Assembly: GCF_000745855.1 (NCBI RefSeq)
Contig: NZ_JQKD01000025.1
Span: 1-64,000, forward strand
DNA length: 64,000 nucleotides
Origin: Xenophilus azovorans DSM 13620
GTDB lineage: Bacteria > Pseudomonadota > Gammaproteobacteria > Burkholderiales > Burkholderiaceae_C
Direction: 5' to 3'
The notes beneath the pieces were generated by a model, which saw only the letters and a list, made by a program, of their open reading frames with translations, was not told the DNA's origin and ran no database searches. The position numbers were made by a program, and so were the translations under genes. The stretch's first letter is position 1. Every line of letters starts with the position of its first letter. Positions 1-64,000 of this stretch are shown piece after piece.

Positions 1-87
1 CCGGAGGCGCCGATCTTCAGCGTGGCCGACTACGGGCTGGAGGCGGACCTGTTCGCCGCCGTGCCGGAGCTGGTCAAGGCGCTCTAA
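1..87 (+). CDS. etfA: Electron transfer flavoprotein alpha subunit, C-terminal end (partial)
   Basis: The window opens inside a reading frame that ends at a TAA at 85-87. The last 28 residues include PIFSVADYGLEADLF and then VPELVKAL, the conserved tail of EtfA that closes the FAD-binding domain. EtfA pairs with EtfB and passes electrons from acyl-CoA dehydrogenases to ETF:quinone oxidoreductase. Only the tail is visible, so etfB and the promoter must lie upstream. The next gene is on the opposite strand, so this is the end of its transcription unit. Confidence 0.85.
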   Translation, partial: PEAPIFSVADYGLEADLFAAVPELVKAL

Positions 88-104
88 GGCCGACGGCCTG
101 CCCG

Positions 105-1595
105 TCAGGCCACCGGCGCCAGGTGCGCGTTCACGTGCTCGATGTTGTCCTGGTGCGCCGTCAGCATGGCGCCCAGGGCGGCGCGCAGTTCCTCGTCGCC
201 GATCTCCGGCAGCAGCGCCTTCAGCTTCTTCGCCACCCAGCCCTGGCCGCGGTTGAGCAGCGCCAGCCGCGCCGGCAGGTCGGGCAGGGCCATCACCTTG
301 CCGAAGAAGTCGCCGGTGCGGGTGCCGGGCGTGCCGCCCAGGCGGCGGATGGCCGTCATCAGCACGCCGCACCATTGCACCTCGCCGCGGTGGACCTCGC
401 GCATCACCTCGGCCAGCGCGTCGTCCCCGATGCCTTCGCGCAGCAGCGTCAGCGCCAACCGCGCGCCGGCGCGCTCGGCCTCCAGCAACTCGTCGAGGGC
501 CGCGATCAGCGCATCGTCGCGGCGCCCGGCCTCGGCGCCCGGGCCGGCCTGCGGCCCCTGCACGAGTTCCGCGCCCAGCCGGTCGGCCGCGTCCAGCGCG
601 ATCGCGCGCAGCCGCTCGGCGGCGCCGGCGATGCGGTCGATCCGCGCGGCGCCCTGGCCGGCGTACAGCGCCATCGCCTCCAGGTTGCCGCTGGTCGAGC
701 GCAGCGGCGAGTCGGTGCTGAACATCAGGATCGGCCGGCCGTCGTCGGTGCCGATCGGGATGCGGGCGCCGCTGAAGGGGCTGCCGTGCTCGCCGCGGGT
801 GACGCTGTTGACCAGCACGCGCACGCCGGCGCCGCGCGGCCAGTTGATGTGGAAGTCCTCGGTCAGCAGCGTGTCGCCCTCGCGCGCATCGACGATGCGC
901 TGCTGGTGATAGGGGTGGGCGAAGGATTCGTGCGTGGCCAGCAGCGCCGTGCCGAGCATCGCGCCCTGCGCACCGGCCGACAGCACCGCCGCGACGTCGC
1001 CGCCGTCGGCCAGGCCGCCGGCCGCCAGCACCGGGACGTGCACGGCCGCCAGCACCTCGGGCAGCAGTCCGGCCAGCGGCTGCCGGCCGCGCACGTGGCC
1101 GCCGGCCTCCACGCCCTGGGCGATCAGCACCTGCGCGCCGGCCTCCTGTGCCGCCAGCGCCTCGGCGGCGCTGCCCACCTGGCACAGCACGCGCATGCCG
1201 GCGGCGCGGCAGCGCTCCACGATCGGCGCGCTCAGGTCCCAGAACAGGCAGATGGCGGGCACTTCCAGCGTCAGCAGCAGGTCGACCTGGCGGCGCAGCA
1301 GGCCGGCCTCGGTGGCGGCCGGGATGATGCTCACGCCGAAGGGCCGGTCGGTCGCGGCGCGCACCGCCTGCACCTGCTCGCGGATCAGCGCCGGCGGCTC
1401 GCGCACCATGCCCAGCAGGCCGAAGCCGCCGGCGCGCGTCACGGCCGTGACCAGCTCGGCCCGCGCCACACCGCCCATGCCGGCCAGCACCAGCGGCAGG
1501 CGGCAGCCGAGCAGCTCGCACACCGGCCGGTGCAGCACGCCGGCCGCCCGGCGCAGGGCCGGATCCCCGAGGTCCTTCGCGTCCGCGGCCTGCAT
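105..1595 (-). CDS. Nitronate monooxygenase fused to a C-terminal DUF6306 (ferritin-like) domain
   Basis: A protein of 496 aa. The first ~345 residues form an FMN TIM barrel of the nitronate monooxygenase/2-nitropropane dioxygenase family: LAGMGGVARAEL near the start, the active-site stretch GVEAGGHVRGR with the conserved His, and AAGGLADG plus GAQGAMLGTALL for phosphate binding. It should oxidise alkyl nitronates such as propionate 3-nitronate with O2. The last ~130 residues, starting around DDALIAALDELL, are an all-helical Glu/His-rich module of the DUF6306 type. Plain enzymes of this family are about 320-380 aa, so the extension is a true second domain. The ATG at 1593-1595 overlaps the TGA of the upstream CBS/BON gene (ATGA), so the two are probably co-translated. 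Substrate is not determined. Confidence 0.85.
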   Translation of the reverse strand: MQAADAKDLGDPALRRAAGVLHRPVCELLGCRLPLVLAGMGGVARAELVTAVTRAGGFGLLGMVREPPALIREQVQAVRAATDRPFGVSIIPAATEAGLLRRQVDLLLTLEVPAICLFWDLSAPIVERCRAAGMRVLCQVGSAAEALAAQEAGAQVLIAQGVEAGGHVRGRQPLAGLLPEVLAAVHVPVLAAGGLADGGDVAAVLSAGAQGAMLGTALLATHESFAHPYHQQRIVDAREGDTLLTEDFHINWPRGAGVRVLVNSVTRGEHGSPFSGARIPIGTDDGRPILMFSTDSPLRSTSGNLEAMALYAGQGAARIDRIAGAAERLRAIALDAADRLGAELVQGPQAGPGAEAGRRDDALIAALDELLEAERAGARLALTLLREGIGDDALAEVMREVHRGEVQWCGVLMTAIRRLGGTPGTRTGDFFGKVMALPDLPARLALLNRGQGWVAKKLKALLPEIGDEELRAALGAMLTAHQDNIEHVNAHLAPVA

Positions 1596-2302
1596 CACAG
1601 GAAGATCGGCTGCGCTTCGATGCCGACCTGGCGCTGGTCGCGCACCGCGCGCACGCCGGGGATGTTCTCCGCCGCCACGCGGGCCGCATCCTGGTCGGCC
1701 CGGCTGCGCGCCACGCCGGCGAAGTACACCACGCCGCCGTGCACGAAGACGCTGGACCAGGCGTCGGACCACCAGGGCTGGCCGTCCAGCTCCTGCAGCA
1801 GGCGGGCGCGGATCTGGTCGTCGTCGGCCGGCGCCTGCGGCTCGGGCTCGGATGCGGACGCCCTGGCCAGCGCGCGCATCAGGTCGTAGCGCGTGACCAG
1901 GCCGGCCAGGCAGCCGCCCTGTACCACCACCACGCGGCGCACGTGGCGCGCCTCGAAGATGGAGGCGATGCGCGAGACGGGGGCGTCCTCCTCCACCTTG
2001 ACCACGTCGGGGTTCATCACGTCGCGCACGCGGCGGCTGTGCGAGCGGATGTAGGCCTGCGAGCTGCCGTCCGGGCCCACCAGGCGCCGCCACCAGGTGC
2101 GCGCGTCGTGCGGCGCGGTGTCGGTGCCGATCTCGTAGCGGTGCAGCAGGTCGCCCTGGCCGACGAAGCCCAGCACCTCGCCGCGTTCGACCACCGGCAC
2201 GCCGCTGATGCGGTGCCTGAGCAGGATCTCCACCACCTCGTGCAGTTCGGTGTCGGGCTGAACCGAGATCACCGAGCGGGTCATGATGTCGCTGGCTTGC
2301 AT
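1595..2302 (-). CDS. Tandem CBS domain protein with C-terminal BON domain
   Basis: A cytosolic protein of 235 aa. Two CBS motifs lie at about residues 1-60 (MQASDIMTRSV, GVPVVERGEVLGFV) and 95-150 (VRDVMNPDVV, RRVVVVQGGCLAGLV). They are joined by a linker containing a WWRRLVG patch. A BON-like segment follows at about 165-230 (WWSDAWSSVFVHGGVVYFAGVA). CBS pairs bind adenosyl nucleotides and usually act as energy or redox sensors; BON domains contact membranes or other proteins. The start at 2302 was chosen because GAGGAG lies six bases upstream; a longer frame to 2341 has no such site. It overlaps the oxygenase gene downstream by one base, so it may tune that enzyme, which is inference. Confidence 0.85.
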   Translation of the reverse strand: MQASDIMTRSVISVQPDTELHEVVEILLRHRISGVPVVERGEVLGFVGQGDLLHRYEIGTDTAPHDARTWWRRLVGPDGSSQAYIRSHSRRVRDVMNPDVVKVEEDAPVSRIASIFEARHVRRVVVVQGGCLAGLVTRYDLMRALARASASEPEPQAPADDDQIRARLLQELDGQPWWSDAWSSVFVHGGVVYFAGVARSRADQDAARVAAENIPGVRAVRDQRQVGIEAQPIFL

Positions 2303-2380
2303 GTCGTACTCCTCTGAGGCCGTCGTGCCCTGATGCTGCACCCTTGCACGATCTCGGTAAAGCGATATTTATTGGACAAT

Positions 2381-2401
2381 GAATGCGGAAAAATCGCATT
2401 C
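2381..2401. promoter_or_regulatory. Perfect palindrome, probable operator of the adjacent LysR regulator
   Basis: GAATGCG (2381-2387) and CGCATTC (2395-2401) are perfect inverted arms around an AT-rich 7-nt spacer. This fits the ATGC-N-GCAT style of LysR-type binding sites. It sits between the divergent CBS/BON gene and the LysR gene, 20 bp before the chosen GTG start, where an autoregulating LysR protein normally binds. Its position also argues against the upstream ATG at 2379, which would place the operator inside the coding sequence. Confidence 0.5.
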
Positions 2402-2420
2402 AAAAAGAGGCGCCGACACC

Positions 2421-3335
2421 GTGGACATCACGCTCGCCCTGACCTTCCTGGAGATCGCGCGCTCGCGCAGCTTCCTGCACGCGGCCGAGCGGCTGCACGT
2501 CACGCCGACCACGGTGAGCGCGCGGGTGCGCACGCTGGAGTCGCTGCTGGGCCGGCCGCTGTTCACGCGCAACAAGGCCGGCGCCGCGCTCACGCCGGCC
2601 GGCGAGCAGTTCGTGCCGCATGCCAGCCTGCTGGTGCAGGTGTGGGAGCGTGCGCGCCAGCAGGTGGCGGTGCCGGAGGGCCGCCGCGCCGTGCTGTCGG
2701 TGGGCTGCGAGGTCAGCCTGTGGGACCCGCTGCTGCTCGACTGGCTGTTGTGGATGCGCTCGGCCGCGCCGCACCTGGCCGCGCGCACCGAGGTCGGCGG
2801 CGCCGCCGAACTGCTGGACAAGGTGGCGGCCGGCGTGCTGGACATCGCCATCGTCTACGCGCCCCGCCAGCGCCCGGGCCTGCGCGTCGAGCTGCTGATC
2901 GAGGAGAAGCTGGTGATGGTCACCACCTCGCCGCAGCGCGCCTTTCCGCGGCCGGGCGAGTACGTGTACGTCGACTGGGGGCCGGACTTCGCGCTGCAGC
3001 ACGGCATGGTCTTCGCCGAGCTGTCGAACCCCGGCGTGACGGCCGGGCTGGGGCCGCTGGGCCGCGAATACCTGCTGGCCGCGGGCGGCGCCGGCTACTT
3101 CCGGCAGGACGTGGTGCGCGACGACCTGCAGGCCGGCCGGCTGTACCGCGTGAAGGGCGCGCCCGAGTTCCTCTACCCGGCCTACGCGGTCTATGCGGCG
3201 GAGGGCGATGCGGCCATCGTCGAACCCGGGCTGGCCGGGTTCCGGCAGGCGGTGCGGCCGAAGGCTGCCTCGGGTCTCACGCCGCCAGCGCCGACGGCGC
3301 CGCGGCCTGCTCGCCGGCCAGCAGGCGGTCGATGA
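2421..3335 (+). CDS. LysR-family transcriptional regulator
   Basis: A 304-aa protein with an N-terminal winged helix-turn-helix (FLEIARSRSFLHAAERL, TPTTVSARVRTLE, RPLFTR) followed by a substrate-binding-like effector domain. The GTG at 2421 gives DITLALTFLEI, the usual spacing to the HTH, with AGAGG ten bases upstream. An ATG at 2379 would add 14 atypical residues and swallow a palindrome. It diverges from the CBS/BON and nitronate monooxygenase genes, its likely targets. Its last 59 bases overlap the tail of the convergent Rieske oxygenase gene, and the C-terminus is a Pro/Arg/Ala-rich run that may be a recent extension. The effector is unknown. Confidence 0.85.
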   Translation: MDITLALTFLEIARSRSFLHAAERLHVTPTTVSARVRTLESLLGRPLFTRNKAGAALTPAGEQFVPHASLLVQVWERARQQVAVPEGRRAVLSVGCEVSLWDPLLLDWLLWMRSAAPHLAARTEVGGAAELLDKVAAGVLDIAIVYAPRQRPGLRVELLIEEKLVMVTTSPQRAFPRPGEYVYVDWGPDFALQHGMVFAELSNPGVTAGLGPLGREYLLAAGGAGYFRQDVVRDDLQAGRLYRVKGAPEFLYPAYAVYAAEGDAAIVEPGLAGFRQAVRPKAASGLTPPAPTAPRPARRPAGGR

Positions 3336-4329
3336 TCTCGCGCGAGCGCACGCCGCCAGCGTCGATGTTCAGCTTGAGCAGCTTGCGCTGCGGGTGCGTG
3401 CTGATCGAGCGCTGCTGCGCCTCCAGCATCACCTTGTCCTCGGCGAACACGCGGCCCTGGTTCTCGCGGATCTGCGCGGTGAGGTTGCGGTCCTTGACGT
3501 TGAAGTTGCGCGCCATGCCCCAGAAGTACCAGTGCGAGGTCTCCGTCTCGGGCGTGATGAAGTCCGTCACGATGCTGTAGACCTTCTTGTCGGCCGGCGC
3601 GTCGTAGCCGCCGTGGCCGGCCAGGGCCACGCCCACCTCGATCATCACGTGGCTGGGCGGCGTGAAGCGGCACACCTGCCAGCGGTCCACCGGCTGGTCG
3701 TCGGGCAGGTGGTTGCCGCGCAGGTTGGCGCGCCAGAAGGGCGGGGCCATCACGCCCTCCATGAAGCGGCTGGTGATGACCTGTTCGCCCTCGGTGCGGG
3801 TCTTGACCGGCGTCTCGTCGATCTCCTTCTGGCCGATGCTGGTGCTGTGCACGTAGGTCTCGTGCGTCAGGTCCATCAGGTTGTCGACCATGAGGCGGTA
3901 GTCGGCCGCGATGTGGTACAGGCCGCCGCCGTAGGCCCAGTCGGGGCTGTCGGCCCATTCGAGGTGCGGGATCTGCGCCGGATCGGCCAGCGCCTGGTCG
4001 CCGGGCCAGACCCAGACGAAGCCGTGGCGCTCGACCGCCGCGAAGCGCCCGATGCAGGGGAAGGCCTGCACGCGCTGGCCGGGCATGGCGACCGTGCGGC
4101 CTTCCTCACCCATCACCAGGCCGTGGTAGCCGCACACCAGCTGGCCTTCGCAGACCGTGCCCAGCGACAGGGGGGCGCCGCGGTGCGGGCAGAAATCCTC
4201 CAGCGCGACGGCGCGGCCGTCCTGGCCGCGGTAGAAGACCATCGCTTCGCCGCAGATGGTGCGGCCCAGGGGCTTGTCGTCGATCTCGTCGGGCGTGCAG
4301 GCGACGTACCAGGCGTTCTTGGGAAACAT
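3277..4329 (-). CDS. Rieske [2Fe-2S] aromatic oxygenase, VanA-like (vanillate O-demethylase oxygenase type)
   Basis: A 350-aa oxygenase subunit. The Rieske cluster ligands are C47/H49 (CPHRG) and C66/H69 (CGYHG). The mononuclear iron site is D-L-T-H-E-T-Y-V-H with H156 and H161. Length and motif order match the VanA/TsaM demethylase class, which removes O-methyl groups from aromatic acids such as vanillate using electrons from a VanB-type reductase. No reductase gene lies next to it, so the partner must be encoded elsewhere. It is divergent from a GntR/FCD regulator with two identical palindromes in between. The substrate is uncertain: vanillate, or another methoxylated or related aromatic acid. 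The tail overlaps the convergent LysR gene by 59 bases. Confidence 0.85.
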   Translation of the reverse strand: MFPKNAWYVACTPDEIDDKPLGRTICGEAMVFYRGQDGRAVALEDFCPHRGAPLSLGTVCEGQLVCGYHGLVMGEEGRTVAMPGQRVQAFPCIGRFAAVERHGFVWVWPGDQALADPAQIPHLEWADSPDWAYGGGLYHIAADYRLMVDNLMDLTHETYVHSTSIGQKEIDETPVKTRTEGEQVITSRFMEGVMAPPFWRANLRGNHLPDDQPVDRWQVCRFTPPSHVMIEVGVALAGHGGYDAPADKKVYSIVTDFITPETETSHWYFWGMARNFNVKDRNLTAQIRENQGRVFAEDKVMLEAQQRSISTHPQRKLLKLNIDAGGVRSREIIDRLLAGEQAAAPSALAA

Positions 4330-4391
4330 CGTGGGAACCTCTTCGTGTCGGGGAATGCGCTGGGTCGGATTATGGGAAGAGGCGCCTTAAA

Positions 4392-4473
4392 TGTATACAG
4401 AATCTGGCTTCATTCGATGTTTATCTAGGGTAAACGAGGATAAATGAACTTGATTCAAGTGGTGATGTATACA
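4392..4473. promoter_or_regulatory. Divergent control region with two copies of TGTATACA (candidate GntR/FCD operators)
   Basis: The palindrome TGTATACA occurs at 4392-4399 and again at 4466-4473, both in the longer context ATGTATACAGA. The copies are 74 bp apart, about seven helical turns. The second copy ends 17 bp before the regulator's ATG. Between them is a further inverted pair, GTTTA (4419-4423) and TAAAC (4431-4435). The region is clearly AT-rich compared with its surroundings. FCD-type GntR proteins bind short palindromes of this size as dimers. The layout suggests repression of both the oxygenase gene and the regulator gene, with looping possible. Confidence 0.6.
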
Positions 4474-4490
4474 GATAGACTCGTCGCCCC

Positions 4491-5264
4491 ATGATGACCT
4501 CCGCGATTCCCACGGCCGAAGGCGGCTCCCAGGCGGTGCGCGCGCAACTGCAGCTGCGCGAGATGATCCTGGCCGGCGAGCTGCCCCCCGGCGAGCGCGT
4601 GGGCGAGGTCGCCATCGTCGAGAAGCTGGGCATCTCGCGCACGCCGATCCGCGCGGCGCTGGTGCGGCTGGAGCAGGAAGGGCTGCTGGAGGCGCTGCCG
4701 CACGGCGGCTTCGCGGTGCGCTCCTTCTCCGAGCGCGAGGTGGCCGACGCCATCGAGCTGCGCGGCACGCTGGAGGGCCTGCTGGCGCGCGTGGCGGCCG
4801 AGCGCGGCGTGCCGTCGGCGCTGCTGGGGGAGGCGCGCGAGGCGCTGGACGAGATCGACGCCGTGCTGGCGCGTCCGCAACTGGACGAGGCCGACTTCAC
4901 CCGCTACGTGGCGGCCAACGGCCGCTTCCACGCCGTGCTGCTGCGCATGGCCGACAGCCGCGTGCTGGCGCGCGAGGTGGAGCGGGTGGTGCGCATGCCC
5001 TTCGCCTCGCCCTCGGCCTTCGTGGTGGTGCAGGCCGACTCGCCGCAGGCGCGCGACATGTTCGTCGTCGCCCAGGCGCAGCACCGCGCCGTGCTCGACG
5101 CCATCCAGCGCCGCGAGGGCGCGCGCGCCGAGGCCATCATGCGCGAGCATGCACGCATCGCGCAGCGCAACCTGCGCGAAGCGTTGCGCCTGCAGCGGCC
5201 GCAGGCGCTGCCCGGCGTCGCGCTGATCCGGCCGGAGGCATCCACGTTTACCCGAATGAAATAG
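4491..5264 (+). CDS. GntR-family regulator with FCD effector domain
   Basis: A 257-aa protein. The winged HTH occupies about residues 15-80 (LREMILAGELPPGERVGE, KLGISRTPIRAAL, GLLEALPHGGFAV). The FCD all-helical ligand domain follows (ELRGTLEGLLARVAAERG; NGRFHAVLL with a metal/ligand His; HRAVLDAIQ; HARIAQRNL). FCD members usually sense organic acids or aromatic acids. It is divergent from the Rieske oxygenase and precedes an amino-acid-type ABC uptake operon, so it may control both uptake and demethylation. There is no clear Shine-Dalgarno before ATG 4491, and a second ATG follows at once. The mRNA may be nearly leaderless, given the palindrome so close by. Confidence 0.88.
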   Translation: MMTSAIPTAEGGSQAVRAQLQLREMILAGELPPGERVGEVAIVEKLGISRTPIRAALVRLEQEGLLEALPHGGFAVRSFSEREVADAIELRGTLEGLLARVAAERGVPSALLGEAREALDEIDAVLARPQLDEADFTRYVAANGRFHAVLLRMADSRVLAREVERVVRMPFASPSAFVVVQADSPQARDMFVVAQAQHRAVLDAIQRREGARAEAIMREHARIAQRNLREALRLQRPQALPGVALIRPEASTFTRMK

Positions 5265-5405
5265 CCCCGCCCCGGCTATAGCAATCCGCGATAACTGATA
5301 GTGCACAGTTCTCTGGACCGCCCCGTCGGCGATCGGCGGAAAATCCGCGCCGTTTCTTGCCTCGCGCAGTGGCGTCCCATCCTTTCGTTTCACAGGAGAC
5401 CGCAG

Positions 5406-6575
5406 ATGAAGAAAAGAACCCTGATCCAGGCCGCCGTCGCTGCCGCCGCGCTGGCCGCCACGGCCACCGCCTTGGCGCAGGACGCCTTCAAGATCGGCCT
5501 GATCCTGCCCATGACGGGCCAGCAGGCCTCCACCGGCCGCCAGATCGAGGCCGCCGCGCGCCTGTACATGGCGCAGCACGGCGACAGCGTGGCCGGACGC
5601 AAGATCGAGCTGATCGTCAAGGACGACGTGGCCACGCCCGACGTGACCAAGCGCCTGGCGCAGGAGCTGATCGTCAACGAGAAGGTCAACGTCATCGCCG
5701 GCTTCGGCGTCACGCCCGCGGCACTGGCCGCCGCGCCGCTGGCCACGCAGGCCAAGGTGCCCGAGATCGTGATGGCCGCCGCCACCTCCAGCATCACCGA
5801 GGCCTCGCCCTACGTGGTGCGCTCCAGCTTCACGCTGCCGCAGGTGTCCGTCTCCATGGCCGACTGGGCGCCCAAGAACGGTATCAAGTCGGTGGTGACG
5901 CTGGTGTCCGACTACGGCCCGGGCAACGACGCCGAGAAGTTCTTCACCGAGCGCTTCGCCGCCAACGGCGGCAAGGTGATCGAGAAGCTGCGCGTGCCGC
6001 TGCGCAACCCGGACTTCGCGCCCTTCCTGCAGAAGGTGCGCGACGCCAAGCCCGATGCCCTCTTCGTCTTCGTGCCCTCGGGCGCCGGCGCGGCGGTGAT
6101 GAAGCAGTTCCTCGAGCGCGGGCTGGACAAGGCCGGCATCAAGCTCATCGCCACCGGCGACGTGACGGACGACGACCAACTCAACGACATGGGCGACGGC
6201 GCGCTGGGCGTGGTCACCACGCACCACTACTCGGCGGCGCACCCCTCGGCGCTGAACAAGCAGTTCGTCGAGGCCTTCGAGAAGGCCAACAAGGGCATGC
6301 GCCCGAACTTCATGGCCGTGGGCGGCTACGACGGCATGCACCTGATCTACGAGGCGCTGAAGGCCACCGGCGGCAAGGGCGACGGCACCGCACTGGTCGA
6401 GAAGATGAAGGGCATGCGCTTCGAGAGCCCGCGCGGCGAGGTCCTGATCGACCCGGCCACGCGCGACATCGTGCAGGACGTGTACCTGCGCAAGGTCGAG
6501 AAGAAGGACGGCAAGCTCTACAACGTCGAGTTCGACGTGCTCAAGGCCGTCAAGGACCCCGGCAAGTCCAAGTAA
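5406..6575 (+). CDS. ABC transporter periplasmic substrate-binding protein, LivJ/LivK (HAAT) family
   Basis: A protein of 389 aa with a classical signal peptide (MKKRT, a hydrophobic Ala-rich core, ALAQ cleavage near residue 24). The mature part begins FKIGLILPMTGQ, the usual start of Leu-type binding proteins. Lengths and motifs (VTLVSDYGPGNDA, AVGGYDGMHLIYEAL) fit type I periplasmic receptors. Members in Burkholderiales often bind aromatic or organic acids and not only amino acids. AGGAG at 5393-5397 supports the ATG at 5406. It opens a five-gene uptake operon but is separated from the first permease by a 113-nt gap holding a palindromic repeat, which may raise receptor output relative to the permeases. 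Confidence 0.88.
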   Translation: MKKRTLIQAAVAAAALAATATALAQDAFKIGLILPMTGQQASTGRQIEAAARLYMAQHGDSVAGRKIELIVKDDVATPDVTKRLAQELIVNEKVNVIAGFGVTPAALAAAPLATQAKVPEIVMAAATSSITEASPYVVRSSFTLPQVSVSMADWAPKNGIKSVVTLVSDYGPGNDAEKFFTERFAANGGKVIEKLRVPLRNPDFAPFLQKVRDAKPDALFVFVPSGAGAAVMKQFLERGLDKAGIKLIATGDVTDDDQLNDMGDGALGVVTTHHYSAAHPSALNKQFVEAFEKANKGMRPNFMAVGGYDGMHLIYEALKATGGKGDGTALVEKMKGMRFESPRGEVLIDPATRDIVQDVYLRKVEKKDGKLYNVEFDVLKAVKDPGKSK

Positions 6576-6587
6576 GCGATCCTTCCG

Positions 6588-6679
6588 CCCGTTCGGGCTG
6601 AGCCTGTCGAAGCCTTGTACACCGCCTTCGACGGGTTCGGCCCGAACGGTGTGAGCCTGCTCGGGCCGAACGGTGTGAG
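6588..6679. repeat. REP-like palindromic intergenic element
   Basis: This sits between the receptor and the permease genes. The left arm from 6588 begins CCCGTTCGGGCTGAGCC and continues with TGTCGAAG. The right arm (6626-6649) is its imperfect reverse complement, matching at about 21 of 24 positions, with a 13-nt loop. A 12-nt direct repeat, GAACGGTGTGAG, follows at 6644-6655 and 6668-6679. Families built on this 'GTTCGGGCTGAGCCTGTCGAAG' type of palindrome are dispersed in many GC-rich proteobacterial genomes. Its place just after the binding-protein gene fits a role in mRNA 3'-end protection. Confidence 0.7.
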
Positions 6680-6688
6680 ACTTCCCGC

Positions 6689-7561
6689 ATGCTGACCATC
6701 CTCTTCGACGGCATCGCCTACGGCATGCTGCTGTTCGTGCTCGCCGTCGGCCTCGCCGTGACGCTGGGCCTGATGAACTTCATCAACCTGGCGCACGGCG
6801 CCTTCGCCATGGCGGGGGGCTACATCACCGTGTTCGCCATGCAGAAGGCGGGCGTGCCCTTCCTCGCGTGCCTGCCGCTGGCCTTCGTGCTGACGGCGCT
6901 GGCCGGCGCCGTGCTGGAGCGGCTGCTGTACCGGCCGATGTACGGCCGGCCGCACCTGGACCAGGTGCTCTTCTCCATCGGCCTGGCCTTCATGGCGGTG
7001 GCGGGGCTGGACTACTTCGTCGGCTCCTCGCAGCAGAACATCCACCTGCCCGAGTGGCTGCGCGGGCGCACCGAGATCGGCGACGGCGCCTTCCTGCTGG
7101 GCATGGGCCACTACCGCATCTTCATCATCGCGGTGTGCGCGCTGCTGACGGTGGTGCTGCAGGCCATCCTCACCCGCACGCGCTTCGGCAGCCGGCTGCG
7201 CGCGGCGGTGGACGACCCGCGCGTGGCCTCGGGCCTGGGCATCAACGTCAACGTGGTGTTCCTGCTCACCTTCGCCGCCGGCTCCGGGCTGGCCGGGCTG
7301 GGCGGTGCGCTGGGCGCGGAGATCCTGGGCATGGACCCGACCTTCCCGCTCAAGTACATGATCTATTTCCTCATCGTGGTGGCGGTGGGCGGCACCTCGT
7401 CCATTACCGGCCCGCTGATGGCGGCGCTGCTGCTGGGCATCGCCGACGTGGCCGGCAAGTACTACATCCCCAAGATGGGCGCCTTCACGGTGTACCTGCT
7501 GATGATCGTGATCCTGATGTGGCGGCCGCAGGGCCTGTTCACCCGCAAGGGGGCCCGCTGA
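6689..7561 (+). CDS. Branched-chain-type ABC transporter permease, LivH family
   Basis: A very hydrophobic 290-aa inner-membrane protein with about eight membrane spans. Family marks are GLMNFINLAHGAFAMAGGY near residue 27, RRPMYGRP-like LLYRPMYGRP, DDPRVASGLGIN (the EAA-like cytoplasmic loop) and GGTSSITGPLMAALLLG. It forms one half of the pore with the next gene product. ATG 6689 follows the repeat region and has no strong ribosome site. Its TGA overlaps the next ATG by one base (TGATG), so the permease pair is translationally coupled. Confidence 0.9.
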   Translation: MLTILFDGIAYGMLLFVLAVGLAVTLGLMNFINLAHGAFAMAGGYITVFAMQKAGVPFLACLPLAFVLTALAGAVLERLLYRPMYGRPHLDQVLFSIGLAFMAVAGLDYFVGSSQQNIHLPEWLRGRTEIGDGAFLLGMGHYRIFIIAVCALLTVVLQAILTRTRFGSRLRAAVDDPRVASGLGINVNVVFLLTFAAGSGLAGLGGALGAEILGMDPTFPLKYMIYFLIVVAVGGTSSITGPLMAALLLGIADVAGKYYIPKMGAFTVYLLMIVILMWRPQGLFTRKGAR

Positions 7562-8550
7562 TGAGCACACCCGTCACGACAACGCGCGACTGGCAGGCGC
7601 CGCTGATGGCCAAGGCGCGCTGGCGCCCGTGGGAGTTCGTCCTGTGGGCCGCCGCCTTCGCGCTGCCGCTGGTCTTCCCCTCGCACTCGCTGATGGTCAA
7701 CGAGATCGCGATCGTGGCGCTGTTCGCCATGTCGCTGGACCTGATCCTCGGCTACACGGGCATCGTCTCGCTGGGTCATGCGGCCTTCTTCGGCTTCGGC
7801 GCCTACGCGGCGGCGCTGTTCGCCAAGCACGTCATGCCCGACCCGACCGTCGGGCTGGTGGTGGCGGTCGCGCTGAGCGCGCTGCTCGGGCTGGTGGCCA
7901 GCGTCACCATCCTGCGCGGCAGCGACCTCACGCGGCTGATGGTCACGCTCGGCACCGCGCTGCTGCTGCTGGAGCTGGCCAACAAGCTCGACTGGCTCAC
8001 CGGCGGTGCCGACGGCCTGCAGGGCGTGGTGATGGGGCCGGTGCTCGGCCTGTTCGAGTTCGACCTGTTCGGCCGCACCGCGGCGTGGTATTCGCTCACG
8101 GTGCTGCTGCTGCTGTTCGTCGTGATGCGCCACATCGTGCACTCGCCCTTCGGCGCGACGCTCAGGGCCATCCACGACAACCGGCTGCGCGCCATGGCGA
8201 TCGGCGTGCCGGTGGCCGCGCGCATGGTGACCATCTACACCGTGGCCGCCGCCATCGCCGGCGCCGCCGGCGCGCTGCTGGCGCAGACCACCGGCTTCGC
8301 CTCGCTGGACGTGCTGGCCTTCGACCGATCGGCCGACGTGCTGCTGATGCTGGTGATCGGCGGCGTGGGCTGGCTCTACGGCGGCGTGGCCGGCGCCATC
8401 GTGTTCAAGCTGCTGCAGGACTGGCTGTCATCGGTGACGCCGCAGTACTGGATGTTCTGGATCGGGCTGATCCTGGTGCTGCTGGTGCTGGTGGGCCGCG
8501 AGCGGCTGCTGCGGCCGTGGACCTGGTTCGGGGGAGGGCGCAAGGCATGA
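7561..8550 (+). CDS. Branched-chain-type ABC transporter permease, LivM family
   Basis: A 329-aa polytopic inner-membrane protein. Diagnostic stretches are MSLDLILGYTGIVSLGHAAFFG, near residues 58-80, the cytoplasmic loop FGATLRAIHDNRLRAMAIG that contacts the ATPase, and VIGGVGWLYGGVAGA. It pairs with the LivH-type permease. The start overlaps the upstream stop, and its own stop overlaps the start of the ATPase gene by four bases (ATGA), so stoichiometric translation is likely. Confidence 0.9.
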   Translation: MSTPVTTTRDWQAPLMAKARWRPWEFVLWAAAFALPLVFPSHSLMVNEIAIVALFAMSLDLILGYTGIVSLGHAAFFGFGAYAAALFAKHVMPDPTVGLVVAVALSALLGLVASVTILRGSDLTRLMVTLGTALLLLELANKLDWLTGGADGLQGVVMGPVLGLFEFDLFGRTAAWYSLTVLLLLFVVMRHIVHSPFGATLRAIHDNRLRAMAIGVPVAARMVTIYTVAAAIAGAAGALLAQTTGFASLDVLAFDRSADVLLMLVIGGVGWLYGGVAGAIVFKLLQDWLSSVTPQYWMFWIGLILVLLVLVGRERLLRPWTWFGGGRKA

Positions 8551-9338
8551 CGTCCGCCACCGTGTCCAACGTGAACGACGCGCCGGTCGTGCTAGAGGCC
8601 CAGGGGCTGGTGATGCGCTTCGGCGGCATCACCGCCACCGACAACGTCTCGCTGCAACTGCGCCGCGGCGCGCGCCATGCATTGATCGGCCCCAACGGCG
8701 CCGGCAAGACCACCCTGGTCAACCTGCTGACGGGCGTGCTCGCGCCCACCGCGGGCCGCATCGCGCTGCTGGGCCAGGACGTGACCCGCCTGGCGCCGCA
8801 CCAGCGCGTGGCGCGCGGGATGGTGCGCACCTTCCAGATCAACCAGCTGTTCGACGCCATGACGCCGCTGGAGACGCTGGCGCTGGTAGTGTCGCAGCAG
8901 CAGGGCCTGACGCGCCGGTGGTGGCGGGCGCTGGGCAGCTCGAAGGCGGTGGCCGAGCGCGCCGGCGCGCTGCTGGAGCAGTTCCACCTGGCCGACGTGG
9001 CGCAGCAGAAGGTGCAGCACCTGGCCTACGGCAAGCGCCGCCTGCTGGAGATCGCCATCGCGCTGGCCTGCGAGCCGCGCGTGCTGCTGCTGGACGAGCC
9101 CGTGGCCGGCGTGCCGCCGGGCGAACGCGAGGAACTGCTGGCCACCGTCGCGGCCCTGCCGGCCGACGTCTCGGTGCTGCTCATCGAACACGACATGGAC
9201 CTGGTCTTCAGCTTCGCCGACCGCATGACGGTGCTGGTCAACGGCGCCCTGCTCACCGAGGGCACGCCCGACGAGATCGCCGCCGATGCGCGCGTGCGCG
9301 AGGTGTACTTGGGGCATGGGGAGGCCGCGCATGGCTGA
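8547..9338 (+). CDS. Branched-chain-type ABC transporter ATP-binding protein, LivG family
   Basis: A 263-aa ATPase. It has Walker A GPNGAGKTT, the LivG-type signature AYGKRRLLEIAIAL in place of LSGGQ, Walker B VLLLDEPVAG and the switch His in LIEHDMDLVF. The segment TFQINQLFDAMTPLE is typical of this subfamily. Walker B is followed by VPPGE, as in the forms linked to amide or urea uptake. It overlaps its neighbours at both ends (4 nt with the permease, 8 nt with the second ATPase). It would form a heterodimer with the LivF product. Confidence 0.9.
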   Translation: MTSATVSNVNDAPVVLEAQGLVMRFGGITATDNVSLQLRRGARHALIGPNGAGKTTLVNLLTGVLAPTAGRIALLGQDVTRLAPHQRVARGMVRTFQINQLFDAMTPLETLALVVSQQQGLTRRWWRALGSSKAVAERAGALLEQFHLADVAQQKVQHLAYGKRRLLEIAIALACEPRVLLLDEPVAGVPPGEREELLATVAALPADVSVLLIEHDMDLVFSFADRMTVLVNGALLTEGTPDEIAADARVREVYLGHGEAAHG

Positions 9339-10035
9339 ACTGCTCGAAGTCGAGAACCTCAGCGCCGGCTACGGCGAGGCGGTGGTGCTCGACGGCATCT
9401 CGCTCGCGCTGGGCGAGGGCCGCACGCTGGCGCTGCTGGGCCGCAACGGCACCGGCAAGACCACCTTCATCGACACCCTGGCCGGCGCCACGCGCCAGCA
9501 CGGCGGCAGCATCCGCCTGGGCGGGCAGCGCATCGACGGACTGGCCTCGCACCTGCGCGCGGCCGCCGGCATCGGTTGGGTGCCGCAGGAGCGCAACATC
9601 TTCAAGTCGCTGACGGTGCACGAGAACCTGACGGCCGTGGCCCGGCCCGGTGCCTGGACGCCGGCGCGCGCCTACGAGATGTTCCCGCGGCTGGCCGAGC
9701 GCAAGGGCAACCTGGGCACGCAGCTCTCGGGCGGCGAGCAGCAGATGCTGGCGGTGGCCCGCGCGCTGGTGGTCAACCCGCGCCTGCTCCTGCTGGACGA
9801 GCCGCTGGAAGGCCTGGCGCCGATCATCGTCGAGGAGTTGCTGCGCGCCATCCGCCGCATCACGCAGGGCGAGGGGCTGGCCGCCATCATCGTGGAACAG
9901 CACCCGCAGGCGATCCTCGCGATCTCCGACGAGGCGGTGGTGCTGGACCATGGCACCATCGTGCATCGCGACGCGGCGGCCACCCTGGCGTCGCAGCCCG
10001 AGGTGCTGGACCGGCTGCTCGGCGTCGCGCGATAG
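9331..10035 (+). CDS. Branched-chain-type ABC transporter ATP-binding protein, LivF family
   Basis: A 234-aa ATPase with Walker A GRNGTGKTT, signature LSGGEQQMLAVARAL, Walker B LLLLDEPLEGLAP and switch His in VEQHPQAI. The short form and the WVPQERNIFKSLTV segment mark LivF. ATG 9331 lies inside the end of the LivG gene; an upstream in-frame codon at 9286 would add residues with no family match. It is the last gene of the uptake operon. Confidence 0.9.
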   Translation: MAELLEVENLSAGYGEAVVLDGISLALGEGRTLALLGRNGTGKTTFIDTLAGATRQHGGSIRLGGQRIDGLASHLRAAAGIGWVPQERNIFKSLTVHENLTAVARPGAWTPARAYEMFPRLAERKGNLGTQLSGGEQQMLAVARALVVNPRLLLLDEPLEGLAPIIVEELLRAIRRITQGEGLAAIIVEQHPQAILAISDEAVVLDHGTIVHRDAAATLASQPEVLDRLLGVAR

Positions 10036-10075
10036 AGCGCCGCGGCCCGCGCGGCGCACGGCAAGGAGTCCCGCC

Positions 10076-10723
10076 ATGTCCCGTGTCCTGGTGCGCAGTT
10101 TCGGTGTCTCGCTCGACGGCTTCGCCGCCGGGCCCGACCAGAGCCTCGAACATCCCCTCGGGGTGCGCGGCGTCGAGCTGATGGATTGGTTCTTCCCGAC
10201 CCGCGTGTGGCAGCGCATGCAGGGGCAGGGCGAGGGCGAGACCGGCGTGGACAACCGCATCGCCGAGCTGGGCTTCGCCGAGGTCGGCGCCTGGATCCTC
10301 GGGCGCAACATGTTCGGCCCGGTGCGCGGCCCCTGGCCCGACGCATCGTGGCGCGGCTGGTGGGGCGAGGAGCCGCCCTACCACGTGCCCGTCTTCGTGC
10401 TCACCCACCATGCCCGCGCGCCGCTGGCGATGCAGGGCGGCACCACCTTCCACTTCGTCACCGGCGGCATCGAGGAGGCGCTGGCCCGCGCGAAGGAGGC
10501 GGCCGGCGGGCGCGACGTGCGCATCGGCGGCGGCACGTCCACCGTGCGGCAGTACCTGCAGGCGGGCCTGATCGACGAACTGCACCTGGCGCTGCGCCCG
10601 GTGCTGATGGGCCGCGGCGAGGCGCTGTTCCAGGGGCTGGACCTGCCGGCGCTCGGCTACGTGTGCGACCGCCAGGAGCCGGGCGAGCGCGCCACGCACG
10701 TCTTCCTGCGGCGCCGCGCCTGA
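10076..10723 (+). CDS. Dihydrofolate reductase family protein (RibD C-terminal-like)
   Basis: A 215-aa protein of the RibD_C/DHFR-like fold: VRSFGVSLDGFAAGPDQS at the start, ILGRNMFGP, VTGGIEEALARAKEAAGGRDVRIGGG (the NADPH-binding loop) and LIDELHLALRPVLMGRGEALF. Such stand-alone proteins are NADPH-dependent reductases of unsettled substrate and are not necessarily DHFR or riboflavin enzymes. AAGGAG at 10063-10068 supports ATG 10076. It is 40 bases after livF and may be read through from that operon. Confidence 0.82.
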   Translation: MSRVLVRSFGVSLDGFAAGPDQSLEHPLGVRGVELMDWFFPTRVWQRMQGQGEGETGVDNRIAELGFAEVGAWILGRNMFGPVRGPWPDASWRGWWGEEPPYHVPVFVLTHHARAPLAMQGGTTFHFVTGGIEEALARAKEAAGGRDVRIGGGTSTVRQYLQAGLIDELHLALRPVLMGRGEALFQGLDLPALGYVCDRQEPGERATHVFLRRRA

Positions 10724-10795
10724 ATGCCGCCGGACAGGCCGGCCTAGGCGATGTGGCCGATGGCGCGCACTGCAGCGCGCCGGCAGACTTCCGGG

Positions 10796-11347
10796 ATGGC
10801 CGAACCCGCACCCCAGCCCTACCAGCTCGCCAGCTTTCCGGCGCTCGACAAGCCCTTCAATACGCCCGGCGAGGCGGCGCGGGCGGCGCTGCAGGCCCTG
10901 CTGATCCACTCCATCGCCACGCGCAACGAGTACGGCGGCATGATCTGCAGGCTGCGCGGCAAGTACTACGTGATGCCCTACGTCGAGGGCGAGCGCAACA
11001 GCGTGAGCGTGGGCCAGGATGCGCCGGACAAGGGCTGCCCCATCGAGGGCGCCGTGCCGGTGGCCTACTACCACACCCATCCCAACGTGGCGGGCGCCGG
11101 CTTCACCATGAAGCCGGACGAGATGTCGCCCGAGGACGAGGCCGTGGCCAGGGGCGCGCGCATCGATGCCTACATGGGCAGCATCAGCGGCCTGTACCTG
11201 AAGTTCAACCACAAGACCGGCAAGACCTATGTGGCCGGCCCGCGGCTGATCAATTCGGAGCCGCCCCCGCCGCCGCCCGCGAAGAAGCCCCAGACCAGGC
11301 AGAAGGGCCTGCCGCCCAAGACCATCAAGGTCGCGCCGCCGCTTTGA
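10796..11347 (+). CDS. Stand-alone DUF4329 domain protein
   Basis: A 183-aa protein without signal peptide. The DUF4329 core runs from about residue 22 to 145: ARAALQALLIHSIATRNEYGG, CRLRGKYYV, and then AYYHTHPN, which resembles the H-x-H-P metal site of JAB/MPN-like peptidases, with E128-D-E-type acidic residues following. The last ~35 residues are Pro/Lys-rich and basic. DUF4329 is often found as the C-terminal piece of Rhs or other polymorphic toxins, but here it stands alone. No immunity-type gene is evident beside it. An alternative ATG at 10751 is possible; neither has a good ribosome site. Confidence 0.7.
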   Translation: MAEPAPQPYQLASFPALDKPFNTPGEAARAALQALLIHSIATRNEYGGMICRLRGKYYVMPYVEGERNSVSVGQDAPDKGCPIEGAVPVAYYHTHPNVAGAGFTMKPDEMSPEDEAVARGARIDAYMGSISGLYLKFNHKTGKTYVAGPRLINSEPPPPPPAKKPQTRQKGLPPKTIKVAPPL

Positions 11348-11369
11348 GCGGGTGCGGGCGCCGGGCGGC

Positions 11370-12320
11370 TCAGCGCTGCCGGCGGCGCACCGGGGCCGCG
11401 GCGGCCGCAGGCGGCGGCGCCGCGCGGCTCGCCGCCTCCAGATGCTCCACCAGCATCCGCGCCGCGGGCGAGAGCGAATCCTCGTCGCGGAAGCAGATGA
11501 CGATGCGCCGGTGCGCCCACGGGTCGGCCAGCGGCACCACGCGCACGCCCACGGTCTGCGCGATCGGCTCCGCCACCTCGCGCGGCACCACCGCGATGCC
11601 CAGTCCCGCGCGCACGCAGCGCAGCGAGGCGTCGAAAGTGGACACCACCGCCCGGTAGTGCAGCGGCCGCCCGGCGATGGCCGCGGCGCGCGCCAGCATG
11701 CTGTGCACCGCGGTGGAGGCGGGCAGGCCCACGTGCTCGCAGGCCAGCGTCTCCTCGAAGCGGCACTCGGCCTGCCGTGCCAGCGGGTGCGCGGGCGGCG
11801 CGATGATGGCGAGCCGGTCGTGGCGGTAGGTCCGCGTCTGCAGCCCCTCCAGGTCGGCCGCGTCCCAGCACACGCCCAGCGTCGCCACGCCCTCGCGGAT
11901 CGAGCGCACCAGGTCGCGGCTCAGCGCCTCCTCGATGTCCACGCGGATCTCGCGGTGCGCCGGCGCCTGCAGGAAGCGCGCGATGTCGTCGGGCAGGAGC
12001 TCCGCGATGGTCGAGACGGTGGCCAGCATGCGCACCAGCCCCTTCACGCCGCGGCCGTAGGCCGCCATGTCGCGCGCCACGCGGTCGGCGCCGGCCAGCA
12101 TGCCGCGCGCGTGCTCCAGCAGGATCTCGCCGGCCGGCGTCGGCACCACGCCGCGGCGGCGCCGCTCGAACAGCGGCGCGCCCACCGTGGCTTCGAGCTG
12201 CGCGAGGCGCTTGCTCACGGCCGAGGCCACGATGTGCTGGCGCTCGGCGGCGCGGGCGATGTTGCGCGTCTCGCAGACGGCGACGAACAGGCGCAGGCTG
12301 GTGAGGTCGAGGTCGCGCAT
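11370..12320 (-). CDS. LysR-family transcriptional regulator
   Basis: A 316-aa protein with an N-terminal HTH (LRLFVAVCETRNIARAAERQH, ASAVSKRLAQLE, APLFERRRRG) and a periplasmic-binding-like effector domain ending in an Ala/Pro/Arg tail. It diverges from an HMG-CoA lyase/CoA-transferase/receptor operon. It is the obvious candidate to control that operon in response to the acid or CoA thioester it handles. The ATG at 12320 is the only sensible start. Confidence 0.88.
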   Translation of the reverse strand: MRDLDLTSLRLFVAVCETRNIARAAERQHIVASAVSKRLAQLEATVGAPLFERRRRGVVPTPAGEILLEHARGMLAGADRVARDMAAYGRGVKGLVRMLATVSTIAELLPDDIARFLQAPAHREIRVDIEEALSRDLVRSIREGVATLGVCWDAADLEGLQTRTYRHDRLAIIAPPAHPLARQAECRFEETLACEHVGLPASTAVHSMLARAAAIAGRPLHYRAVVSTFDASLRCVRAGLGIAVVPREVAEPIAQTVGVRVVPLADPWAHRRIVICFRDEDSLSPAARMLVEHLEAASRAAPPPAAAAAPVRRRQR

Positions 12321-12364
12321 GGCGGGCGTAGCGTTCCGATCGGGTATGTCTGGCGTTCCAGATT

Positions 12365-12378
12365 ATCGCTTTTGTGAT
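12365..12378. promoter_or_regulatory. Candidate LysR operator ahead of the HMG-CoA lyase operon
   Basis: ATCGC-TTTT-GTGAT at 12365-12378 is a near-perfect inverted repeat (four of five arm pairs match) of the ATC...GAT form common in LysR sites. It lies in the 102-bp divergent gap between the LysR gene and the lyase gene. An AAAGGAG ribosome site for the lyase follows at 12408-12414. The assignment is based on position and symmetry only. Confidence 0.4.
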
Positions 12379-12422
12379 GAATCGGGAATGCCTAAAGTCG
12401 CCCCGAAAGGAGACACAGCCCG

Positions 12423-13373
12423 ATGACCCCCACGAAGCTGCCCGCCCGCGCCGTGATCCGCGAGGTCGGCCTGCGCGACGGCCTGCAGAGCATCGCCACC
12501 GTGCTGCCCACCGAGCGCAAGCGCGAGTGGATCCGTGCCGCCCACGCGGCCGGCCAGCGCGAGATCGAGGTCGGCTCCTTCGTGCCGGCGCGCCTCCTGC
12601 CGCAACTGGCCGACACCGCCGAGCTGGTGGCCTATGCGAAGACGCTGCCGCAACTCTTCGTCTCGGTGCTGGTGCCCAACCTGCGCGGCGCCGGGAACGC
12701 CATCGCCGCCGAAGCCGACCTGATAATCGTGCCCCTGTCGGCCAGCCACGCCCACAGCCTGGCCAACCTGCGCCGGACGCCCGACGAGGTGGTGGCCGAG
12801 GTGGCGCGCATCCGCGCCGCGCGCGACGCCGCCGGCAGCCGCACGCTCATCGAGGGCGGCGTCGGCACCGCCTTCGGCTGCACGCTGCAGGGCGAGGTGA
12901 AGCCGGCCGAGGTGCTGCGCCTGATGCAGGCCCTGCTCGACGCCGGCGCCGACCGCGTGAGCCTGGCCGACACCGTGGGCTATGCCGACCCGGCGCAGGT
13001 GCGCCGCCTGTTCGAGCAGGCCGTGCACATCGCCGGCGAGCGCTTCTGGTGCGGCCACTTCCACGATACGCGCGGCCTGGGCCTGGCCAACGTGTACGCC
13101 GCGCTGGAAGTGGGCGTGGCCCGCTTCGACGCCTGCCTGGCCGGCATCGGCGGCTGCCCGCACGCGCCCGGCGCCAGCGGCAACGTCTCCACCGAAGACC
13201 TGGCCTACATGCTCGGCAGCATGGGCATCGCCACCGGGCTGGACATCGGCGCGCTGCTGGCCTTGCGCAAGCGCGTGGCCGGCTGGCTGGCCGGCGAGAC
13301 GCTGCACGGCACGCTGTGGCGCGCCGGCCTGCCCAAGACCTTCGTGCCGCAGCCGCTGCCCGCGGCCGCCTGA
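12423..13373 (+). CDS. Hydroxymethylglutaryl-CoA lyase family protein
   Basis: A 316-aa TIM-barrel lyase. The N-terminal REVGLRDGLQ holds the catalytic Arg/Asp pair. VGSFVPARLLPQLAD, SLADTVGYADP, HFHDTRGLGLANV (metal-binding His pair) and GIGGCPHAPGASGNVSTED (the active-site Cys loop) are all present. The family cleaves HMG-CoA to acetoacetate and acetyl-CoA in leucine degradation, or related 3-hydroxy-3-methyl CoA esters. Next to a CoA transferase and a Bug receptor, and away from leucine-pathway genes, it may act on another C5-C6 dicarboxylate, which is inference. Confidence 0.87.
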   Translation: MTPTKLPARAVIREVGLRDGLQSIATVLPTERKREWIRAAHAAGQREIEVGSFVPARLLPQLADTAELVAYAKTLPQLFVSVLVPNLRGAGNAIAAEADLIIVPLSASHAHSLANLRRTPDEVVAEVARIRAARDAAGSRTLIEGGVGTAFGCTLQGEVKPAEVLRLMQALLDAGADRVSLADTVGYADPAQVRRLFEQAVHIAGERFWCGHFHDTRGLGLANVYAALEVGVARFDACLAGIGGCPHAPGASGNVSTEDLAYMLGSMGIATGLDIGALLALRKRVAGWLAGETLHGTLWRAGLPKTFVPQPLPAAA

Positions 13374-13402
13374 CCCGCTTACTTTTCCCCGACGAGGAGT
13401 CC

Positions 13403-14554
13403 ATGCCTGAAGACACCCCCCTGCCGCTGGCCGGCATCCGCGTGCTCGAGTTCTCGCACATGGTGATGGGTCCGACCTGCGGAATGATCCTGGCCGACCT
13501 GGGCGCCGAGGTCATCAAGGTCGAGCCGCCCGGCGGCGACCGCACCCGCCGGCTGCCCGGCCTGGGCATCGGCTTCTTCCGCAGCTTCAACCGCAACAAG
13601 AAGAGCGTCGTCATCGACATCTCGACCGACGAGGGCGCCGCCACCGCCGCCGGGCTGGCGCGCCAATGCGACGTGGTGGTCGAGAACTTCCGCCCCGGCC
13701 TGATGCGCGAGCGCGGGCTGGACTACGAGACGCTCAGCCGCGGGGCGCCGCACCTGGTCTACGCCTCGCACAAGGGCTTCCTGCCCGGCCCCTACGAGAA
13801 GCGCCTGGCGCTGGACGAGGTGGTGCAGATGATGGGCGGCCTGTCGTACATGACCGGCCCCGAGGGGCGCCCGCTGCGCGCCGGCACCAGCGTCAACGAC
13901 ATCATGGGCGGCATGTTCGGCGCCATCGGCGTGCTGGCCGCGCTGCGCGAGCGCGAGCGCACCGGCCGCGGGCAGGAAGTGCAGAGCGCGCTGTTCGAGA
14001 ACTGCGTGTTCCTCTGCGCGCAGCACATGCAGCAGTTCGCGATGACCGGCGAGGCGCCGCCGCCGATGCCCTCGCGCGTGTCGGCCTGGAGCGTGTACGA
14101 CGTGTTCACCCTCGCGGGCGGCGAGCAGCTCTTCATCGGTGCCGTCAGCGACAAGCAGTTCGCCACCCTGTGCCGCGTGCTGGAGGCGCACGAGCTGGCC
14201 GCCGACCCGCAACTGGCCGACAACGCCAGCCGCGTGGCGGTGCGCCCGCAGCTGCTGCAGCGCCTGGGCGCGATCCTGCAGCACCACCGCGCGGCTGAGC
14301 TGGCGCCGAAGCTGGAAGCCGCCGGCGTGCCTTATGCACCCATCGTGCGGCCCGACCAGCTGCTGGACGACCCGCACCTGCGGCAAAGCGGCGGCCTGGT
14401 GCCGATGCGCAACGAGGAGGGCGGCCAGAGCGATGCGGTGCTGCTGCCGCTGCAGATGGGCGGGCGCCGGCCCGGCGTGCGCCGGCCGCTGCCGCGCGTG
14501 GGCGAGCACACCGAGGAGATCCTCTCGGGGCTGCGATCCGCCGCCCCGGCCTGA
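13403..14554 (+). CDS. CaiB/BaiF family CoA transferase (type III)
   Basis: A 383-aa enzyme of the formyl-CoA transferase class: LAGIRVLEFSHMVMGPTCGMILADLGAEVIKVEPP at the start, FNRNKKSVVIDIS, VVVENFRPG, and a conserved Asp in LALDEVVQMMGGLSYMTG that forms the acyl-aspartyl intermediate. It moves CoA between organic acids. GAGGAG at 13393-13398 precedes ATG 13403. It follows the lyase by 29 bases, so transferase then lyase is a plausible two-step route for an imported acid. Confidence 0.87.
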   Translation: MPEDTPLPLAGIRVLEFSHMVMGPTCGMILADLGAEVIKVEPPGGDRTRRLPGLGIGFFRSFNRNKKSVVIDISTDEGAATAAGLARQCDVVVENFRPGLMRERGLDYETLSRGAPHLVYASHKGFLPGPYEKRLALDEVVQMMGGLSYMTGPEGRPLRAGTSVNDIMGGMFGAIGVLAALRERERTGRGQEVQSALFENCVFLCAQHMQQFAMTGEAPPPMPSRVSAWSVYDVFTLAGGEQLFIGAVSDKQFATLCRVLEAHELAADPQLADNASRVAVRPQLLQRLGAILQHHRAAELAPKLEAAGVPYAPIVRPDQLLDDPHLRQSGGLVPMRNEEGGQSDAVLLPLQMGGRRPGVRRPLPRVGEHTEEILSGLRSAAPA

Positions 14555-14595
14555 GCACCACGCATCACGGAGACAAACCAAGGAGACAACACCCC

Positions 14596-15576
14596 ATGAA
14601 CATCACATCCCCCTTCGCCCTTTCCCGCCGCGACCTGCTGGGCCTGGCCGGCGCGCTGGCGCTGCCGCGCGCGGCCCTGGCCCAGCCCGACAAGCCGATC
14701 CGCATCGTGCTGCCGATCAGCGCCGGTTCGGGCGTGGACGCCATCGCCCGCGCCGCCGCGCCCGCGCTGGGCCAGGCCTTCGGCCAGCCGGTGGTGATCG
14801 AGAACCTGCCCGGCGCCGGCGGCATCACCGGCGCCGCGGTGGTCGCCAAGGCCGCGCCCGACGGGCTGACGCTGGGCATGGTCTCCAACAACCACGTCAT
14901 CAACCCGGCCGTCTACAAGAAGATGCCCTTCGACGCGATCGAGGACTTCACGCCCATCAGCGTGGTCGGCGCCACGCCGCTGGTGCTGCTGGTCAACCCC
15001 AAGGTGCCGGCGAAGAACGTGCCCGAGCTGGTCGCGCTGCTCAAGGGCAAGCCCGACGGCTACAACTACGCTTCCTCGGGCAACGGCACCATCATCCACC
15101 TGGCCGGCGAGATGTTCATGGACGAGGCCGGCGTGAAGGCGCGCCACATCCCCTACAAGGGCACCGGCCCGATGGTCACCGACATGATCGCCGGCCAGGT
15201 CGAGATCGGTGTGGTCGCGCTGCCGGCGGCGCAGCCGCACATGAAGAGCGGCGCGCTGCGCGCCGTCGGCCTGTGCGGCCCGGCGCGCTCGCCGGCGGCG
15301 CCGGACCTGCCGACCATCGCCGAGCAGGGCCTGCCCGGCTACAGCGTCGAGGGCTGGTTCGCCTTCGTCGGCCCGGCGAAGCTGTCCGCCGCCGAGGTCC
15401 GGCGCGCGCACGACGCGATCGCCACCGCCTTCGCCGCGCCCGAGGTGGCGGAGGCGATGCGCAAGCAGGGCAACGTCATCCACCCCGGCACGCCGCAGGA
15501 GGCGGCAGCGTATTTCCGCAGCGAGGCGGCTCGCTACGCCGCGCTGGTAAAGAAAGCCAATGTCGTACTGGAGTAG
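14596..15576 (+). CDS. Bug/TctC-family periplasmic tricarboxylate receptor
   Basis: A 326-aa protein with a Tat-like leader (SRRDLLGLAGALAL, cleavage near ALAQ, residue 30). Typical Bug sequence follows: KPIRIVLPISAGSGVDAIARA, VIENLPGAGGITGA, NYASSGNGTIIHLAGEMF, PYKGTGPMVTDMIAGQVEIG. Bug proteins bind carboxylates in the periplasm; most have no dedicated TctAB membrane partners and may act as sensors or share a transporter. It ends the lyase/CoA-transferase operon and probably binds that pathway's substrate. Confidence 0.88.
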   Translation: MNITSPFALSRRDLLGLAGALALPRAALAQPDKPIRIVLPISAGSGVDAIARAAAPALGQAFGQPVVIENLPGAGGITGAAVVAKAAPDGLTLGMVSNNHVINPAVYKKMPFDAIEDFTPISVVGATPLVLLVNPKVPAKNVPELVALLKGKPDGYNYASSGNGTIIHLAGEMFMDEAGVKARHIPYKGTGPMVTDMIAGQVEIGVVALPAAQPHMKSGALRAVGLCGPARSPAAPDLPTIAEQGLPGYSVEGWFAFVGPAKLSAAEVRRAHDAIATAFAAPEVAEAMRKQGNVIHPGTPQEAAAYFRSEAARYAALVKKANVVLE

Positions 15577-15696
15577 GACCCTCCCGACAGCGCCGGCAGC
15601 CAAAGGCTGACGCGACAGGAGGACGGGGGAGGGACAGACGCGGCGCGCCGGCGTCCCTAGAGTGGTGGTTTGACCCGACCATTGGGAGACCCCGAC

Positions 15697-15981
15697 ATGA
15701 ACCCATCCTTCCCCCGACTCTCCGCCCTGGCCGCCGTCCTCGCGGCAGGCGCCCTGATCACGGCCTGCGGCAAGGGCCCCGACGGCGCTCCCACGCCCGA
15801 CTCGGCCAGCCCGCCGCCCCCGGCGGCTGCACCGGCGCCCGCCATGCCCGATTCGCCGGCCGCGGCCCCGAACCCCAGCGAGCCTTCCGGCGCCGCGCCG
15901 GCAACGCCCGGCACGCCGGCACCGGCGCCCGGCTCGGGCGAAGGCGCACCGGCCTCCACGGACCCGTCGCAGCCCAAGTGA
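15697..15981 (+). CDS. Small Ala/Pro-rich lipoprotein
   Basis: A 94-aa protein. The leader ends with the lipobox ITAC, so C24 would be lipidated, followed by GKGPDG. The mature part is almost entirely Ala, Pro, Gly and Ser, with no recognisable fold. GGGAGACC precedes ATG 15697. A Pro/Ala-rich lipid-anchored chain could be an envelope spacer. It is followed by another Pro/Ala-rich membrane protein, so the two may be related in role. Function unknown. Confidence 0.65.
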   Translation: MNPSFPRLSALAAVLAAGALITACGKGPDGAPTPDSASPPPPAAAPAPAMPDSPAAAPNPSEPSGAAPATPGTPAPAPGSGEGAPASTDPSQPK

Positions 15982-16050
15982 TCCCCCGCGCCGCCCCCGC
16001 GCACGGCGGGGCGGACAGGTGAGGCCGGCCGCATCCCGGCCGGCTGGGTG

Positions 16051-16902
16051 ATGGCCACCGTCTGCCCGTCCTGCGGCCAGCGCAACCGCGACAAGGCGCT
16101 GCGCTGCGCGCGTTGCGGCGCGCCGCTGGGCGCCGAGCCGACCGCAGCGGCGATGCCTGCTGCGCCGGAAAACGGGGTGCCTGACTGGCGCGCGGATGCT
16201 GCAGACGACCCGCGCGCCGGCGATGGCCGTGCCCGGGATCGTCGCGTCGCGTCAGGCACGGGCATGGCCTGGCTGCCGTGGGCGATCGCCGGCATCGCGG
16301 CGGCGGTGGCCGGCTACGTCGTGCTGAACCGTCCGGTGCCGACGCCTTCCGCGGGCGAAGAGGCGCCTGCTGCGGTCGCTGCGCCGTCGCCTGCACCTGT
16401 GCCTGTGCCTGTGCCTGTGCCTGCGGCGCCGCCGGCTGCTGCCGTGCCGGCTCCTGCGCCAGTCGAGCCGTCGCAGGCCAAGGCCGCACCGCCGCCCGCC
16501 CCGCGCGAGGCTGACCGCGCCGTGGCGCCTGCGCGCCCTCGAAACGTGCGCCGCGAACCACCACCCGAGACACGCGCCGCGGCTGCCCCGCGGCGGGCGT
16601 CCCCGCGCGAAGAAGCGGCGCCGGTTCCGTCCGCGCCGCCACCCGGCGACGCCATGGCGCCTGCCGACGCACCTTGGGTGAGTCCGCCTCCGGCGCGGGA
16701 GGCGACCAACACCGCCGCACCCGGCTATCGCGATGCCGGCCCGCCGGTCGTGATCGGGCCCGGCCCGCGCGTCATGCCGCCGGCGTTCGCCGAGTCGGGC
16801 GATCCGCGCGCCCCGGCGGTGCGAGGCGATCCCGGCCCGCCCCCGGCGGCCGGCCCCGGGCCGCGCTACGACTTCGGTTCGCCCGGCGCCGCGCGGCGCT
16901 GA
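16051..16902 (+). CDS. Zinc-ribbon, single-span membrane protein with Pro/Ala-rich tail
   Basis: A 283-aa protein. The N-terminus has two CxxC knuckles (C5/C8, C19/C22) forming a zinc ribbon. A single membrane span lies at about residues 72-92 (AWLPWAIAGIAAAVAGYVVL). The remaining ~190 residues are Pro/Ala/Arg-rich and low complexity, predicted to be disordered and outside the cytoplasm. GTG 16048 is directly before ATG 16051 and either could initiate. Similar zinc-ribbon/one-span proteins are common but mostly unassigned. A hexanucleotide repeat lies in the coding region. Confidence 0.65.
   Translation: MATVCPSCGQRNRDKALRCARCGAPLGAEPTAAAMPAAPENGVPDWRADAADDPRAGDGRARDRRVASGTGMAWLPWAIAGIAAAVAGYVVLNRPVPTPSAGEEAPAAVAAPSPAPVPVPVPVPAAPPAAAVPAPAPVEPSQAKAAPPPAPREADRAVAPARPRNVRREPPPETRAAAAPRRASPREEAAPVPSAPPPGDAMAPADAPWVSPPPAREATNTAAPGYRDAGPPVVIGPGPRVMPPAFAESGDPRAPAVRGDPGPPPAAGPGPRYDFGSPGAARR
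16396..16419 (+). repeat. Hexanucleotide tandem repeat (CCTGTG)x4
   Basis: Four exact copies of CCTGTG sit inside the zinc-ribbon membrane protein gene and encode a Pro-Val run in the tail. Copy-number change by slippage would lengthen or shorten the tail by two residues without shifting frame. Confidence 0.85.
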
Positions 16903-16932
16903 ACGCCGCGAACCCCGGCAGGCCGCGCCTGC

Positions 16933-18165
16933 TCAGCCCGTTTGCACTGCGCGGCCGATCTCCGGCCAGCGGCGATGCAGCCACACCCACGACAGCAGGC
17001 CCACCCCCAGCATCGTGATGCAGGTCAGCGCCAGCGCGAAGGGCGAGTGCATCACCAGCGGCGCGATCACGCCCGCCACCAGGCCGTTGGCGGTGGAGCC
17101 GATCACCGCCTGCAGCGACGAGGCCATGCCGCGCCGCTCCGGGTGCAAGTCCAGCACCAGCAGCGTGACTACCGGCACCATCAGCGCCCAGCCGTAGGCG
17201 AAGACGGTCAGCGGCCAGATCGCCCACCAGGCCTGCGGCCAGAAGAAGGTGTTGGCCACCAGGTTCACCGCCGCCGCCACCAGCATGATGAGGAAGCCGT
17301 CGCGGATCTGCCGCTTGGGCGTGAGCTTGCCGGCCTTGCGCCCGCTGGCGCGCGCGCCGAGCATGATGCCGCTGATGTTCAGCACGAAGAACCAGAAGAA
17401 CTGCGTGGGCTCCAGCCCCAGGTGGTGGCCGAGGAAGGCGGGCGCCGCCAGCACGTAGAGGAACATGCCGTTGAAGGGCACGCCGCTGGCCAGCGCCAGC
17501 AGCAGGAAGCGCGGGTCGGAACACAGCTGCCAGTAGCCGCGCATCAGGTCGCGCACCGCGAAGCGCTGGCGGTGCGCCACGTGCAGCGTCTCCGGCAGCA
17601 GCCGCCAGTTGGCCGCCCACAGCACCAGCCCCACGCCGACCAGGAACCAGAACACGCTGTGCCAGCCCAGGTGCGCGAACAGCAGCCCGCCGACGATCGG
17701 CGCGATGGCCGGCGCGACGCCGAAGAAGATGGTGACCTGGCTCATCACCTTCTGCGCCTCGGCCGGCGGGAACATGTCGCGGATGACGGCGCGCGAGACG
17801 ACGATGCCCGCGCCGGTCGACAGGCCCTGCAGCGCGCGGAAGAACACGAGCTGCCCGATGGTCTGCGACAGCGCGCAGCCCAGCGAGGCCAGCGTGAACA
17901 CCGCCAGCCCCCACAGCACCACAGGCCGGCGGCCGAAGCTGTCCGACAGCGCGCCGTGGAACAGGTTCATGAAGGCGAAGCCGAACAGGTAGGCCGACAG
18001 CGTCTGCTGCATCTCGCCCGGCGTCGCGCCGATCGACTGCTGGATGCCGGCGAAGGCCGGGATGTAGGTGTCGATGGAAAAGGGGCCCAGCATGCCCAGC
18101 ACCGCGAGCAGGACGGCCAGCGCCCAGCGCGGGGCGCGCCACAGGTGGGCGGCGTCGGGGTTCAT
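16933..18165 (-). CDS. Bcr/CflA-family multidrug efflux MFS transporter
   Basis: A 410-aa protein with 12 predicted spans. Family features are GMLGPFSIDTYIPAFAGI in span 1, GALSDSFGRRPVVLWGL (the loop 2-3 motif), ALQGLSTGAGIVVSRAVIRDMF in span 4 and GVAPAIAPIVGGLL in span 5 (antiporter motif C-like). Members export bicyclomycin, chloramphenicol or sulfonamide-type drugs by proton exchange. It reads toward the zinc-ribbon gene and diverges from nothing nearby; rpoD ends 90 bases upstream on the same strand, with a probable terminator between. Confidence 0.88.
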   Translation of the reverse strand: MNPDAAHLWRAPRWALAVLLAVLGMLGPFSIDTYIPAFAGIQQSIGATPGEMQQTLSAYLFGFAFMNLFHGALSDSFGRRPVVLWGLAVFTLASLGCALSQTIGQLVFFRALQGLSTGAGIVVSRAVIRDMFPPAEAQKVMSQVTIFFGVAPAIAPIVGGLLFAHLGWHSVFWFLVGVGLVLWAANWRLLPETLHVAHRQRFAVRDLMRGYWQLCSDPRFLLLALASGVPFNGMFLYVLAAPAFLGHHLGLEPTQFFWFFVLNISGIMLGARASGRKAGKLTPKRQIRDGFLIMLVAAAVNLVANTFFWPQAWWAIWPLTVFAYGWALMVPVVTLLVLDLHPERRGMASSLQAVIGSTANGLVAGVIAPLVMHSPFALALTCITMLGVGLLSWVWLHRRWPEIGRAVQTG

Positions 18166-18188
18166 GCGGGAAGTCTCCGTTTCACTCG

Positions 18189-18235
18189 AAAAAAGAAGAG
18201 CGCCCCGCGCCCAGTGGATGGGCGCCGCGGGCGCT
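18189..18235 (-). terminator. Probable rho-independent terminator of rpoD
   Basis: On the minus strand, a GC-rich imperfect stem (arms 18219-18235 and 18199-18213, around TCCAC) is followed by TCTTCTTTTTTC (18187-18198). It sits 20 bases beyond the rpoD stop and ahead of the efflux gene. Confidence 0.65.
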
Positions 18236-18255
18236 GGGTCTGCAGGCGGTGTGGC

Positions 18256-20652
<2,397 letters not shown>

Positions 20653-20982
20653 AGAACCTCTCGGAACAAGAAAACGGGCGAACGAACGGAACACGGGCGC
20701 CTGAAGCACCGGGCATGCAGGAATGATTCAACTGGGGCCGGAAAGCGCGCACGCAAGCGGCGAGGCCGCGGGCGCACCGTCCGCAGGGCAAGATGGGTGG
20801 GCGAACATTTGGTGTGCGGTCCTTGCGGTGATCCTCCCGGGGGTGCCGGGAGGGGCCCTGATCCCTGCTGCTGGGATGCTGCGTCCTTGCTTGGACGCCG
20901 GGCCGGGCCGGAGGTGCCGCTGTCGCTCTTGCCGGTTGCGAAGCCTTACATTATAGCGCGCTGCAGCGCAAGAGGGGGATTT
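20653..20982 (-). promoter_or_regulatory. dnaG-rpoD intergenic leader with candidate promoter and hairpin
   Basis: This 330-nt gap has no convincing gene. On the minus strand a perfect TATAAT (20955 to 20950) lies just past the dnaG stop; the -35 region is weak. Downstream is a perfect 8-bp stem with 5-nt loop (20833-20840 and 20846-20853, CCTCCCGG/CCGGGAGG on the plus strand), followed by no T-run, so it is not a classic terminator. A smaller ATCCC/GGGAT stem is at about 20861-20877. The layout suggests rpoD has its own promoter and a structured 5' leader of roughly 290 nt. Confidence 0.5.
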
Positions 20983-22854
20983 TCATGGCTGGCGGCGCAG
21001 CCGGTGGCGCAGTTCCAGCCGGCGCCGCTCCAGCGCCTTGTAGCGCTCCAGCGCCTGCGGGTCGCTGCCCACCGTGGCCAATACCGCCGTCTGCTCGGCC
21101 TTGAGCCGCTCGTCGAGCATGAAGTCCAGCACGTTGCGCAACTCGGCCAGGGCCTCCTCGGCCGGCGCCTCGCCGTCCTCGGCCGTGAACTGCGGCCCGG
21201 CGGCCAGCCGCTCGACCAGCGGCTCGAAGGGTTGCCCGCGCAGCCCCTCGCGCAGGGCCGCGAAGGGCTGGATGCCGTGCTCGTGCACCTGGCCGTCCAG
21301 CCAGGTGAAGAACTCGCCGTGCGCGCCGGGCAGGGCGCACAACAGGGCGTGCATCTCGTGCGACAGCGTCTCCCACTCCAGCGGATGGGCCAGCAGCAGG
21401 CGCAGCGCCACGTCGGCGCGCGAGGGCGGCTGGCCGCGCCCGCGCAGGGGAGGCGGCGCAGCCCTTCGCTGCGACGAGGAGGCGAACGGCCGTTGGCGCG
21501 CGTCGTGCCGGTGGCGCTCGTCGGGCGCCGGTGCTGCCGCTGCGGGGCGCGCCGCGCCGGCGGACCAGAGCTGCCCCAGCTCGCGCGCGTCCAGTTGCAC
21601 CAGCTCGGCCAGTTCGCCCAGCATCTGCCGCTTGAGCGCGCCGTCGGGCAGCGCCGTCCACAGCGGCCGCGCGTTGGCGGCCAGGTGGGCGCGGCCCTCG
21701 GCGGTGGCGAGGTCGCAGCCCTCGCGCGCCGACTCGACCAGGAAGCGCGACAGCGGGATCGCCTCGCCGACGAAGCGGGCGAAGGCCTCGCCGCCGTGCT
21801 CGCGGATGAAGCTGTCCGGGTCGTGCTCGGGCGGCAGGAACAGGAACTTGACGCTGCGCACGTCGGTGGCGAAGGGCAGGGCGGCGTCCAGCGCCTTGCG
21901 CGCGGCGCGGCGGCCCGCGTCGTCGCCGTCGAAGCTGAACACCACCGCGTCGGTGAAGCGGAACAGCTTCTGCACATGCTCCGGCGTGCAGGCCGTGCCC
22001 AGCGTGGCCACCGCGTTGGGAAAGCCCAGCTGCGCCAGCGCCACCACGTCCATGTAGCCCTCGGTCACCAGCGCGTAGCCCTTGTCGCGCAGCGCCGCGC
22101 GGGCCTCGAACAGGCCGTACAGCTCGCGGCCCTTGCTGAACACCGGCGTCTCGGGCGAGTTCAGGTACTTGGGCTTCTCGTCGCCCAGCACGCGGCCGCC
22201 GAAGCCGATGCATTCGCCCTTGACGTTGCGGATCGGGAACATGATCCGGTCGCGGAAGCGGTCGTAGCGCCGGCCTTCCTCCTCCTCGCTCACGATGACC
22301 AGGCCGCTCTCGGCCAGCAGCGGGTCGTCGTAGGCGGGGAACACGCTGGCCAGCGCGCGCCAGCCCTCGGGCGCGTAGCCCAGGCCGAAGTCGCGCGCCA
22401 CTGCGCCCGACAAGCCGCGGCCCTTCAGGTATTCGACGGCGCGGGGCGAGGTCTTCAGGTGCCTGCGGTAGGCCTCGCCGGCCTTCTCCAGCACGTCGGT
22501 CAGCGTGGCCTGCTTCTGGCGCGCGGCGGCGGCGCGCTCGCGCTCGGCGGGGCTGGCATCGTCCTCCGGCACCTGCATGCCGAGCTGGCCGGCCAGGTCC
22601 TGCACCGCCTCGCGGAAGCCCATGCCCGTGTGCTCCATCAGGAAGCCGATGGCGTTGCCGTGCGCCCCGCAGCCGAAGCAGTGATAGAACTGCTTGGTCG
22701 GGCTGACGGAGAAGGAGGGCGACTTCTCGCCGTGGAAGGGGCACAGCCCCATGAAGTTGGCGCCGCCTTTCTTGAGCTGCACGTAGCGGCCGACGATCTC
22801 GACGATGTCGGCGCGGGCGATGAGCTCCTGGATGAAGGTCTGGGGGATCGCCAT
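20983..22854 (-). CDS. dnaG: DNA primase
   Basis: A 623-aa primase that lays RNA primers at the fork. The CHC2 zinc finger has ligands C38, H41, C59 and C62 (CPFHGEKSPSF, HCFGCGAHG). The RNA polymerase core contains ECIGFGGRVLG, and the TOPRIM motifs EGYMDVVAL and FDGDDAGRRAA. The C-terminal ~150 residues form the helicase-binding domain (LDFMLDERLKAEQ). ATG 22854 gives the standard MAIPQTFIQELIARADIVE start; the longer frame to 22899 is not supported. rpsU, which often precedes dnaG, is absent; the upstream neighbour is divergent. Confidence 0.96.
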   Translation of the reverse strand: MAIPQTFIQELIARADIVEIVGRYVQLKKGGANFMGLCPFHGEKSPSFSVSPTKQFYHCFGCGAHGNAIGFLMEHTGMGFREAVQDLAGQLGMQVPEDDASPAERERAAAARQKQATLTDVLEKAGEAYRRHLKTSPRAVEYLKGRGLSGAVARDFGLGYAPEGWRALASVFPAYDDPLLAESGLVIVSEEEEGRRYDRFRDRIMFPIRNVKGECIGFGGRVLGDEKPKYLNSPETPVFSKGRELYGLFEARAALRDKGYALVTEGYMDVVALAQLGFPNAVATLGTACTPEHVQKLFRFTDAVVFSFDGDDAGRRAARKALDAALPFATDVRSVKFLFLPPEHDPDSFIREHGGEAFARFVGEAIPLSRFLVESAREGCDLATAEGRAHLAANARPLWTALPDGALKRQMLGELAELVQLDARELGQLWSAGAARPAAAAPAPDERHRHDARQRPFASSSQRRAAPPPLRGRGQPPSRADVALRLLLAHPLEWETLSHEMHALLCALPGAHGEFFTWLDGQVHEHGIQPFAALREGLRGQPFEPLVERLAAGPQFTAEDGEAPAEEALAELRNVLDFMLDERLKAEQTAVLATVGSDPQALERYKALERRRLELRHRLRRQP

Positions 22855-22949
22855 GGCGGCGCGGGCGGGCAGGCAGAAGGGGCGGTCGATGATACGCAAG
22901 GCTCTCCTACGCCGGCGCGCGCGGGTGCGGCGGCATACTGCCGGCCACC

Positions 22950-23867
22950 ATGCCCGACCGTTCCACGCCGACCGATGCGCCCGCGTCCGCCGCGGCCGAC
23001 GGCGCCACGCTCTGGCGCAACCCGCCCGGTTTCATGTGGCAGGCCGTCAAGGAGTTCCGCGCCAACCAGGGGCTGCTGCTGGCCGGGGCGGTGGCCTACT
23101 ACGCGCTGCTGTCCATCGTGCCGCTGCTGATCCTGAGCGTGATCGCGCTGTCGCACGTGCTGCCGCAGGACCTGCTGCTGTCCACCATCGGCCGCTACCT
23201 CGCCTGGCTGCTGCCGGGCCAGTCGGACGCGATGGTGCACGAGCTGGCGAACTTCCTCGACCACCGCGACCTCATGGGGCCGGTGCTGCTGGTGACGATG
23301 GTGTTCTTCAGCTCCCTGGCCTTCACGGTGCTGGAGAGCGCGATGGCGATGATCTTCCACCACCGCAAGGCGACGCACGGGCGGCACGTGCTGGTGTCGG
23401 TCGTCATGCCCTACCTCTACATCCTGTGCCTGTGCTTCGGGCTGCTGCTGGTCACCCTGGTGTCGGGCGCGCTGCAGCTGATCGGGCAGGAGCAGGTGGA
23501 GCTGCTGGGCCGCAGCTGGTCGCTCAGCGGCGTCTCGGGGGTGCTGCTCTACCTGCTGGGGCTGGCCGGCGAGATCTTCATGCTCACCTCCCTCTACCTC
23601 GTGATGCCGGTGGGACGCCTGTCGTTCCGCCATGCGCTGATCGGCGGCGTGACGGCGGCGCTGCTGTGGGAGCTGACGCGCCGTGTGCTGGTCTGGTACT
23701 TCTCGACCCTGTCGCAGGTCAACGTGGTCTACGGCTCGCTCACCACGGCGATCGTGGTGCTGCTGAGCCTGGAGATCGCCGCCACGCTGGTGCTCTTCGG
23801 CGCCCAGGTGATCGCCCGCCACGAGCGCCTGGCGCGGCGCACGCTGGTGAGGAAGGCGTCCCTGTAG
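22950..23867 (+). CDS. YihY/BrkB-family inner-membrane protein
   Basis: A 305-aa protein with about six membrane spans. Family marks include LLAGAVAYYALLSIVPLLIL, AMAMIFHHRK and the C-terminal YGSLTTAIVVLLSLEIAATLVLFGAQV. The family was once called ribonuclease BN or serum-resistance BrkB; those labels are not supported and its role is unknown. It diverges from dnaG across 95 bp. Confidence 0.88.
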   Translation: MPDRSTPTDAPASAAADGATLWRNPPGFMWQAVKEFRANQGLLLAGAVAYYALLSIVPLLILSVIALSHVLPQDLLLSTIGRYLAWLLPGQSDAMVHELANFLDHRDLMGPVLLVTMVFFSSLAFTVLESAMAMIFHHRKATHGRHVLVSVVMPYLYILCLCFGLLLVTLVSGALQLIGQEQVELLGRSWSLSGVSGVLLYLLGLAGEIFMLTSLYLVMPVGRLSFRHALIGGVTAALLWELTRRVLVWYFSTLSQVNVVYGSLTTAIVVLLSLEIAATLVLFGAQVIARHERLARRTLVRKASL

Positions 23868-23873
23868 CAGGGC

Positions 23874-24869
23874 TCACCCGGCGGCGGCCGCGGCCCGCCG
23901 GAAGCGGCTCGGCGGCGCGCCGGTGCGCTTGCGCATGAGCCGGCGCAGGGCCGTGGCGTCCTCGTAGCCGACTTGGGCCGCGATCTGCTCGATGCTCAGC
24001 CGGCTGCCTTCGAGCAGGGCGCGGGCCCGGTGCAGCCGCACCTGCTGCACCAGCGCCAGCGTGCCGTGGCCCGTGGCCGCGCGCACCTGGCGCGAGAGGG
24101 TGCGCGGCGACATGGCGAACGCGCTGGCCAGCGCCGCGACGCCGGGCGGCGTCGGCAGGGCGGCCTCGATGTGGGCGCTCAGGCGCCGGATCAGCTCGTG
24201 GCCGCCGGCCATCAGCGCCGGCATCACGTAGGGTGCCTGCGCCTGCCGTCCGTCGATCAGCAGCACGCGGCCCACGGCTTCGGCCAGCGGCGAGCCGCAG
24301 CGCAGGCGCAGCAGATGCAGCATCAGGTCGGCCTGCGCGAAGGCGGCGCCGGCGGTGTGCACCGGCCCGTCGCTGCAGACCATGCGGTCCGCATCGACCG
24401 TGCAGTCGGGCTCGATGCCGCGCAGCGTGGCGGCCAGCCACCAGGTGGTGGTCACCCGGCGCGCCTTCAGCAGGCCGGCCGCCTGCAGCAGGAACACGGC
24501 CGAGCAGCCGGCGGCCACGGCGCCGCCGTTCGCCGCGTGGCGCGCCAGCGCGCGCGCCGCCTGCCGGGCGTCGTCGCCGGTCAGCCGCCGGGCCAGGTCC
24601 TCGGCGCGGCGCATGCCCAGGCCCGGCACCACCCACACCGAGCCGTCCCGGCGCGCGGCGGCCGTGCCCTGCCGCGGCAGCGGCGCGGCCTGCACCGTCA
24701 TGCCGTTGCCCAGCCGCACCGCGCCGCCGTCCGGCGCGACCACGCGCCAGCGCGGCTGCGGCGCGCCCAGGCCCGGGGCCAGCGCGGCGGCCGCGTCGAG
24801 CATGTCGAGCGTGGCCGACACGGCGCTGCCGTAACTGTCGGGCAGCAGCAGCACGGTGAAGTCATGCAT
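23874..24869 (-). CDS. GlxA-type AraC regulator with DJ-1/PfpI sensor domain
   Basis: A 331-aa protein. Residues 1-175 form a DJ-1/PfpI-like domain (TVLLLPDSYGSAVSATLDML; GCSAVFLLQAAGLLKARRVTTTWW with the elbow Cys). The last ~100 residues hold two AraC HTHs (GVAALASAFAMSPRTLSRQVRAATG and LSIEQIAAQVGYEDATALRRLMRKRTGAPPSRFR). Such regulators often control quaternary-amine or amino-acid catabolism. ATG 24869 was chosen because it begins the sensor fold; the frame extends to 24932 without family support. It is divergent from the dienelactone hydrolase gene, a likely target. Confidence 0.86.
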   Translation of the reverse strand: MHDFTVLLLPDSYGSAVSATLDMLDAAAALAPGLGAPQPRWRVVAPDGGAVRLGNGMTVQAAPLPRQGTAAARRDGSVWVVPGLGMRRAEDLARRLTGDDARQAARALARHAANGGAVAAGCSAVFLLQAAGLLKARRVTTTWWLAATLRGIEPDCTVDADRMVCSDGPVHTAGAAFAQADLMLHLLRLRCGSPLAEAVGRVLLIDGRQAQAPYVMPALMAGGHELIRRLSAHIEAALPTPPGVAALASAFAMSPRTLSRQVRAATGHGTLALVQQVRLHRARALLEGSRLSIEQIAAQVGYEDATALRRLMRKRTGAPPSRFRRAAAAAG

Positions 24870-24900
24870 GGCTGAAAAAGCTTGAAATGGGATGAATCGG

Positions 24901-24913
24901 ACACTCGAAGTGT
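24901..24913. promoter_or_regulatory. Palindrome between the GlxA-type regulator and its divergent neighbour
   Basis: ACACT-CGA-AGTGT is a perfect 13-bp inverted repeat centred in the 92-bp divergent gap. It is 48 bp before the hydrolase ATG and 31 bp before the regulator ATG. It may be an operator, but AraC proteins often prefer direct repeats, so the assignment is weak. Confidence 0.35.
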
Positions 24914-24961
24914 AGGGCGCCCCGGCGTTCAATCGGGGCCTTCATCCACGGAGCCCACCCG

Positions 24962-25807
24962 ATGCCCTCACGCCAGATCCGCCCGCAGGCGGACGATCCG
25001 CTCGACGACTTCGTGCCGCGCCGCATCGCGCTGGACGGCGAGACGAAGACGGTCCACGTCGCGGGCAGCGGCCCGGCCGTGGTCGTGATGGCCGAGATGC
25101 CCGGCATCAGCCCCGAGGTGGCGCGCTTCGCGCGCTGGGTGCGGGACGCCGGCTTCACGGTCTACATGCCCTCGCTGTTCGGCCGCGACGGCGCGGTGCC
25201 CGGCGCGCAGGAGGGCAGGGAGGTGTTCCGGCGGGCCTGCGTCAGCGCCGAGTTCCGCGCGCTGGGCGGCGGACGCGCCAGCCCGGTCACGCGCTGGCTG
25301 CGGGCATTGGCGCGGCTGGCGCACGGCGAATGCGGCGGGCCGGGCGTGGGCGCCATCGGCATGTGTTTCACCGGCAACTTCGCGCTCGCGATGATGCTGG
25401 AGCCGGCCGTGCTGGCGCCGGTGCTGTCGCAGCCTTCGCTGCCGCTGGATGAACCCGGCAGCATCGAGATGGCGCCCGACGAGCTGGCCGCGGTGCGCGA
25501 GCGCCTGGAGCGGGAGAGCCTGACCGTGCGCGCCTACCGCTTCGAGGGCGACCGCTTCTGCCGGGCCGAGCGCTTCGCCGCCTATGCGCAGGCGCTCGGC
25601 CCCCGCTTCGTGGCGCGCGTGCTGCCGGACGGCGCGGCGCGCCGCGAGGGGCTCGCGCCCTTCTTCGAGCAGGTGGTCGCCTCCCCGCACAGCGTGGTGA
25701 CGGCCCACCTGATCGACGAGGCGGGCCAGCCCACGGTGGCCGCGCGCGACGAGATCCTGGCCTTCTTCGCCCGGCGGCTGATGCCGCCGGCCGGCGGGCA
25801 GGACTGA
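24962..25807 (+). CDS. Dienelactone hydrolase family protein
   Basis: A 281-aa alpha/beta hydrolase. The nucleophile elbow is G-M-C-F-T-G near residue 138, with Cys in place of Ser as in dienelactone hydrolases. The other triad members are probably an Asp near FEGDRFC and the His in SPHSVVTAHL. Dienelactone hydrolase opens the lactone formed in chloroaromatic ortho-cleavage, but many homologues act on other esters. No aromatic ring-cleavage genes flank it. A GGAG lies eight bases before the ATG. It converges on the SDR gene. Confidence 0.78.
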   Translation: MPSRQIRPQADDPLDDFVPRRIALDGETKTVHVAGSGPAVVVMAEMPGISPEVARFARWVRDAGFTVYMPSLFGRDGAVPGAQEGREVFRRACVSAEFRALGGGRASPVTRWLRALARLAHGECGGPGVGAIGMCFTGNFALAMMLEPAVLAPVLSQPSLPLDEPGSIEMAPDELAAVRERLERESLTVRAYRFEGDRFCRAERFAAYAQALGPRFVARVLPDGAARREGLAPFFEQVVASPHSVVTAHLIDEAGQPTVAARDEILAFFARRLMPPAGGQD

Positions 25808-25826
25808 TCCGTGCCTGCCCGGGCGC

Positions 25827-26585
25827 TCAGCGCGGCGCCAGGCGGATCGCGCCGTCCAGGCGGATCACCTCGCCGTTGAGCATGTCGTTCTCGATGATGT
25901 GCTTCGCCAGCTTGGCGTAGTCCGCCGGCGTCCCCAGCCGCGAGGGGAAGGGCACGCTGGCGGCCAGCGCGTCCTGCACCTCCTGCGGCATGCCGAACAG
26001 CATCGGCGTGCCGAAGATGCCGGGGGCAATGGTCATGTTGCGGATGCCGTTCCTCGCCAGGTCGCGGGCGATGGGCAGCGTCATGCCCACCACGCCGCCC
26101 TTGGAGGCGCTGTACGCGGCCTGGCCGATCTGGCCGTCGTAGGCCGCCACCGAGGCGGTGGAGATCAGCACCCCGCGCTCGCCGGTGGGCTCGAGCTCGT
26201 TCTTCGCCATGGCGTCGGCCGCCAGGCGGATCATGTTGAAGCTGCCCAGCAGGTTCACGCGCAGCGTCTTCTCGAACACGGCCAGCGCGTGCGGGCCGTT
26301 CTTGCCCACCGTCTTCTCGGCCGGGGCGATGCCGGCGCAGTTGACCAGGCCCACCAGCTTGCCCAGCGACAGCGCCGCCGCCACCGCGGCCTGGCCGTCG
26401 GCTTCCTGGCTCACGTCGCACTTGACGAAGCGGGCGCCGATTTCCTGGGCGACGGCCTCGCCCTTGTCGATCTGCATGTCGGCGATGACCACCTTGCCGC
26501 CGGCCGCGGCCAGCATGCGGGCCGTGCCTTCGCCCAGGCCCGAGGCGCCGCCGGTGACGATGAAAACCTTGCCTTCGATCTGCAT
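25827..26585 (-). CDS. SDR-family oxidoreductase (3-hydroxyacyl-CoA dehydrogenase type 2-like)
   Basis: A 252-aa classical short-chain dehydrogenase. The nucleotide loop is [10 protein letters not shown] (12-21), with ADMQ after strand 2 favouring NAD+. NCAG is present, and the active site is S-x12-Y158-S-A-S-K162. The set [34 protein letters not shown] and [10 protein letters not shown] is close to the HSD17B10/3-hydroxy-2-methylbutyryl-CoA dehydrogenase group, which acts in isoleucine and fatty-acid degradation. AGAGAG precedes ATG 26585. It lies downstream of phasin but beyond that gene's terminator, so it probably has its own promoter. Confidence 0.87.
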
Positions 26586-26658
26586 GGAAGTCTCTCTCTT
26601 GCGTGATGGGTTCGATGAAAGAAACGCATCATAGAGAAGCCCTCCCGCAGGCTTCGCC

Positions 26659-26688
26659 AAAAAAAAAGCCCCGTCGCGTGGACGGGGC
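26659..26688 (-). terminator. Rho-independent terminator of the phasin gene
   Basis: A perfect 8-bp GCCCCGTC/GACGGGGC stem with loop GCGTG (plus-strand 26668-26688) is followed on the minus strand by nine T residues (26667 to 26659). It is 86 bases past the phasin stop. Confidence 0.93.
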
Positions 26689-26773
26689 CTGAATGGATCC
26701 GTAGGACCCAAGGAGACAACTTGTCGGTTGTGCAGCCGGCCGGGTGGTGGTCGCCGGGGCCGGCTGGCCGGGA

Positions 26774-27325
26774 TCAGCGCTTGGCCTTGCCGGCGGCCGT
26801 CTTGGCGGCGGCGACGGCTTGCGACTGGACGGCGTTGAAGTTGGCTTCGGCCACGTCGGAAGCCTGCTTGACGGCCTTCTGGACGGACTCGAACGCGTTG
26901 TTGGCGGCGGCCACGGCGCTCTTCATCAGGGCGACGCCGGTTTCGGAGCCGGCCGGGGCGTTCTTGGCGGCGCTGTCGACCAGGTTCACGAAAGCCTGCT
27001 GGGCTTCGGCGGCCTTGACTTCGAAGGCCTTGCTGAATTCGGCGCTGGTGCCTTGGGCGATCTCGTACAGGTGACGGCTGTAGGAAGCGGTCTTCTCGGC
27101 CAGGGGCTGCAGCAGGCCGGCCTGCAGGGCCAGCAGCTCTTGCGCGTCCTTGGCGCTGAGCACGGCCTGGGCCGTTTCGGCGGCTTCGCTCAGGGCGGCC
27201 TTGGAAGCCTGCACGTTCAGTTCGACGATCTTCTCGACGCCTTCGAAGGCCTTGGTGGTCAGGCCGAACAGGATTTCGACGTTGGCCTTTTGGGCGGCGA
27301 TCAGTTGGTCAGCGGTCAGTGCCAT
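26774..27325 (-). CDS. phaP: Phasin family protein (PHB granule-associated)
   Basis: A 183-aa Ala-rich, all-helical protein of the Phasin_2 type. It has [36 protein letters not shown], a central [20 protein letters not shown] amphipathic helix and a Lys/Ala-rich tail ending AAGKAKR. Phasins coat polyhydroxybutyrate granules and control their number and size. GGAGA upstream supports ATG 27325. Two TGC/GCA palindromes upstream match the pattern of the PHB-responsive repressor PhaR, so expression is probably derepressed when polymer is present. Confidence 0.92.
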
Positions 27326-27365
27326 GTTCAATTCTCCAGAGGTAGGTGGATGGGCGCTGCTCTTT

Positions 27366-27442
27366 TTGTTGCGGTGCAGCATGAATCGAAGTATGGCATC
27401 GGGGATTTCCCTCTACAAGTCCTTTTTGCTGCATTGCAGCAA
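27366..27442 (-). promoter_or_regulatory. Phasin promoter region with PhaR-type TGC/GCA palindromes
   Basis: A perfect inverted repeat TTGCTGC-ATT-GCAGCAA lies at 27426-27442. A degenerate copy, TTGTTGC-GGT-GCAGCA, lies at 27366-27381; the centres are 60 bp apart. PhaR of Paracoccus is known to bind CTGC-N3-4-GCAG, which the first copy contains exactly. Between them a weak minus-strand promoter can be drawn (TTGTAG, 17 nt, CATACT). The sites would therefore flank the RNA polymerase site, as expected for repression of phaP. Confidence 0.6.
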
Positions 27443-27509
27443 GATTAGAGGCGCCTGCCTAACGCCGGGGCGACAGGGCGGCCGCCGGCGGCTGGGCAGA
27501 ATCGGCCGC

Positions 27510-27962
27510 ATGAGCGCATCACGACCCACGCCGCAGGCCCGCGGGAGCTACCCCGTCTTCCGCACCATCACCACCCGCTGGATGGACAACGACCTGTACG
27601 GGCACGTCAACAACGTCGTCTACTACAGCTGGTTCGACACGGCGGTCAACGCCTACCTGATCGAGCAGGGCGCGCTGGACATCCACCACGGCGCCACGGT
27701 GGGCTTCGTGGTGGAGACGCAGTGCAATTACTTCGCGCCGCTGGCCTTCCCGCAGACCGTGGAAGCGGGCATCCGCGTGGCCGAGGCCGGACGTTCCAGC
27801 GTGCGCTACGAGGTCGGCCTGTTCGCCGCCGGCGCGCCGCAGGCGGCGGCGCAGGGGCATTTCGTCCATGTGTACGTGGACCGCGCCACGCAGCGCCCCG
27901 TGCCCCTGCCGGATGCGCTGCGGGGCGCCCTGCAGGCACTCACATCTTCTTCATCGCCTTGA
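27510..27962 (+). CDS. Acyl-CoA thioesterase, 4HBT hot-dog family
   Basis: A 150-aa hot-dog protein. The motif [24 protein letters not shown] near residues 24-47 carries the catalytic Asp and His region of the 4-hydroxybenzoyl-CoA thioesterase/YbgC group. [25 protein letters not shown] and [15 protein letters not shown] follow. It hydrolyses an acyl-CoA of unknown identity. It faces away from phasin, and its final 23 bases overlap the convergent small secreted protein gene. Confidence 0.84.
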
Positions 27963-28353
27963 TGTCGGCCTTGCCCTTGGCCTCCACGGCCTTGGCTTCC
28001 TTCTGGCAGGCGTTCTTGGCATCGCCCTGCATGTCGTCGCACTTCTCCTTGGCGACCTCGTAGCCGGCCTTGACCTTCTCCTCGGCGACCTTGCGGGCGT
28101 GCGAGTCGCTGGGCTTGTACTGCTGCTCCAGCTCGGCCTTGGCCACGTTCTCCTGGCCCTTGGCCTGCTTCTCGCACACGTCTTTGGCGTTGTCCTTGAG
28201 CGTGTCGCACTGGGCCTTGGCCGACTTGTAGTCGGCCTCGATCTTGTCCTTGGCGGCCTTGTATTCCTCGCGCGTCATGGCGTTCGCGGCCTGCGTGCCG
28301 GCGAAGCAGACGGAGGCGATGGCCATCATGAGCAGGTGCTGTCTCGTGGTCAT
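27940..28353 (-). CDS. Small exported Lys/Ala-rich helical protein with duplicated Cys-pair repeat
   Basis: A 137-aa protein with a signal peptide (cleavage near QAANA, residue 25). The mature part is highly charged, Lys/Ala/Glu-rich and predicted to be continuous helix. It holds an internal duplication: residues 40-65 and 96-121 share the pattern Y/A-x-K-x-C-D-x9-C-x-K-x-A-K, with Cys pairs C49/C60 and C105/C116 spaced identically. Proteins of this kind are common next to CsbD genes in Comamonadaceae-like genomes but have no assigned function. AAGGAGG upstream supports ATG 28353. It is 20 bases after the CsbD gene, so the two are one operon. Confidence 0.75.
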
Positions 28354-28373
28354 GGTCGGCGTCCTCCTTGCGC

Positions 28374-28607
28374 TCAGTACTTCTCGAACCACAGGGCCGC
28401 GGGCGTGCGGCCCTCGGCGCTCTCCCATTCCTTGACCTGCTTCTCGGCCTCGTCGCGGCTGATGCCGTGGCGTTCCTGGATCTTGCCCAGGAGCTGGTCG
28501 CGCTTGCCGGCGACGACGTCGAAATCGTCGTCCGTCAGCTTGCCCCACTGCTCCTTGATCTTGCCCTTGAGTTGCTTCCAGTTGCCTTCGATGGTGTCCT
28601 TGTTCAT
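28374..28607 (-). CDS. CsbD family stress protein
   Basis: A 77-aa protein that starts MNKDTIEGNWKQLKGKIKEQWGKLTDDD, the defining CsbD segment, and continues GKRDQLLGKIQERHG. CsbD-like proteins are small, hydrophilic and induced by general stress in several bacteria; the molecular role is unknown. AAAGGAG precedes the ATG. It leads a two-gene unit with the exported helical protein. Confidence 0.88.
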   Translation of the reverse strand: MNKDTIEGNWKQLKGKIKEQWGKLTDDDFDVVAGKRDQLLGKIQERHGISRDEAEKQVKEWESAEGRTPAALWFEKY

Positions 28608-28824
28608 GCCGAACTCCTTTGCTTGAAACATCCGGCGGTCTATGCGCTGCGCCCCGTTGCGCAGGGCGCCTTGCCGCCGTGGGATCCAGTCTGGTGGCCG
28701 GGCGAAAACGGACCGGTAGGACGCCCCGGCGAGGCCCCGTAGGCGCGGGCCGACGGGCTTCGTGATAATGGCTGCGACACCCCTTTTCGCCCGAGACAAC
28801 GCCCGAGCCGCCCGGCGCCGCACC

Positions 28825-30036
28825 ATGATCATCACCAGCCTCCTGGACACCGACCTGTACAAGTTCACGATGATGCAGGTGGTGCTGCACCACTTCCCGG
28901 GCGCGAAGGTGGAGTACCGCTTCAAGTGCCGAAACCCGGGCATCAACCTGGCGCGCTTCGCCTCCGAGATCCGCGAGGAGGTGCGCGGGCTGTGCCAGCT
29001 GCGCTTCAAGGAGGCAGAGCTTGCCTACCTGCGCTCCATGCGCTTCATCAAGAGCGACTTCATCGACTTCCTGGGCCTGTTCCAGCTCAACGAGAAGTAC
29101 ATCGACATCGTTCCCCAGGCCAGCGGCGAGCTGGAGATCAGCATCCGCGGCCCCTGGCTGCACACCATCCTGTTCGAGATCCCGGTGCTGGCGATCGTCA
29201 ACGAGGTGTACTTCCGCAACACGCAGCCGCAGCCCGACCTGGCCGAGGGGCGCCGGCGGCTGGAGGCCAAGATCGAGCAGCTCCAGGGCGAGGGGCTGGA
29301 GGACCTGAAGATCGCCGACTACGGCACGCGCCGGCGCTTCTCCAAGGAGTGGCACGAGGAAGTGCTGCGTACCCTGGCCGCGCGCCTGGGCGCGGTGACG
29401 CCCGGCGCGCCCGTCACCGAGCGCCAGCCGCAGCTGGCCGGCACCAGCAACGTGCTCTATGCGATGAAGCTGGGCCTGATCCCCCTGGGCACGATGGCGC
29501 ACGAGTACCTTCAGGCCTGCCAGGCGCTGGGGCCGCGGCTGCGCGACAGCCAGACCTACGGCTTCGAGATGTGGGCGCGCGAGTACCGCGGCGACCTGGG
29601 CATCACGCTGTCGGACGTGTACGGCATGGACGCCTTCCTGCGCGACTACGACCTGTACTTCTGCAAGCTGTTCGACGGCGCGCGCCACGACAGCGGCGAT
29701 CCGTTCCAGTGGGGCGAGCGCATGATCGCCCACTACATCGCCAACCGGGTGGACCCGCGCACCAAGACGCTGATCTTCAGCGACAGCCTGACCATGCCGC
29801 GCACCATCGAGCTGTACCGGCAGTTCCGCGGCCGCTGCATCCTGGCCTTCGGCATCGGCACCAACCTGACCAACGACCTGGGCTACGAGCCGCTGCAGAT
29901 CGTGATCAAGATGATCCGCTGCAACGGCCAGCCGGTGGCCAAGCTCTCGGACACGCCGTCCAAGAACATGTGCGAGGACGAGAAGTACCTGGCCTACCTG
30001 CGCCAGGTGTTCCAGATCGAGCAGCCCGCCGCATGA
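28825..30036 (+). CDS. pncB: Nicotinate phosphoribosyltransferase
   Basis: A 403-aa enzyme that joins nicotinate to PRPP, with ATP hydrolysis, giving nicotinate mononucleotide for NAD salvage. Clear family segments are [19 protein letters not shown] at the start, [31 protein letters not shown] (His of the phosphorylation site) and [15 protein letters not shown] 28825 matches the usual N-terminus; the frame extends to 28762 without support. Its stop overlaps the antiporter start by four bases. It leads a tight five-gene run. Confidence 0.95.
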
Positions 30037-31442
30037 AGGCGGCGGCCACCCTGGCGGCCGGCCTGGCCGCGCTGCTGCTGCCCGCCGCCGCGGGCGCCGC
30101 CGAGATCGACGGCGCGGCGCTGTCGCCGCTGTGGGCCGTGCCCTTCGCCGGCATCCTGCTGTCGATCGCGCTGCTGCCGATGCTGGCGCCGGGCTTCTGG
30201 CACCACCACTTCGGCAAGGTGGCGGCCGCCTGGTCGCTGGCCTTCCTGCTGCCCTTCGCCGCGGCGTTCGGCCCGGCCGCCACCGGCAGCCAGTTCGTGC
30301 ATGCGCTGGTGGGCGAGTACATCCCCTTCATCCTGCTGCTGACGGCGCTGTTCACCGTGGCCGGCGGCATCCACATCCGCGGCAACCTGCACGGCTCGCC
30401 GGGGCTGAACACCGTCATCCTCGCCATCGGCGCGGTGCTGGCCAGCGTGATGGGCACGACCGGCGCCTCGATGCTGCTGATCCGCCCGCTGATCCGCGCC
30501 AACGACAACCGGCGCCACCGGGTGCACGTGGTCGTGTTCTTCATCTTCATCGTGTCGAACGTCGGCGGCTCGCTCACGCCGCTGGGCGACCCGCCGCTGT
30601 TCCTGGGCTTCCTCAAGGGCGTGGATTTCTTCTGGACGACGGTCCACCTGCTGCCCGACACGCTGTTCATGCTGGCCGCGCTGCTGGCCGGCTTCTATGC
30701 GCTGGACCGCTTCTACTACCGGAACGAGGGCGTGATGCCGCTGGACCCGACGCCCGACACGCGCGGCGTCGTCTTCGACGGCGCGGCCAACTTCTGGCTG
30801 CTGGCCGCCATCGTGGGGCTGGTGCTGATGAGCGGGGTGTGGCAGTCGACCGTGGCCTTCGACGTCTTCGGCACGCCGGTCGGCCTGCCGGGCCTGGTGC
30901 GCGACGCCGGCCTCATCGCCGTGACGCTGGTGTCGCTCAAGATCACGCGCCGCGAGGTGCACGAGGCCAACCAGTTCGGCTGGGAGCCGATGCTGGAGGT
31001 CGCCAAGCTCTTCGCCGGCATCTTCCTGACCATCGTGCCGGTGATCGCCATGCTCAAGGCCGGCACCGAGGGGCCCTTCGGCGCCATCGTCGCCGCCGTC
31101 ACGCGGCCCGACGGCCAGCCCAGCCCGGCGGCGTACTTCTGGGCCACGGGCGCGCTCAGCTCCTTCCTGGACAACGCGCCGACCTACCTGGTCTTCTTCA
31201 ACACCGCCGGGGGCGACGCCGCCACGCTGATGACCACCCATGCCGCCACGCTGGCCGCCATCTCGGCCGGCGCGGTGTTCATGGGCGCCAACAGCTACAT
31301 CGGCAACGCGCCCAACCTGATGGTCAAGGCCATCGCCGAGAGCCGCGGCGTGCGGATGCCCAGCTTCTTCGGCTACATGGCCTGGTCGTGCGGCATCCTG
31401 CTGCCGCTGTTCGTCATCGCCACTTTCATCTTCTTCCGCTGA
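30033..31442 (+). CDS. NhaD/CitMHS-like sodium:proton antiporter
   Basis: A 469-aa membrane protein with a cleavable-looking leader ([11 protein letters not shown]) and about 11-12 spans. [46 protein letters not shown] and [18 protein letters not shown] are the conserved hairpin motifs of the ion transporter superfamily's NhaD-like branch. [21 protein letters not shown] repeats the pattern in the second half. It likely exchanges Na+ for H+. The ATGA overlap with pncB links it to NAD salvage, an unusual pairing whose meaning is unclear. Confidence 0.85.
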
Positions 31443-31453
31443 GGTTCATGTCC

Positions 31454-32437
31454 ATGAGCAAGCCCAAGGTCCTGGTCGCCCGTGCCGTCTTTCCCGAGGC
31501 CATCGCGCGGCTGGAAGAGCATTTCGAGGTCGAGACCAATCCCGACGATGCGCTGTGGAGCAAGGCGCAGCTCATCGGGAAGCTGAAGGGCAAGGCGGGC
31601 GTCTTCACCACCGGCAGCGAGCGCATCGACGCCGAGGTGCTCGACGCCTGCCCGGACCTGAGGATCTGCGCCAACATGGCCGTGGGCTACAACAACTTCG
31701 ACGTGCCGGCCATGACCGCGCGCGGCGTGCTCGCCACCAACGCGCCGGACGTGCTGACCGAGACCACCGCGGACTTCGGCTTCGCGCTGCTGATGGCCAC
31801 GGCCCGCCGCCTCACCGAGAGCGAGCATTTCCTGCGCGCCGGGAAGTGGACCAAATGGTCCTACGACATGTTCGCCGGCGGCGAGGTGCACGGCAGCACG
31901 CTGGGCATCATCGGCATGGGCCGCATCGGGCAGGGCATCGCCAAGCGCGGCGCGCACGGCTTCGGCATGAAGGTGATCTACCACAACCGCTCGCGCCTCG
32001 CGCCCGCGCTGGAAGCGGAATGCAAGGCCGGCTACGCCGGCAAGGAAGAGCTGCTGAAGACCGCCGACCACGTGGTGCTGGTGGTGCCGTACACGCCCGA
32101 ATCGCACCACACCATCGGCGCGGCCGAGCTGGCGCTGATGAAGCCGACCGCCACGCTGATCAACATCGCGCGCGGCGGCATCGTCGACGACGCGGCGCTC
32201 GCCGCGGCGCTGCGCGAGAAGCGCATCGCCGCCGCCGGGCTCGACGTGTTCGAGGGCGAACCCCAGGTGCATCCCGACCTGCTGACCGTGCCCAACGTGG
32301 TGCTCACCCCGCACATCGCCAGCGCCACGGTGCCGACGCGTCGCGCGATGGCCGACCTGGCGGTGGACAACCTGGTCGGCTACCTGGTGCACGGCGAGCC
32401 GAAGACGCCGCTGAACCCGGAGGTGGTGAAGGCCTGA
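31454..32437 (+). CDS. D-2-hydroxyacid dehydrogenase (glyoxylate/hydroxypyruvate reductase type)
   Basis: A 327-aa NAD(P)-dependent enzyme of the D-isomer-specific family. It has the substrate-domain ANMAVGYNNFDVPA with VLTETTADFGFALLMATARR, the Rossmann loop GIIGMGRIGQGIA, catalytic Arg in INIARGGIVDD, Glu in GLDVFEGEP and His in LTPHIASAT. This pattern is the GhrB/glycerate dehydrogenase type. The ATG at 31454 is nine bases past GAGG; an ATG at 31448 is also in frame but only three bases from it. Its stop overlaps the RmuC start by one base. Confidence 0.9.
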   Translation: MSKPKVLVARAVFPEAIARLEEHFEVETNPDDALWSKAQLIGKLKGKAGVFTTGSERIDAEVLDACPDLRICANMAVGYNNFDVPAMTARGVLATNAPDVLTETTADFGFALLMATARRLTESEHFLRAGKWTKWSYDMFAGGEVHGSTLGIIGMGRIGQGIAKRGAHGFGMKVIYHNRSRLAPALEAECKAGYAGKEELLKTADHVVLVVPYTPESHHTIGAAELALMKPTATLINIARGGIVDDAALAAALREKRIAAAGLDVFEGEPQVHPDLLTVPNVVLTPHIASATVPTRRAMADLAVDNLVGYLVHGEPKTPLNPEVVKA

Positions 32438-33897
32438 TGGATACGTTCCCCCTGGAGACCTGGCTGCTGCTGGCGCTGGCGGCGGTCAATCTCGTCCTGC
32501 TGCTGTGGCTGCTGCTGCGCCGCCCGCCGCCGCCCGACGGCGGGGTGTTGTCCTCCGTCGTCGGCGCGGCCGTCGACAAGTCCGAGCGCAGCCTGCGCCA
32601 GGAGCTTGCCGAATCCGCCCGCGCGACGCGCCAGGAAAGTGCGCAGCAGCTTGCCACCTTCCAGCAGACGCTGCTGGCCCAGGGCGCGGAGACGGCGCGC
32701 ACGCAGAACGCGCAGATCGACGCCTTCGCCCAGCAACTGGCGCGCATGCAGGGCTCGCTGGGCGAGACGCTCAACACCCAGCTCCACGGCCTGACCGAAT
32801 CCAACGCGCGCCGGCTGGCCGAGGTGCGCGCCACCACAGAGCAGCTGGCGCAGACGCTCAACACGCAGCTGCAGGCGCTGAGCGAGACCAACGCGCGCCG
32901 CATGGCCGAGGTGCGCGCGACGATGGAGCAGCAGCTCGCGCAACTGCAGGCCAGCAACGCCACCAAGCTCGACGAGATGCGCCAGGTGGTGGACGAGAAG
33001 CTGCAGACCACGCTGGAGGCGCGCCTGGGCGAGAGCTTCAAGCAGGTGGCCGAGCGGCTGGAACAGGTCTACAAGGGCCTGGGCGAGATGCAGACGCTGG
33101 CGCAGGGCGTGGGCGACCTCAAGCACCTGCTGACCAACGTGAAGACGCGCGGCATGTTCGGCGAGGCGCAGCTCGGCGCGCTGCTGGAGCAGGTGCTCTC
33201 GCCCGAGCAGTACGCCGCGCAGGTGGCCACGCGCCCGGACCTGCGGCACGCGGTGGACTTCGCCATCCGCCTGCCGGGACGCTCCGAGGGCGGGCAGCCG
33301 GTCTGGCTGCCGATCGACGCCAAGTTCCCCAACGAGGACTACGAGCGCCTGCTGGACGCCCAGCAGCGCGCCGACGCGCTCGCGGCGGAGGCGGCGGCCA
33401 AGGCGCTGGAGACGCGCATCCGCCTGGAGGCGCGCGGCATCCGCGAGAAGTACGTCGAGCCGCCGCACACCACCGACTTCGCCATCCTGTTCCTGCCCAC
33501 CGAGGGCCTGTACGCCGAGGTGCTGCGCCGGCCGGGCCTGGTGGAGTCGCTGCAGCGTGAGCACCGCGTCACGCTGGCCGGGCCGACCACGCTGCTGGCC
33601 ATGCTCAACTCGCTGCAGATGGGCTTTCGCACGCTGGCGCTGGAAAAGCGCAGCAGCGAGGTCTGGCAGGTGCTGGGCGCGGTGAAGACCGAGTTCATGA
33701 AGTTCGGCGAGGTGCTGGACAAGGTGAAGAAGCAGACGCAGACCGTGCTCAACACGCTCGACCAGACGCAGACGCGCACCAACGTGCTGACGCGCCGGCT
33801 GCGCAGCGTCGAGGCGCTGCCCGATGCGCAGGCCCAGGCGCTGCTGCCCGGCCTGGACGCGGCGGCCGGCGGGGCGGACGACGAGGGCGGCGCTTGA
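32437..33897 (+). CDS. rmuC: RmuC family protein (membrane-anchored coiled coil plus nuclease-like domain)
   Basis: A 486-aa protein. One N-terminal span (about residues 7-28), then a long coiled coil to about 230, then the RmuC domain: KTRGMFGEAQLGALLEQVLSPEQY, WLPIDAKFPNEDYERL and FAILFLPTEGLYAEV. The conserved IDAKFP segment resembles PD-(D/E)xK nuclease cores. RmuC limits recombination at inverted repeats in E. coli. The coiled coil contains a precise 29-residue tandem duplication. The TGATG overlap with the dehydrogenase shows co-translation. Confidence 0.9.
   Translation: MDTFPLETWLLLALAAVNLVLLLWLLLRRPPPPDGGVLSSVVGAAVDKSERSLRQELAESARATRQESAQQLATFQQTLLAQGAETARTQNAQIDAFAQQLARMQGSLGETLNTQLHGLTESNARRLAEVRATTEQLAQTLNTQLQALSETNARRMAEVRATMEQQLAQLQASNATKLDEMRQVVDEKLQTTLEARLGESFKQVAERLEQVYKGLGEMQTLAQGVGDLKHLLTNVKTRGMFGEAQLGALLEQVLSPEQYAAQVATRPDLRHAVDFAIRLPGRSEGGQPVWLPIDAKFPNEDYERLLDAQQRADALAAEAAAKALETRIRLEARGIREKYVEPPHTTDFAILFLPTEGLYAEVLRRPGLVESLQREHRVTLAGPTTLLAMLNSLQMGFRTLALEKRSSEVWQVLGAVKTEFMKFGEVLDKVKKQTQTVLNTLDQTQTRTNVLTRRLRSVEALPDAQAQALLPGLDAAAGGADDEGGA
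32767..32940 (+). repeat. 87-nt tandem duplication in the RmuC coiled coil
   Basis: Two adjacent 87-nt copies (32767-32853 and 32854-32940) encode residues 111-139 and 140-168. Both begin TLNTQL, contain SNARR/TNARR and AEVRAT, and end in LAQ. The copies differ mostly at third positions and by conservative changes, so this is an older duplication. Because 29 is not a multiple of seven, it puts a one-residue phase shift into the heptad register. Confidence 0.8.
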
Positions 33898-33913
33898 GCT
33901 GCGTGCGCCCGTC

Positions 33914-35104
33914 ATGAACGGCGCCGAGCTGCTGCGCCTGATCGCCGCGCAGGTGTGCCTGCACGCCACCATGGCCGGCATGCGCCTGGCGACGCCGCTG
34001 CTGGCGCTGCAGCAGGGCCACAGCGCCGCCGCGGTGGGCGTGCTGATCGCGCTGTTCGCGCTCACGCAGGTGTTCCTGGCGCTGCCGGCCGGCCGCTTCG
34101 CCGACCGGCACGGCTTCAAGCGGCCGCTGCGGCTGTCGGTGGTCGCGGCCGTGGCGGGGCCGGCGATGGCCGTCGCCTGGCCGCACTTCGGAGTGCTGTG
34201 CGTGGCCGCGCTGCTGACCGGCGGCGCCACCGGCGCGACCGTGATCGCGCTGCAGCGCCACGTCGGCCGCGCCGCGCATGGGCCGGCGCAGCTCAAGCGC
34301 GTGTTCAGCTGGCTGGCCATCGCGCCGGCGGTGGCCAATTTCCTCGGCCCCTTCGCCGCCGGGCTGCTCATCGACCACGCGAGCGCGCCCTTCGGCGGAC
34401 AGGCGGCCGATCCGCTGGCCTTCCGCCTGTGCTTCGTGCTGCTGGCGCTGCTGCCGGTGGCCTGCTGGCTGCTGGTGCGCCGCGCGCAGGAGCCGGCGCC
34501 CACGCCGCCGCCCGCCGGCCAGGCGCCCACGCGCGCCTGGGACCTGCTGCACGCACCGATGTTCCGCCGGCTGCTGTTCGTCAACTGGCTGCAGTCCTCC
34601 AGTTGGGATGTGCACGCCTTCGTGCTGCCGGTGCTGGGCCACGAGCGCGGGCTGGGCGCCTCCGCCATCGGCGCCATCCTCGGCGCCTTCGCCGTGGCCG
34701 CCGCGCTGGTGCGCGTGCTGCTGCCGCTCTTGGCGGCGCGCGCGACCGAGCGCAGCGTCATCCTCGCTTCCACCGCCGTCACGGTGCTGGTGTTCGCGGT
34801 CTACCCGCTGCTGCACTCGCCGTGGACGATGGCCGCCTGCTCGGTGGCGCTGGGCTTCGCGCTCGGCGCCGTGCAGCCGATGGTGATGAGCATGCTGCAC
34901 CAGATCACCCCGCACGATCGGCACGGCGAGGCGCTGGGGCTGCGGCTGATGACCATCAACGCGTCGAGCGTGGCCATGCCGATGCTGTTCGGCTCGCTGG
35001 GCGCGCTGATCGGGATCGGTGGCGTGTTCTGGGTGATCGGCGCGGTGGTGGCGCTGGGCATGCCGGCGGTGCGAGGGCTCAAGACGCCGCAGGGTCGGCA
35101 TTGA
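33914..35104 (+). CDS. MFS transporter
   Basis: A 396-aa protein with about 12 membrane spans. It has an MFS loop motif at GRFADRHGFKRPLRL (between spans 2 and 3) and another in the second half (RATERSVILAS). There is no recognisable substrate-specific signature. ATG 33914 is 16 bases after the RmuC stop. It ends the pncB-to-MFS run. A family of permeases related to sugar or drug efflux is possible, but no call is made. Confidence 0.8.
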   Translation: MNGAELLRLIAAQVCLHATMAGMRLATPLLALQQGHSAAAVGVLIALFALTQVFLALPAGRFADRHGFKRPLRLSVVAAVAGPAMAVAWPHFGVLCVAALLTGGATGATVIALQRHVGRAAHGPAQLKRVFSWLAIAPAVANFLGPFAAGLLIDHASAPFGGQAADPLAFRLCFVLLALLPVACWLLVRRAQEPAPTPPPAGQAPTRAWDLLHAPMFRRLLFVNWLQSSSWDVHAFVLPVLGHERGLGASAIGAILGAFAVAAALVRVLLPLLAARATERSVILASTAVTVLVFAVYPLLHSPWTMAACSVALGFALGAVQPMVMSMLHQITPHDRHGEALGLRLMTINASSVAMPMLFGSLGALIGIGGVFWVIGAVVALGMPAVRGLKTPQGRH

Positions 35105-35240
35105 AATGAAGCACCCCCCAAGCCGCTTCGCGGCTCCCCCCTCTCTCGCCTTCGGCGGGAGGGGGGCGCACCCAGAGGCCTGGCAGAGCCAGTTCCTCGG
35201 GTGCCCTGAGGGCTTCGCTGCGCTCGCCGACCGGGATGGT
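35105..35240. repeat. Structured intergenic repeat with nested stem-loops
   Basis: The 240-nt gap before the WGR gene holds AGCCGC-TTC-GCGGCT (35121-35135). It is followed by a long C-rich/G-rich imperfect stem (about 35136-35150 and 35154-35166) with apex GCC-TTC-GGC. 'GAGGGCTTCGCTGCGCTCG'-type sequence follows near 35208-35227. This kind of 'CACCCCCCAAGCCGCTTCGCGGC' element is recognisable as a dispersed intergenic repeat in Comamonadaceae genomes. It probably ends transcription from the MFS gene and separates it from the next operon. Confidence 0.6.
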
Positions 35241-35344
35241 GCGTTTCATGCGATGCGGGTGGTGTGCCGCGCCATGGACAACTGATTCATCGACATGCCG
35301 GGCCGGTATGCTCGGCCGGTTCCATTGAAGGGGAGTGAGCGACG

Positions 35345-38300
35345 ATGCGACGTTTCGAACTGGTCGAGGGCAACTCCAGCAAGTTCTGGGAGGTGGAGCA
35401 GGCAGGCAGCGACCTGAACATCCGCTGGGGCCGCATCGGCACCGCGGGCCAGAGCCAGACCAAATCCTTCGACGACGAGGCCAAGGCCGCGGCCGCGCTG
35501 ACCAAGCTGGTGAGCGAGAAGACCGGCAAGGGCTACAAGGAGGCGGGCGTGGCGGCCGGCGCCACCATCGGCAGGACCGAGGCCAAACCCCAGGCCGACG
35601 CTCCGGCGCCCGCAGCCGCATCGGCGGCGCCGGTCGCCGCGCCCGCACTGCCCGTTGCCGCCGAAAGCCTGGACAGCCAGTGCGACCGCGTGTTCGAGGC
35701 GGTGCGCGCCGAGATCGCCGGGGGCGCGCTCAAGCTGGGCGACAAGCTCTCCGCCGCCGTGCTCAAGCGCCAGCATGGCGTGAGCGAGCAAGGCGCAGCC
35801 ATGGCCTTCGAGCGGCTCAAGAACAGCGGCATGCTGTACGGCTGGGGCGGCACGGCACAGGTGCAGGACAGGGCCCAGGCCCTCGCGCTGGCGTTGGGCG
35901 AACAGGCGCAGGGGGCTGTCGCCGGTGCTGCGCCGGCCGCTGCTGCGCCGGCGGCCGAAGGCACGCCGCCGTGGCTGGCGCAGGGCGAACCGCTGCGGCT
36001 GACGGAGACCGTCCGCGCCGCCGCCTACGCCACGCGCCGCCACCCGCAGCCCGTCACGCCGCGCAGCGTGGCCGCCGCCTGGCATCTGGCGCGCTCGAAG
36101 ACGGAACTGAGCGTCGACGTCAGCGCGACGGACGCCGCGCTGCGCCCCGCGCTGCAGCGCATGCTGGACCGCACGGCGCTGGCCGAGCCTGCCGCGGACG
36201 CGGAGGCCGACACGCTGCTGCTCGCGCTGGCGCTGGGCACCACCGGCTACTACGGCGAGAGCGAACCCGGCGCGGCCATCGTCGACTACCTGGTGGCGCA
36301 GTACGGCCTGCCGGGCGCGGTGGACGTGTTCCTGGCCGCCCAGCGCGTGAAGGTCGACACCACCTACGACCGCAACGCCAAGGCCCGCAAGAGCGGCTTC
36401 ACCGCCGCCGTCAGCCGCCCCATGAGCAACGGCTGGCGCGGCCCGCTGGGGCAGGGCGAGGAGGCGCTGCGCAAGCACCTGGCCGCCGCGCCCGAGGCCG
36501 TGTGGCAGGACTGCGCCGACCGCATCGAGGCGGCGCTGCCGTCGCTGCACGCCAGCCGCCAGCCGGTCGTCGCGCTGCTGCTGCCCGACCGGCCGCAGCT
36601 CTCCGACGCGCTGGCGCTGCGGCTGGCCGGCGAGAAGGACACGCCCGACACGGCGCACTGGCTGCTGCTCACCGCGAACGATCCCGCCGCCCTCGCGGCG
36701 GCGGCGAAGGTGCGGCTGAGCTATTCCAGCGGCTTCTGGGGCTACGCCCGGATGGCGGCCACCGCGCTCGTCGAGCGGGGCACGGCCGCCGTCGACGTGC
36801 TGGAGCGCGGTGCCGCGCAGGACGAGGCCGGCGAGGCGCTGGCCGCCATCGGCACGCCCGAGGCGGTGGCGGCGCTGGCCCGGGTGGCGAGCACGTCGAA
36901 GGCGGCGCTCGCGCGCCTGTCGCTGGCGGTGGACCGCTGGCCGCAGGCGGCGATCGTGGCGCTGTCGAAGCTGGTCGCCGCCGGCGGCAAGGACGCCGGC
37001 CTGCTCACGCCCAGCCTCACGCGCCTGCTGCGCGCGCACGGCGGCCTGGTCGACGGCCTGCGCCCCTGGCTCGATGCCGGCGCGCAGGGCGCCATCGACC
37101 GGCAGCTGGCCCTGCTGTCCGGCCCCGCCGAGGTGGCCGGGGCGGACGAACTGCCCGGCGTGCTGGCCTCGCCGCCCTGGCTGGCCAAGGTGCAGAAGAA
37201 GGCCGCGGGCGTGCTCGCGCTGGAGCCGCTGCCGCTGGCGTCGGTGGAGCAGTGGGCGCCGGGCGAACGCGAGGCGGCCCTGCGCCTGAACCAGTGGCAG
37301 CAGCAGCGCCACGACAAGGCGGCCAAGGACGTGCTGGCGCTCATCGACGAGCTGGGTTTCGACGACCGCAAGAAGTACTTCGGCGCCATCGGCGAAGCGG
37401 CCGCCGCCGCCATCCGCCGGCGCGATGCGCAGGGCCTGGTCGATGCCTGGCATGCGATGGTGGCCGAGCGCAAGAAAGAGCGCTACTACTGGTTCTGGTT
37501 CGACGCGCAGTACGTGCCCGTGCTGCCGCCGGACGTGGCCGTGCCGTTCTGGAACGCGGTGGCCGGCGAGACCGAAACCAACGGCGCCGCTTACGTGATG
37601 GCCTCGCTGGGCCTGCCGGCGCTGCCCGGCCTGCTGTCGGTGGTGCGCTCCAAGCCGAGCGAGAACCTGCCGCTGGCGCTGAACTACGGCGCCGTCGAAC
37701 TGGCCGCGCCCGCGGCGCGCGCCTTCGCCAAGCTCAAGTCGGTGCGTGAGGCCGGCCGGGCCTGGCTGCTGCGCTACCCCGAGCATGCGGCCTGCGGCCT
37801 CGTCGCGCCGGCGCTGGGCAAGGCCGGCGAGGCGCGCGACTGCGCCGGCTCCGCGCTGCGGCTGCTGCAGGCCCAGGGCCACGGCGCGCTGCTGCTGGAG
37901 GTGGCCGGCCGCTACGGCGACGAGGCCGCGGTGCAGGCCCTGCGCGCCGTGCTGGACGAGAGCCCGCTCGACCGCTTCCCCACCAAGCGCGCGAAGCTGC
38001 CCGAGTGGTGGCAGCCGCGCGGCTGGCGCCGGCCCGAGTTGCTGAACGGCAAGGCGCTGCCCGACGAGGCGCTGGATCACCTGGGCCAGATGCTCACCTT
38101 CCCGACCAACGAGGAGGTCTACGGCGGCATCGCCGTCGTCCAGGAAGCATGCCGGCCCGGAACGCTGGCCGACTTCGCCTGGGACGGCTTCAGCGCCTGG
38201 CTGGAGGCGGGCGGCCCGAGCAAGGAAGGCTGGGCGCTCACCGCGCTGGGCCTCTTCGGCAACGACGACACGGCGCGCAGGCTCACCCCTTTCATCCGCG

Positions 38301-39466
38301 CCTGGCCCGGCGAGTCGGCGCATGCCCGCGCGGTCACGGGGCTGGACGTGTTGGCCGCCATCGGTTCCGACGTGGCTTTGATGCTGCTCAACGGCATCGC
38401 GCAGAAGATCAAGTTCAAGGGCCTGCAGGACAAGGCGCGCGAGAAGATCGATGCCATCGCCGAGGCGCGCGGCCTGACGACCGAGGAGCTGGAGGACCGC
38501 CTGGCGCCCGACCTGGGCCTGGACGAGCAGGGCACGCTGAGCCTGGACTTCGGCCCGCGCGCCTTCAAGGTCGGCTTCGACGAGACGCTCAAGCCCTACG
38601 TGCGCGAACTGGATGCCGCCGGCACGCCGGGGGCCCGCCTTCCCGACCTGCCCAAGCCGAAGAAGACCGACGACCCTGCGCTGTCGAAGGAGGCCACCGA
38701 GCGCTTCAAGCTGCTGAAGAAGGACGTGCGCACCATCGCCGGCCAGCAGCTGCTGCGGCTGGAGGTGGCCATGTGCGCCCGCCGCCGCTGGACGCCCGAG
38801 CTGTTCCGCATGTTCCTGGTCGAGCACCCGCTGGTGCGCCACATCGTCCAGCGCCTCATCTGGGGCGTGTACGAGGTGGAGGGCGGCGGCAGCTACGGCG
38901 GTCGGCTGGTCTCCTGCTTCCGCGTGGCCGAGGACGGCAGCTTCACCACCGCCGAGGACGACCCGTTCGAGCTGCCCGAAGGGGAGCAGGTCCGCATCGG
39001 CGTGCCGCACGCGCTGGAACTGCCGGCCGCCGACGCCGCGGCCTTCGGCCAGGTCTTCGCCGACTACGAGCTGCTGCAGCCCTTCGCGCAGATCGGCCGC
39101 GACACCTACACGCTGGGCGACGCCGAGAAGGCCGCCGACAAGCTCGACCGCTGGAAGGGCGCCAAGGTGCCTACCGGCCGCGTGCTGGGGCTCGTCAACA
39201 AGGGCTGGCGGCGCGGCCAGGCGCAGGACGGCGGCGGCATCTGGTACTTCCTCAAGCCCCTGGGCGCGAAGAAGGTGATCGAGCTGTACCTCGACCCCGG
39301 CATCATCGTCGGCATGGTCGACGAGTACCCCGAGCAGGAACTGGGCGAGGTCAAGGTCGGCCCGCCCGGCTCCTGGGGCGAGATCCAGGAGCCCGAAGCC
39401 TTCAGCGCACTGGACGACATCTCGGCCAGCGAGCTGATCCGCGACCTGGAGGCGCTGCGGGCATGA
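35345..39466 (+). CDS. WGR and DUF4132 domain giant protein (MolR/YehI-like)
   Basis: A 1373-aa protein. Residues 1-70 form a WGR domain (FELVEGNSSKFWEVE; W28-G29-R30; FDDEAKAAAAL), a fold that binds nucleic acid in PARPs and bacterial MolR-type proteins. After an Ala/Pro linker, residues ~115-180 resemble a winged helix (GVSEQGAAMAFERLKNSGML). A long helical, HEAT-like middle follows. DUF4132 occupies roughly 1115-1300 (FKLLKKDVRTIAGQQLLRLE, RRRWTPELFRMF, LIWGVYE). E. coli YehI/MolR is the known relative, of unproven function. GGGGAG precedes the ATG. It leads a seven-gene operon, with an ATGA overlap into the next gene. Confidence 0.82.
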   Translation: MRRFELVEGNSSKFWEVEQAGSDLNIRWGRIGTAGQSQTKSFDDEAKAAAALTKLVSEKTGKGYKEAGVAAGATIGRTEAKPQADAPAPAAASAAPVAAPALPVAAESLDSQCDRVFEAVRAEIAGGALKLGDKLSAAVLKRQHGVSEQGAAMAFERLKNSGMLYGWGGTAQVQDRAQALALALGEQAQGAVAGAAPAAAAPAAEGTPPWLAQGEPLRLTETVRAAAYATRRHPQPVTPRSVAAAWHLARSKTELSVDVSATDAALRPALQRMLDRTALAEPAADAEADTLLLALALGTTGYYGESEPGAAIVDYLVAQYGLPGAVDVFLAAQRVKVDTTYDRNAKARKSGFTAAVSRPMSNGWRGPLGQGEEALRKHLAAAPEAVWQDCADRIEAALPSLHASRQPVVALLLPDRPQLSDALALRLAGEKDTPDTAHWLLLTANDPAALAAAAKVRLSYSSGFWGYARMAATALVERGTAAVDVLERGAAQDEAGEALAAIGTPEAVAALARVASTSKAALARLSLAVDRWPQAAIVALSKLVAAGGKDAGLLTPSLTRLLRAHGGLVDGLRPWLDAGAQGAIDRQLALLSGPAEVAGADELPGVLASPPWLAKVQKKAAGVLALEPLPLASVEQWAPGEREAALRLNQWQQQRHDKAAKDVLALIDELGFDDRKKYFGAIGEAAAAAIRRRDAQGLVDAWHAMVAERKKERYYWFWFDAQYVPVLPPDVAVPFWNAVAGETETNGAAYVMASLGLPALPGLLSVVRSKPSENLPLALNYGAVELAAPAARAFAKLKSVREAGRAWLLRYPEHAACGLVAPALGKAGEARDCAGSALRLLQAQGHGALLLEVAGRYGDEAAVQALRAVLDESPLDRFPTKRAKLPEWWQPRGWRRPELLNGKALPDEALDHLGQMLTFPTNEEVYGGIAVVQEACRPGTLADFAWDGFSAWLEAGGPSKEGWALTALGLFGNDDTARRLTPFIRAWPGESAHARAVTGLDVLAAIGSDVALMLLNGIAQKIKFKGLQDKAREKIDAIAEARGLTTEELEDRLAPDLGLDEQGTLSLDFGPRAFKVGFDETLKPYVRELDAAGTPGARLPDLPKPKKTDDPALSKEATERFKLLKKDVRTIAGQQLLRLEVAMCARRRWTPELFRMFLVEHPLVRHIVQRLIWGVYEVEGGGSYGGRLVSCFRVAEDGSFTTAEDDPFELPEGEQVRIGVPHALELPAADAAAFGQVFADYELLQPFAQIGRDTYTLGDAEKAADKLDRWKGAKVPTGRVLGLVNKGWRRGQAQDGGGIWYFLKPLGAKKVIELYLDPGIIVGMVDEYPEQELGEVKVGPPGSWGEIQEPEAFSALDDISASELIRDLEALRA

Positions 39467-39882
39467 GCCGGCGGGCGGGCGCGGCCCTCGCCGGCATGGC
39501 CCTGGCCGCTGCCGCAGGAGCGGCGCCCCGCGATGCCGCGCCGGAGGTGTCCACCCGCGTCTCGACGGTGCTCACGAGCGCGCATTGCGAGGCGCCGGGC
39601 TTCGCCGGCCTGTGCCGCGTGATCGTCGCCGACGAGGGCTTCGAGCACGTGCAGTCGCGCGTGTGGATCGAATGGCTGTCGCCGCGCGAGCGCGGCGCGC
39701 CGGTGCGTCTGCGCCGCATGGCGGTGCACGACGTCGGCTCCTGGGTGCTGGCGCCCGCGCCGCGCGGCATCGACGGCCGCCGCGTGCACTTCGACGCCAC
39801 GCACACCTACTCGATGGAGCGCCGCGCGCGCGTGCTGGAATTCGGACCGCCGGGGCACTACCGCTGGATCGGCGGACCGTGA
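39463..39882 (+). CDS. Small secreted hypothetical protein inside the MoxR/VWA operon
   Basis: A 139-aa protein with a signal peptide (MSRRAGAALAGMALAAAAGAA; cleavage near residue 21-24). The mature part has two Cys residues (AHCEAPGFAGLCRV) suited to one disulfide. It ends RRARVLEFGPPGHYRWIGGP. No known domain is recognised. The start overlaps the WGR/DUF4132 stop by four bases (ATGA), strong evidence of co-translation. E. coli yeh genes have no clear equivalent in this position. It gives an otherwise cytosolic system an exported member. Confidence 0.65.
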   Translation: MSRRAGAALAGMALAAAAGAAPRDAAPEVSTRVSTVLTSAHCEAPGFAGLCRVIVADEGFEHVQSRVWIEWLSPRERGAPVRLRRMAVHDVGSWVLAPAPRGIDGRRVHFDATHTYSMERRARVLEFGPPGHYRWIGGP

Positions 39883-39950
39883 AGGCGTCGCGCTATGGTT
39901 GTTCTCCTTGCCGCCGCTGCCGGCGGCCGACTTGATTCACAGGAACCCGG

Positions 39951-41066
39951 ATGGCCTCGTCCCGCAAACCCGATCCCGCCGCTTCTCCAGCCGCGCTGCA
40001 GCGTCCGCCTGCCGAGATCCTTTATGCCGACCAGCTCGCGAAGCTGCAGGCGCAGGACGGCGCGAATCCGCGTCCGCCCGGCTGGCAGCTCAGCCTGAAG
40101 GCCGCGCGTGCGTTCATCCTGGGCGACGCGCAGCTCGCCATCGCACCCAAGATCGTCGCGCCCGTGGCCAGCATCGAGCGCATGCTGGTCACGCTGGCCA
40201 CCGGCCGCGGCCTCATGCTGGTGGGCGAGCCGGGCACCGCCAAGTCGATGCTGTCGGAACTGCTGGCGGCGGCGATCAGCGGCACGTCCACGCTCACCAT
40301 CCAAGGCGGCGCCTCCATCACCGAGGACCAGATCAAGTACGGGTGGAACTATGCGCTGCTGATCAACGAGGGCCCCAGCCCGCGCGCACTGGTGCCGGCG
40401 CCGCTGTACCGCGGCATGCAGGCCGGGCAGGTGGTGCGCTTCGAGGAGATCACCCGCGCGCCGCTGGAGGTGCAGGACTGCCTGCTGGGCATGCTCTCCG
40501 ACCGCGTGATGGCCGTGCCCGAGCTGGCCGGCGAGCACGGCATGCTCTATGCGCGCGAGGGCTTCAACATCATCGCCACCGCCAACACGCGCGACCGCGG
40601 CGTCAACGAGATGAGCGCCGCGCTCAAGCGCCGCTTCGACTTCGAGACCGTGTTCCCCATCCTCGACTTCGACCGCGAGCTGGCGCTGGTGGAGGACGCC
40701 TCCGCGCGCCTGCTGGCCCAGAGCGGCATCCCGCAGACCGTGCCGCAGCCCGTGCTGGAACTGCTGGTCACCACCTTCCGCGACCTGCGCGGCGCCGCCG
40801 GCGGTGATGGCGCGATGGACCGTCTCAACGCCGTCATGTCCACCGCCGAGGCCGTCAACGTCGCCCATGCCGTGGGCGTGCGCGCCTGGTTCCTCGAGCA
40901 GCGCGAGGGCTCGCCGCAGGACCTGGTCGACTGCATCGCCGGCACCGTCGTCAAGGACAACGCTGACGACCGCGCCAAGCTGCGCCGCTATTTCGAGCAG
41001 AAGGCGGCCAAGCGCGAGGGCGCGCACTGGCAGGCGTACTACGAGGCGCGGCACCGGCTGCCGTGA
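39951..41066 (+). CDS. MoxR-family AAA+ ATPase (YehL-like)
   Basis: A 371-aa protein. Walker A is GEPGTAKS (92-99) and Walker B ends in E165-E166 (VVRFEEITRAP). Sensor 1 is IIATANTRDRGVNEMSAALKRRFDF. The C-terminal helical lid domain completes the MoxR architecture. MoxR ATPases work with von Willebrand A proteins to remodel or insert metals into target complexes. It follows the small secreted gene by 68 bases, the widest gap in the operon. The length is close to E. coli YehL. Confidence 0.88.
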   Translation: MASSRKPDPAASPAALQRPPAEILYADQLAKLQAQDGANPRPPGWQLSLKAARAFILGDAQLAIAPKIVAPVASIERMLVTLATGRGLMLVGEPGTAKSMLSELLAAAISGTSTLTIQGGASITEDQIKYGWNYALLINEGPSPRALVPAPLYRGMQAGQVVRFEEITRAPLEVQDCLLGMLSDRVMAVPELAGEHGMLYAREGFNIIATANTRDRGVNEMSAALKRRFDFETVFPILDFDRELALVEDASARLLAQSGIPQTVPQPVLELLVTTFRDLRGAAGGDGAMDRLNAVMSTAEAVNVAHAVGVRAWFLEQREGSPQDLVDCIAGTVVKDNADDRAKLRRYFEQKAAKREGAHWQAYYEARHRLP

Positions 41067-41070
41067 ACGC

Positions 41071-43452
41071 GTGACGGCGGCGCAGCCCCACATCCTCGGC
41101 ATCCGCCACCACAGCCCCGCCTGCGCGCGGCTCGTCGCGGCGCGCATCCGTGCGCTGCGCCCGGCGCATGTGCTGATCGAGGGGCCGGCCGACTTCAACG
41201 CGCGGCTCGACGAGCTGTACCTGCCGCACCGGCTGCCGGTGGCGATCTATTCGTATCTCTGCGGCGACGACATGCACCGCGGCTCGTGGTCGCCGCTGGC
41301 CGAGCATTCGCCCGAGTGGCAGGCGCTGCAGGCGGGGCGCGAGGCCGGGGCGCAGGTGCGCTTCATCGACCTGCCGGCCTGGCACGACGCCTTCGCGTCG
41401 CTGGAGAACCGCTATGCCGACGTGGCCGACGCCGAGCACGAGCGCCGCGCCGAGGCCTACGAGGAGGCGCTGACCGAGCGGCTCGCGGTGCAGGGCCGCG
41501 ACGCGCTGTGGGACCACCTGTTCGAGGACGGCTGCGCCGAGGACGAACTGGCCGCGCGCCTGGCCGCTTACTTCGAGCGCCTGCGTTCGGCGGACGACCC
41601 CGGATCGCAGGGCAACCAGGCGCGCGAGCGGATGATGGCCTGCTGGATCGCCTGGGCCATGGCCCGGGGTGACGGCCCGGTGCTGGTGGTCTGCGGCGGC
41701 TACCACGCCCCCGCGCTGGCGCGGCTGTGGCCGGCCATGCCGGCGGACGAGCCCGAACTGCCCGCGCCGCCGCAGGAGGAGGGCGCCGCCGTGCGCTTCG
41801 GCTCCTACCTCGTGCCCTACACCTTCAAGCGGCTCGACGCCTTCGCGGGCTATGCCTCCGGCATGCCGTCGCCGGCCTGGTACCAGTGGCTGTGGGAGCA
41901 CGGCGCCGAGGGCGCGGCCCGGCGCGCGCTGCAGCATGTGATGCGGCGCCTGCGCGAGAAGAAGCTGGCCGCATCGACCGCCGACCTCATGGCCGTCCAC
42001 CTGCGCGCGCAGGGCCTCGCGCGGCTGCGCGGCCACGGCCGGCCGCTGCGCAGCGACTGGCTCGACGCGCTGGCCGGCGCGCTGGTCAAGGGCGCGCTGG
42101 ACGCGCCACTGCCCTGGACCTACCGCGGCCCCCTGCGCCCCGGCACCGACCCCGTGCTGGTGCAGGCGATGGACGTGCTGGCCGGCGACGTCGCCGGCGC
42201 GCTGGCGCCCGGCACGCCGCAGCCGCCGCTGGTGCAGGCGGTACAGGGCGAACTGGCTGGGCTGGGCATCGAGTTGCGCGGCACGCTGCAACTGGACCTG
42301 CTCAGCGACACCGGCCGCGCCAGGAGCCGCGTGCTGCACCGGCTGGCAATCCTCGGCCTGCCCGGCGTGACGCGCACGCGCGGCCCGAAGCGGGCGCTGT
42401 CGGGCGAGCGCACCGAGGTGTGGACGCTGGCCCAGCCCTTCGAGCAGCAGGCCGCGCTGATCGAGGCCGGTGCCTGGGGCGCCACGCTGCAGGACGCCGC
42501 CCGCGCGAAGCTGGAAGACGAGCTGCGCCGGGCGCAGGGCCGCATCGCCGCGCTGGCCGAGGGCCTGAACCGCGCCGCCTGGGCGGGCCTTGCGGCGGTG
42601 AGCGGATCGCTGCTGCGCGAACTGCAGGCGGCCGTCGCCAACGAACCGCGCTTCGACGACCTGGCGCCCGCCCTCGGCACGCTGCACACGCTGCTGCGCC
42701 ACGGCCAGATGCTCGGCATGGCCGATGCGCCGGTGCTGCGCGTGGTGATCGAGGCCGGCTTCGACCGCGCGCTGTGGCTGCTGGAGCCGCCGGCCGCCAT
42801 CGCGCCCGCCGACATGCGTGCGCACCTGCAAGGCCAGCTCGCGCTGCGCCAGGTGGTGGCCGACACCCTGGCCGCACTGGAAGACGCCGCCGCCGGCGAA
42901 GGCGAGGCCGCGCACCGCCTGGCCATCGAGCCCGCGCGTGCCCTGGCCGTGTGGCAGCGCAAGGCCGCCGATGCCGCTGCCGCGCCCGTCAGCCGCGGCG
43001 CGGCGCTCGGCGCCGCCCTGAGCCTGGCGGGTCGCGGCGCCGCGGCGCCGACGCACCACGTGGCGGACGCCCTGCAACTGCTCCAGTCCATGCCCGCCGC
43101 CACGCTGGGCGACGCGCTCACCGGCCTGCTGGCGCTGGCGCGCGAGGTCCTGTCCTCCGAGCCCGCCTTCGCCGCCGGCATGGACCGCATGGTGCAGGCC
43201 CTCGACAACGCCGGGTTCGTCCTCGCGCTGCCGGCCCTGCGCGCCGCCTTCGCCTGGCTGCCGCCGCAGGAGCGCGGCGACTTGGCCGGGCAGGTGCTGG
43301 CGCTGCATGATGCAGGGCACCTGTCGCGGCGGGCGCTGACAGGGCGGCTGGCGGCCGGCGCCTCGGCGGAAGACCAGGCGGCGGCCCGGGCCGCCGAGGC
43401 GGCCGTCATGCAGCGCCTGGCCGCCTGGGGCATCGACCCGCAGGCGACGTGA
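41071..43452 (+). CDS. DUF5682 family protein (YehM-like)
   Basis: A 793-aa protein starting at GTG 41071, four bases past the ATPase stop; no in-frame ATG fits. The N-terminal third carries ILGIRHHSPACARLV, HVLIEGPADFNARL and VRFIDLPAWH, a pattern of conserved His, Glu and Asp that looks like an enzyme pocket and recalls TraB/erythromycin-esterase-type folds. VVCGGYHAPAL follows near residue 210. The remainder is long helical and Ala-rich. Size and order match E. coli YehM. The function is unknown. The stop overlaps the next start by four bases (GTGA). Confidence 0.75.
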   Translation: MTAAQPHILGIRHHSPACARLVAARIRALRPAHVLIEGPADFNARLDELYLPHRLPVAIYSYLCGDDMHRGSWSPLAEHSPEWQALQAGREAGAQVRFIDLPAWHDAFASLENRYADVADAEHERRAEAYEEALTERLAVQGRDALWDHLFEDGCAEDELAARLAAYFERLRSADDPGSQGNQARERMMACWIAWAMARGDGPVLVVCGGYHAPALARLWPAMPADEPELPAPPQEEGAAVRFGSYLVPYTFKRLDAFAGYASGMPSPAWYQWLWEHGAEGAARRALQHVMRRLREKKLAASTADLMAVHLRAQGLARLRGHGRPLRSDWLDALAGALVKGALDAPLPWTYRGPLRPGTDPVLVQAMDVLAGDVAGALAPGTPQPPLVQAVQGELAGLGIELRGTLQLDLLSDTGRARSRVLHRLAILGLPGVTRTRGPKRALSGERTEVWTLAQPFEQQAALIEAGAWGATLQDAARAKLEDELRRAQGRIAALAEGLNRAAWAGLAAVSGSLLRELQAAVANEPRFDDLAPALGTLHTLLRHGQMLGMADAPVLRVVIEAGFDRALWLLEPPAAIAPADMRAHLQGQLALRQVVADTLAALEDAAAGEGEAAHRLAIEPARALAVWQRKAADAAAAPVSRGAALGAALSLAGRGAAAPTHHVADALQLLQSMPAATLGDALTGLLALAREVLSSEPAFAAGMDRMVQALDNAGFVLALPALRAAFAWLPPQERGDLAGQVLALHDAGHLSRRALTGRLAAGASAEDQAAARAAEAAVMQRLAAWGIDPQAT

Positions 43453-44216
43453 ACCCGGCCCGGCCGGCATCCAACCCATTCGACACCATGCGCAACGTCC
43501 TCGACTTCAGTTCCTGGTCCGCCATCCTCTCCACCCTGCTGGGCCTGGTGCTCGTCTCGCTGGTGGCGGTGGGCATCCGCCTGGTCTTCATGCAGACGCT
43601 GCAGCGCCGGCGCGAGCGCGAGAACCGGCAGATCAACGAGCGGCTGAAGACGCTGATCGCCGCCTACAAGACGCTGGGCGGCTCCTTCACGGGCGACCTG
43701 TCGGTGGACCCGTCGCACCGGCGCACGCAGCGCCTGCGGGCGGCGGACCCCGAAACGGTGGACGAAGGCGACGCCGGCCGCGACGCACTGCCGGAATCGG
43801 CCGCCGAGCGCCGGCGCCGCATCCGCGACGCGGTGGAGGCGGCGCTGTCCGACGTGATCCTGCTGGGCACGGAGGAGCAGGTGCGGCTCGCCGTGGCGGC
43901 GGCCAACGAGATGGTGGCCGGCCGCACGGTGCACACGGCCGAGCTGGTGGCCTCGCTGCGGCGCTTCATCCGCGAGGCGCTCGACCTGGAGCCGATCCCG
44001 GCCGACCTGCAGGTGCCCAGCCAGGGCCCGGTGCGCGCCGCCTCGGGCGGCGGGCGGGGCGGGGCGGGCCAAGGGGGTGGCGGCGGCGGGCGAGGCGGCG
44101 GCGGGGGCGGCGGCGGTGCGGGCGCCGGCATGGGCATGGGGATGGGCCTGGCCGGCGGCGCCGGCCTGCGCCATGCGGCGGGCGATGCCGATCCCGCCGG
44201 CGACGGCCGGCCGTGA
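43449..44216 (+). CDS. Membrane-anchored Gly-rich hypothetical protein of the MoxR/VWA operon
   Basis: A 255-aa protein using GTG 43449 in a GTGA overlap; ATG 43488 is an alternative. One span lies at about residues 24-48 (WSAILSTLLGLVLVSLVAVGIRLVF). A basic heptad-like segment follows (QRRRERENRQINERLKTLIAAYKTLGGSFTGDL) and a helical domain (RIRDAVEAALSDVILLGTEEQVRLAVAAANEM, ASLRRFIREALDL). The last ~60 residues are nearly pure Gly with MGMGMG. The helical part probably lies in the cytoplasm and could tether the complex to the membrane. No equivalent is known to me in E. coli yeh genes. Confidence 0.68.
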   Translation: MNPARPASNPFDTMRNVLDFSSWSAILSTLLGLVLVSLVAVGIRLVFMQTLQRRRERENRQINERLKTLIAAYKTLGGSFTGDLSVDPSHRRTQRLRAADPETVDEGDAGRDALPESAAERRRRIRDAVEAALSDVILLGTEEQVRLAVAAANEMVAGRTVHTAELVASLRRFIREALDLEPIPADLQVPSQGPVRAASGGGRGGAGQGGGGGGRGGGGGGGGAGAGMGMGMGLAGGAGLRHAAGDADPAGDGRP

Positions 44217-45358
44217 GTGAGCGCGACATCCGCATGCCGCTCGACATCCCCGATCCCCTCCAGCGCTGGCGCCTGCTGCTCGGCGAGCCGGCCGAGCCCG
44301 CGTGCGGCGCACTGAGCGCCGAATGCCGGGCCGCCGATGCCGCGCTGGACTGGCTCTACGGCCGCGACGGCGAGCGGGCCGAGCGCGGCGAGCGCAGCGC
44401 CGGCCTGGGCCCTTCGGCCCTCAGCACGCCGGAGTGGATCAACGCCATCCACACGCTCTTTCCCAAGGAGGTGATCGAGCGGCTGGAGCGCGACGCGGTG
44501 GAGCGCTACGGCATCGACGAGGTGGTGACCAACCTGGAGGTGCTGGAGCGCATCGAGCCATCGGAATCGCTGCTGCGCGCCGTGCTGCACACCAAGCACC
44601 TGATGAACCCCGAGGTGCTGGCCGCGGCGCGCAGGCTGGTGGCCGAGGTGGTGCGCCGCATCATGGAGAAGATGGCCACCGAGGTGCGCCAGGCCTTCAG
44701 CGGCACGCGCGACCGGCGCCGGCGCTCGCGCATGAAGATCGCGCGCAACTTCGACTTCAAGCGCACCCTGGCCGCCAACCTGCACCGCTATGACCCGGCG
44801 CGCCGGCGGCTGTACCTGGAGACGCCGATCTTCAACAGCCGCACGCGCCGCCACGTCGAGCCGTGGGACATCATCCTGCTGATCGATCAGAGCGGCTCGA
44901 TGGTGGACTCGGTGATCCACAGCGCGGTGATGGCCGCCTGCCTGTGGCAGTTGCCCGGCATGCGTACGCGCCTCGTGGCCTTCGACACCGAGGTGGTGGA
45001 CCTCACGGCCGACGTGTCCGACCCGGTGGAGCTGCTGATGAAGGTGCAGCTCGGCGGCGGCACCGACATCGCCAGGGCGGTGGCCTATGCGCAGTCGCTC
45101 GTCGCCAACCCGGGCCGGAGCATCGTGGTGTTGGTGAGCGACTTCTACGAGGGCGGCAGCGCCGGCGAACTGGTGCGGCGCGTGAAGGCGCTGGTCGAAT
45201 CGGGCGCCAAGGTGCTGGGCCTGGCCGCGCTGGACTCGCAGGCCGCGCCCGCCTACGACCGCGAGATGGCGGCGCGCCTGGTGAAGGAGGGCGCGCAGGT
45301 GGGCGCCATGACGCCCGGGCAACTGGCCGGCTGGCTCGCCGAGAAGGTGCAGGGCTGA
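44213..45358 (+). CDS. Von Willebrand factor A domain protein (YehP-like)
   Basis: A 381-aa protein. Residues 1-200 are helical (PEWINAIHTLFPKEVIERLERDAVERYG; a very basic RDRRRRSRMKIARNFDFKRTL). The VWA domain starts near 219. The MIDAS metal site is complete: D225-Q-S227-G-S229, T284 in GGGTDIA, and the Asp in VLVSDFYEGG. VWA partners bind divalent metal and recruit substrates to MoxR ATPases. The start is GTG 44213 in a GTGA overlap, and the stop overlaps the SWIM gene by one base. It matches E. coli YehP in length. Confidence 0.86.
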   Translation: MSERDIRMPLDIPDPLQRWRLLLGEPAEPACGALSAECRAADAALDWLYGRDGERAERGERSAGLGPSALSTPEWINAIHTLFPKEVIERLERDAVERYGIDEVVTNLEVLERIEPSESLLRAVLHTKHLMNPEVLAAARRLVAEVVRRIMEKMATEVRQAFSGTRDRRRRSRMKIARNFDFKRTLAANLHRYDPARRRLYLETPIFNSRTRRHVEPWDIILLIDQSGSMVDSVIHSAVMAACLWQLPGMRTRLVAFDTEVVDLTADVSDPVELLMKVQLGGGTDIARAVAYAQSLVANPGRSIVVLVSDFYEGGSAGELVRRVKALVESGAKVLGLAALDSQAAPAYDREMAARLVKEGAQVGAMTPGQLAGWLAEKVQG

Positions 45359-47442
45359 TGCCGCGCGCAGATTTGCTCGAACTCACCCCCGAGGCGCTGA
45401 CGGCGCTGGCCAACGCCGGCTTCGTCAAGCGCGCGCAGAAGGACGTGGCCGCCGGCCTGCTGCCGCGCGTGGAGGAGGCCGGCGACGGCACGGTGAGCGC
45501 GCATTTCGACGACGGCGTCTGCACCCGCCTGCCGCCCGGACGCACCCTGCGCGACGCGGCCTGCGACTGCCCGGCCAGCGGCATGTGCCGGCACCGGGTG
45601 ATGCTGGTGTTGGCTTACCAGGCGCGGGCTGGTGCCATGCAGGAGGCCGCGGCGCCGGCGGCCGAAGACGACGCCGACGGCCCCTGGTCCCCGGCGCAGT
45701 TCGACGATGCCGCGCTGGCGGCCGGCTTCGCGCCTTCGGTGCTGGAACAGGCGGCGCGGCTGGCGGCATCGCGGCCCGTGGTGGCGGTGCAGGCAGGGGC
45801 GACGCCCTCGGCGCGCCTGCCGATGTGCAGCGTGCGCTTCTTCTCGCGCAGCTCGCTGGCGCATGCGCGCTGCGACTGCCGTCAAGGGAGCGGCTGCGCC
45901 CACGTGGTGTTGGCCGTGTGGGCCTTCCGCGATGCCGGCGTGCCGGCGCCTGGCGCCGGCGAGACCATGGTGGAGGTGGCACCGCGCGGCGCCGACGGCG
46001 AAGCACCTGCGCCGCCCGCCGCGGCGCTGCAGACCGAGGCCGCGCAGGCGGCCCGGGTGCAGATCGACGGCCTGCTGCACGCCCTGTGGCTGGACGGGTC
46101 GAGCCAGCCGCTCATGGGCCTGGCGGCCCGCTTCGAGGCCGTGCGCGCCGGGGTGCAGGCGCTCGGCTGGCGCTGGGTCGACGATGCGGTCGACGAGCTG
46201 TGGCAACTGCTGCAGGCGCAGCAGGCGCGCAGCAGCCGTTTCGACGCGCAGCGCCTGCTGGCCGTGATGGCCGAGTTGTGGGCGCGCCTGCGGGCGGCGG
46301 GCCATGCCGAGGCGCGGGCGCATCAGGGCGCCCTGCCCGCGCTGCATGCCAGCCAGATCCTCGGCGTCGGCGTGAAGGGCGAGGTCGCACTGGACCATCT
46401 GCGGCTGGTCTCGCTCGGCGCCGCGCTGTGGTCGCAGGAGGACGCGGAGGGCGCGAGCGTGCTTTTCGCCGATCCCGACACGCAGGCTGTCACGGTGCTC
46501 GAACGCCATTGGCCGCGTGCGGCCGATGCAGCCGCGGGCGGGCAGCCGTCGCCCCTGGCGGGCCGGCGCGTGGCCGGTTTTCCGCTGCGCCAGGTGGCCG
46601 CCGGCCAGGTCGTCACCAAGGCGGCCACGCGCCGCGCCAACGGCCTGATCGACATCGCGGCCGGCGCGCGCCAGACCGGGGTGCTGCCGCTGTCGCCCCG
46701 CTCGTGGGACGAACTCGCCGCCCCGCTGCGCCAGCCCGGCGTGGCGGCGCTGGTGGCGCAGCTGCGCGATGCGCCGCCCGGCTTCGTGCAGCCGCGCCAG
46801 GCGGCCACCGGCGCGGCGACCGGCGCCGCCGGCGCGCTGCACGTGCTGGCCTTCGACGGCATGGCCACGCTGCACACCCACTGGGACGCCGCCGCGCAGA
46901 CGCTGCATGCGCAGATCGCGGCGGAGGGCACCGACCCGGCGCCCGAGGATCGGCTGTGGATCGAACTGCCGCATCGCGCCGCCGCGCCCGGCGCGGTGGA
47001 CGCGCTGGCCCGCGCCCTGGCCGGCGAGTGGGGCCCGCTGCGCGCCGTCGCCGGCACCGTCCGCCTGCAGGCCGGCCGGGCCGTGATGCAGCCGCTGGCG
47101 CTGCTCACCGCGCAGCGCGCCGTGGTGCTGCAGGTGGAGGTGCCGCCGCCGCACCCGCTGCCTCTGCACGGCGCGCATGACGAGGCGCCGCCCCTGGCGC
47201 GGCTGGCCGCCGACACGCTGGAGCTGCTCGCCCAGTGGCTGCGGCAGGGCCTGCGCCACCAGGGCGGCGGCCTGGCCGCGCGTGCCGACGCACAGGCGGA
47301 GCGCCTGCGCCGGTCGGGCCTGGGCCGCTGCGCCGACCTGCTGCAGGGCGCGATCGCCGGCCTGCGCGCCTCGCAGCGGCCGGCACTGGTCGCGCAACTC
47401 GCGACGCTGAGCCTGCTGGCGCAGGGCGTGCGGCAGCAGTGA
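45358..47442 (+). CDS. Double SWIM zinc-finger protein (YehQ-like)
   Basis: A 694-aa protein. Two SWIM motifs of identical spacing, C-x-C-x5-C-x-H, are at C69/C71/C77/H79 and C172/C174/C180/H182. SWIM fingers bind DNA or proteins. The remaining 500 residues are Ala/Arg-rich and helical with no other known domain. ATG 45358 overlaps the VWA stop by one base. The gene ends the operon and converges on the LOG-family gene 13 bases later. It matches E. coli YehQ in architecture and approximate length. Confidence 0.82.
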   Translation: MPRADLLELTPEALTALANAGFVKRAQKDVAAGLLPRVEEAGDGTVSAHFDDGVCTRLPPGRTLRDAACDCPASGMCRHRVMLVLAYQARAGAMQEAAAPAAEDDADGPWSPAQFDDAALAAGFAPSVLEQAARLAASRPVVAVQAGATPSARLPMCSVRFFSRSSLAHARCDCRQGSGCAHVVLAVWAFRDAGVPAPGAGETMVEVAPRGADGEAPAPPAAALQTEAAQAARVQIDGLLHALWLDGSSQPLMGLAARFEAVRAGVQALGWRWVDDAVDELWQLLQAQQARSSRFDAQRLLAVMAELWARLRAAGHAEARAHQGALPALHASQILGVGVKGEVALDHLRLVSLGAALWSQEDAEGASVLFADPDTQAVTVLERHWPRAADAAAGGQPSPLAGRRVAGFPLRQVAAGQVVTKAATRRANGLIDIAAGARQTGVLPLSPRSWDELAAPLRQPGVAALVAQLRDAPPGFVQPRQAATGAATGAAGALHVLAFDGMATLHTHWDAAAQTLHAQIAAEGTDPAPEDRLWIELPHRAAAPGAVDALARALAGEWGPLRAVAGTVRLQAGRAVMQPLALLTAQRAVVLQVEVPPPHPLPLHGAHDEAPPLARLAADTLELLAQWLRQGLRHQGGGLAARADAQAERLRRSGLGRCADLLQGAIAGLRASQRPALVAQLATLSLLAQGVRQQ

Positions 47443-47455
47443 GCGTCGCCGGGGT

Positions 47456-48328
47456 CTACAGCTTGTAGAAGCGCTCGATCACCGACCAGGCGTCCTCGGG
47501 CGTGTCCACGTACTCGAAGAGGTTCACGTCCTCCGGCGAGATCACGCCTTCTTCCGCCAGGAACTCGAAGTCGATCAGCCGCTTCCAGTAGTCCGAGCCG
47601 AACAGCACGATCGGCACCTGCCGGGACTTGCGCGTCTGCACCAGGGTGACGACCTCGAACAGCTCGTCCAGCGTGCCGAAGCCGCCCGGGAAGGCCACCA
47701 GTGCCTTCGCCCGCATCATGAAGTGCATCTTGCGGATGGCGAAGTAGTGGAACTTGAACGAGAGCGCCGGCGTGATGTAGGGGTTGGCGGCTTCCTCCAT
47801 CGGCAGCGCGATCGACAGGCCCACCGAGAGACCGCCGCCCTCGTAGGCGCCGCGGTTGGCCGCCTGCATGATGCCGGGGCCGCCGCCGGTGCACACGAAG
47901 AGCTTGTCGGCCGGCTCCTTGTCGTCGCTGTAGTGGGCGACCAGCTTGCCGAAGGCGCGCGCCTGCTCGTAGTAGTGGCTGCCGCGCGCCAGCCGGCGCC
48001 AGCGTGCGGCGGCCTTCGCGTCGCCCTGCGCCTCGGCCTGGGCGATCAGGGCGGCGCTCTCTTCCTCGCTGCGGAAGCGCGCGCTGCCGAAGACGACGAT
48101 GGTGTTCTCGATGCCATGGGCCTGCATCTCCAGGTCGGGCTTCATCAGTTCCAACTGCATGCGCAGGCCGCGCGTCTCGCGGCGCAGCAGGAATTCGGGG
48201 TCGGCGAAGGCGAGGCGGGAAGGGTCCTTGTCCAGCGGCAGGCCCTGGTCGGCGTGGGCCTGCAGCGTGGCCCACGCGTCGGCGAGGCGTTTGTCGTGGA
48301 GGCGGTGGGTGGCGTTCTTCGAAGACAT
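47456..48328 (-). CDS. LOG-family protein (TIGR00730, 'lysine decarboxylase'-like nucleotide hydrolase)
   Basis: A 290-aa protein. It has GSARFRSEEES near the start of the fold, VCTGGGPGIMQAANRGAYEGGG, and PGGFGTLDELFEVVTLVQT, the PGGxGTxxE motif of cytokinin-activating LOG phosphoribohydrolases. It is the longer type with an N-terminal helical extension. It probably cleaves a nucleoside 5'-monophosphate such as AMP; the old lysine decarboxylase label is wrong. ATG 48328 gives the first conserved residues; longer frames upstream are Arg/Pro-rich and unlikely. Confidence 0.87.
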   Translation of the reverse strand: MSSKNATHRLHDKRLADAWATLQAHADQGLPLDKDPSRLAFADPEFLLRRETRGLRMQLELMKPDLEMQAHGIENTIVVFGSARFRSEEESAALIAQAEAQGDAKAAARWRRLARGSHYYEQARAFGKLVAHYSDDKEPADKLFVCTGGGPGIMQAANRGAYEGGGLSVGLSIALPMEEAANPYITPALSFKFHYFAIRKMHFMMRAKALVAFPGGFGTLDELFEVVTLVQTRKSRQVPIVLFGSDYWKRLIDFEFLAEEGVISPEDVNLFEYVDTPEDAWSVIERFYKL

Positions 48329-48428
48329 GCGGCAGTGGCGGGCTGGGGCGCCGGGCGGCACCCCGCGGGGGCGGGCGATGTGATGCGGGGCGTGCATTGT
48401 GCGCCTGCCGCGCACGCCGCCGCCGCGC

Positions 48429-49223
48429 TCAGAAGCGCCCGTGGCGGCCCGCGCCGGCCACGAAGCGCGCCGCTCCGGCGGCACCTTCGGCCGCCACGAT
48501 GGGCACGCCGTCGCGGCCCTCGCGGCGCAGTGCCTCGGCCAGCGGCAGGTCCCACTGCGCGTAGGCGCTGGCGCGGTCGGCCAGCATGCACTGCTGCGGG
48601 AAGGCGGCGATCTGCCGCGCCAGCGCCTCGGCCTCGGCGCGGGCCCGGCCGCGCGGCACCACGCGGTTGACCAGCCCCATGGCCAGCGCCTCGTCCGCGG
48701 ACACCGGCCGGCCGGTCAGGATCAGGTCCAGCGCCCGCCCCATGCCGACCAGGCGCGGCAGCCGCACCGTGCCGCCGTCGATCAGCGGCACGCCCCAGCG
48801 CCGGCAGAAGACGCCGAGCACTGCGTCCTCCTCGGCCACGCGCAGGTCGGCCAGCAGCGCCAGCTCCAGCCCGCCCGCCACCGCATGGCCGGCGATGGCG
48901 GCGACCAGCGGCTTGGCGAGCGCCATGCGCGTCGGCCCCATCGGGCCGCTGCCGCCGCCTTCCGGGTCCAGCTCGTTGCGGCGCGCCGGATCGCCCACCG
49001 CGCCCAGGTCGGCGCCGGCGCAGAAGCTGCCGTGCTCGCCCCACAGCACCGCCACGCGCAGGCTGTCGTCGGCCTCGAAGCGCTCGAAGGCCCGGCGCAG
49101 CAGCGCGGCGGTGGGGCCGTCCACCGCGTTGCGGCAGTGCGGGCGGCTCAGGACGATGGTGGCGACGGGGCCGTTCGTCTCGGTGCGGACGGCGGGGGTG
49201 GCGTCAGGTGCGGCGGTGTCCAT
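48429..49223 (-). CDS. Enoyl-CoA hydratase/isomerase (crotonase) family protein
   Basis: A 264-aa crotonase-fold protein. FCAGADLGAVGD is the first oxyanion loop and IAGHAVAGGLELALLADLRVAEEDAVLG the second. The usual catalytic Glu pair (as in rat hydratase E144/E164) is partly replaced: the second position reads VFCRRWGVPLIDGGT, with D in place of Glu. It may therefore be an isomerase or atypical hydratase. It is 21 bases downstream of the DUF4010 membrane protein, so co-transcription is possible. Confidence 0.84.
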   Translation of the reverse strand: MDTAAPDATPAVRTETNGPVATIVLSRPHCRNAVDGPTAALLRRAFERFEADDSLRVAVLWGEHGSFCAGADLGAVGDPARRNELDPEGGGSGPMGPTRMALAKPLVAAIAGHAVAGGLELALLADLRVAEEDAVLGVFCRRWGVPLIDGGTVRLPRLVGMGRALDLILTGRPVSADEALAMGLVNRVVPRGRARAEAEALARQIAAFPQQCMLADRASAYAQWDLPLAEALRREGRDGVPIVAAEGAAGAARFVAGAGRHGRF

Positions 49224-49244
49224 CGCGCCAGCTTACAGGCGCCT

Positions 49245-50486
49245 TCACGGCAGTGTCGCGGCCAGGGCTGCCGCCAGCGTCATCCCCGCCAGGCCGATGG
49301 TGATGCGGATGCCGTAGCGTGCCCCGCCGCTGGTGAAGGCCACCAGCGACTTGGCCGCCGCGCTCGCCGCCAGCAGCCCGACCACGGCCCAGCGCGCCAG
49401 CCGTTCGTCGAGCACGCCGTCGCGGTACAGGCTGGCCACGCCGGCCGCGGCCGACTGCAGCTCGGCCAGCGCCGCCAGCAGCGTCGCGGCCAGGGCGCCG
49501 CCCGGGCCGAGCCACTGGCCCAGCAGCTTCGAGCCCACCATCACCGCGGTGATGGTCGCGGCGAAGCCGAGCGCGTGGCCGATGCGGAACATGCGCGTCT
49601 CGGCGGTGGGCGGTGCGGCCTCGGTCTGCTGCCCGCGGCGCAGGCCGAAGGCCGAGCCCAGCAGCAGCACGAGGCCGGCGGCCAGCAGGATCCAGCGCAC
49701 GCCGGGCAGCAGGCCCGGTGCCACCGCCAGCAGGATCGGCACGAACAGGCTCAGCGAGGCCAGGTTGGCCAGCATCGCCGCGCCGATGGCCGAGGGCAGC
49801 AGCGCCGGCTGCTGCTGCGCCTGCCTGCCGAAGCCGGCGGTGGCGGCGGTCGAGGAGACGTAGCCGGAGAAGAAGCCCGCCGCCAGCAGGCCCCAGCGCG
49901 TGCCCACCAGCCGCAGCGCGACGTGGCCCAGCGCGCTGATCGCCATCACCAGCACCGCCAGCGTCCAGACGGTGGCCGGGTTCAGCAGGCCCCACGGGTC
50001 GACGGTGCGGTCGGGCAGCAGCGGCAGCACGATCAGCGCGAAGGCCAGCAGCATCAGGCCGTCGGCAAGTTCGCGGTTGCTGATCAGCTCGCGGCTGAAG
50101 CGGTGCAGGTGCGGCTTGGCGAAGACGAGGATCGCCACCAGCACCGCCAGCGCGCCCGCGATGGCCGGCTGCCGCAGCGCCAGTCCGCCGAGCAGGCAGC
50201 TCGACACCAGTGCCAGCTCCGAGGTCACGCCCAGGTCGGTCTGGCTGGTGCGCCAGTAGCCCAGCGCGACGAAGACGCCGGTCAGCAGCACGGCGGCGGT
50301 GAACACCGGCAGGCCCAGCCACAGCGACACCACGCCCATCAGCGCGGCCAGCGTGTGCGAGCGCAGGCCGCCGGCGATGCTCGGGTCCTCGCCCTTGCGG
50401 CGCTCGTAGACCAGGCCGATCAGCAGCCCCGTGCCCAGGGCGGTGGACAGCGAAACCAGCGAGAGCGCGTCGGTGGAGGGCGGCAT
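49245..50486 (-). CDS. MgtC/SapB-like membrane protein with C-terminal DUF4010
   Basis: A 413-aa protein with about 12 membrane spans. The N-terminal third is MgtC-like (TALGTGLLIGLVYERRKG, IAGGLRSHTLAALMGVVSLWLG). The rest is DUF4010 (FFSGYVSSTAATAGFGRQAQ, AMLANLASLSLFVPILLA). The function is unknown; MgtC relatives affect Mg2+ stress and envelope homeostasis. I chose ATG 50486, because the longer frame starts with TTG at 50519, only three bases beyond the efp terminator with no room for a ribosome site. Confidence 0.82.
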   Translation of the reverse strand: MPPSTDALSLVSLSTALGTGLLIGLVYERRKGEDPSIAGGLRSHTLAALMGVVSLWLGLPVFTAAVLLTGVFVALGYWRTSQTDLGVTSELALVSSCLLGGLALRQPAIAGALAVLVAILVFAKPHLHRFSRELISNRELADGLMLLAFALIVLPLLPDRTVDPWGLLNPATVWTLAVLVMAISALGHVALRLVGTRWGLLAAGFFSGYVSSTAATAGFGRQAQQQPALLPSAIGAAMLANLASLSLFVPILLAVAPGLLPGVRWILLAAGLVLLLGSAFGLRRGQQTEAAPPTAETRMFRIGHALGFAATITAVMVGSKLLGQWLGPGGALAATLLAALAELQSAAAGVASLYRDGVLDERLARWAVVGLLAASAAAKSLVAFTSGGARYGIRITIGLAGMTLAAALAATLP

Positions 50487-50522
50487 CGGCGGGCAGAAAG
50501 GCAGTTCGGGCGTCTCCAAAAG

Positions 50523-50547
50523 AAAAGAGCCCTCGCAGGGCTCTTTT
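50523..50547. terminator. Strong bidirectional terminator hairpin after efp
   Basis: AAAAGAGCCCT and AGGGCTCTTTT form a perfect 11-bp stem around CGC. On the minus strand the stem ends TTTT, then CTTTT, ending efp transcription 24 bases after its stop. Any transcript entering from the plus strand would also stop here. Confidence 0.93.
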
Positions 50548-50571
50548 CCAAGGGTGCCGAAGTGTGCCGGA

Positions 50572-51126
50572 TCAGACGCGCTTGCGGTACTCGCCGGTGC
50601 GGGTGTCGATCTCGATCCTGTCGCCCTGGTCCACGAACAGCGGCACGTTCACCTCGAAGCCGGTGGCGATCTTGGCGGGCTTGAGCACCTTGCCCGAGGT
50701 ATCGCCCTTGACGGCCGGCTCGGTCCAGGTGATCTCGCGCTCGACGCTGGTGGGCAGTTCCACCGAGATGGCCTTGCCGTCGTAGAACACCACCTCGACG
50801 GCCATGCCGTCTTCCAGGTAGTGCAGGGCGTCGCCCATGTTCTCGGCCTCGACCTCGTACTGGTTGTACTCGGTGTCCATGAAGACGTACATCGGGTCGG
50901 CGAAATAGGAGTAGGTGCACTCCTTCTTGTCCAGCACGATCTGGTCCATCTTGTCGTCGGCCTTGAAGACGACTTCGGTGCCCATGTTGTTGAGCAGGGC
51001 CTTGAGCTTCATGCGCACGGTGGCGCTGTTGCGGCCGCCGCGGCTGTATTCGGTCTTGAGCACGACCATCGGGTCCTTGCCGTGCATGATCACGTTGCCG
51101 GCGCGGATTTCTTGAGCGATTTTCAT
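50572..51126 (-). CDS. efp: Elongation factor P
   Basis: A 184-aa protein that rescues ribosomes stalled at polyproline. It has three beta domains; the tip loop YSRGGRNSA puts Arg at position 32, the residue rhamnosylated by EarP, instead of the Lys modified by EpmA in E. coli. The rest is standard (DADDK-like [51 protein letters not shown]). AAGGA precedes ATG 51126. earP lies directly upstream on the same strand. A minus-strand TAAAAT (51280 to 51275) at the earP stop could be part of a separate efp promoter. Confidence 0.97.
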
Positions 51127-51272
51127 GAGTGAAGGTCCTTGCGAGGACGTTGGGCCGCTCGGCGCGGCAGGCTGCCCGAAAGAGATGTGACGGTGCGCTG
51201 CCAACCCGCGGCGGGTGGGGCGAAAAGGCCGGCGGCCCCGGCGGGCCGGGCTGCCTTTCTTCGCAAAGCCCG

Positions 51273-52358
51273 CTATTTTACCCCGGCCCCGACGAAGCGC
51301 CGCAACTGGGTGAGGAGGTCGTCCTGCGCCAGCAGCCGGGCGCGCGCGGACTGCACGGCCTGGCGCCAGTCGGCAAGCGCCCCGTCCGCCGGCGCCGCGG
51401 CCTGTGCCGGGGGCGCGCCCGCGCCGTTCCAGGCCAGGTGCAGGGCGCGCAGCGAGGGCGGCGCCTGCATCCAGTCCAGCCAGGCCGCGAGCTTGGCGTG
51501 GTGCGCGTCGTCGTCCTGCGGGTAGATGTGCCAGACCAGCGGCGCGCCGGCCCAGAGGGCCCGTACCAGCGAGTCCTCGCCGCGCACGAAGTTCAGCTCG
51601 CAGCTCCACAGCAGGTGGTCGTAGTCGGGCTGGGCCAGCCAGGGCAGCTCGCTCACGCGCAGCCGCCCGGCGCCGGCCGCCAGCGCGGGCAGGGCGCGTA
51701 CCGCCGCCGCGGCGCGGCCGGGCGTGACCAGCAGGTGCGTCGGCCCGCTGCCGCCGGCCATGCCGGCCAGCACCGCCTCCAGCGCGGGCGGCTCGTAGCA
51801 GAAGAGCGAGACGAGGCGCTCGCCCGGGCGCCAGTCGATGCGCTGCGCCTGCAGCCACGCGCCGCGGTCGAACGCGGCCTGGCGCGCGGCCAGGTCCGGC
51901 TCGCGCAGCAGCCCGCCCGTGCCGGACGTGAAGCCGGGGTAGAAGAACCACTTGGTCAGCCCGGCGCCCGGCCCGCGGAACACCGGCGAGGGCAGGGTGT
52001 GCAGCCGCTCGACGTGCGGCTCGGCGGAGAGGTATTCCAGGTTGATCCAGGCGCGCGGATGCGTGGCGCCCGGCCCGGCCGCGAAGCGCTCGGCCAGTGC
52101 GGGCGAAGGGTTGCAGCCGAAGGCCTCGACCAGCACGTCGGGTGCCGGTGCGGCCAGAGCGGCCTCTTCGGCGGCGGGGTCCGACCAGTCGACGAACTCC
52201 ACGCCCGCGCGATCCGGCGCCATCCAGGCGAGCGCCGCGCCGTCGTCGACCCACAGCCGCGGCGCCTCGCCCGCCTCGGCGAGCTGGCGCGCGAGACGCC
52301 AGCACACGCCCAGGTCGCCGTGGTTGTCGATGACTCGGCAGAAGATGTCCCAGCGCAT
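51273..52358 (-). CDS. earP: EF-P arginine rhamnosyltransferase
   Basis: A 361-aa GT-B-fold glycosyltransferase that moves rhamnose from dTDP-rhamnose to Arg32 of EF-P. The N-terminus [26 protein letters not shown] is the EarP signature, including the catalytic Asp in [35 protein letters not shown] carries the conserved dTDP-binding RGEDS. ATG 52358 is used; an in-frame TTG at 52382 has no support. It is divergent from uvrC across 32 bp and lies 146 nt before efp. Confidence 0.94.
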
Positions 52359-52390
52359 GCGGCGATTGTCGGCGCGCCACAATAGCCGCC

Positions 52391-54352
52391 ATGTCGCAAG
52401 CGCATTCCGAACAACTGCTGGCCGAGGTGGCGGCGCTGCCCTCGATGCCGGGGGTGTACCGCTACTTCGACGCGGCGGGCGGCGTGCTCTACGTGGGCAA
52501 GGCGCGCAACCTCAAGAAGCGCGTCTCGAGCTACTTCCAGAAGAACCACGCCGGCACCCGCATCGGCCACATGGTGGGCAAGATCGCGCGCATGGAGACG
52601 ACGGTGGTGCGCTCCGAGGCCGAGGCGCTGCTGCTGGAGAACAACCTCATCAAGACGCTCAAGCCGCGCTACAACATCCTGTTCCGCGACGACAAGAGCT
52701 ACCCCTACCTCAAGATCGCCAGCCACGCCTTCCCGCGGCTGGCCTACTACCGCGGCGCGACCGACCGCAAGCACCGCTACTTCGGCCCTTATCCGAGCGC
52801 CTGGGCGGTCAAGGACACCATCCAGCTGCTGCAGAAGGTGTTCCGCATCCGCACCTGCGAGGACACGGTGTACGCCAACCGCACGCGGCCCTGCCTGCTC
52901 TACCAGATCAAGCGCTGCAGCGCGCCCTGCGTGGGCCACATCTCGGCCGAGGCCTACGCGGGCGACGTGTCCGACGCCGAGGCCTTCCTGCGCGGCGACA
53001 CGCAGCAGGTGCTGTCGGAGCTGGAGGCGCGCATGATGGCGCACGCCGAGAAGCTCGAATTCGAGCAGGCGGCCGAGCTGCGCAACCGCATGTCGGCGCT
53101 GTCGAAGGTGCTGCACCAGCAGTCGGTGGAGATCGCCTCCGACAAGGACGTGGACATCCTGGCCGTGAAGGTGCACGGCGGCAAGGCCTGCGTGAACCTG
53201 GCGATGGTGCGCGGCGGCCGGCACCTGGGCGACCGCGCGTACTTCCCGGCGCACGTGGAGGACGCGGCGCTGGTGGCGCAGGCCGAGGGCGCCGACGAGG
53301 CCGGCGCGCCGGCGGACGGCGCGCTGGCCGAATCCGTCGAGCGCCAGGTGCTCGAGGCCTTCCTCGCGCAGCACTACATCGACGCGCCCGCGCCGCCCAC
53401 GCTGGTGCTGGGCGAGGTGGTGGGCCGCGAGCTGATCGAGGCGCTGGCGCAGCAGGGCGGCGCGCGCATCACCGCCGTCTTCCAGCCGCGCGCGCAGCGG
53501 CGCCTGTGGCTGGAGATGGCACAGAAGAACGCCGACATCCAGCTCGCCCGCCTGCTGGCCGAGGAGGGCTCGCAGCAGGCGCGCACGCGCGCGCTGGTCG
53601 ATGCGCTGGAACTCGCGCCCGACGACCTGGACGGCTTCCGCATCGAGTGCTTCGACATCTCGCACACGGCGGGCGAGGCGACGCAGGCCTCGTGCGTTGT
53701 CTTCGAGCACCACGCGATGCAGAACCGCGAGTACCGCCGCTACAACATCGACGGCATCACGCCCGGCGACGACTACGCCGCCATGCGGCAGGTGCTGCAC
53801 CGCCGCTACGGCAAGATCGCCGAGGCCATGGCCTCCGAGGCCGACGCGCCCACGCCGGGCGACGGCGGCGGCGCCGATGCGAAGCCCGGCACGCTGGCCG
53901 CGCGCATGCCCGACCTGGTGCTGGTCGACGGCGGCAAGGGGCAGGTGAGCATGGCGCGCGAGGTCTTCACCGAGCTGGGCCTGCCGCTGGCGCTGATCGC
54001 CGGCGTCGAAAAGGGCGAGGGCCGCAAGGTGGGGCTGGAGGAACTGGTCTTCGCCGACGGCCGCGACAAGGTGTACCTGGGCCGCGACTCGGCTGCGCTG
54101 ATGCTGGTGGCGCAGATCCGCGACGAGGCGCACCGCTTCGCCATCACCGGCATGCGCGCCAAGCGGGCCAAGGTGCGCGTGGGCGGCAGCCAGCTGGAGG
54201 ACATCCCCGGCATCGGCCCCAAGCGCCGTGCACGCCTGCTGCAGCGCTTCGGCGGCATCCGCGGCGTGGCGGCGGCCAGCGTGGAGGACATCGCCTCGGT
54301 CGACGGCATCGCCATCGATCTGGCCGAAGAGATCTACCGCGCATTGCATTGA
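52391..54352 (+). CDS. uvrC: UvrABC excinuclease subunit C
   Basis: A 653-aa nuclease for nucleotide excision repair. The N-terminal GIY-YIG domain reads [32 protein letters not shown] UvrBC (UVR) motif lies near residues 205-240 ([20 protein letters not shown]). The RNase H-like C-terminal nuclease has [23 protein letters not shown] and [14 protein letters not shown] tandem HhH pair is at the end ([21 protein letters not shown]). A Gly/Asp-rich insertion near residue 490 is a lineage-level loop. pgsA follows 45 bases later, as in many proteobacteria. Confidence 0.97.
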
Positions 54353-54397
54353 CCCCGGCGGCCGGCGCCGCCGCGGCCGCATGACACAATCCCCGCC

Positions 54398-54964
54398 ATG
54401 TTCTGGACGCTCCCCACCATCATGACCTGGACGCGCATCGTCGCGATTCCTCTGATCGTCGGGGTGTTCTACCTGCCGCTGGCCGAGCCGGTGCGCAACC
54501 TCATCGCGACGGTGATGTTCATCGTCTTCGCCGCCACCGACTGGCTCGACGGCTTCCTCGCGCGCAAGCTCAACCAGACCTCCGCCTTCGGCGCCTTCCT
54601 CGACCCGGTGGCCGACAAGTTCCTGGTCTGCGCCTCGCTGCTGGTGCTGGTGCACCTGAACCGCTGCGACGTGTTCGTGGCCCTCATCATCATCGGCCGC
54701 GAGATCGCCATCTCCGCCCTGCGCGAGTGGATGGCGACCATCGGTGCGGGCAAGAGCGTGGCGGTGCACATGATCGGCAAGGTCAAGACCACGGTGCAGA
54801 TGGTGGCCATTCCCTTCCTGCTGTTCGACGGCCGGCTGTTCGGCCTGATCGACACCGGCCTCTGGGGCCAGTGGCTGATCTGGCTCTCGGCGGTGCTCAC
54901 CGTCTGGTCGATGGTGTATTACCTGCAAAAGGCCATTCCCGAGATCCGGGCGCGGGCGCGATGA
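54398..54964 (+). CDS. pgsA: CDP-diacylglycerol-glycerol-3-phosphate 3-phosphatidyltransferase
   Basis: A 188-aa inner-membrane enzyme making phosphatidylglycerophosphate. The CDP-alcohol phosphotransferase motif is complete: D-x2-DG-x2-AR-x8-G-x3-D-x3-D (TDWLDGFLARKL, then GAFLDPVADK). About five spans follow. The N-terminal LPTIMTWTRIVAIPLIV is typical. Its stop overlaps the EamA gene start by four bases. Confidence 0.95.
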   Translation: MFWTLPTIMTWTRIVAIPLIVGVFYLPLAEPVRNLIATVMFIVFAATDWLDGFLARKLNQTSAFGAFLDPVADKFLVCASLLVLVHLNRCDVFVALIIIGREIAISALREWMATIGAGKSVAVHMIGKVKTTVQMVAIPFLLFDGRLFGLIDTGLWGQWLIWLSAVLTVWSMVYYLQKAIPEIRARAR

Positions 54965-55848
54965 GCCCCGGCCGCGGGGCGCAGGCCGACGGCTGGCTGC
55001 GCGCCATGCCGGTGGTCTTCGTGCTGATCTGGAGCACCGGCTTCATCGTGGCGCGCTACGCGATGCCGCACGCGCCGCCGCTCAAGTACCTCGCCGTGCG
55101 CTACGCGCTGTCGGCCGTGGCGCTGTGCCTCTGGGCGCGGGCCGGCGCGGCGGCGTGGCCGCGCTCGCGCACGCAGGCCATGCACCTGGCCATCACCGGC
55201 GTGCTGATGCAGGCCGGCTACCTGGGCGGCGTGTGGGCCGCCGTCAAGGCGGGCATGGGCTCGGGGCTGGTGGCGCTGCTGGTCGGCATCCAGCCGGTGC
55301 TCACCGCGCTGTGGCTCGCAATGCACGGCGGCCGCGTCACGGCACGCCAGTGGGTGGGCCTGCTGCTGGGCTTCGCGGGGCTGGCGCTGGTCGTGTGGCG
55401 CAAGCTGGGGCAGGGCGGCGAGGTGAACGCGCTGACCATGTCGCTGGCCGTGCTGGCGCTGCTGTCCATCACCGTCGGCACGCTCTACCAGAAGCGCTTC
55501 GTCGCGCCCTGCGACGTGCGTACCGCCAGCGCGGTGCAGCAGATCGCCGCGCTGGCCGTCACCCTGCCGCTGGCGCTGTGGCTGGAGGCTCAGCCGATCG
55601 TCTGGAACGCGGAGTCGATCGGCGCCATGGCCTGGTCGGTGCTGGCCCTCACGCTGGGCGGCAACTCGCTGCTGTACCTGCTGATCCAGCGCGGCACGGC
55701 CACGGCGGTGACCAGCCTGCTGTACCTGGTGCCGCCCTGCACGGCGGTGATGGCGTGGCTGCTCTTTGGCGAGCCGATCACCGCGCTGACGGTGGCCGGC
55801 ATCGCGCTCACGGCCGTCGGCGTGGGGCTGGTCGTGCGGCAGCGCTGA
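54961..55848 (+). CDS. EamA/DMT-family permease
   Basis: A 295-aa membrane protein with ten spans built from two EamA repeats (PVVFVLIWSTGFIVARYAMP, GVLMQAGYLGGVWAAVKAGM; then TVGTLYQKRFVAP, GGNSLLYLLIQRGTATAVTSLLYLVPPCTAVMAWLLFGE). Members export amino acids or related metabolites; the substrate is unknown. The ATGA overlap with pgsA suggests shared translation. It converges on the LysR gene six bases later. Confidence 0.87.
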   Translation: MSPGRGAQADGWLRAMPVVFVLIWSTGFIVARYAMPHAPPLKYLAVRYALSAVALCLWARAGAAAWPRSRTQAMHLAITGVLMQAGYLGGVWAAVKAGMGSGLVALLVGIQPVLTALWLAMHGGRVTARQWVGLLLGFAGLALVVWRKLGQGGEVNALTMSLAVLALLSITVGTLYQKRFVAPCDVRTASAVQQIAALAVTLPLALWLEAQPIVWNAESIGAMAWSVLALTLGGNSLLYLLIQRGTATAVTSLLYLVPPCTAVMAWLLFGEPITALTVAGIALTAVGVGLVVRQR

Positions 55849-55854
55849 CGCCGT

Positions 55855-56808
55855 TCATCCGGCCCGGCCGGACTTCCACGGCTCGGCGCGGAAGCGCTCG
55901 GCCAGCGCATCGACCAGCAGGCGCACGCGGCGCGGCGTCTTCGGCTGCCAGGGCGCGATCCAGAGGATGTCGGCGTCGGTCATCGCGTGGCGCGGCAGCA
56001 CGCGCACCAGGCGGCCCTCGGCGATCAGCGGGGCCACGTCCCACAGGCTGCGCAGCATCAGTCCGTGGCCGGCCAGGCACCAGTCGCGCACCAGTTCGCC
56101 GGAATTGCTGGCCAGCGGGCCGTCGACGCGCACGCGGTGCAGCGTGCCGTCGCGCTCGTGGCGCAGCGCCCAGTGTGCGGGGGCCTGCGCCGGCCGGCCG
56201 GCCTCCTCGTGCTCCCGCACGCGCAGGCAGGCATGGCGCGTCAGCGACTCGGGCGTGTCGGGCGTGCCGTGCGCCTTCAGGTACGACGGCGCCGCGACCA
56301 CCACGCGCTGGTTGCGCGCCAGCCGGCGGGTGGTCCAGTCGGCCGCGTGGCGCGACTGCACGGACCACAGCCACACGGCCCCGTCGAAGCCCTCGGCCGC
56401 CAGTTCGGGCAGCCGCTCGGTCAGCGTCAGCTCGATGCGCAACTGGGGATGCGCCTGCTGGAACTGCGCCAGCGCCGGCCCCACCCAGCGCCGGCCGAAG
56501 CCCAGCGTGGCGGCCAGGCGCAGCGTGCCGGCCAGGCCCTGCTGGCGCTCGCGCAGCTCGGCCTCCAGTGCGGCGAAGCCGTCGAGCAGGCCGCGTGCGT
56601 GGGTGCACACGGCCTCGCCCTCGCGCGTGAGCGCCAGGCGTCGCGTGGTGCGCTCGAAGAGGCGCTGGCCCAGCCGCGATTCGAGCGCCGCCAGCCGCTT
56701 GGTGACGACCGAGGGCGCCAGGCCGAGCGCCTGCGCCGCCGCGGCGAGGCTGCCGCCGTCGCGCACGGCGAGCACCAGTTCGAGGTCCGGTCGGTCCAAG
56801 GAATTCAT
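55855..56808 (-). CDS. LysR-family transcriptional regulator
   Basis: A 317-aa protein with the HTH at about residues 5-62 (LELVLAVRDGGSLAAAAQALG, APSVVTKRLAALESRLGQRLFERTTRRLALT) and an effector domain of the CrgA/DsdC-like subgroup ending PWQPKTPRRVRLLVDALAERF. It is divergent from the haloacetate dehalogenase gene across 70 bp of AT-rich DNA, so it is the likely regulator of the dehalogenase/tartrate dehydrogenase pair. ATG 56808 is used. Confidence 0.88.
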   Translation of the reverse strand: MNSLDRPDLELVLAVRDGGSLAAAAQALGLAPSVVTKRLAALESRLGQRLFERTTRRLALTREGEAVCTHARGLLDGFAALEAELRERQQGLAGTLRLAATLGFGRRWVGPALAQFQQAHPQLRIELTLTERLPELAAEGFDGAVWLWSVQSRHAADWTTRRLARNQRVVVAAPSYLKAHGTPDTPESLTRHACLRVREHEEAGRPAQAPAHWALRHERDGTLHRVRVDGPLASNSGELVRDWCLAGHGLMLRSLWDVAPLIAEGRLVRVLPRHAMTDADILWIAPWQPKTPRRVRLLVDALAERFRAEPWKSGRAG

Positions 56809-56878
56809 TCCAATTAGGAAAGAGTTGATTCGGGTATTGTTTCTTGATAGAGCCCGGGGCGCAACGCACAATGACGCC

Positions 56879-57769
56879 GTGCTGGACGACTTCACTCCCT
56901 TCGACCTCGTGCGCGACGGCATGCGCGTGCACGGCCGCATCGGCGGGCAGGGCGCGCCCCTGCTGCTGCTGCACGGCCATCCGCAGACGCACGTGATCTG
57001 GCACCGGGTGGCGTCGCGGCTGGCCGGGCGCTTCACGCTGGTGCTGCTGGATCTGCGCGGCTACGGCGACTCGGGCCGCCCCGAGGCCGATGCGCAGCAC
57101 CTCGCCTACAGCAAGCGCGAGATGGCGCTGGACGCGCTCGCCGCGATGCGCCACCACGGCTTCGAGCGCTTCGGCGTGCTGGCGCACGACCGTGGTGCGC
57201 GTGTGGCCCACCGGCTGGCGGCGGATCATCCCGGGGCGGTGTCGCGCCTGTTGCTGCTCGACATCGCGCCCACGCTGGCAATGTACGAAGGCACCACCGA
57301 GGCCTTCGCACGCGCCTACTGGCACTGGTTCTTCCTTGTCCAGCCGCCGCCGCTGCCCGAGGCGCTGATCGAGGCCGACCCGGTGCGCTACGTGCGCAGC
57401 GTGATGGGCGGCCGGCATGCGGGGCTGGCGCCCTTCGCGCCCGCGGCGCTGGCAGAGTACGAGCGCTGCATGGCGCTGCCCGGCGCCGCGCGCGGCGTGT
57501 GCGAGGACTACCGCGCCAGCGCCGGTATCGACCTCGACCACGACCGCGAGGACGTCGCCGCCGGCCGCCTGCTCGCGCAGCCGCTGCGCGTGCTGTGGGG
57601 CGCGCACGGCGTGGTCGGCCGCTGCTTCGACGTGCTCGCCCTGTGGCGCGAGCGCGCACGCCAGGTGAGCGGCGGGGCGCTGCCCTGCGGCCACTACATT
57701 CCGGAGGAGGCGCCCGACGCGCTGGCCTCCGAGGCCCTTTCATTCTTCAACGAGGACGAGACACCATGA
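56879..57769 (+). CDS. Haloacetate (fluoroacetate) dehalogenase family alpha/beta hydrolase
   Basis: A 296-aa protein from GTG 56879. It keeps the fluoroacetate dehalogenase residue set at a constant offset of six from the Rhodopseudomonas enzyme as I recall it: nucleophile D104 (AHDRGARVAHR), carboxylate-binding R105 and R108, acid D128 (LLLDIAPTL), and halide-stabilising H149-W150 (YWHWFF). The catalytic base is H272 (CGHYIPEEAPD), and LDLRGYGDSGRP is present. The product of fluoroacetate hydrolysis would be glycolate. The stop overlaps the dehydrogenase start by four bases. Epoxide hydrolase is a weaker alternative. Confidence 0.82.
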   Translation: MLDDFTPFDLVRDGMRVHGRIGGQGAPLLLLHGHPQTHVIWHRVASRLAGRFTLVLLDLRGYGDSGRPEADAQHLAYSKREMALDALAAMRHHGFERFGVLAHDRGARVAHRLAADHPGAVSRLLLLDIAPTLAMYEGTTEAFARAYWHWFFLVQPPPLPEALIEADPVRYVRSVMGGRHAGLAPFAPAALAEYERCMALPGAARGVCEDYRASAGIDLDHDREDVAAGRLLAQPLRVLWGAHGVVGRCFDVLALWRERARQVSGGALPCGHYIPEEAPDALASEALSFFNEDETP

Positions 57770-58854
57770 GCAGCAAGAAGCGCATCGCCGTGATCGCCGG
57801 CGACGGCATCGGCAAGGAGACCATGCCCGAGGGCCTGCGCGTCGTCGACGCGGCGGCCCGCAAGTTCGGCGTCGACCTGGCCTTCGACCACTTCGATTTC
57901 TCCAGTTGGGACTACTGCGAGAAGCACGGCAAGATGCTGCCCGACGACTGGAAGGCGCAGATCGGCGGCCACGACGCCATCTTCTTCGGTGCCGTCGGCT
58001 GGCCAGAGAAGATCCCCGACCACGTCTCGCTGTGGGGCTCGCTGCTGCTGTTCCGCCGCGAGTTCGACCAGTACATCAACCTGCGTCCCGCGCGCCTGAT
58101 GCCGGGCATCACCGCGCCCGTGGTGCGCCGCGACGGCAGCCCGCGCGAGCCCGGCGAGATCGACATGTACATCGTGCGCGAGAACACCGAGGGCGAGTAC
58201 TCCAGCATCGGCGGGCGCATGTACGAAGGCACGCCGCGCGAGATCGTGGTGCAGGAGACCGTGATGTCGCGCCACGGCGTGGACCGCGTACTGAAGTTCG
58301 CATTCGACCTGGCGCAGTCGCGCCCGAAGAAGCACCTGACCAGCGCCACCAAGAGCAACGGCATCTCCATCACCATGCCCTACTGGGACGAGCGTGTTGC
58401 ACAGATGGCAAAGACGTATCCCGATGTGAGGCTGGACAAGTTCCATATCGACATCCTGACCGCGCACTTCGTGCAGCGCCCCGACTTCTTCGACGTGGTG
58501 GTGGCGAGCAACCTGTTCGGCGACATCCTGTCGGACCTGGGTCCGGCGTGCACCGGCACCATCGGCATCGCGCCCAGCGCCAACCTCAACCCAGAGCGCA
58601 CCACGCCGTCGCTGTTCGAGCCGGTGCACGGCTCGGCGCCCGACATCGCCGGAAAGGGCATCGCCAACCCCATCGGGCAGATCTGGTGCGGCGCGATGAT
58701 GCTGGAGTTCCTCGGCCACAAGGACGCGCACGATGCGATCCTCGCGGCGATCGAGAAGGTGCTCACGCCCGGCAGTGGTGCGCCGCGCACGCCCGACATC
58801 GGCGGCAGCGCACGCACGCAGGATCTGGGCCGCGCCATCGCCGAGGCGCTTTGA
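57766..58854 (+). CDS. Tartrate dehydrogenase / D-malate dehydrogenase (decarboxylating)
   Basis: A 362-aa member of the isocitrate/isopropylmalate dehydrogenase family. The start reads IAVIAGDGIGKE. YINLRPARLMPG carries substrate Arg, VRENTEGEYSS the tartrate/malate-type loop, ASNLFGDILSDLGPA the Mg-binding Asp cluster and FEPVHGSAPDIAGKGIANP the NAD site. The FSSWDYCEKHGKMLPDDW stretch is typical of TtuC/DmlA proteins. It oxidises tartrate or decarboxylates D-malate. Coupled to the dehalogenase gene, it may process a halogenated or hydroxylated C4 acid (inference). Confidence 0.88.
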   Translation: MSSKKRIAVIAGDGIGKETMPEGLRVVDAAARKFGVDLAFDHFDFSSWDYCEKHGKMLPDDWKAQIGGHDAIFFGAVGWPEKIPDHVSLWGSLLLFRREFDQYINLRPARLMPGITAPVVRRDGSPREPGEIDMYIVRENTEGEYSSIGGRMYEGTPREIVVQETVMSRHGVDRVLKFAFDLAQSRPKKHLTSATKSNGISITMPYWDERVAQMAKTYPDVRLDKFHIDILTAHFVQRPDFFDVVVASNLFGDILSDLGPACTGTIGIAPSANLNPERTTPSLFEPVHGSAPDIAGKGIANPIGQIWCGAMMLEFLGHKDAHDAILAAIEKVLTPGSGAPRTPDIGGSARTQDLGRAIAEAL

Positions 58855-58917
58855 GCGAAGACTTCACGAAAGGCCCCTAGAATCGCGCCCTCGTTGCGCC
58901 AGCGGGCCCCCGTCGTA

Positions 58918-58946
58918 TTGACACCCCCTGATGGCGTGGCTTTAAT
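58918..58946 (+). promoter_or_regulatory. Near-consensus sigma-70 promoter of the HU gene
   Basis: TTGACA (58918-58923), a 17-nt spacer and TTTAAT (58941-58946) make the best promoter in the window. Start of RNA would be near 58953, giving a leader of about 124 nt. A 16-bp palindrome, CGGCAGCGCGCTGCCG (58953-58968), lies right at the expected start and may fold in the leader or bind a regulator. A second '-10'-like TAGAAT is upstream at 58878-58883. Confidence 0.8.
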
Positions 58947-59076
58947 CCCTGTCGGCAGCGCGCTGCCGAGCGTCGGAACTGCCTCCCACCCTCCAATCGT
59001 CGTTCCCGGCATCGCCGGTGGGCCGCTTTCGTTCTCCGACGCACCCGATCAACCTTCTTCCGGACAAGGGGTCCTT

Positions 59077-59349
59077 GTGAACAAGACCGAACTGATTGAG
59101 CACATCGCAAAGAACGCCGACATCTCCAAGGCGGCCGCCACCCGGGCGCTGGAGTCCACCATCGGTGCCATCCGCACCACGTTGAAAAAAGGCGGCTCGG
59201 TTTCGCTCGTCGGCTTCGGTACCTTCGCGGTGGGCAAGCGCGCCGCGCGCACCGGCCGCAACCCGCGCACCGGCACGGCCATTAAAATCAAGGCCGCCAA
59301 GATCCCGAAGTTCCGTCCCGGCAAGGCGCTGAAAGACGCGTTGAACTGA
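59077..59349 (+). CDS. HU-family DNA-binding protein
   Basis: A 90-aa nucleoid protein starting at GTG 59077 (AAGGGG six bases before). It has [25 protein letters not shown], then [32 protein letters not shown] (the DNA-embracing arms with the minor-groove Pro) and [16 protein letters not shown]. It bends and compacts DNA as a dimer. The tRNA-Val gene is 29 bases downstream and probably co-transcribed, ending at a strong terminator. Confidence 0.95.
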
Positions 59350-59378
59350 CGCGCCGAACCGATGGGAAACCGACGGTG

Positions 59379-59454
59379 GGGTGCTTAGCTCAGTTGGTAG
59401 AGCGGCGCCCTTACAAGGCGTAGGTCGGCGGTTCGAGACCGTCAGCACCCACCA
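59379..59454 (+). tRNA. tRNA-Val, anticodon TAC
   Basis: A 76-nt cloverleaf with encoded CCA. The acceptor stem is GGGTGCT/AGCACCC, D arm GCTC-AGTTGGTA-GAGC, anticodon stem GCGCC/GGCGT around CTTACAA, and T arm GGCGG-TTCGAGA-CCGTC. Anticodon TAC at positions 34-36 reads valine codons. Confidence 0.97.
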
Positions 59455-59461
59455 CCCGAAG

Positions 59462-59489
59462 AAAAGGCGAACGACGGTTCGCCTTTTTT
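59462..59489 (+). terminator. Rho-independent terminator after the HU/tRNA-Val unit
   Basis: AAAA-GGCGAAC (59462-59472), loop GACG, GTTCGCC (59477-59483) and six T residues (59484-59489). It ends the HU-tRNA transcript eight bases past the tRNA. Confidence 0.95.
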
Positions 59490-59543
59490 CTTGGCTTCGT
59501 CGTTCACGGCGCTGCGGCGCGCTGCCAGAGAAAGTGTCCAGGC

Positions 59544-61460
59544 ATGTTTGAAACCTTCCGCAAGCACAACAAGATCCTGATGTTCTTCTTGTTCTTGCTG
59601 ATCATCCCGTCCTTCGTGCTGTTCGGCGTCGAGGGCTACACCGAGTTCACCCGCGGCAGCGACAAGGTCGCGGTGGTCGACGGGCACCCGATCACCCGGC
59701 CCGACTGGGAGGCCCAGCACCGCAACGACGCCGACCGCCTGCGCCAGCAGATGCCGTCGGCCGATCCGTCGCTGCTGGATTCTCCGGCCGCGCGCTACGC
59801 CACGCTGGAGCGCATGGTGCGCGATCGCGTGCTGGTCGCCGCCGCGAACAGCGAGCACCTGGTGGTGCCGGACGACCGGCTCGCGCGCATGTTCGCCGAG
59901 GACCCGGCCCTGTCCGCCTTCCGCGATGCCGAGGGCAAGTTCGACCGTCAGCGCTTCATGCAGGCCACGCGCATGACGCCGGAGCAGTACGAGGCCGCGG
60001 TGCGCGCGGACCTGTCGCGCCAGCAGGTGCTGGCCGGCGTGACCTCGACGGCGCTGGTGAGCCAGACCCAGGCGGACGTGCTGCTCGACGCGGTCTACGC
60101 CGGCCGCGAAATCCAGGTCGCCCGCTTCGAGCCCGCGCAGTTCGCCGCGAAGGTCACGGTCAACGATGCCGACCTGGAGACGTACTACAAGGAACATGCG
60201 GCGCAATTCCAGGCGCCCGAGCAGGCCAGCATCGAGTACATCGTGCTCGACCTGGATGCAGCCAAGCGCGCGGTGAGCGTCAGCGAGGCCGACCTGAAGA
60301 GCTACTACGAGCAGAACCAGTCGCGCTTCGGCGCGCCGGAAGAGCGGCGCGCCAGCCACATCCTCATCACCGCGCCGCAGGACGCGCCCGCGGCCGAGCG
60401 CGAGAAGGCTAAGGGAAAGGCCGAGCAGCTGCTGGCGGAAGTGCGCAAGAACCCCGCGGGCTTCGCCGATCTGGCGAAAAAGAACTCGCAGGACCCGGGC
60501 TCGGCGGAGAAGGGCGGCCAGCTCGACTTCGTCGCGCGCGGCGCGATGGTCAAGCCCTTCGAGGACGCGATGTTCGCGATGAAGAAGGGCGACGTGAGCG
60601 ATGTCGTGGAGTCCGAGTTCGGTTACCACATCATCCGCCTGGACGACATCAAGCCGGCCGAGGTGCCGCCCTTCGAGCAGGTCAAGGCACGCATCGAGGA
60701 CGAAGTGCGTGCTCAGCAGGCGACGCAGGAGTTCGCCAAGCAGGCCGAGACGCTGAGCGACCTCGTCTACCAGCAGCCCGAAAGCCTCCAGGCTGCAGCC
60801 GATCAGCTCAAGCTGCCCATCCAGAAGGCTGAAGGCGTCACGCGCACGCCCGCTGCCGGCGCCAAGGGGCCGCTGGCCAGCCGCAACTTCCTTGCGGCCC
60901 TGTTCGCGCCGGAATCGCTGCAGCGCAAGCAGAACACCGAGGCGATCGAGGTCGGCACCAACCAGCTTGCCGCAGGGCGTGTGCTCCAGTACGCCGCGGC
61001 ACGCACGCTGCCGCTGGAAGAAGTGAAGTCGCAGGTGCGCGAGCGCCTGGTGAACGAGCGGGCAGCGGCGCTGGCGAAGGCGGAAGGCGAGGCCAAGCTC
61101 AAGGCGTGGCAGGCGAACGCGGCCGGCGCCAGCCTGGGTGCGGCGACGACCGTGTCCCGCGGCGCGGCATCGACGCAGCCGGCCGCGCTGATCGAGGCCG
61201 CACTGCGTGCCGACGCCGCCAAGCTGCCGGCCTGGGTGGGCGTCGACCTGGGCGCCCAGGGCTATGCCGTCGTGAAGGTGAACAAGGGCGTGGCCCGGCC
61301 CGCGCCGACGGACGAGCAGAAGCTGCAGGAGCGCACCCAGCTTGCGCAGGCGGTGGCCGGCGCCGAGGCGCAGGCCTACTACGAGCTGCTCAAGGAGCGG
61401 CTGAAGGTGAAGATCCTGGTTCCGGCGCCGACCGAACAGGCCGAGCCCACGGGATCCTGA
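59544..61460 (+). CDS. ppiD: PpiD-like membrane-anchored peptidyl-prolyl isomerase/chaperone
   Basis: A 638-aa periplasmic folding factor. One N-terminal span (about 10-28, ILMFFLFLLIIPSFVLFGV) anchors it. A SurA-like chaperone domain follows (VAVVDGHPITRPDWE, FDRQRFMQATRMTPEQYE). The parvulin domain is near 260-365 (RRASHILITA, FADLAKKNSQDPGSAEKGGQLDFVARGAMVKPFEDA, YHIIRLDDI), and a second chaperone half after it. Parvulin active-site residues are partly conserved, so catalysis is uncertain. HU upstream and PpiD downstream is the common hupB-ppiD arrangement. Confidence 0.94.
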   Translation: MFETFRKHNKILMFFLFLLIIPSFVLFGVEGYTEFTRGSDKVAVVDGHPITRPDWEAQHRNDADRLRQQMPSADPSLLDSPAARYATLERMVRDRVLVAAANSEHLVVPDDRLARMFAEDPALSAFRDAEGKFDRQRFMQATRMTPEQYEAAVRADLSRQQVLAGVTSTALVSQTQADVLLDAVYAGREIQVARFEPAQFAAKVTVNDADLETYYKEHAAQFQAPEQASIEYIVLDLDAAKRAVSVSEADLKSYYEQNQSRFGAPEERRASHILITAPQDAPAAEREKAKGKAEQLLAEVRKNPAGFADLAKKNSQDPGSAEKGGQLDFVARGAMVKPFEDAMFAMKKGDVSDVVESEFGYHIIRLDDIKPAEVPPFEQVKARIEDEVRAQQATQEFAKQAETLSDLVYQQPESLQAAADQLKLPIQKAEGVTRTPAAGAKGPLASRNFLAALFAPESLQRKQNTEAIEVGTNQLAAGRVLQYAAARTLPLEEVKSQVRERLVNERAAALAKAEGEAKLKAWQANAAGASLGAATTVSRGAASTQPAALIEAALRADAAKLPAWVGVDLGAQGYAVVKVNKGVARPAPTDEQKLQERTQLAQAVAGAEAQAYYELLKERLKVKILVPAPTEQAEPTGS

Positions 61461-61490
61461 CCGTTTTCACAGTACAATTGCAGATTCTCC

Positions 61491-61567
61491 GGTGGCTGTA
61501 GCTCAGTTGGTAGAGTCCCAGATTGTGATTCTGGTCGTCGTGGGTTCGAGTCCCATCAGCCACCCCA
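61491..61567 (+). tRNA. tRNA-His, anticodon GTG
   Basis: A 77-nt gene with encoded G-1 at 61491 and CCA at 61565-61567. The acceptor stem is GTGGCTG/CAGCCAC with discriminator C. The D arm is GCTC-AGTTGGTA-GAGT, anticodon arm CCAGA-TTGTGAT-TCTGG, T arm CGTGGG-TTCGAGT-CCCATC region. G-1 and C73 are histidine identity marks. A -10-like TACAAT lies at 61473-61478, 30 bases past the ppiD stop region. Confidence 0.97.
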
Positions 61568-61582
61568 GTTGATTTCTCCAAG

Positions 61583-61606
61583 AGGCGTGCCCCTGGCGCC
61601 TTTTTT
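61583..61606 (+). terminator. Rho-independent terminator after tRNA-His (first of two)
   Basis: AGGCG (61583-61587) pairs with CGCCT (61597-61601) around a nine-base loop and is followed by a run of six T residues (61601-61606). It lies 15 bases past the tRNA end. Confidence 0.75.
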
Positions 61607-61618
61607 GCTCATCAGGCA

Positions 61619-61652
61619 ACCCTGTTTTTCTCACCGGAAAACAGGGTTTTTT
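61619..61652 (+). terminator. Second terminator in tandem after tRNA-His
   Basis: ACCCTGTTTT (61619-61628) and AAAACAGGGT (61638-61647) form a perfect 10-bp stem with a nine-base loop, followed by TTTTTT. It isolates the tRNA unit from the H-NS gene. Confidence 0.92.
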
Positions 61653-61687
61653 GTTGTCCGTCGTTTTACCGGCAGGCCATTGCGATG

Positions 61688-61783
61688 TGCGTTTTGCACA
61701 ACGCAAACCGATGCGCTCGGGGCCGATCTATTGGAAGAAACCGGATAATTGCTTGAAGCCCCGCGCATCTTTCCAATTAGAAT
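61688..61783 (+). promoter_or_regulatory. Upstream region of the H-NS family gene
   Basis: This stretch has lower GC than the surroundings. It holds a hairpin/palindrome TGCGTT-TTGCAC-AACGCA (61688-61705) and a possible promoter TTGAAG (61753-61758), 19 nt, TAGAAT (61778-61783). The long spacer makes it weak. An AT-rich bend-prone region is expected here, since H-NS proteins usually bind their own promoters. Confidence 0.45.
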
Positions 61784-61814
61784 GCGCGGCGTTTTCAGTG
61801 GAAGGAGTTATCCA

Positions 61815-62159
61815 ATGGCCATCACGCTCGCCGAAATCAATTCCCAGATCCAGGAGCACGACAGCAAGATCGCACAATTGCGCAAGCAGGCGGAAGAACT
61901 GCGTGGACAAGAACGTGCCGGTGTGATCGAGGAGGTCCGGCGCAAGATCGCAGAGTACGGTATCACGGCGTCCGATTTGCGGCTCACGGCCGGACGCGGC
62001 GCCGGCAAGCGCAGCGTGTCGGCGGCGCCGGCCAAGCAGGCAGCCAAATACCGCAGCCCCACCGGCGAGACCTGGTCCGGAGGCAGGGGGCGCAAGCCGC
62101 GCTGGGTGGTCGAGGCATTGGCTGCCGGCAAATCGCTGGCCGATTTCGAGATCAAGTAA
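61815..62159 (+). CDS. H-NS family nucleoid protein (short betaproteobacterial type)
   Basis: A 114-aa protein. The N-terminal half is a coiled-coil oligomerisation segment (ITLAEINSQIQEHDSKIAQLRKQAEEL). The C-terminal segment reads KYRSPTGETWSGGRGRKPRWVVEALAAG, the AT-hook-like DNA-binding motif of the H-NS family (consensus Y-x-P-x-T-G-x-T-W-S-G-R-G-R-x-P-x-W). It silences AT-rich DNA. AAGGAG precedes ATG 61815; a longer frame from 61749 is not supported. Confidence 0.92.
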   Translation: MAITLAEINSQIQEHDSKIAQLRKQAEELRGQERAGVIEEVRRKIAEYGITASDLRLTAGRGAGKRSVSAAPAKQAAKYRSPTGETWSGGRGRKPRWVVEALAAGKSLADFEIK

Positions 62160-62184
62160 GGCCTGCCTCGAAGGCCCGCAAAAA

Positions 62185-62211
62185 ACAAAGCCCGCTCGAT
62201 GCGGGCTTTGT
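62185..62211. terminator. Bidirectional terminator between the H-NS and quinone oxidoreductase genes
   Basis: ACAAAGCCCGC and GCGGGCTTTGT make a perfect 11-bp stem with loop TCGAT. On the minus strand it is followed by TTTTT, ending the convergent oxidoreductase gene; on the plus strand it ends the H-NS gene with the TTTG inside the stem. Confidence 0.93.
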
Positions 62212-62230
62212 TCATTGGAGCGGGGCCGGC

Positions 62231-63217
62231 TCAATTGACCAGCACCAGCTTTCCCATCACGCCGCGCGAGCCCATGCGCGCATAGGCCGCCTTCAGTTCC
62301 GACATCGGCATGGCGCGGTCGATCACGGGCTTGATCCGGCCCTCGACATACCACTTCGCCAATTCGCCCATCATGCGGGTATTGGCCTCGGGTTCGCGGC
62401 GGGCGAAGTCGCCCCAGAATACGCCGACCAGCGATGCGCCCTTGAGCAGCGTGAGATTCAGGGGCAGCGCCGGAATCGGCCCCGACGCAAAGCCGACCAC
62501 CAGATAGCGGCCGCGCCATGCAATGGAACGGAAGGCCGGCTCGGCGAAATCGCCGCCCACCGGGTCGTAGATCACGTCGGGCCCCTTGCCGCCGGTGGCC
62601 TCCTTGATGGCGTCGCGGAAGCCGCCGGGCAGCGGATGGGTGCTGTAGTTGATGGTGGCGTCGGCGCCCAGCGAGCGGCACAGGGCGCATTTCTCGTCGG
62701 TGGAGGCGGCCGCGATGACGCGGGCGCCGGCCGCCTTGGCGATCTGGATGGCCGCCGTGCCCACACCGCCGGCCGCGCCGAGCACCAGCACCGTCTCGCC
62801 GGCGCGCAGTTGGGCGCGATCCATCAGCGCATGCCAGGAGGTAGCGTAGATCATGATGAACGCCGCCGCGTCCACGTCCGTGAAGGCGTCGGGCAGCGGC
62901 ATGCACAGCGCCGCCGGCGCCAGCGTGTGCGTGCCGAAGCCGCCGGTGCCGGAAAGGCACGCGACGCGCTGGCCGGGCTTCAGGTGCTTCACGCCGTCGC
63001 CCACCGCCTGCACCACGCCGGCGTATTCCGAGCCGGGCACGAAGGGCAGTTCGGGCTTCATCTGGTACTTGTTCTGCACGATCAGCAGGTCGGGGAAGTT
63101 CAGGCTGGCCGCTTTGATCTCCACCAGCACCTGGCCCGGCCCGGGTTGGGGGGTGGGCAGTTCCTTCCACGTCAGCGCATCGACGCCGACCGGGTTTTCG
63201 CAAAGCCATGCATGCAT
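62231..63217 (-). CDS. Zinc-free NADPH:quinone oxidoreductase (MDR superfamily)
   Basis: A 328-aa protein of the Qor group. It lacks the zinc ligands of alcohol dehydrogenases. It starts MHAWLCENPVG and shows PGSEYAGVVQAVGDGVKHLKPGQRV, the NADPH loop VLGAAGGVGTAAIQIAK with AASTDEKCALCRSLGAD, and IYDPVGGDFAEPAFRSIAWRGRYLVVGFASG. It reduces quinones or enoyl-type substrates with NADPH. AAGGAG precedes ATG 63217. Confidence 0.9.
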   Translation of the reverse strand: MHAWLCENPVGVDALTWKELPTPQPGPGQVLVEIKAASLNFPDLLIVQNKYQMKPELPFVPGSEYAGVVQAVGDGVKHLKPGQRVACLSGTGGFGTHTLAPAALCMPLPDAFTDVDAAAFIMIYATSWHALMDRAQLRAGETVLVLGAAGGVGTAAIQIAKAAGARVIAAASTDEKCALCRSLGADATINYSTHPLPGGFRDAIKEATGGKGPDVIYDPVGGDFAEPAFRSIAWRGRYLVVGFASGPIPALPLNLTLLKGASLVGVFWGDFARREPEANTRMMGELAKWYVEGRIKPVIDRAMPMSELKAAYARMGSRGVMGKLVLVN

Positions 63218-63314
63218 GCGATTCGTCTCCTTCGGGTAGCGGGGCATGATACGGGTCGGCTGCGGCGCGTTCTTGTCGCTGGTGCGACCGGCGCGGGCGC
63301 AGGCGGCGGCCTCC

Positions 63315-63320
63315 TAGAAT
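63315..63320 (+). promoter_or_regulatory. Candidate -10 element (TAGAAT) for surE
   Basis: TAGAAT lies 15 bases before the surE ATG, in the CCTAGAATCGCAG context also found upstream of the HU gene (58878-58883). No good -35 hexamer is seen at 17 nt. The start of RNA would be very close to the ATG. Confidence 0.4.
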
Positions 63321-63334
63321 CGCAGCCTGACGAC

Positions 63335-64000
63335 ATGAAGATCCTCATTTCCAACGACGACGGCTACCAGGCCCCCGGCATCGTCGCGCTGCACCGGGCG
63401 CTGGCCGAGGTGGCCGACGTCGAAGTCATCGCACCCGAGCACAACAACAGTGCCAAGTCCAATGCACTGACGCTGGCGGCGCCGCTGTACGTGCACGAGG
63501 CGCACAACGGCTTTCGCTACGTCACCGGCACGCCGGCCGACTGCGTGCACATCGCGCTCAAGGGCTTGCTCGACCACCGCCCCGACCTGGTCGTCTCCGG
63601 CATCAACAACGGCGCCAACATGGGCGACGACACCATCTACTCCGGCACCGTGGGCGCGGCGATGGAGGCGTACCTGTTCGGCATCCCGGCCATCGCGATC
63701 TCGCAGATCGAGAAGGGCTGGGCGCACATCGACGCGGCGGCGCAGGTCGCGCAGCGGCTGGTGCAGCGCATCGAGCGCGAACGCATGCTGGAGGGGCCGG
63801 CCTGGCTGCTGAACTTGAACGTGCCCAACCTGCCCGCCGACCAGCTCAAGCCCCTGAAGGTGTGCCGGCTGGGCCGCCGTCACGCGGCCGAGAAAGTCAT
63901 CACGCAGCAGAGTCCGCGCGGCGAGACCATGTACTGGATCGCCGGCGCCGGCGCGGCCAAGGACAGCAGCGAGGGCACGGACTTCCACACCACCGCGGCC
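63335..64000 (+). CDS. surE: 5'/3'-nucleotidase SurE, N-terminal part (runs off the window)
   Basis: The first 222 residues of SurE. MKILISNDDGYQAPGIVALHRAL carries the metal-binding DD pair. APEHNNSAKSNALTL, YVTGTPADCVHIAL and VVSGINNGANMGDDTIYSGTVGAAMEAYLFG complete the active site. It removes phosphate from nucleoside monophosphates in starvation. SurE proteins are usually about 250 aa, so 30 or so residues are missing past the window end. pcm, nlpD and rpoS commonly follow surE. Confidence 0.95.
   Translation, partial: MKILISNDDGYQAPGIVALHRALAEVADVEVIAPEHNNSAKSNALTLAAPLYVHEAHNGFRYVTGTPADCVHIALKGLLDHRPDLVVSGINNGANMGDDTIYSGTVGAAMEAYLFGIPAIAISQIEKGWAHIDAAAQVAQRLVQRIERERMLEGPAWLLNLNVPNLPADQLKPLKVCRLGRRHAAEKVITQQSPRGETMYWIAGAGAAKDSSEGTDFHTTAA

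Follow-up and report, generated by a model that had tools for sequence, protein, structure and literature searches.

MoxR ATPases are encoded beside VWA partners in the NorQ-NorD, CbbQ-CbbO, CoxD-CoxE and RavA-ViaA systems, all of which have known clients. In NorQD, a finger of the VWA protein enters the MoxR-type pore (PMC13036017), and the YehL subfamily is named among seven MoxR subfamilies (PMC3893208). In the MoxR-vWA ternary conflict systems, the pair is accompanied by a third conserved component, namely VMAP, iSTAND or FtsH (PMC7159879). The yehI-yehL-yehM-yehP-yehQ gene set of E. coli was known as well.

Here, we analyzed 64,000 nucleotides of Xenophilus azovorans DSM 13620 (the window), in which seven co-directional ORFs, designated A to G, occupy positions 35345-47442 (Table 1). 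Judged from sequence, this cluster is one copy of a widespread, uncharacterised five-protein machine that is also present in E. coli. Like the described pairs it has adjacent MoxR ATPase and VWA genes, but it encodes three more conserved proteins and has no known client. It resembles the ternary systems in combining MoxR and VWA with a third conserved component, which here is the Tiki-like DUF5682 protein. Membership in the ternary systems was considered and rejected: VMAP, iSTAND and FtsH families were absent from the Pfam matches of the seven window proteins, where bpMoxR reached only 16.8 bits (cut-off 27), the VWA protein carries no further Pfam domain, and the text of PMC7159879 contains no occurrence of yehL, SWIM, WGR or TraB. 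The five genes recur across phyla and are common in E. coli, yet, within the literature library searched, queries for MoxR with WGR, SWIM or these DUF families returned no paper seen to describe the system, and a term search returned no publication naming DUF5682. New in this work are the link between the DUF5682 N-terminus and the Tiki/ChaN superfamily and a second arrangement with DUF5691.

Layout of the cluster

Table 1 Genes of the cluster and its borders (positions in the window).
Gene	Description	Position	Strand	Evidence
A	WGR, weak GntR-type winged helix and DUF4132; 1373 aa; YehI/MolR-like	35345..39466	+	Pfam WGR 2.5e-19, DUF4132 1.1e-48, GntR 3.7e-04 (below cut-off); YehI match
B	139-aa protein, N-terminus signal-like by eye	39463..39882	+	no Pfam, NCBIfam or PADLOC match
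C	MoxR AAA+ ATPase, 371 aa, YehL-like; Walker A GEPGTAKS, Walker B E-E	39951..41066	+	Pfam AAA_5 1.1e-34
D	DUF5682, 793 aa, YehM-like; residues about 1-230 match the Tiki/ChaN superfamily	41071..43452	+	Pfam DUF5682 4.4e-106; superfamily tests
E	Gly-rich single-span protein between D and F, 255-aa ORF	43488..44216 (frame open from 43449)	+	Pfam matches all below cut-off, best 0.043
F	CoxE-type VWA protein, YehP-like, intact MIDAS	44234..45358 (frame open from 44213)	+	Pfam VWA_CoxE 4.8e-63, no second Pfam domain
G	SWIM protein, 694 aa, YehQ-like, second SWIM-like motif	45358..47442	+	Pfam SWIM 4e-05
Upstream border of variable locus	MFS transporter	33824..35104	+	Pfam MFS_1 8.9e-39; synteny
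Downstream border	LOG-type gene (Pfam Lysine_decarbox)	47456..48484	-	Pfam 2.3e-31

The LOG-type gene at the downstream border was present in 15 of 15 congeneric genomes examined. For B, D, E, F and G, the open frame continues 5' of the listed start, so that these start sites are choices. E homologues begin at MRN(A/V)FDFSSW and F homologues at MALDIPSPLQRW, and therefore E and F probably start at 43488 and 44234, respectively. With these starts, D and E are separated by about 35 nt and E and F by about 17 nt, so that the two 4-nt overlaps given for these pairs in the first-pass annotation are probably artefacts of starts placed too far upstream; the 4-nt A/B overlap, the 1-nt F/G overlap and the gaps of 4 and 68 nt were upheld. 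A promoter scan found no sigma-70-like promoter and terminator-like sites were at the chance level (3 versus 2.8), and thus a single transcript for the seven ORFs is putative.

In alignments of 10 sequences each, the Walker A residues of MoxR and the MIDAS residues of the VWA protein (DxSxS, T and D) were invariant, in agreement with the intact MIDAS and Walker A annotated before, but Walker B, also annotated as intact, has E-E in place of D-E in each of the 10 MoxR proteins. The double SWIM assignment of G stood for the first motif (CxC...CxH, 11 of 11 aligned sequences), whereas the second SWIM-like motif occurred in only 6 of 11. DUF5682, left blank in the annotation, is where the enzyme-like signature lies.

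A five-gene core with two arrangements

The annotated correspondence of five proteins to YehI, YehL, YehM, YehP and YehQ in domain and order was confirmed by Pfam, tblastn and locus order. In the window, the DUF4132, MoxR, DUF5682, VWA_CoxE and SWIM genes lie on one strand in yehI-L-M-P-Q order, interrupted by B and E. The E. coli K-12 cluster (yehF/yehH-yehI-yehK-yehL-yehM-yehP-yehQ) shares all five families, their order and their common strand, with identities in the best tblastn segments of 33% (DUF4132), 76% (MoxR), 45% (DUF5682), 70% (VWA) and 36.5% (SWIM). It differs in having additional upstream genes and yehK, and in carrying WGR on a separate 274-aa protein, whereas WGR is fused to DUF4132 in the window; E. 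coli ET479 has one long DUF4132 ORF at the place that is split in K-12.

We examined 80 named loci from several phyla, and the order A-C-D-F-G (DUF4132-MoxR-DUF5682-VWA-SWIM) was found in 54 of the 64 with enough flank, which exceeds chance. Counted likewise in named loci with enough flank, MoxR adjoins DUF5682 in 73/75, VWA is present in 68/73, SWIM lies 3' of VWA in 64/70, and DUF4132 is on the same strand in 56/60. The five genes co-occur from Burkholderiales to actinobacteria, planctomycetes and Lachnospiraceae.

A second order, SWIM-DUF5691-MoxR-DUF5682-VWA, was found in 14 long-stretch loci with the other kind of DUF5682 (L071-L084; VWA was not called in L083) and in two further loci, L161 and L164. 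These clusters keep MoxR, DUF5682, VWA and the SWIM protein in a single run as in the window, but DUF5691, which has no profile similarity to DUF4132 (0.3%), replaces the latter, and the SWIM gene comes first instead of last. The retention of these four parts suggests a joint function, and the exchange of DUF4132 for DUF5691 marks them as the core shared by both arrangements.

The extended seven-gene system proposed in the first-pass annotation, by contrast, did not hold. Profile searches of 121 other loci, a few of which represent one genome twice, detected neither B nor E, and B has three weak relatives in 149 other genomes of the family. E occurs at the same MFS/LOG locus in five congeners without the machine, and it was also found away from machine genes in stretches of 11 genomes that belong to 10 further genera. 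In one congener with the machine (G003), the five core genes are kept, while E is reduced to a 75-bp remnant beside a toxin-antitoxin pair. The remnant suggests that the ancestor shared by the window and G003 already had E within the cluster, and together with the 4-nt A/B overlap and the shared direction of all seven genes it would fit B and E as added subunits, a reading that we nevertheless regard as very improbable. By sequence comparison, E is a resident gene of the MFS-LOG locus and not part of the core; B and E are probably passengers, and the core probably comprises five genes with B and E outside the machine. Scattering in close relatives, named in the annotation as the finding that would speak against a single system, was not seen for the five core genes and was seen for B and E. 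Two of the seven genes here should thus be read with caution, as neighbours and not subunits.

The N-terminal part of DUF5682

Members of the Tiki/ChaN/TraB superfamily share a motif of His, Glu, R/D-x-x-M and G-x-x-H residues. When the N-termini of 32 DUF5682 members were searched against Pfam, ChaN was matched by seven (best 0.0066) and TraB by three (best 0.049), and these were the only families besides DUF5682 matched by more than one; the C-terminal parts of the same proteins gave no ChaN or TraB match (0/32). Profile-profile comparison of the N-terminus with ChaN gave 64.6% (score 38.6). The positive control ChaN-TraB reached 78.4%, none of the 11 negative controls (four unrelated, seven reversed) exceeded 2.4%, and the top score in 150 column shuffles was 20.9. 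With TraB and EreA, the profile comparison yielded no more than 0.3% and 0.1%, the N-terminus of D alone matched neither ChaN nor TraB in a single-sequence Pfam search, and a PDB profile search returned no Tiki relative (best 0.015, phosphoglycerate mutase).

In 60 DUF5682 sequences, R11 H12 H13, E36, R184 E185 M188 and G208 H211 (first Met uncounted) are invariant, so that the motifs R-H-H, E, R-E-x-x-M and G-x-x-H persist down to 26% identity to D. The conserved His, Glu, R/D-x-x-M and G-x-x-H residues correspond in the DUF5682-ChaN alignment; with ChaN (Cofac_haem_bdg) and TraB/PrgY/GumN, two His-containing motifs and the R/D-x-x-MA helix align. Unlike these families, DUF5682 has about 500 extra residues, a MoxR-VWA cluster setting and no known haem or protease activity. 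The N-terminal part of DUF5682 matches the Tiki/ChaN superfamily by profile, a new link, and is a putative metal-dependent hydrolase domain, although membership does not prove a hydrolase because the superfamily includes haem-binding ChaN. The domain offers a candidate active site open to testing. The demonstrated level comprises this superfamily link by profile, motif conservation, and gene content and order across phyla.

Possible mechanism and rival explanations

Our best explanation, which we favor but rate as falling short of probable, is that a MoxR-VWA motor gates the Tiki-like DUF5682 enzyme, while the WGR/DUF4132 and SWIM proteins provide recognition, perhaps in response to DNA damage. 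C, as a MoxR hexamer, and the CoxE-type VWA protein F would make up a remodelling motor powered by ATP, comparable to NorQ-NorD and CbbQ-CbbO. The working part would be D, with its N-terminal domain as a probable metal-dependent hydrolase and the remaining 500 or so residues, which match no other family, as a possible handle pulled by the motor. Recognition of the trigger or target would fall to A (WGR, winged helix and DUF4132) and G (SWIM zinc finger); damaged nucleic acid, or a protein on it, is a plausible candidate. ATP hydrolysis would then remodel D such that the active site is exposed or loaded. The physical complex, the hydrolase activity, the DNA-damage trigger and the substrate are what we infer. 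The annotated nucleic-acid-linked, ATP-driven and metal-dependent machine is a reasonable but generic description that omits DUF5682. A bolder version, which we consider unlikely, is an ATP-gated machine of a new kind, in which the motor unfolds or loads a substrate for, or uncages, a metallo-hydrolase DUF5682, with WGR/DUF4132 as the sensor of damaged nucleic acid and with DUF4132 and DUF5691 versions. If true, the machine would represent a class that resembles AAA+ proteases but has no relation to Clp, Lon, FtsH and HslUV, spanning bacterial phyla and most E. coli.

We take E. coli molR to be yehF/yehH, within the E. coli cluster. The map position of molR, 47.3 (PMC4245954), is that of yehF/yehH (2.196-2.200 Mb), and the gene is listed as LexA-regulated (PMC11039860, PMC4576408), which gives some support to the annotated stress response; furthermore, expression of a Deinococcus operon that includes a DUF4132 gene increases when DdrO is depleted (PMC8533742). 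However, 32 kb of E. coli sequence hold 13 one-mismatch matches where nine are expected, the LexA-like site before yehF among them, no near match lies beside the window cluster, and relatives show no enrichment of LexA sites in front of the cluster. CTG-N10-CAG was found upstream in 10 of 36 mostly beta/gamma loci versus six expected from the background rate, and six of the 10 are, by eye, one coding stretch of the WGR gene; CTGT-N8-ACAG was found in 0/36 loci and GAAC-N4-GTTC in 0/27 actinobacterial loci.

A close rival to the gated enzyme is a metallocofactor maturase, possible if rather doubtful, in which MoxR and its CoxE-type VWA partner, like CoxDE and NorQD, load a client enzyme with molybdenum, iron or copper and DUF5682 binds metal or haem like ChaN, with no cutting. 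The name molR reportedly derives, in an account attributed to Lee in 1990, from molybdate use. Furthermore, F is a VWA_CoxE protein, NorQD inserts iron (PMC13036017), and among the superfamily profiles ChaN, which Pfam labels as haem-binding, comes closest. Such a maturase leaves the WGR and SWIM domains unexplained, however, and no recurrent client enzyme was seen, with no Pfam family in more than four among 148 flanking ORFs from 19 of the 80 loci (crude gene calling). A general protein-quality or ribosome-related chaperone with DUF5682 as a catalytically dead scaffold is improbable: the slower growth of the lepA molR1 double deletion than of either parent (PMC4245954) and the interaction of RavA-ViaA with a respiratory complex (PMC3893208) would fit it, but invariant His/Glu/Arg motif residues of the superfamily are unexpected in a dead scaffold.

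Release of a toxic Tiki-like enzyme by a WGR/DUF4132 trigger sensor, against phage or in another conflict, is quite unlikely, and the annotated conflict response found little support. MoxR-VWA ternary conflict systems are described (PMC7159879), DUF5682 of either kind is patchy (2/15 congeners, 45/399 family genomes), a mobilizable Iodobacter plasmid carries one copy next to a restriction system and insertion sequences, and a DUF5682 gene is in four E. coli records of 0.18-0.39 Mb from a plasmid collection. Against this, the PADLOC search gave only a weak WGR match (WGR_XIII, 9.1e-4 over the WGR domain), 10 PADLOC models were matched among 148 flanking ORFs, a count that has no control set, an IMG/VR search with one peptide pattern confirmed no relative, and the window VWA protein lacks a further Pfam domain. 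Moreover, the cluster is common at one chromosomal site in E. coli, with 3976 of 5426 genomes containing 80% or more of yehI-Q at a single place; any yehI-Q match, some very short, was found in 5342.

A four-gene core combined with either of two large partners

One pattern scan of a collection of 84,980 species confirmed at least 581 relatives of the DUF5682 protein (D); the best 80 were kept, and per-gene profiles were searched in 121 loci besides the window, namely these 80, 40 further genome stretches and E. coli. The order counts refer to the 80 species-collection loci, which are not a random sample, as they scored best against a query headed by the window protein. Each count omits loci whose stretch is too short for that test. 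Among these best 80 of at least 581, MoxR adjoins DUF5682 in 73 of the 75 loci with enough flank, VWA adjoins it in 68/73, the SWIM gene lies downstream of VWA in 64/70, and DUF4132 is found upstream within 4 kb in 57/69 or anywhere on the same strand in 56/60. The full order is kept in 54 of 64 such loci, the ten exceptions being DUF5682 alone (L142), three rearranged loci (L125, L130, L148), three with no DUF4132 on that strand within the stretch (L095, L134, L145), and three from Lachnospiraceae or a gut bacterium in which DUF4132 follows SWIM (L156, L157, L163).

Fourteen stretches from the family and phylum samples (L071-L084) carry a DUF5682 protein scoring 658-888 bits against the Pfam model, compared with 297-392 for the window's kind. 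Together with L161 and L164, they exhibit a second order, SWIM-DUF5691-MoxR-DUF5682-VWA (VWA was not called in L083), with DUF5691 and SWIM present in all 16 loci. A profile comparison of DUF5691 with DUF4132 revealed no similarity (0.3%), and kinship between them was rejected on this ground. Since MoxR, DUF5682, VWA and the SWIM protein occur in both arrangements, these four are the shared core, to which DUF4132 and DUF5691 are alternative large partners; the DUF5691 arrangement represents another version of the machine, occurring both inside and outside the window's family.

All seven open reading frames of the window (A-G) point the same way, and the first-pass annotation had joined them into a single seven-gene machine. 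This reading had to be given up: neither B nor E was found in any of the 121 other machine loci (phmmer, up to two profile rounds), E resides at a locus without the machine, and relatives of B are few and weak (three in 149 other family genomes). The neighbourhood comparison upheld the order of A, C, D, F and G and leaves B and E probably outside the machine. Homologues of E start at MRN(A/V)FDFSSW and the congeneric F at MALDIPSPLQRW; read onto the window sequence, these give the probable starts listed in the table, with which D/E and E/F no longer overlap as they did in the first-pass annotation, while its overlaps A/B (4 nt) and F/G (1 nt) stand. NCBIfam and PADLOC scans of A-G yielded nothing specific beyond Pfam. 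A GntR-type winged-helix match in A, below the Pfam cut-off (3.7e-04), recurs in the stretch L053 of a congener (3.8e-05) and was not found in six other relatives scanned. By eye, the spacer that separates the cluster from the MFS gene contains a GC-rich, partly palindromic stretch resembling a dispersed repeat.

Features of the window and of comparison loci (coordinates without prefix are those of the window)
Feature	Coordinates	Strand	Basis
A, WGR + DUF4132, 1373 aa	35345-39466	+	Pfam
B, 139 aa	39463-39882	+	nothing above Pfam cut-off
C, MoxR	39951-41066	+	Pfam
D, DUF5682, GTG start	41071-43452	+	Pfam
E, Gly-rich single-span	frame open from 43449, probable start 43488, end 44216	+	nothing above Pfam cut-off
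F, VWA_CoxE	frame open from 44213, probable start 44234, end 45358	+	Pfam
G, SWIM	45358-47442	+	Pfam
Spacer, MFS gene to cluster	35105-35340		by eye
Second E copy, window's own genome (G000)	G000:C16:101230-101928		
Phd/YefM-ParE pair, congener G003	L053:7972-8585	-	Pfam
yehF/yehH region of K-12 with LexA-like site; ET479 counterpart	L001:6450-6465, L001:6475-10270; L307:3281-7075		
TNT-domain gene adjoining a cluster	L109:15568-16371		

Gene E and the history of the locus

The LOG gene downstream of the cluster is present in 15/15 congeneric genomes. Thirteen congeners lack the machine, and five of them show the order RmuC-MFS-E-LOG (L246-L250); in the other eight only LOG was found in the stretch taken, three of these stretches (L251, L257, L258) ending at contig ends. 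The machine of the window is bordered by these RmuC, MFS and LOG genes and has E between D and F; E is resident at the RmuC-MFS-LOG locus. The only other congener that carries the machine is G003. There LOG is located ~1.9 kb beyond the SWIM gene, and the D-F gap, occupied in the window by the Gly-rich gene, contains two toxin-antitoxin genes of the Phd/YefM-ParE type (Pfam 2e-16 and 5.3e-17) and a 75-bp stretch with 74.7% identity to the 5' end of E. The D-F junction tolerates insertions, and the remnant suggests that E probably lay inside the cluster before the lineages of the window and G003 split.

Two histories fit: one clade lost the machine that surrounded E, or the machine ended up around E. 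In a LOG tree, with five of its 11 inner forks open, the five E-only genomes and G013 form one clade near G000 and G003, a topology compatible with loss of the machine around E, without proving it; a tree of the E genes, one row of which was truncated, did not resolve the branching order. Of 150 family genomes, 13 (that of the window counted) have an E relative at 1e-70 or better and 28 have one at 1e-3, and G000 carries a second copy. In the 12 stretches around this copy and the E relatives outside the genus, no A-G, MFS or LOG gene was found within ~9 kb on each side (less in L302).

The E. coli counterpart and its regulation

The kinship with yehI-L-M-P-Q proposed in the first-pass annotation was confirmed by tblastn matches of five window proteins to K-12, the best segments showing 33% (YehI), 76% (YehL), 45% (YehM), 70% (YehP) and 36.5% (YehQ) identity. 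The K-12 gene order is yehF, yehH (pseudogene), yehI, yehK, yehL, yehM, yehP, yehQ. Of 5426 complete E. coli genomes, 3976 have 80% or more of yehI-Q together in one place, and any match occurs in 5342, the shortest among the matches listed covering 2%. In strain ET479, the one partial match inspected, the whole set is present; whereas K-12 has a WGR reading frame (yehF) and a DUF4132 pseudogene (yehH), ET479 has a single long DUF4132 reading frame at that place.

The E. coli gene molR, with the original molybdate claim reportedly going back to Lee in 1990, is presumably yehF/yehH, and its map position, 47.3, agrees with this identity. A LexA-like site lies directly 5' of yehF, but the 32 kb scanned contain 13 matches with one mismatch, this site among them, where 9 are expected. 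We scanned for five LexA-type patterns, dropping loci with less than 200 nt upstream, which kept 36/41 beta/gamma (including L065, a locus from a different class, and two genomes counted twice), 27/36 actinobacterial and 6/7 alphaproteobacterial loci; sites were not enriched upstream of the cluster in these other lineages, and SOS regulation as a general feature was rejected. Two papers list molR as LexA-regulated (PMC11039860, PMC4576408). According to a Deinococcus study, depletion of DdrO strongly upregulates a WGR gene and an operon that includes a DUF4132 gene, but they are not upregulated in irradiated irrE-less cells (PMC8533742). Slower growth of a lepA molR1 double mutant (doubling 33 vs 22 min) has been described (PMC4245954).

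Conserved motifs and candidate mechanisms

The DUF5682 motifs G-x-R-H-H-S-P, E-G-P, R-E-x-x-M and G-G-x-H, whose residues are invariant in 60 sequences, are in our view reminiscent of Tiki/TraB/ChaN enzymes. When 32 DUF5682 N-termini were each compared with Pfam (E up to 10), ChaN was matched by seven (best 0.0066) and TraB by three (best 0.049), the only families besides DUF5682 matched by more than one N-terminus; 18 others were matched once each. The window's own N-terminus matched neither in a single Pfam scan, nor did any of the 32 corresponding C-terminal parts. Profile-profile comparison, in which 50 of 52 ChaN loci were used (two skipped), gave 64.6% for DUF5682 and ChaN (score 38.6; top score when the columns of the ChaN profile were shuffled 150 times, 20.9), compared with 78.4% for the positive control ChaN-TraB, at most 0.5% for four other cluster families and at most 2.4% for seven reversed profiles. 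The low values for ChaN-EreA (6.2%), TraB-EreA (0.2%), DUF5682-TraB (0.3%) and DUF5682-EreA (0.1%) indicate that this method recovers the superfamily only in part. A PDB profile search with the DUF5682 N-terminus yielded no credible relative. These profile and motif matches argue for a Tiki-like N-terminus in DUF5682.

The motifs of the motor proteins agree largely with the first-pass annotation. Walker A of MoxR (G-x-P-G-T-A-K-S) and the five MIDAS residues of F (D225, S227, S229, T284, D310) are indeed intact, each invariant in 10/10 aligned sequences. Walker B, also called intact, is present (residues 163-169 in the window) and reads E-E in all ten (R-F-E-E or R-V-E-E; Asp to Glu). Of the double SWIM in G, the first motif is invariant in 11/11 aligned sequences, and the second was read in six: the window, E. 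coli, L053, L057, L066 and L047.

Our tentative first choice, which fits the conserved parts, is that a MoxR-VWA motor would act on the putative Tiki-like enzyme, DUF5682, with the WGR/DUF4132 and SWIM proteins possibly serving recognition. A metal-insertase is ranked next, because among characterised MoxR-VWA pairs CoxDE and NorQD come closest, and ChaN is a haem-binding protein; on balance we consider it rather unlikely. A defence system appears improbable, as the machine is without a PADLOC model, many E. coli genomes carry the cluster at one site, and no viral carrier was confirmed. One peptide pattern confirmed no DUF5682 relative in IMG/VR, and one 'Bacteriophage sp.' record with MoxR-DUF5682-VWA (L308, MT835988.1, 14 kb), being an unverified metagenome scaffold, is probably mislabelled bacterial DNA; a phage origin was rejected. 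We found no literature naming DUF5682, nor a WGR domain with MoxR, in a search that covered few subscription papers, so that a description elsewhere is possible.

DUF5682 of either kind occurs in 2/15 genomes of the genus (3/40 relatives), 45/399 of the family and 14/398 of a phylum sample. A plasmid collection holds 31 DUF5682 records, several of which, among the matches listed, look like chromosomes (1.4-12 Mb); the gene is also present on four smaller E. coli records (0.18-0.39 Mb). A mobilizable 77-kb Iodobacter plasmid (L243, NZ_CP025783.1) carries the full machine, including two DUF4132 genes, adjoining a type I restriction system and insertion sequences. Among 148 of 160 flanking reading frames (12 left out) at 19 of 80 loci, called by a crude GC3-based method, there was no recurrent partner, no Pfam family in more than four, and few PADLOC matches, which suggests a self-contained machine. 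A defence island was rejected on the same matches, a weak negative given the crude calling and no control set. Two matches to RlaP, an RNA repair nucleotidyltransferase, occurred among the 148 and were not located among the 18 rescanned. At one locus a TNT-domain gene adjoins the cluster.
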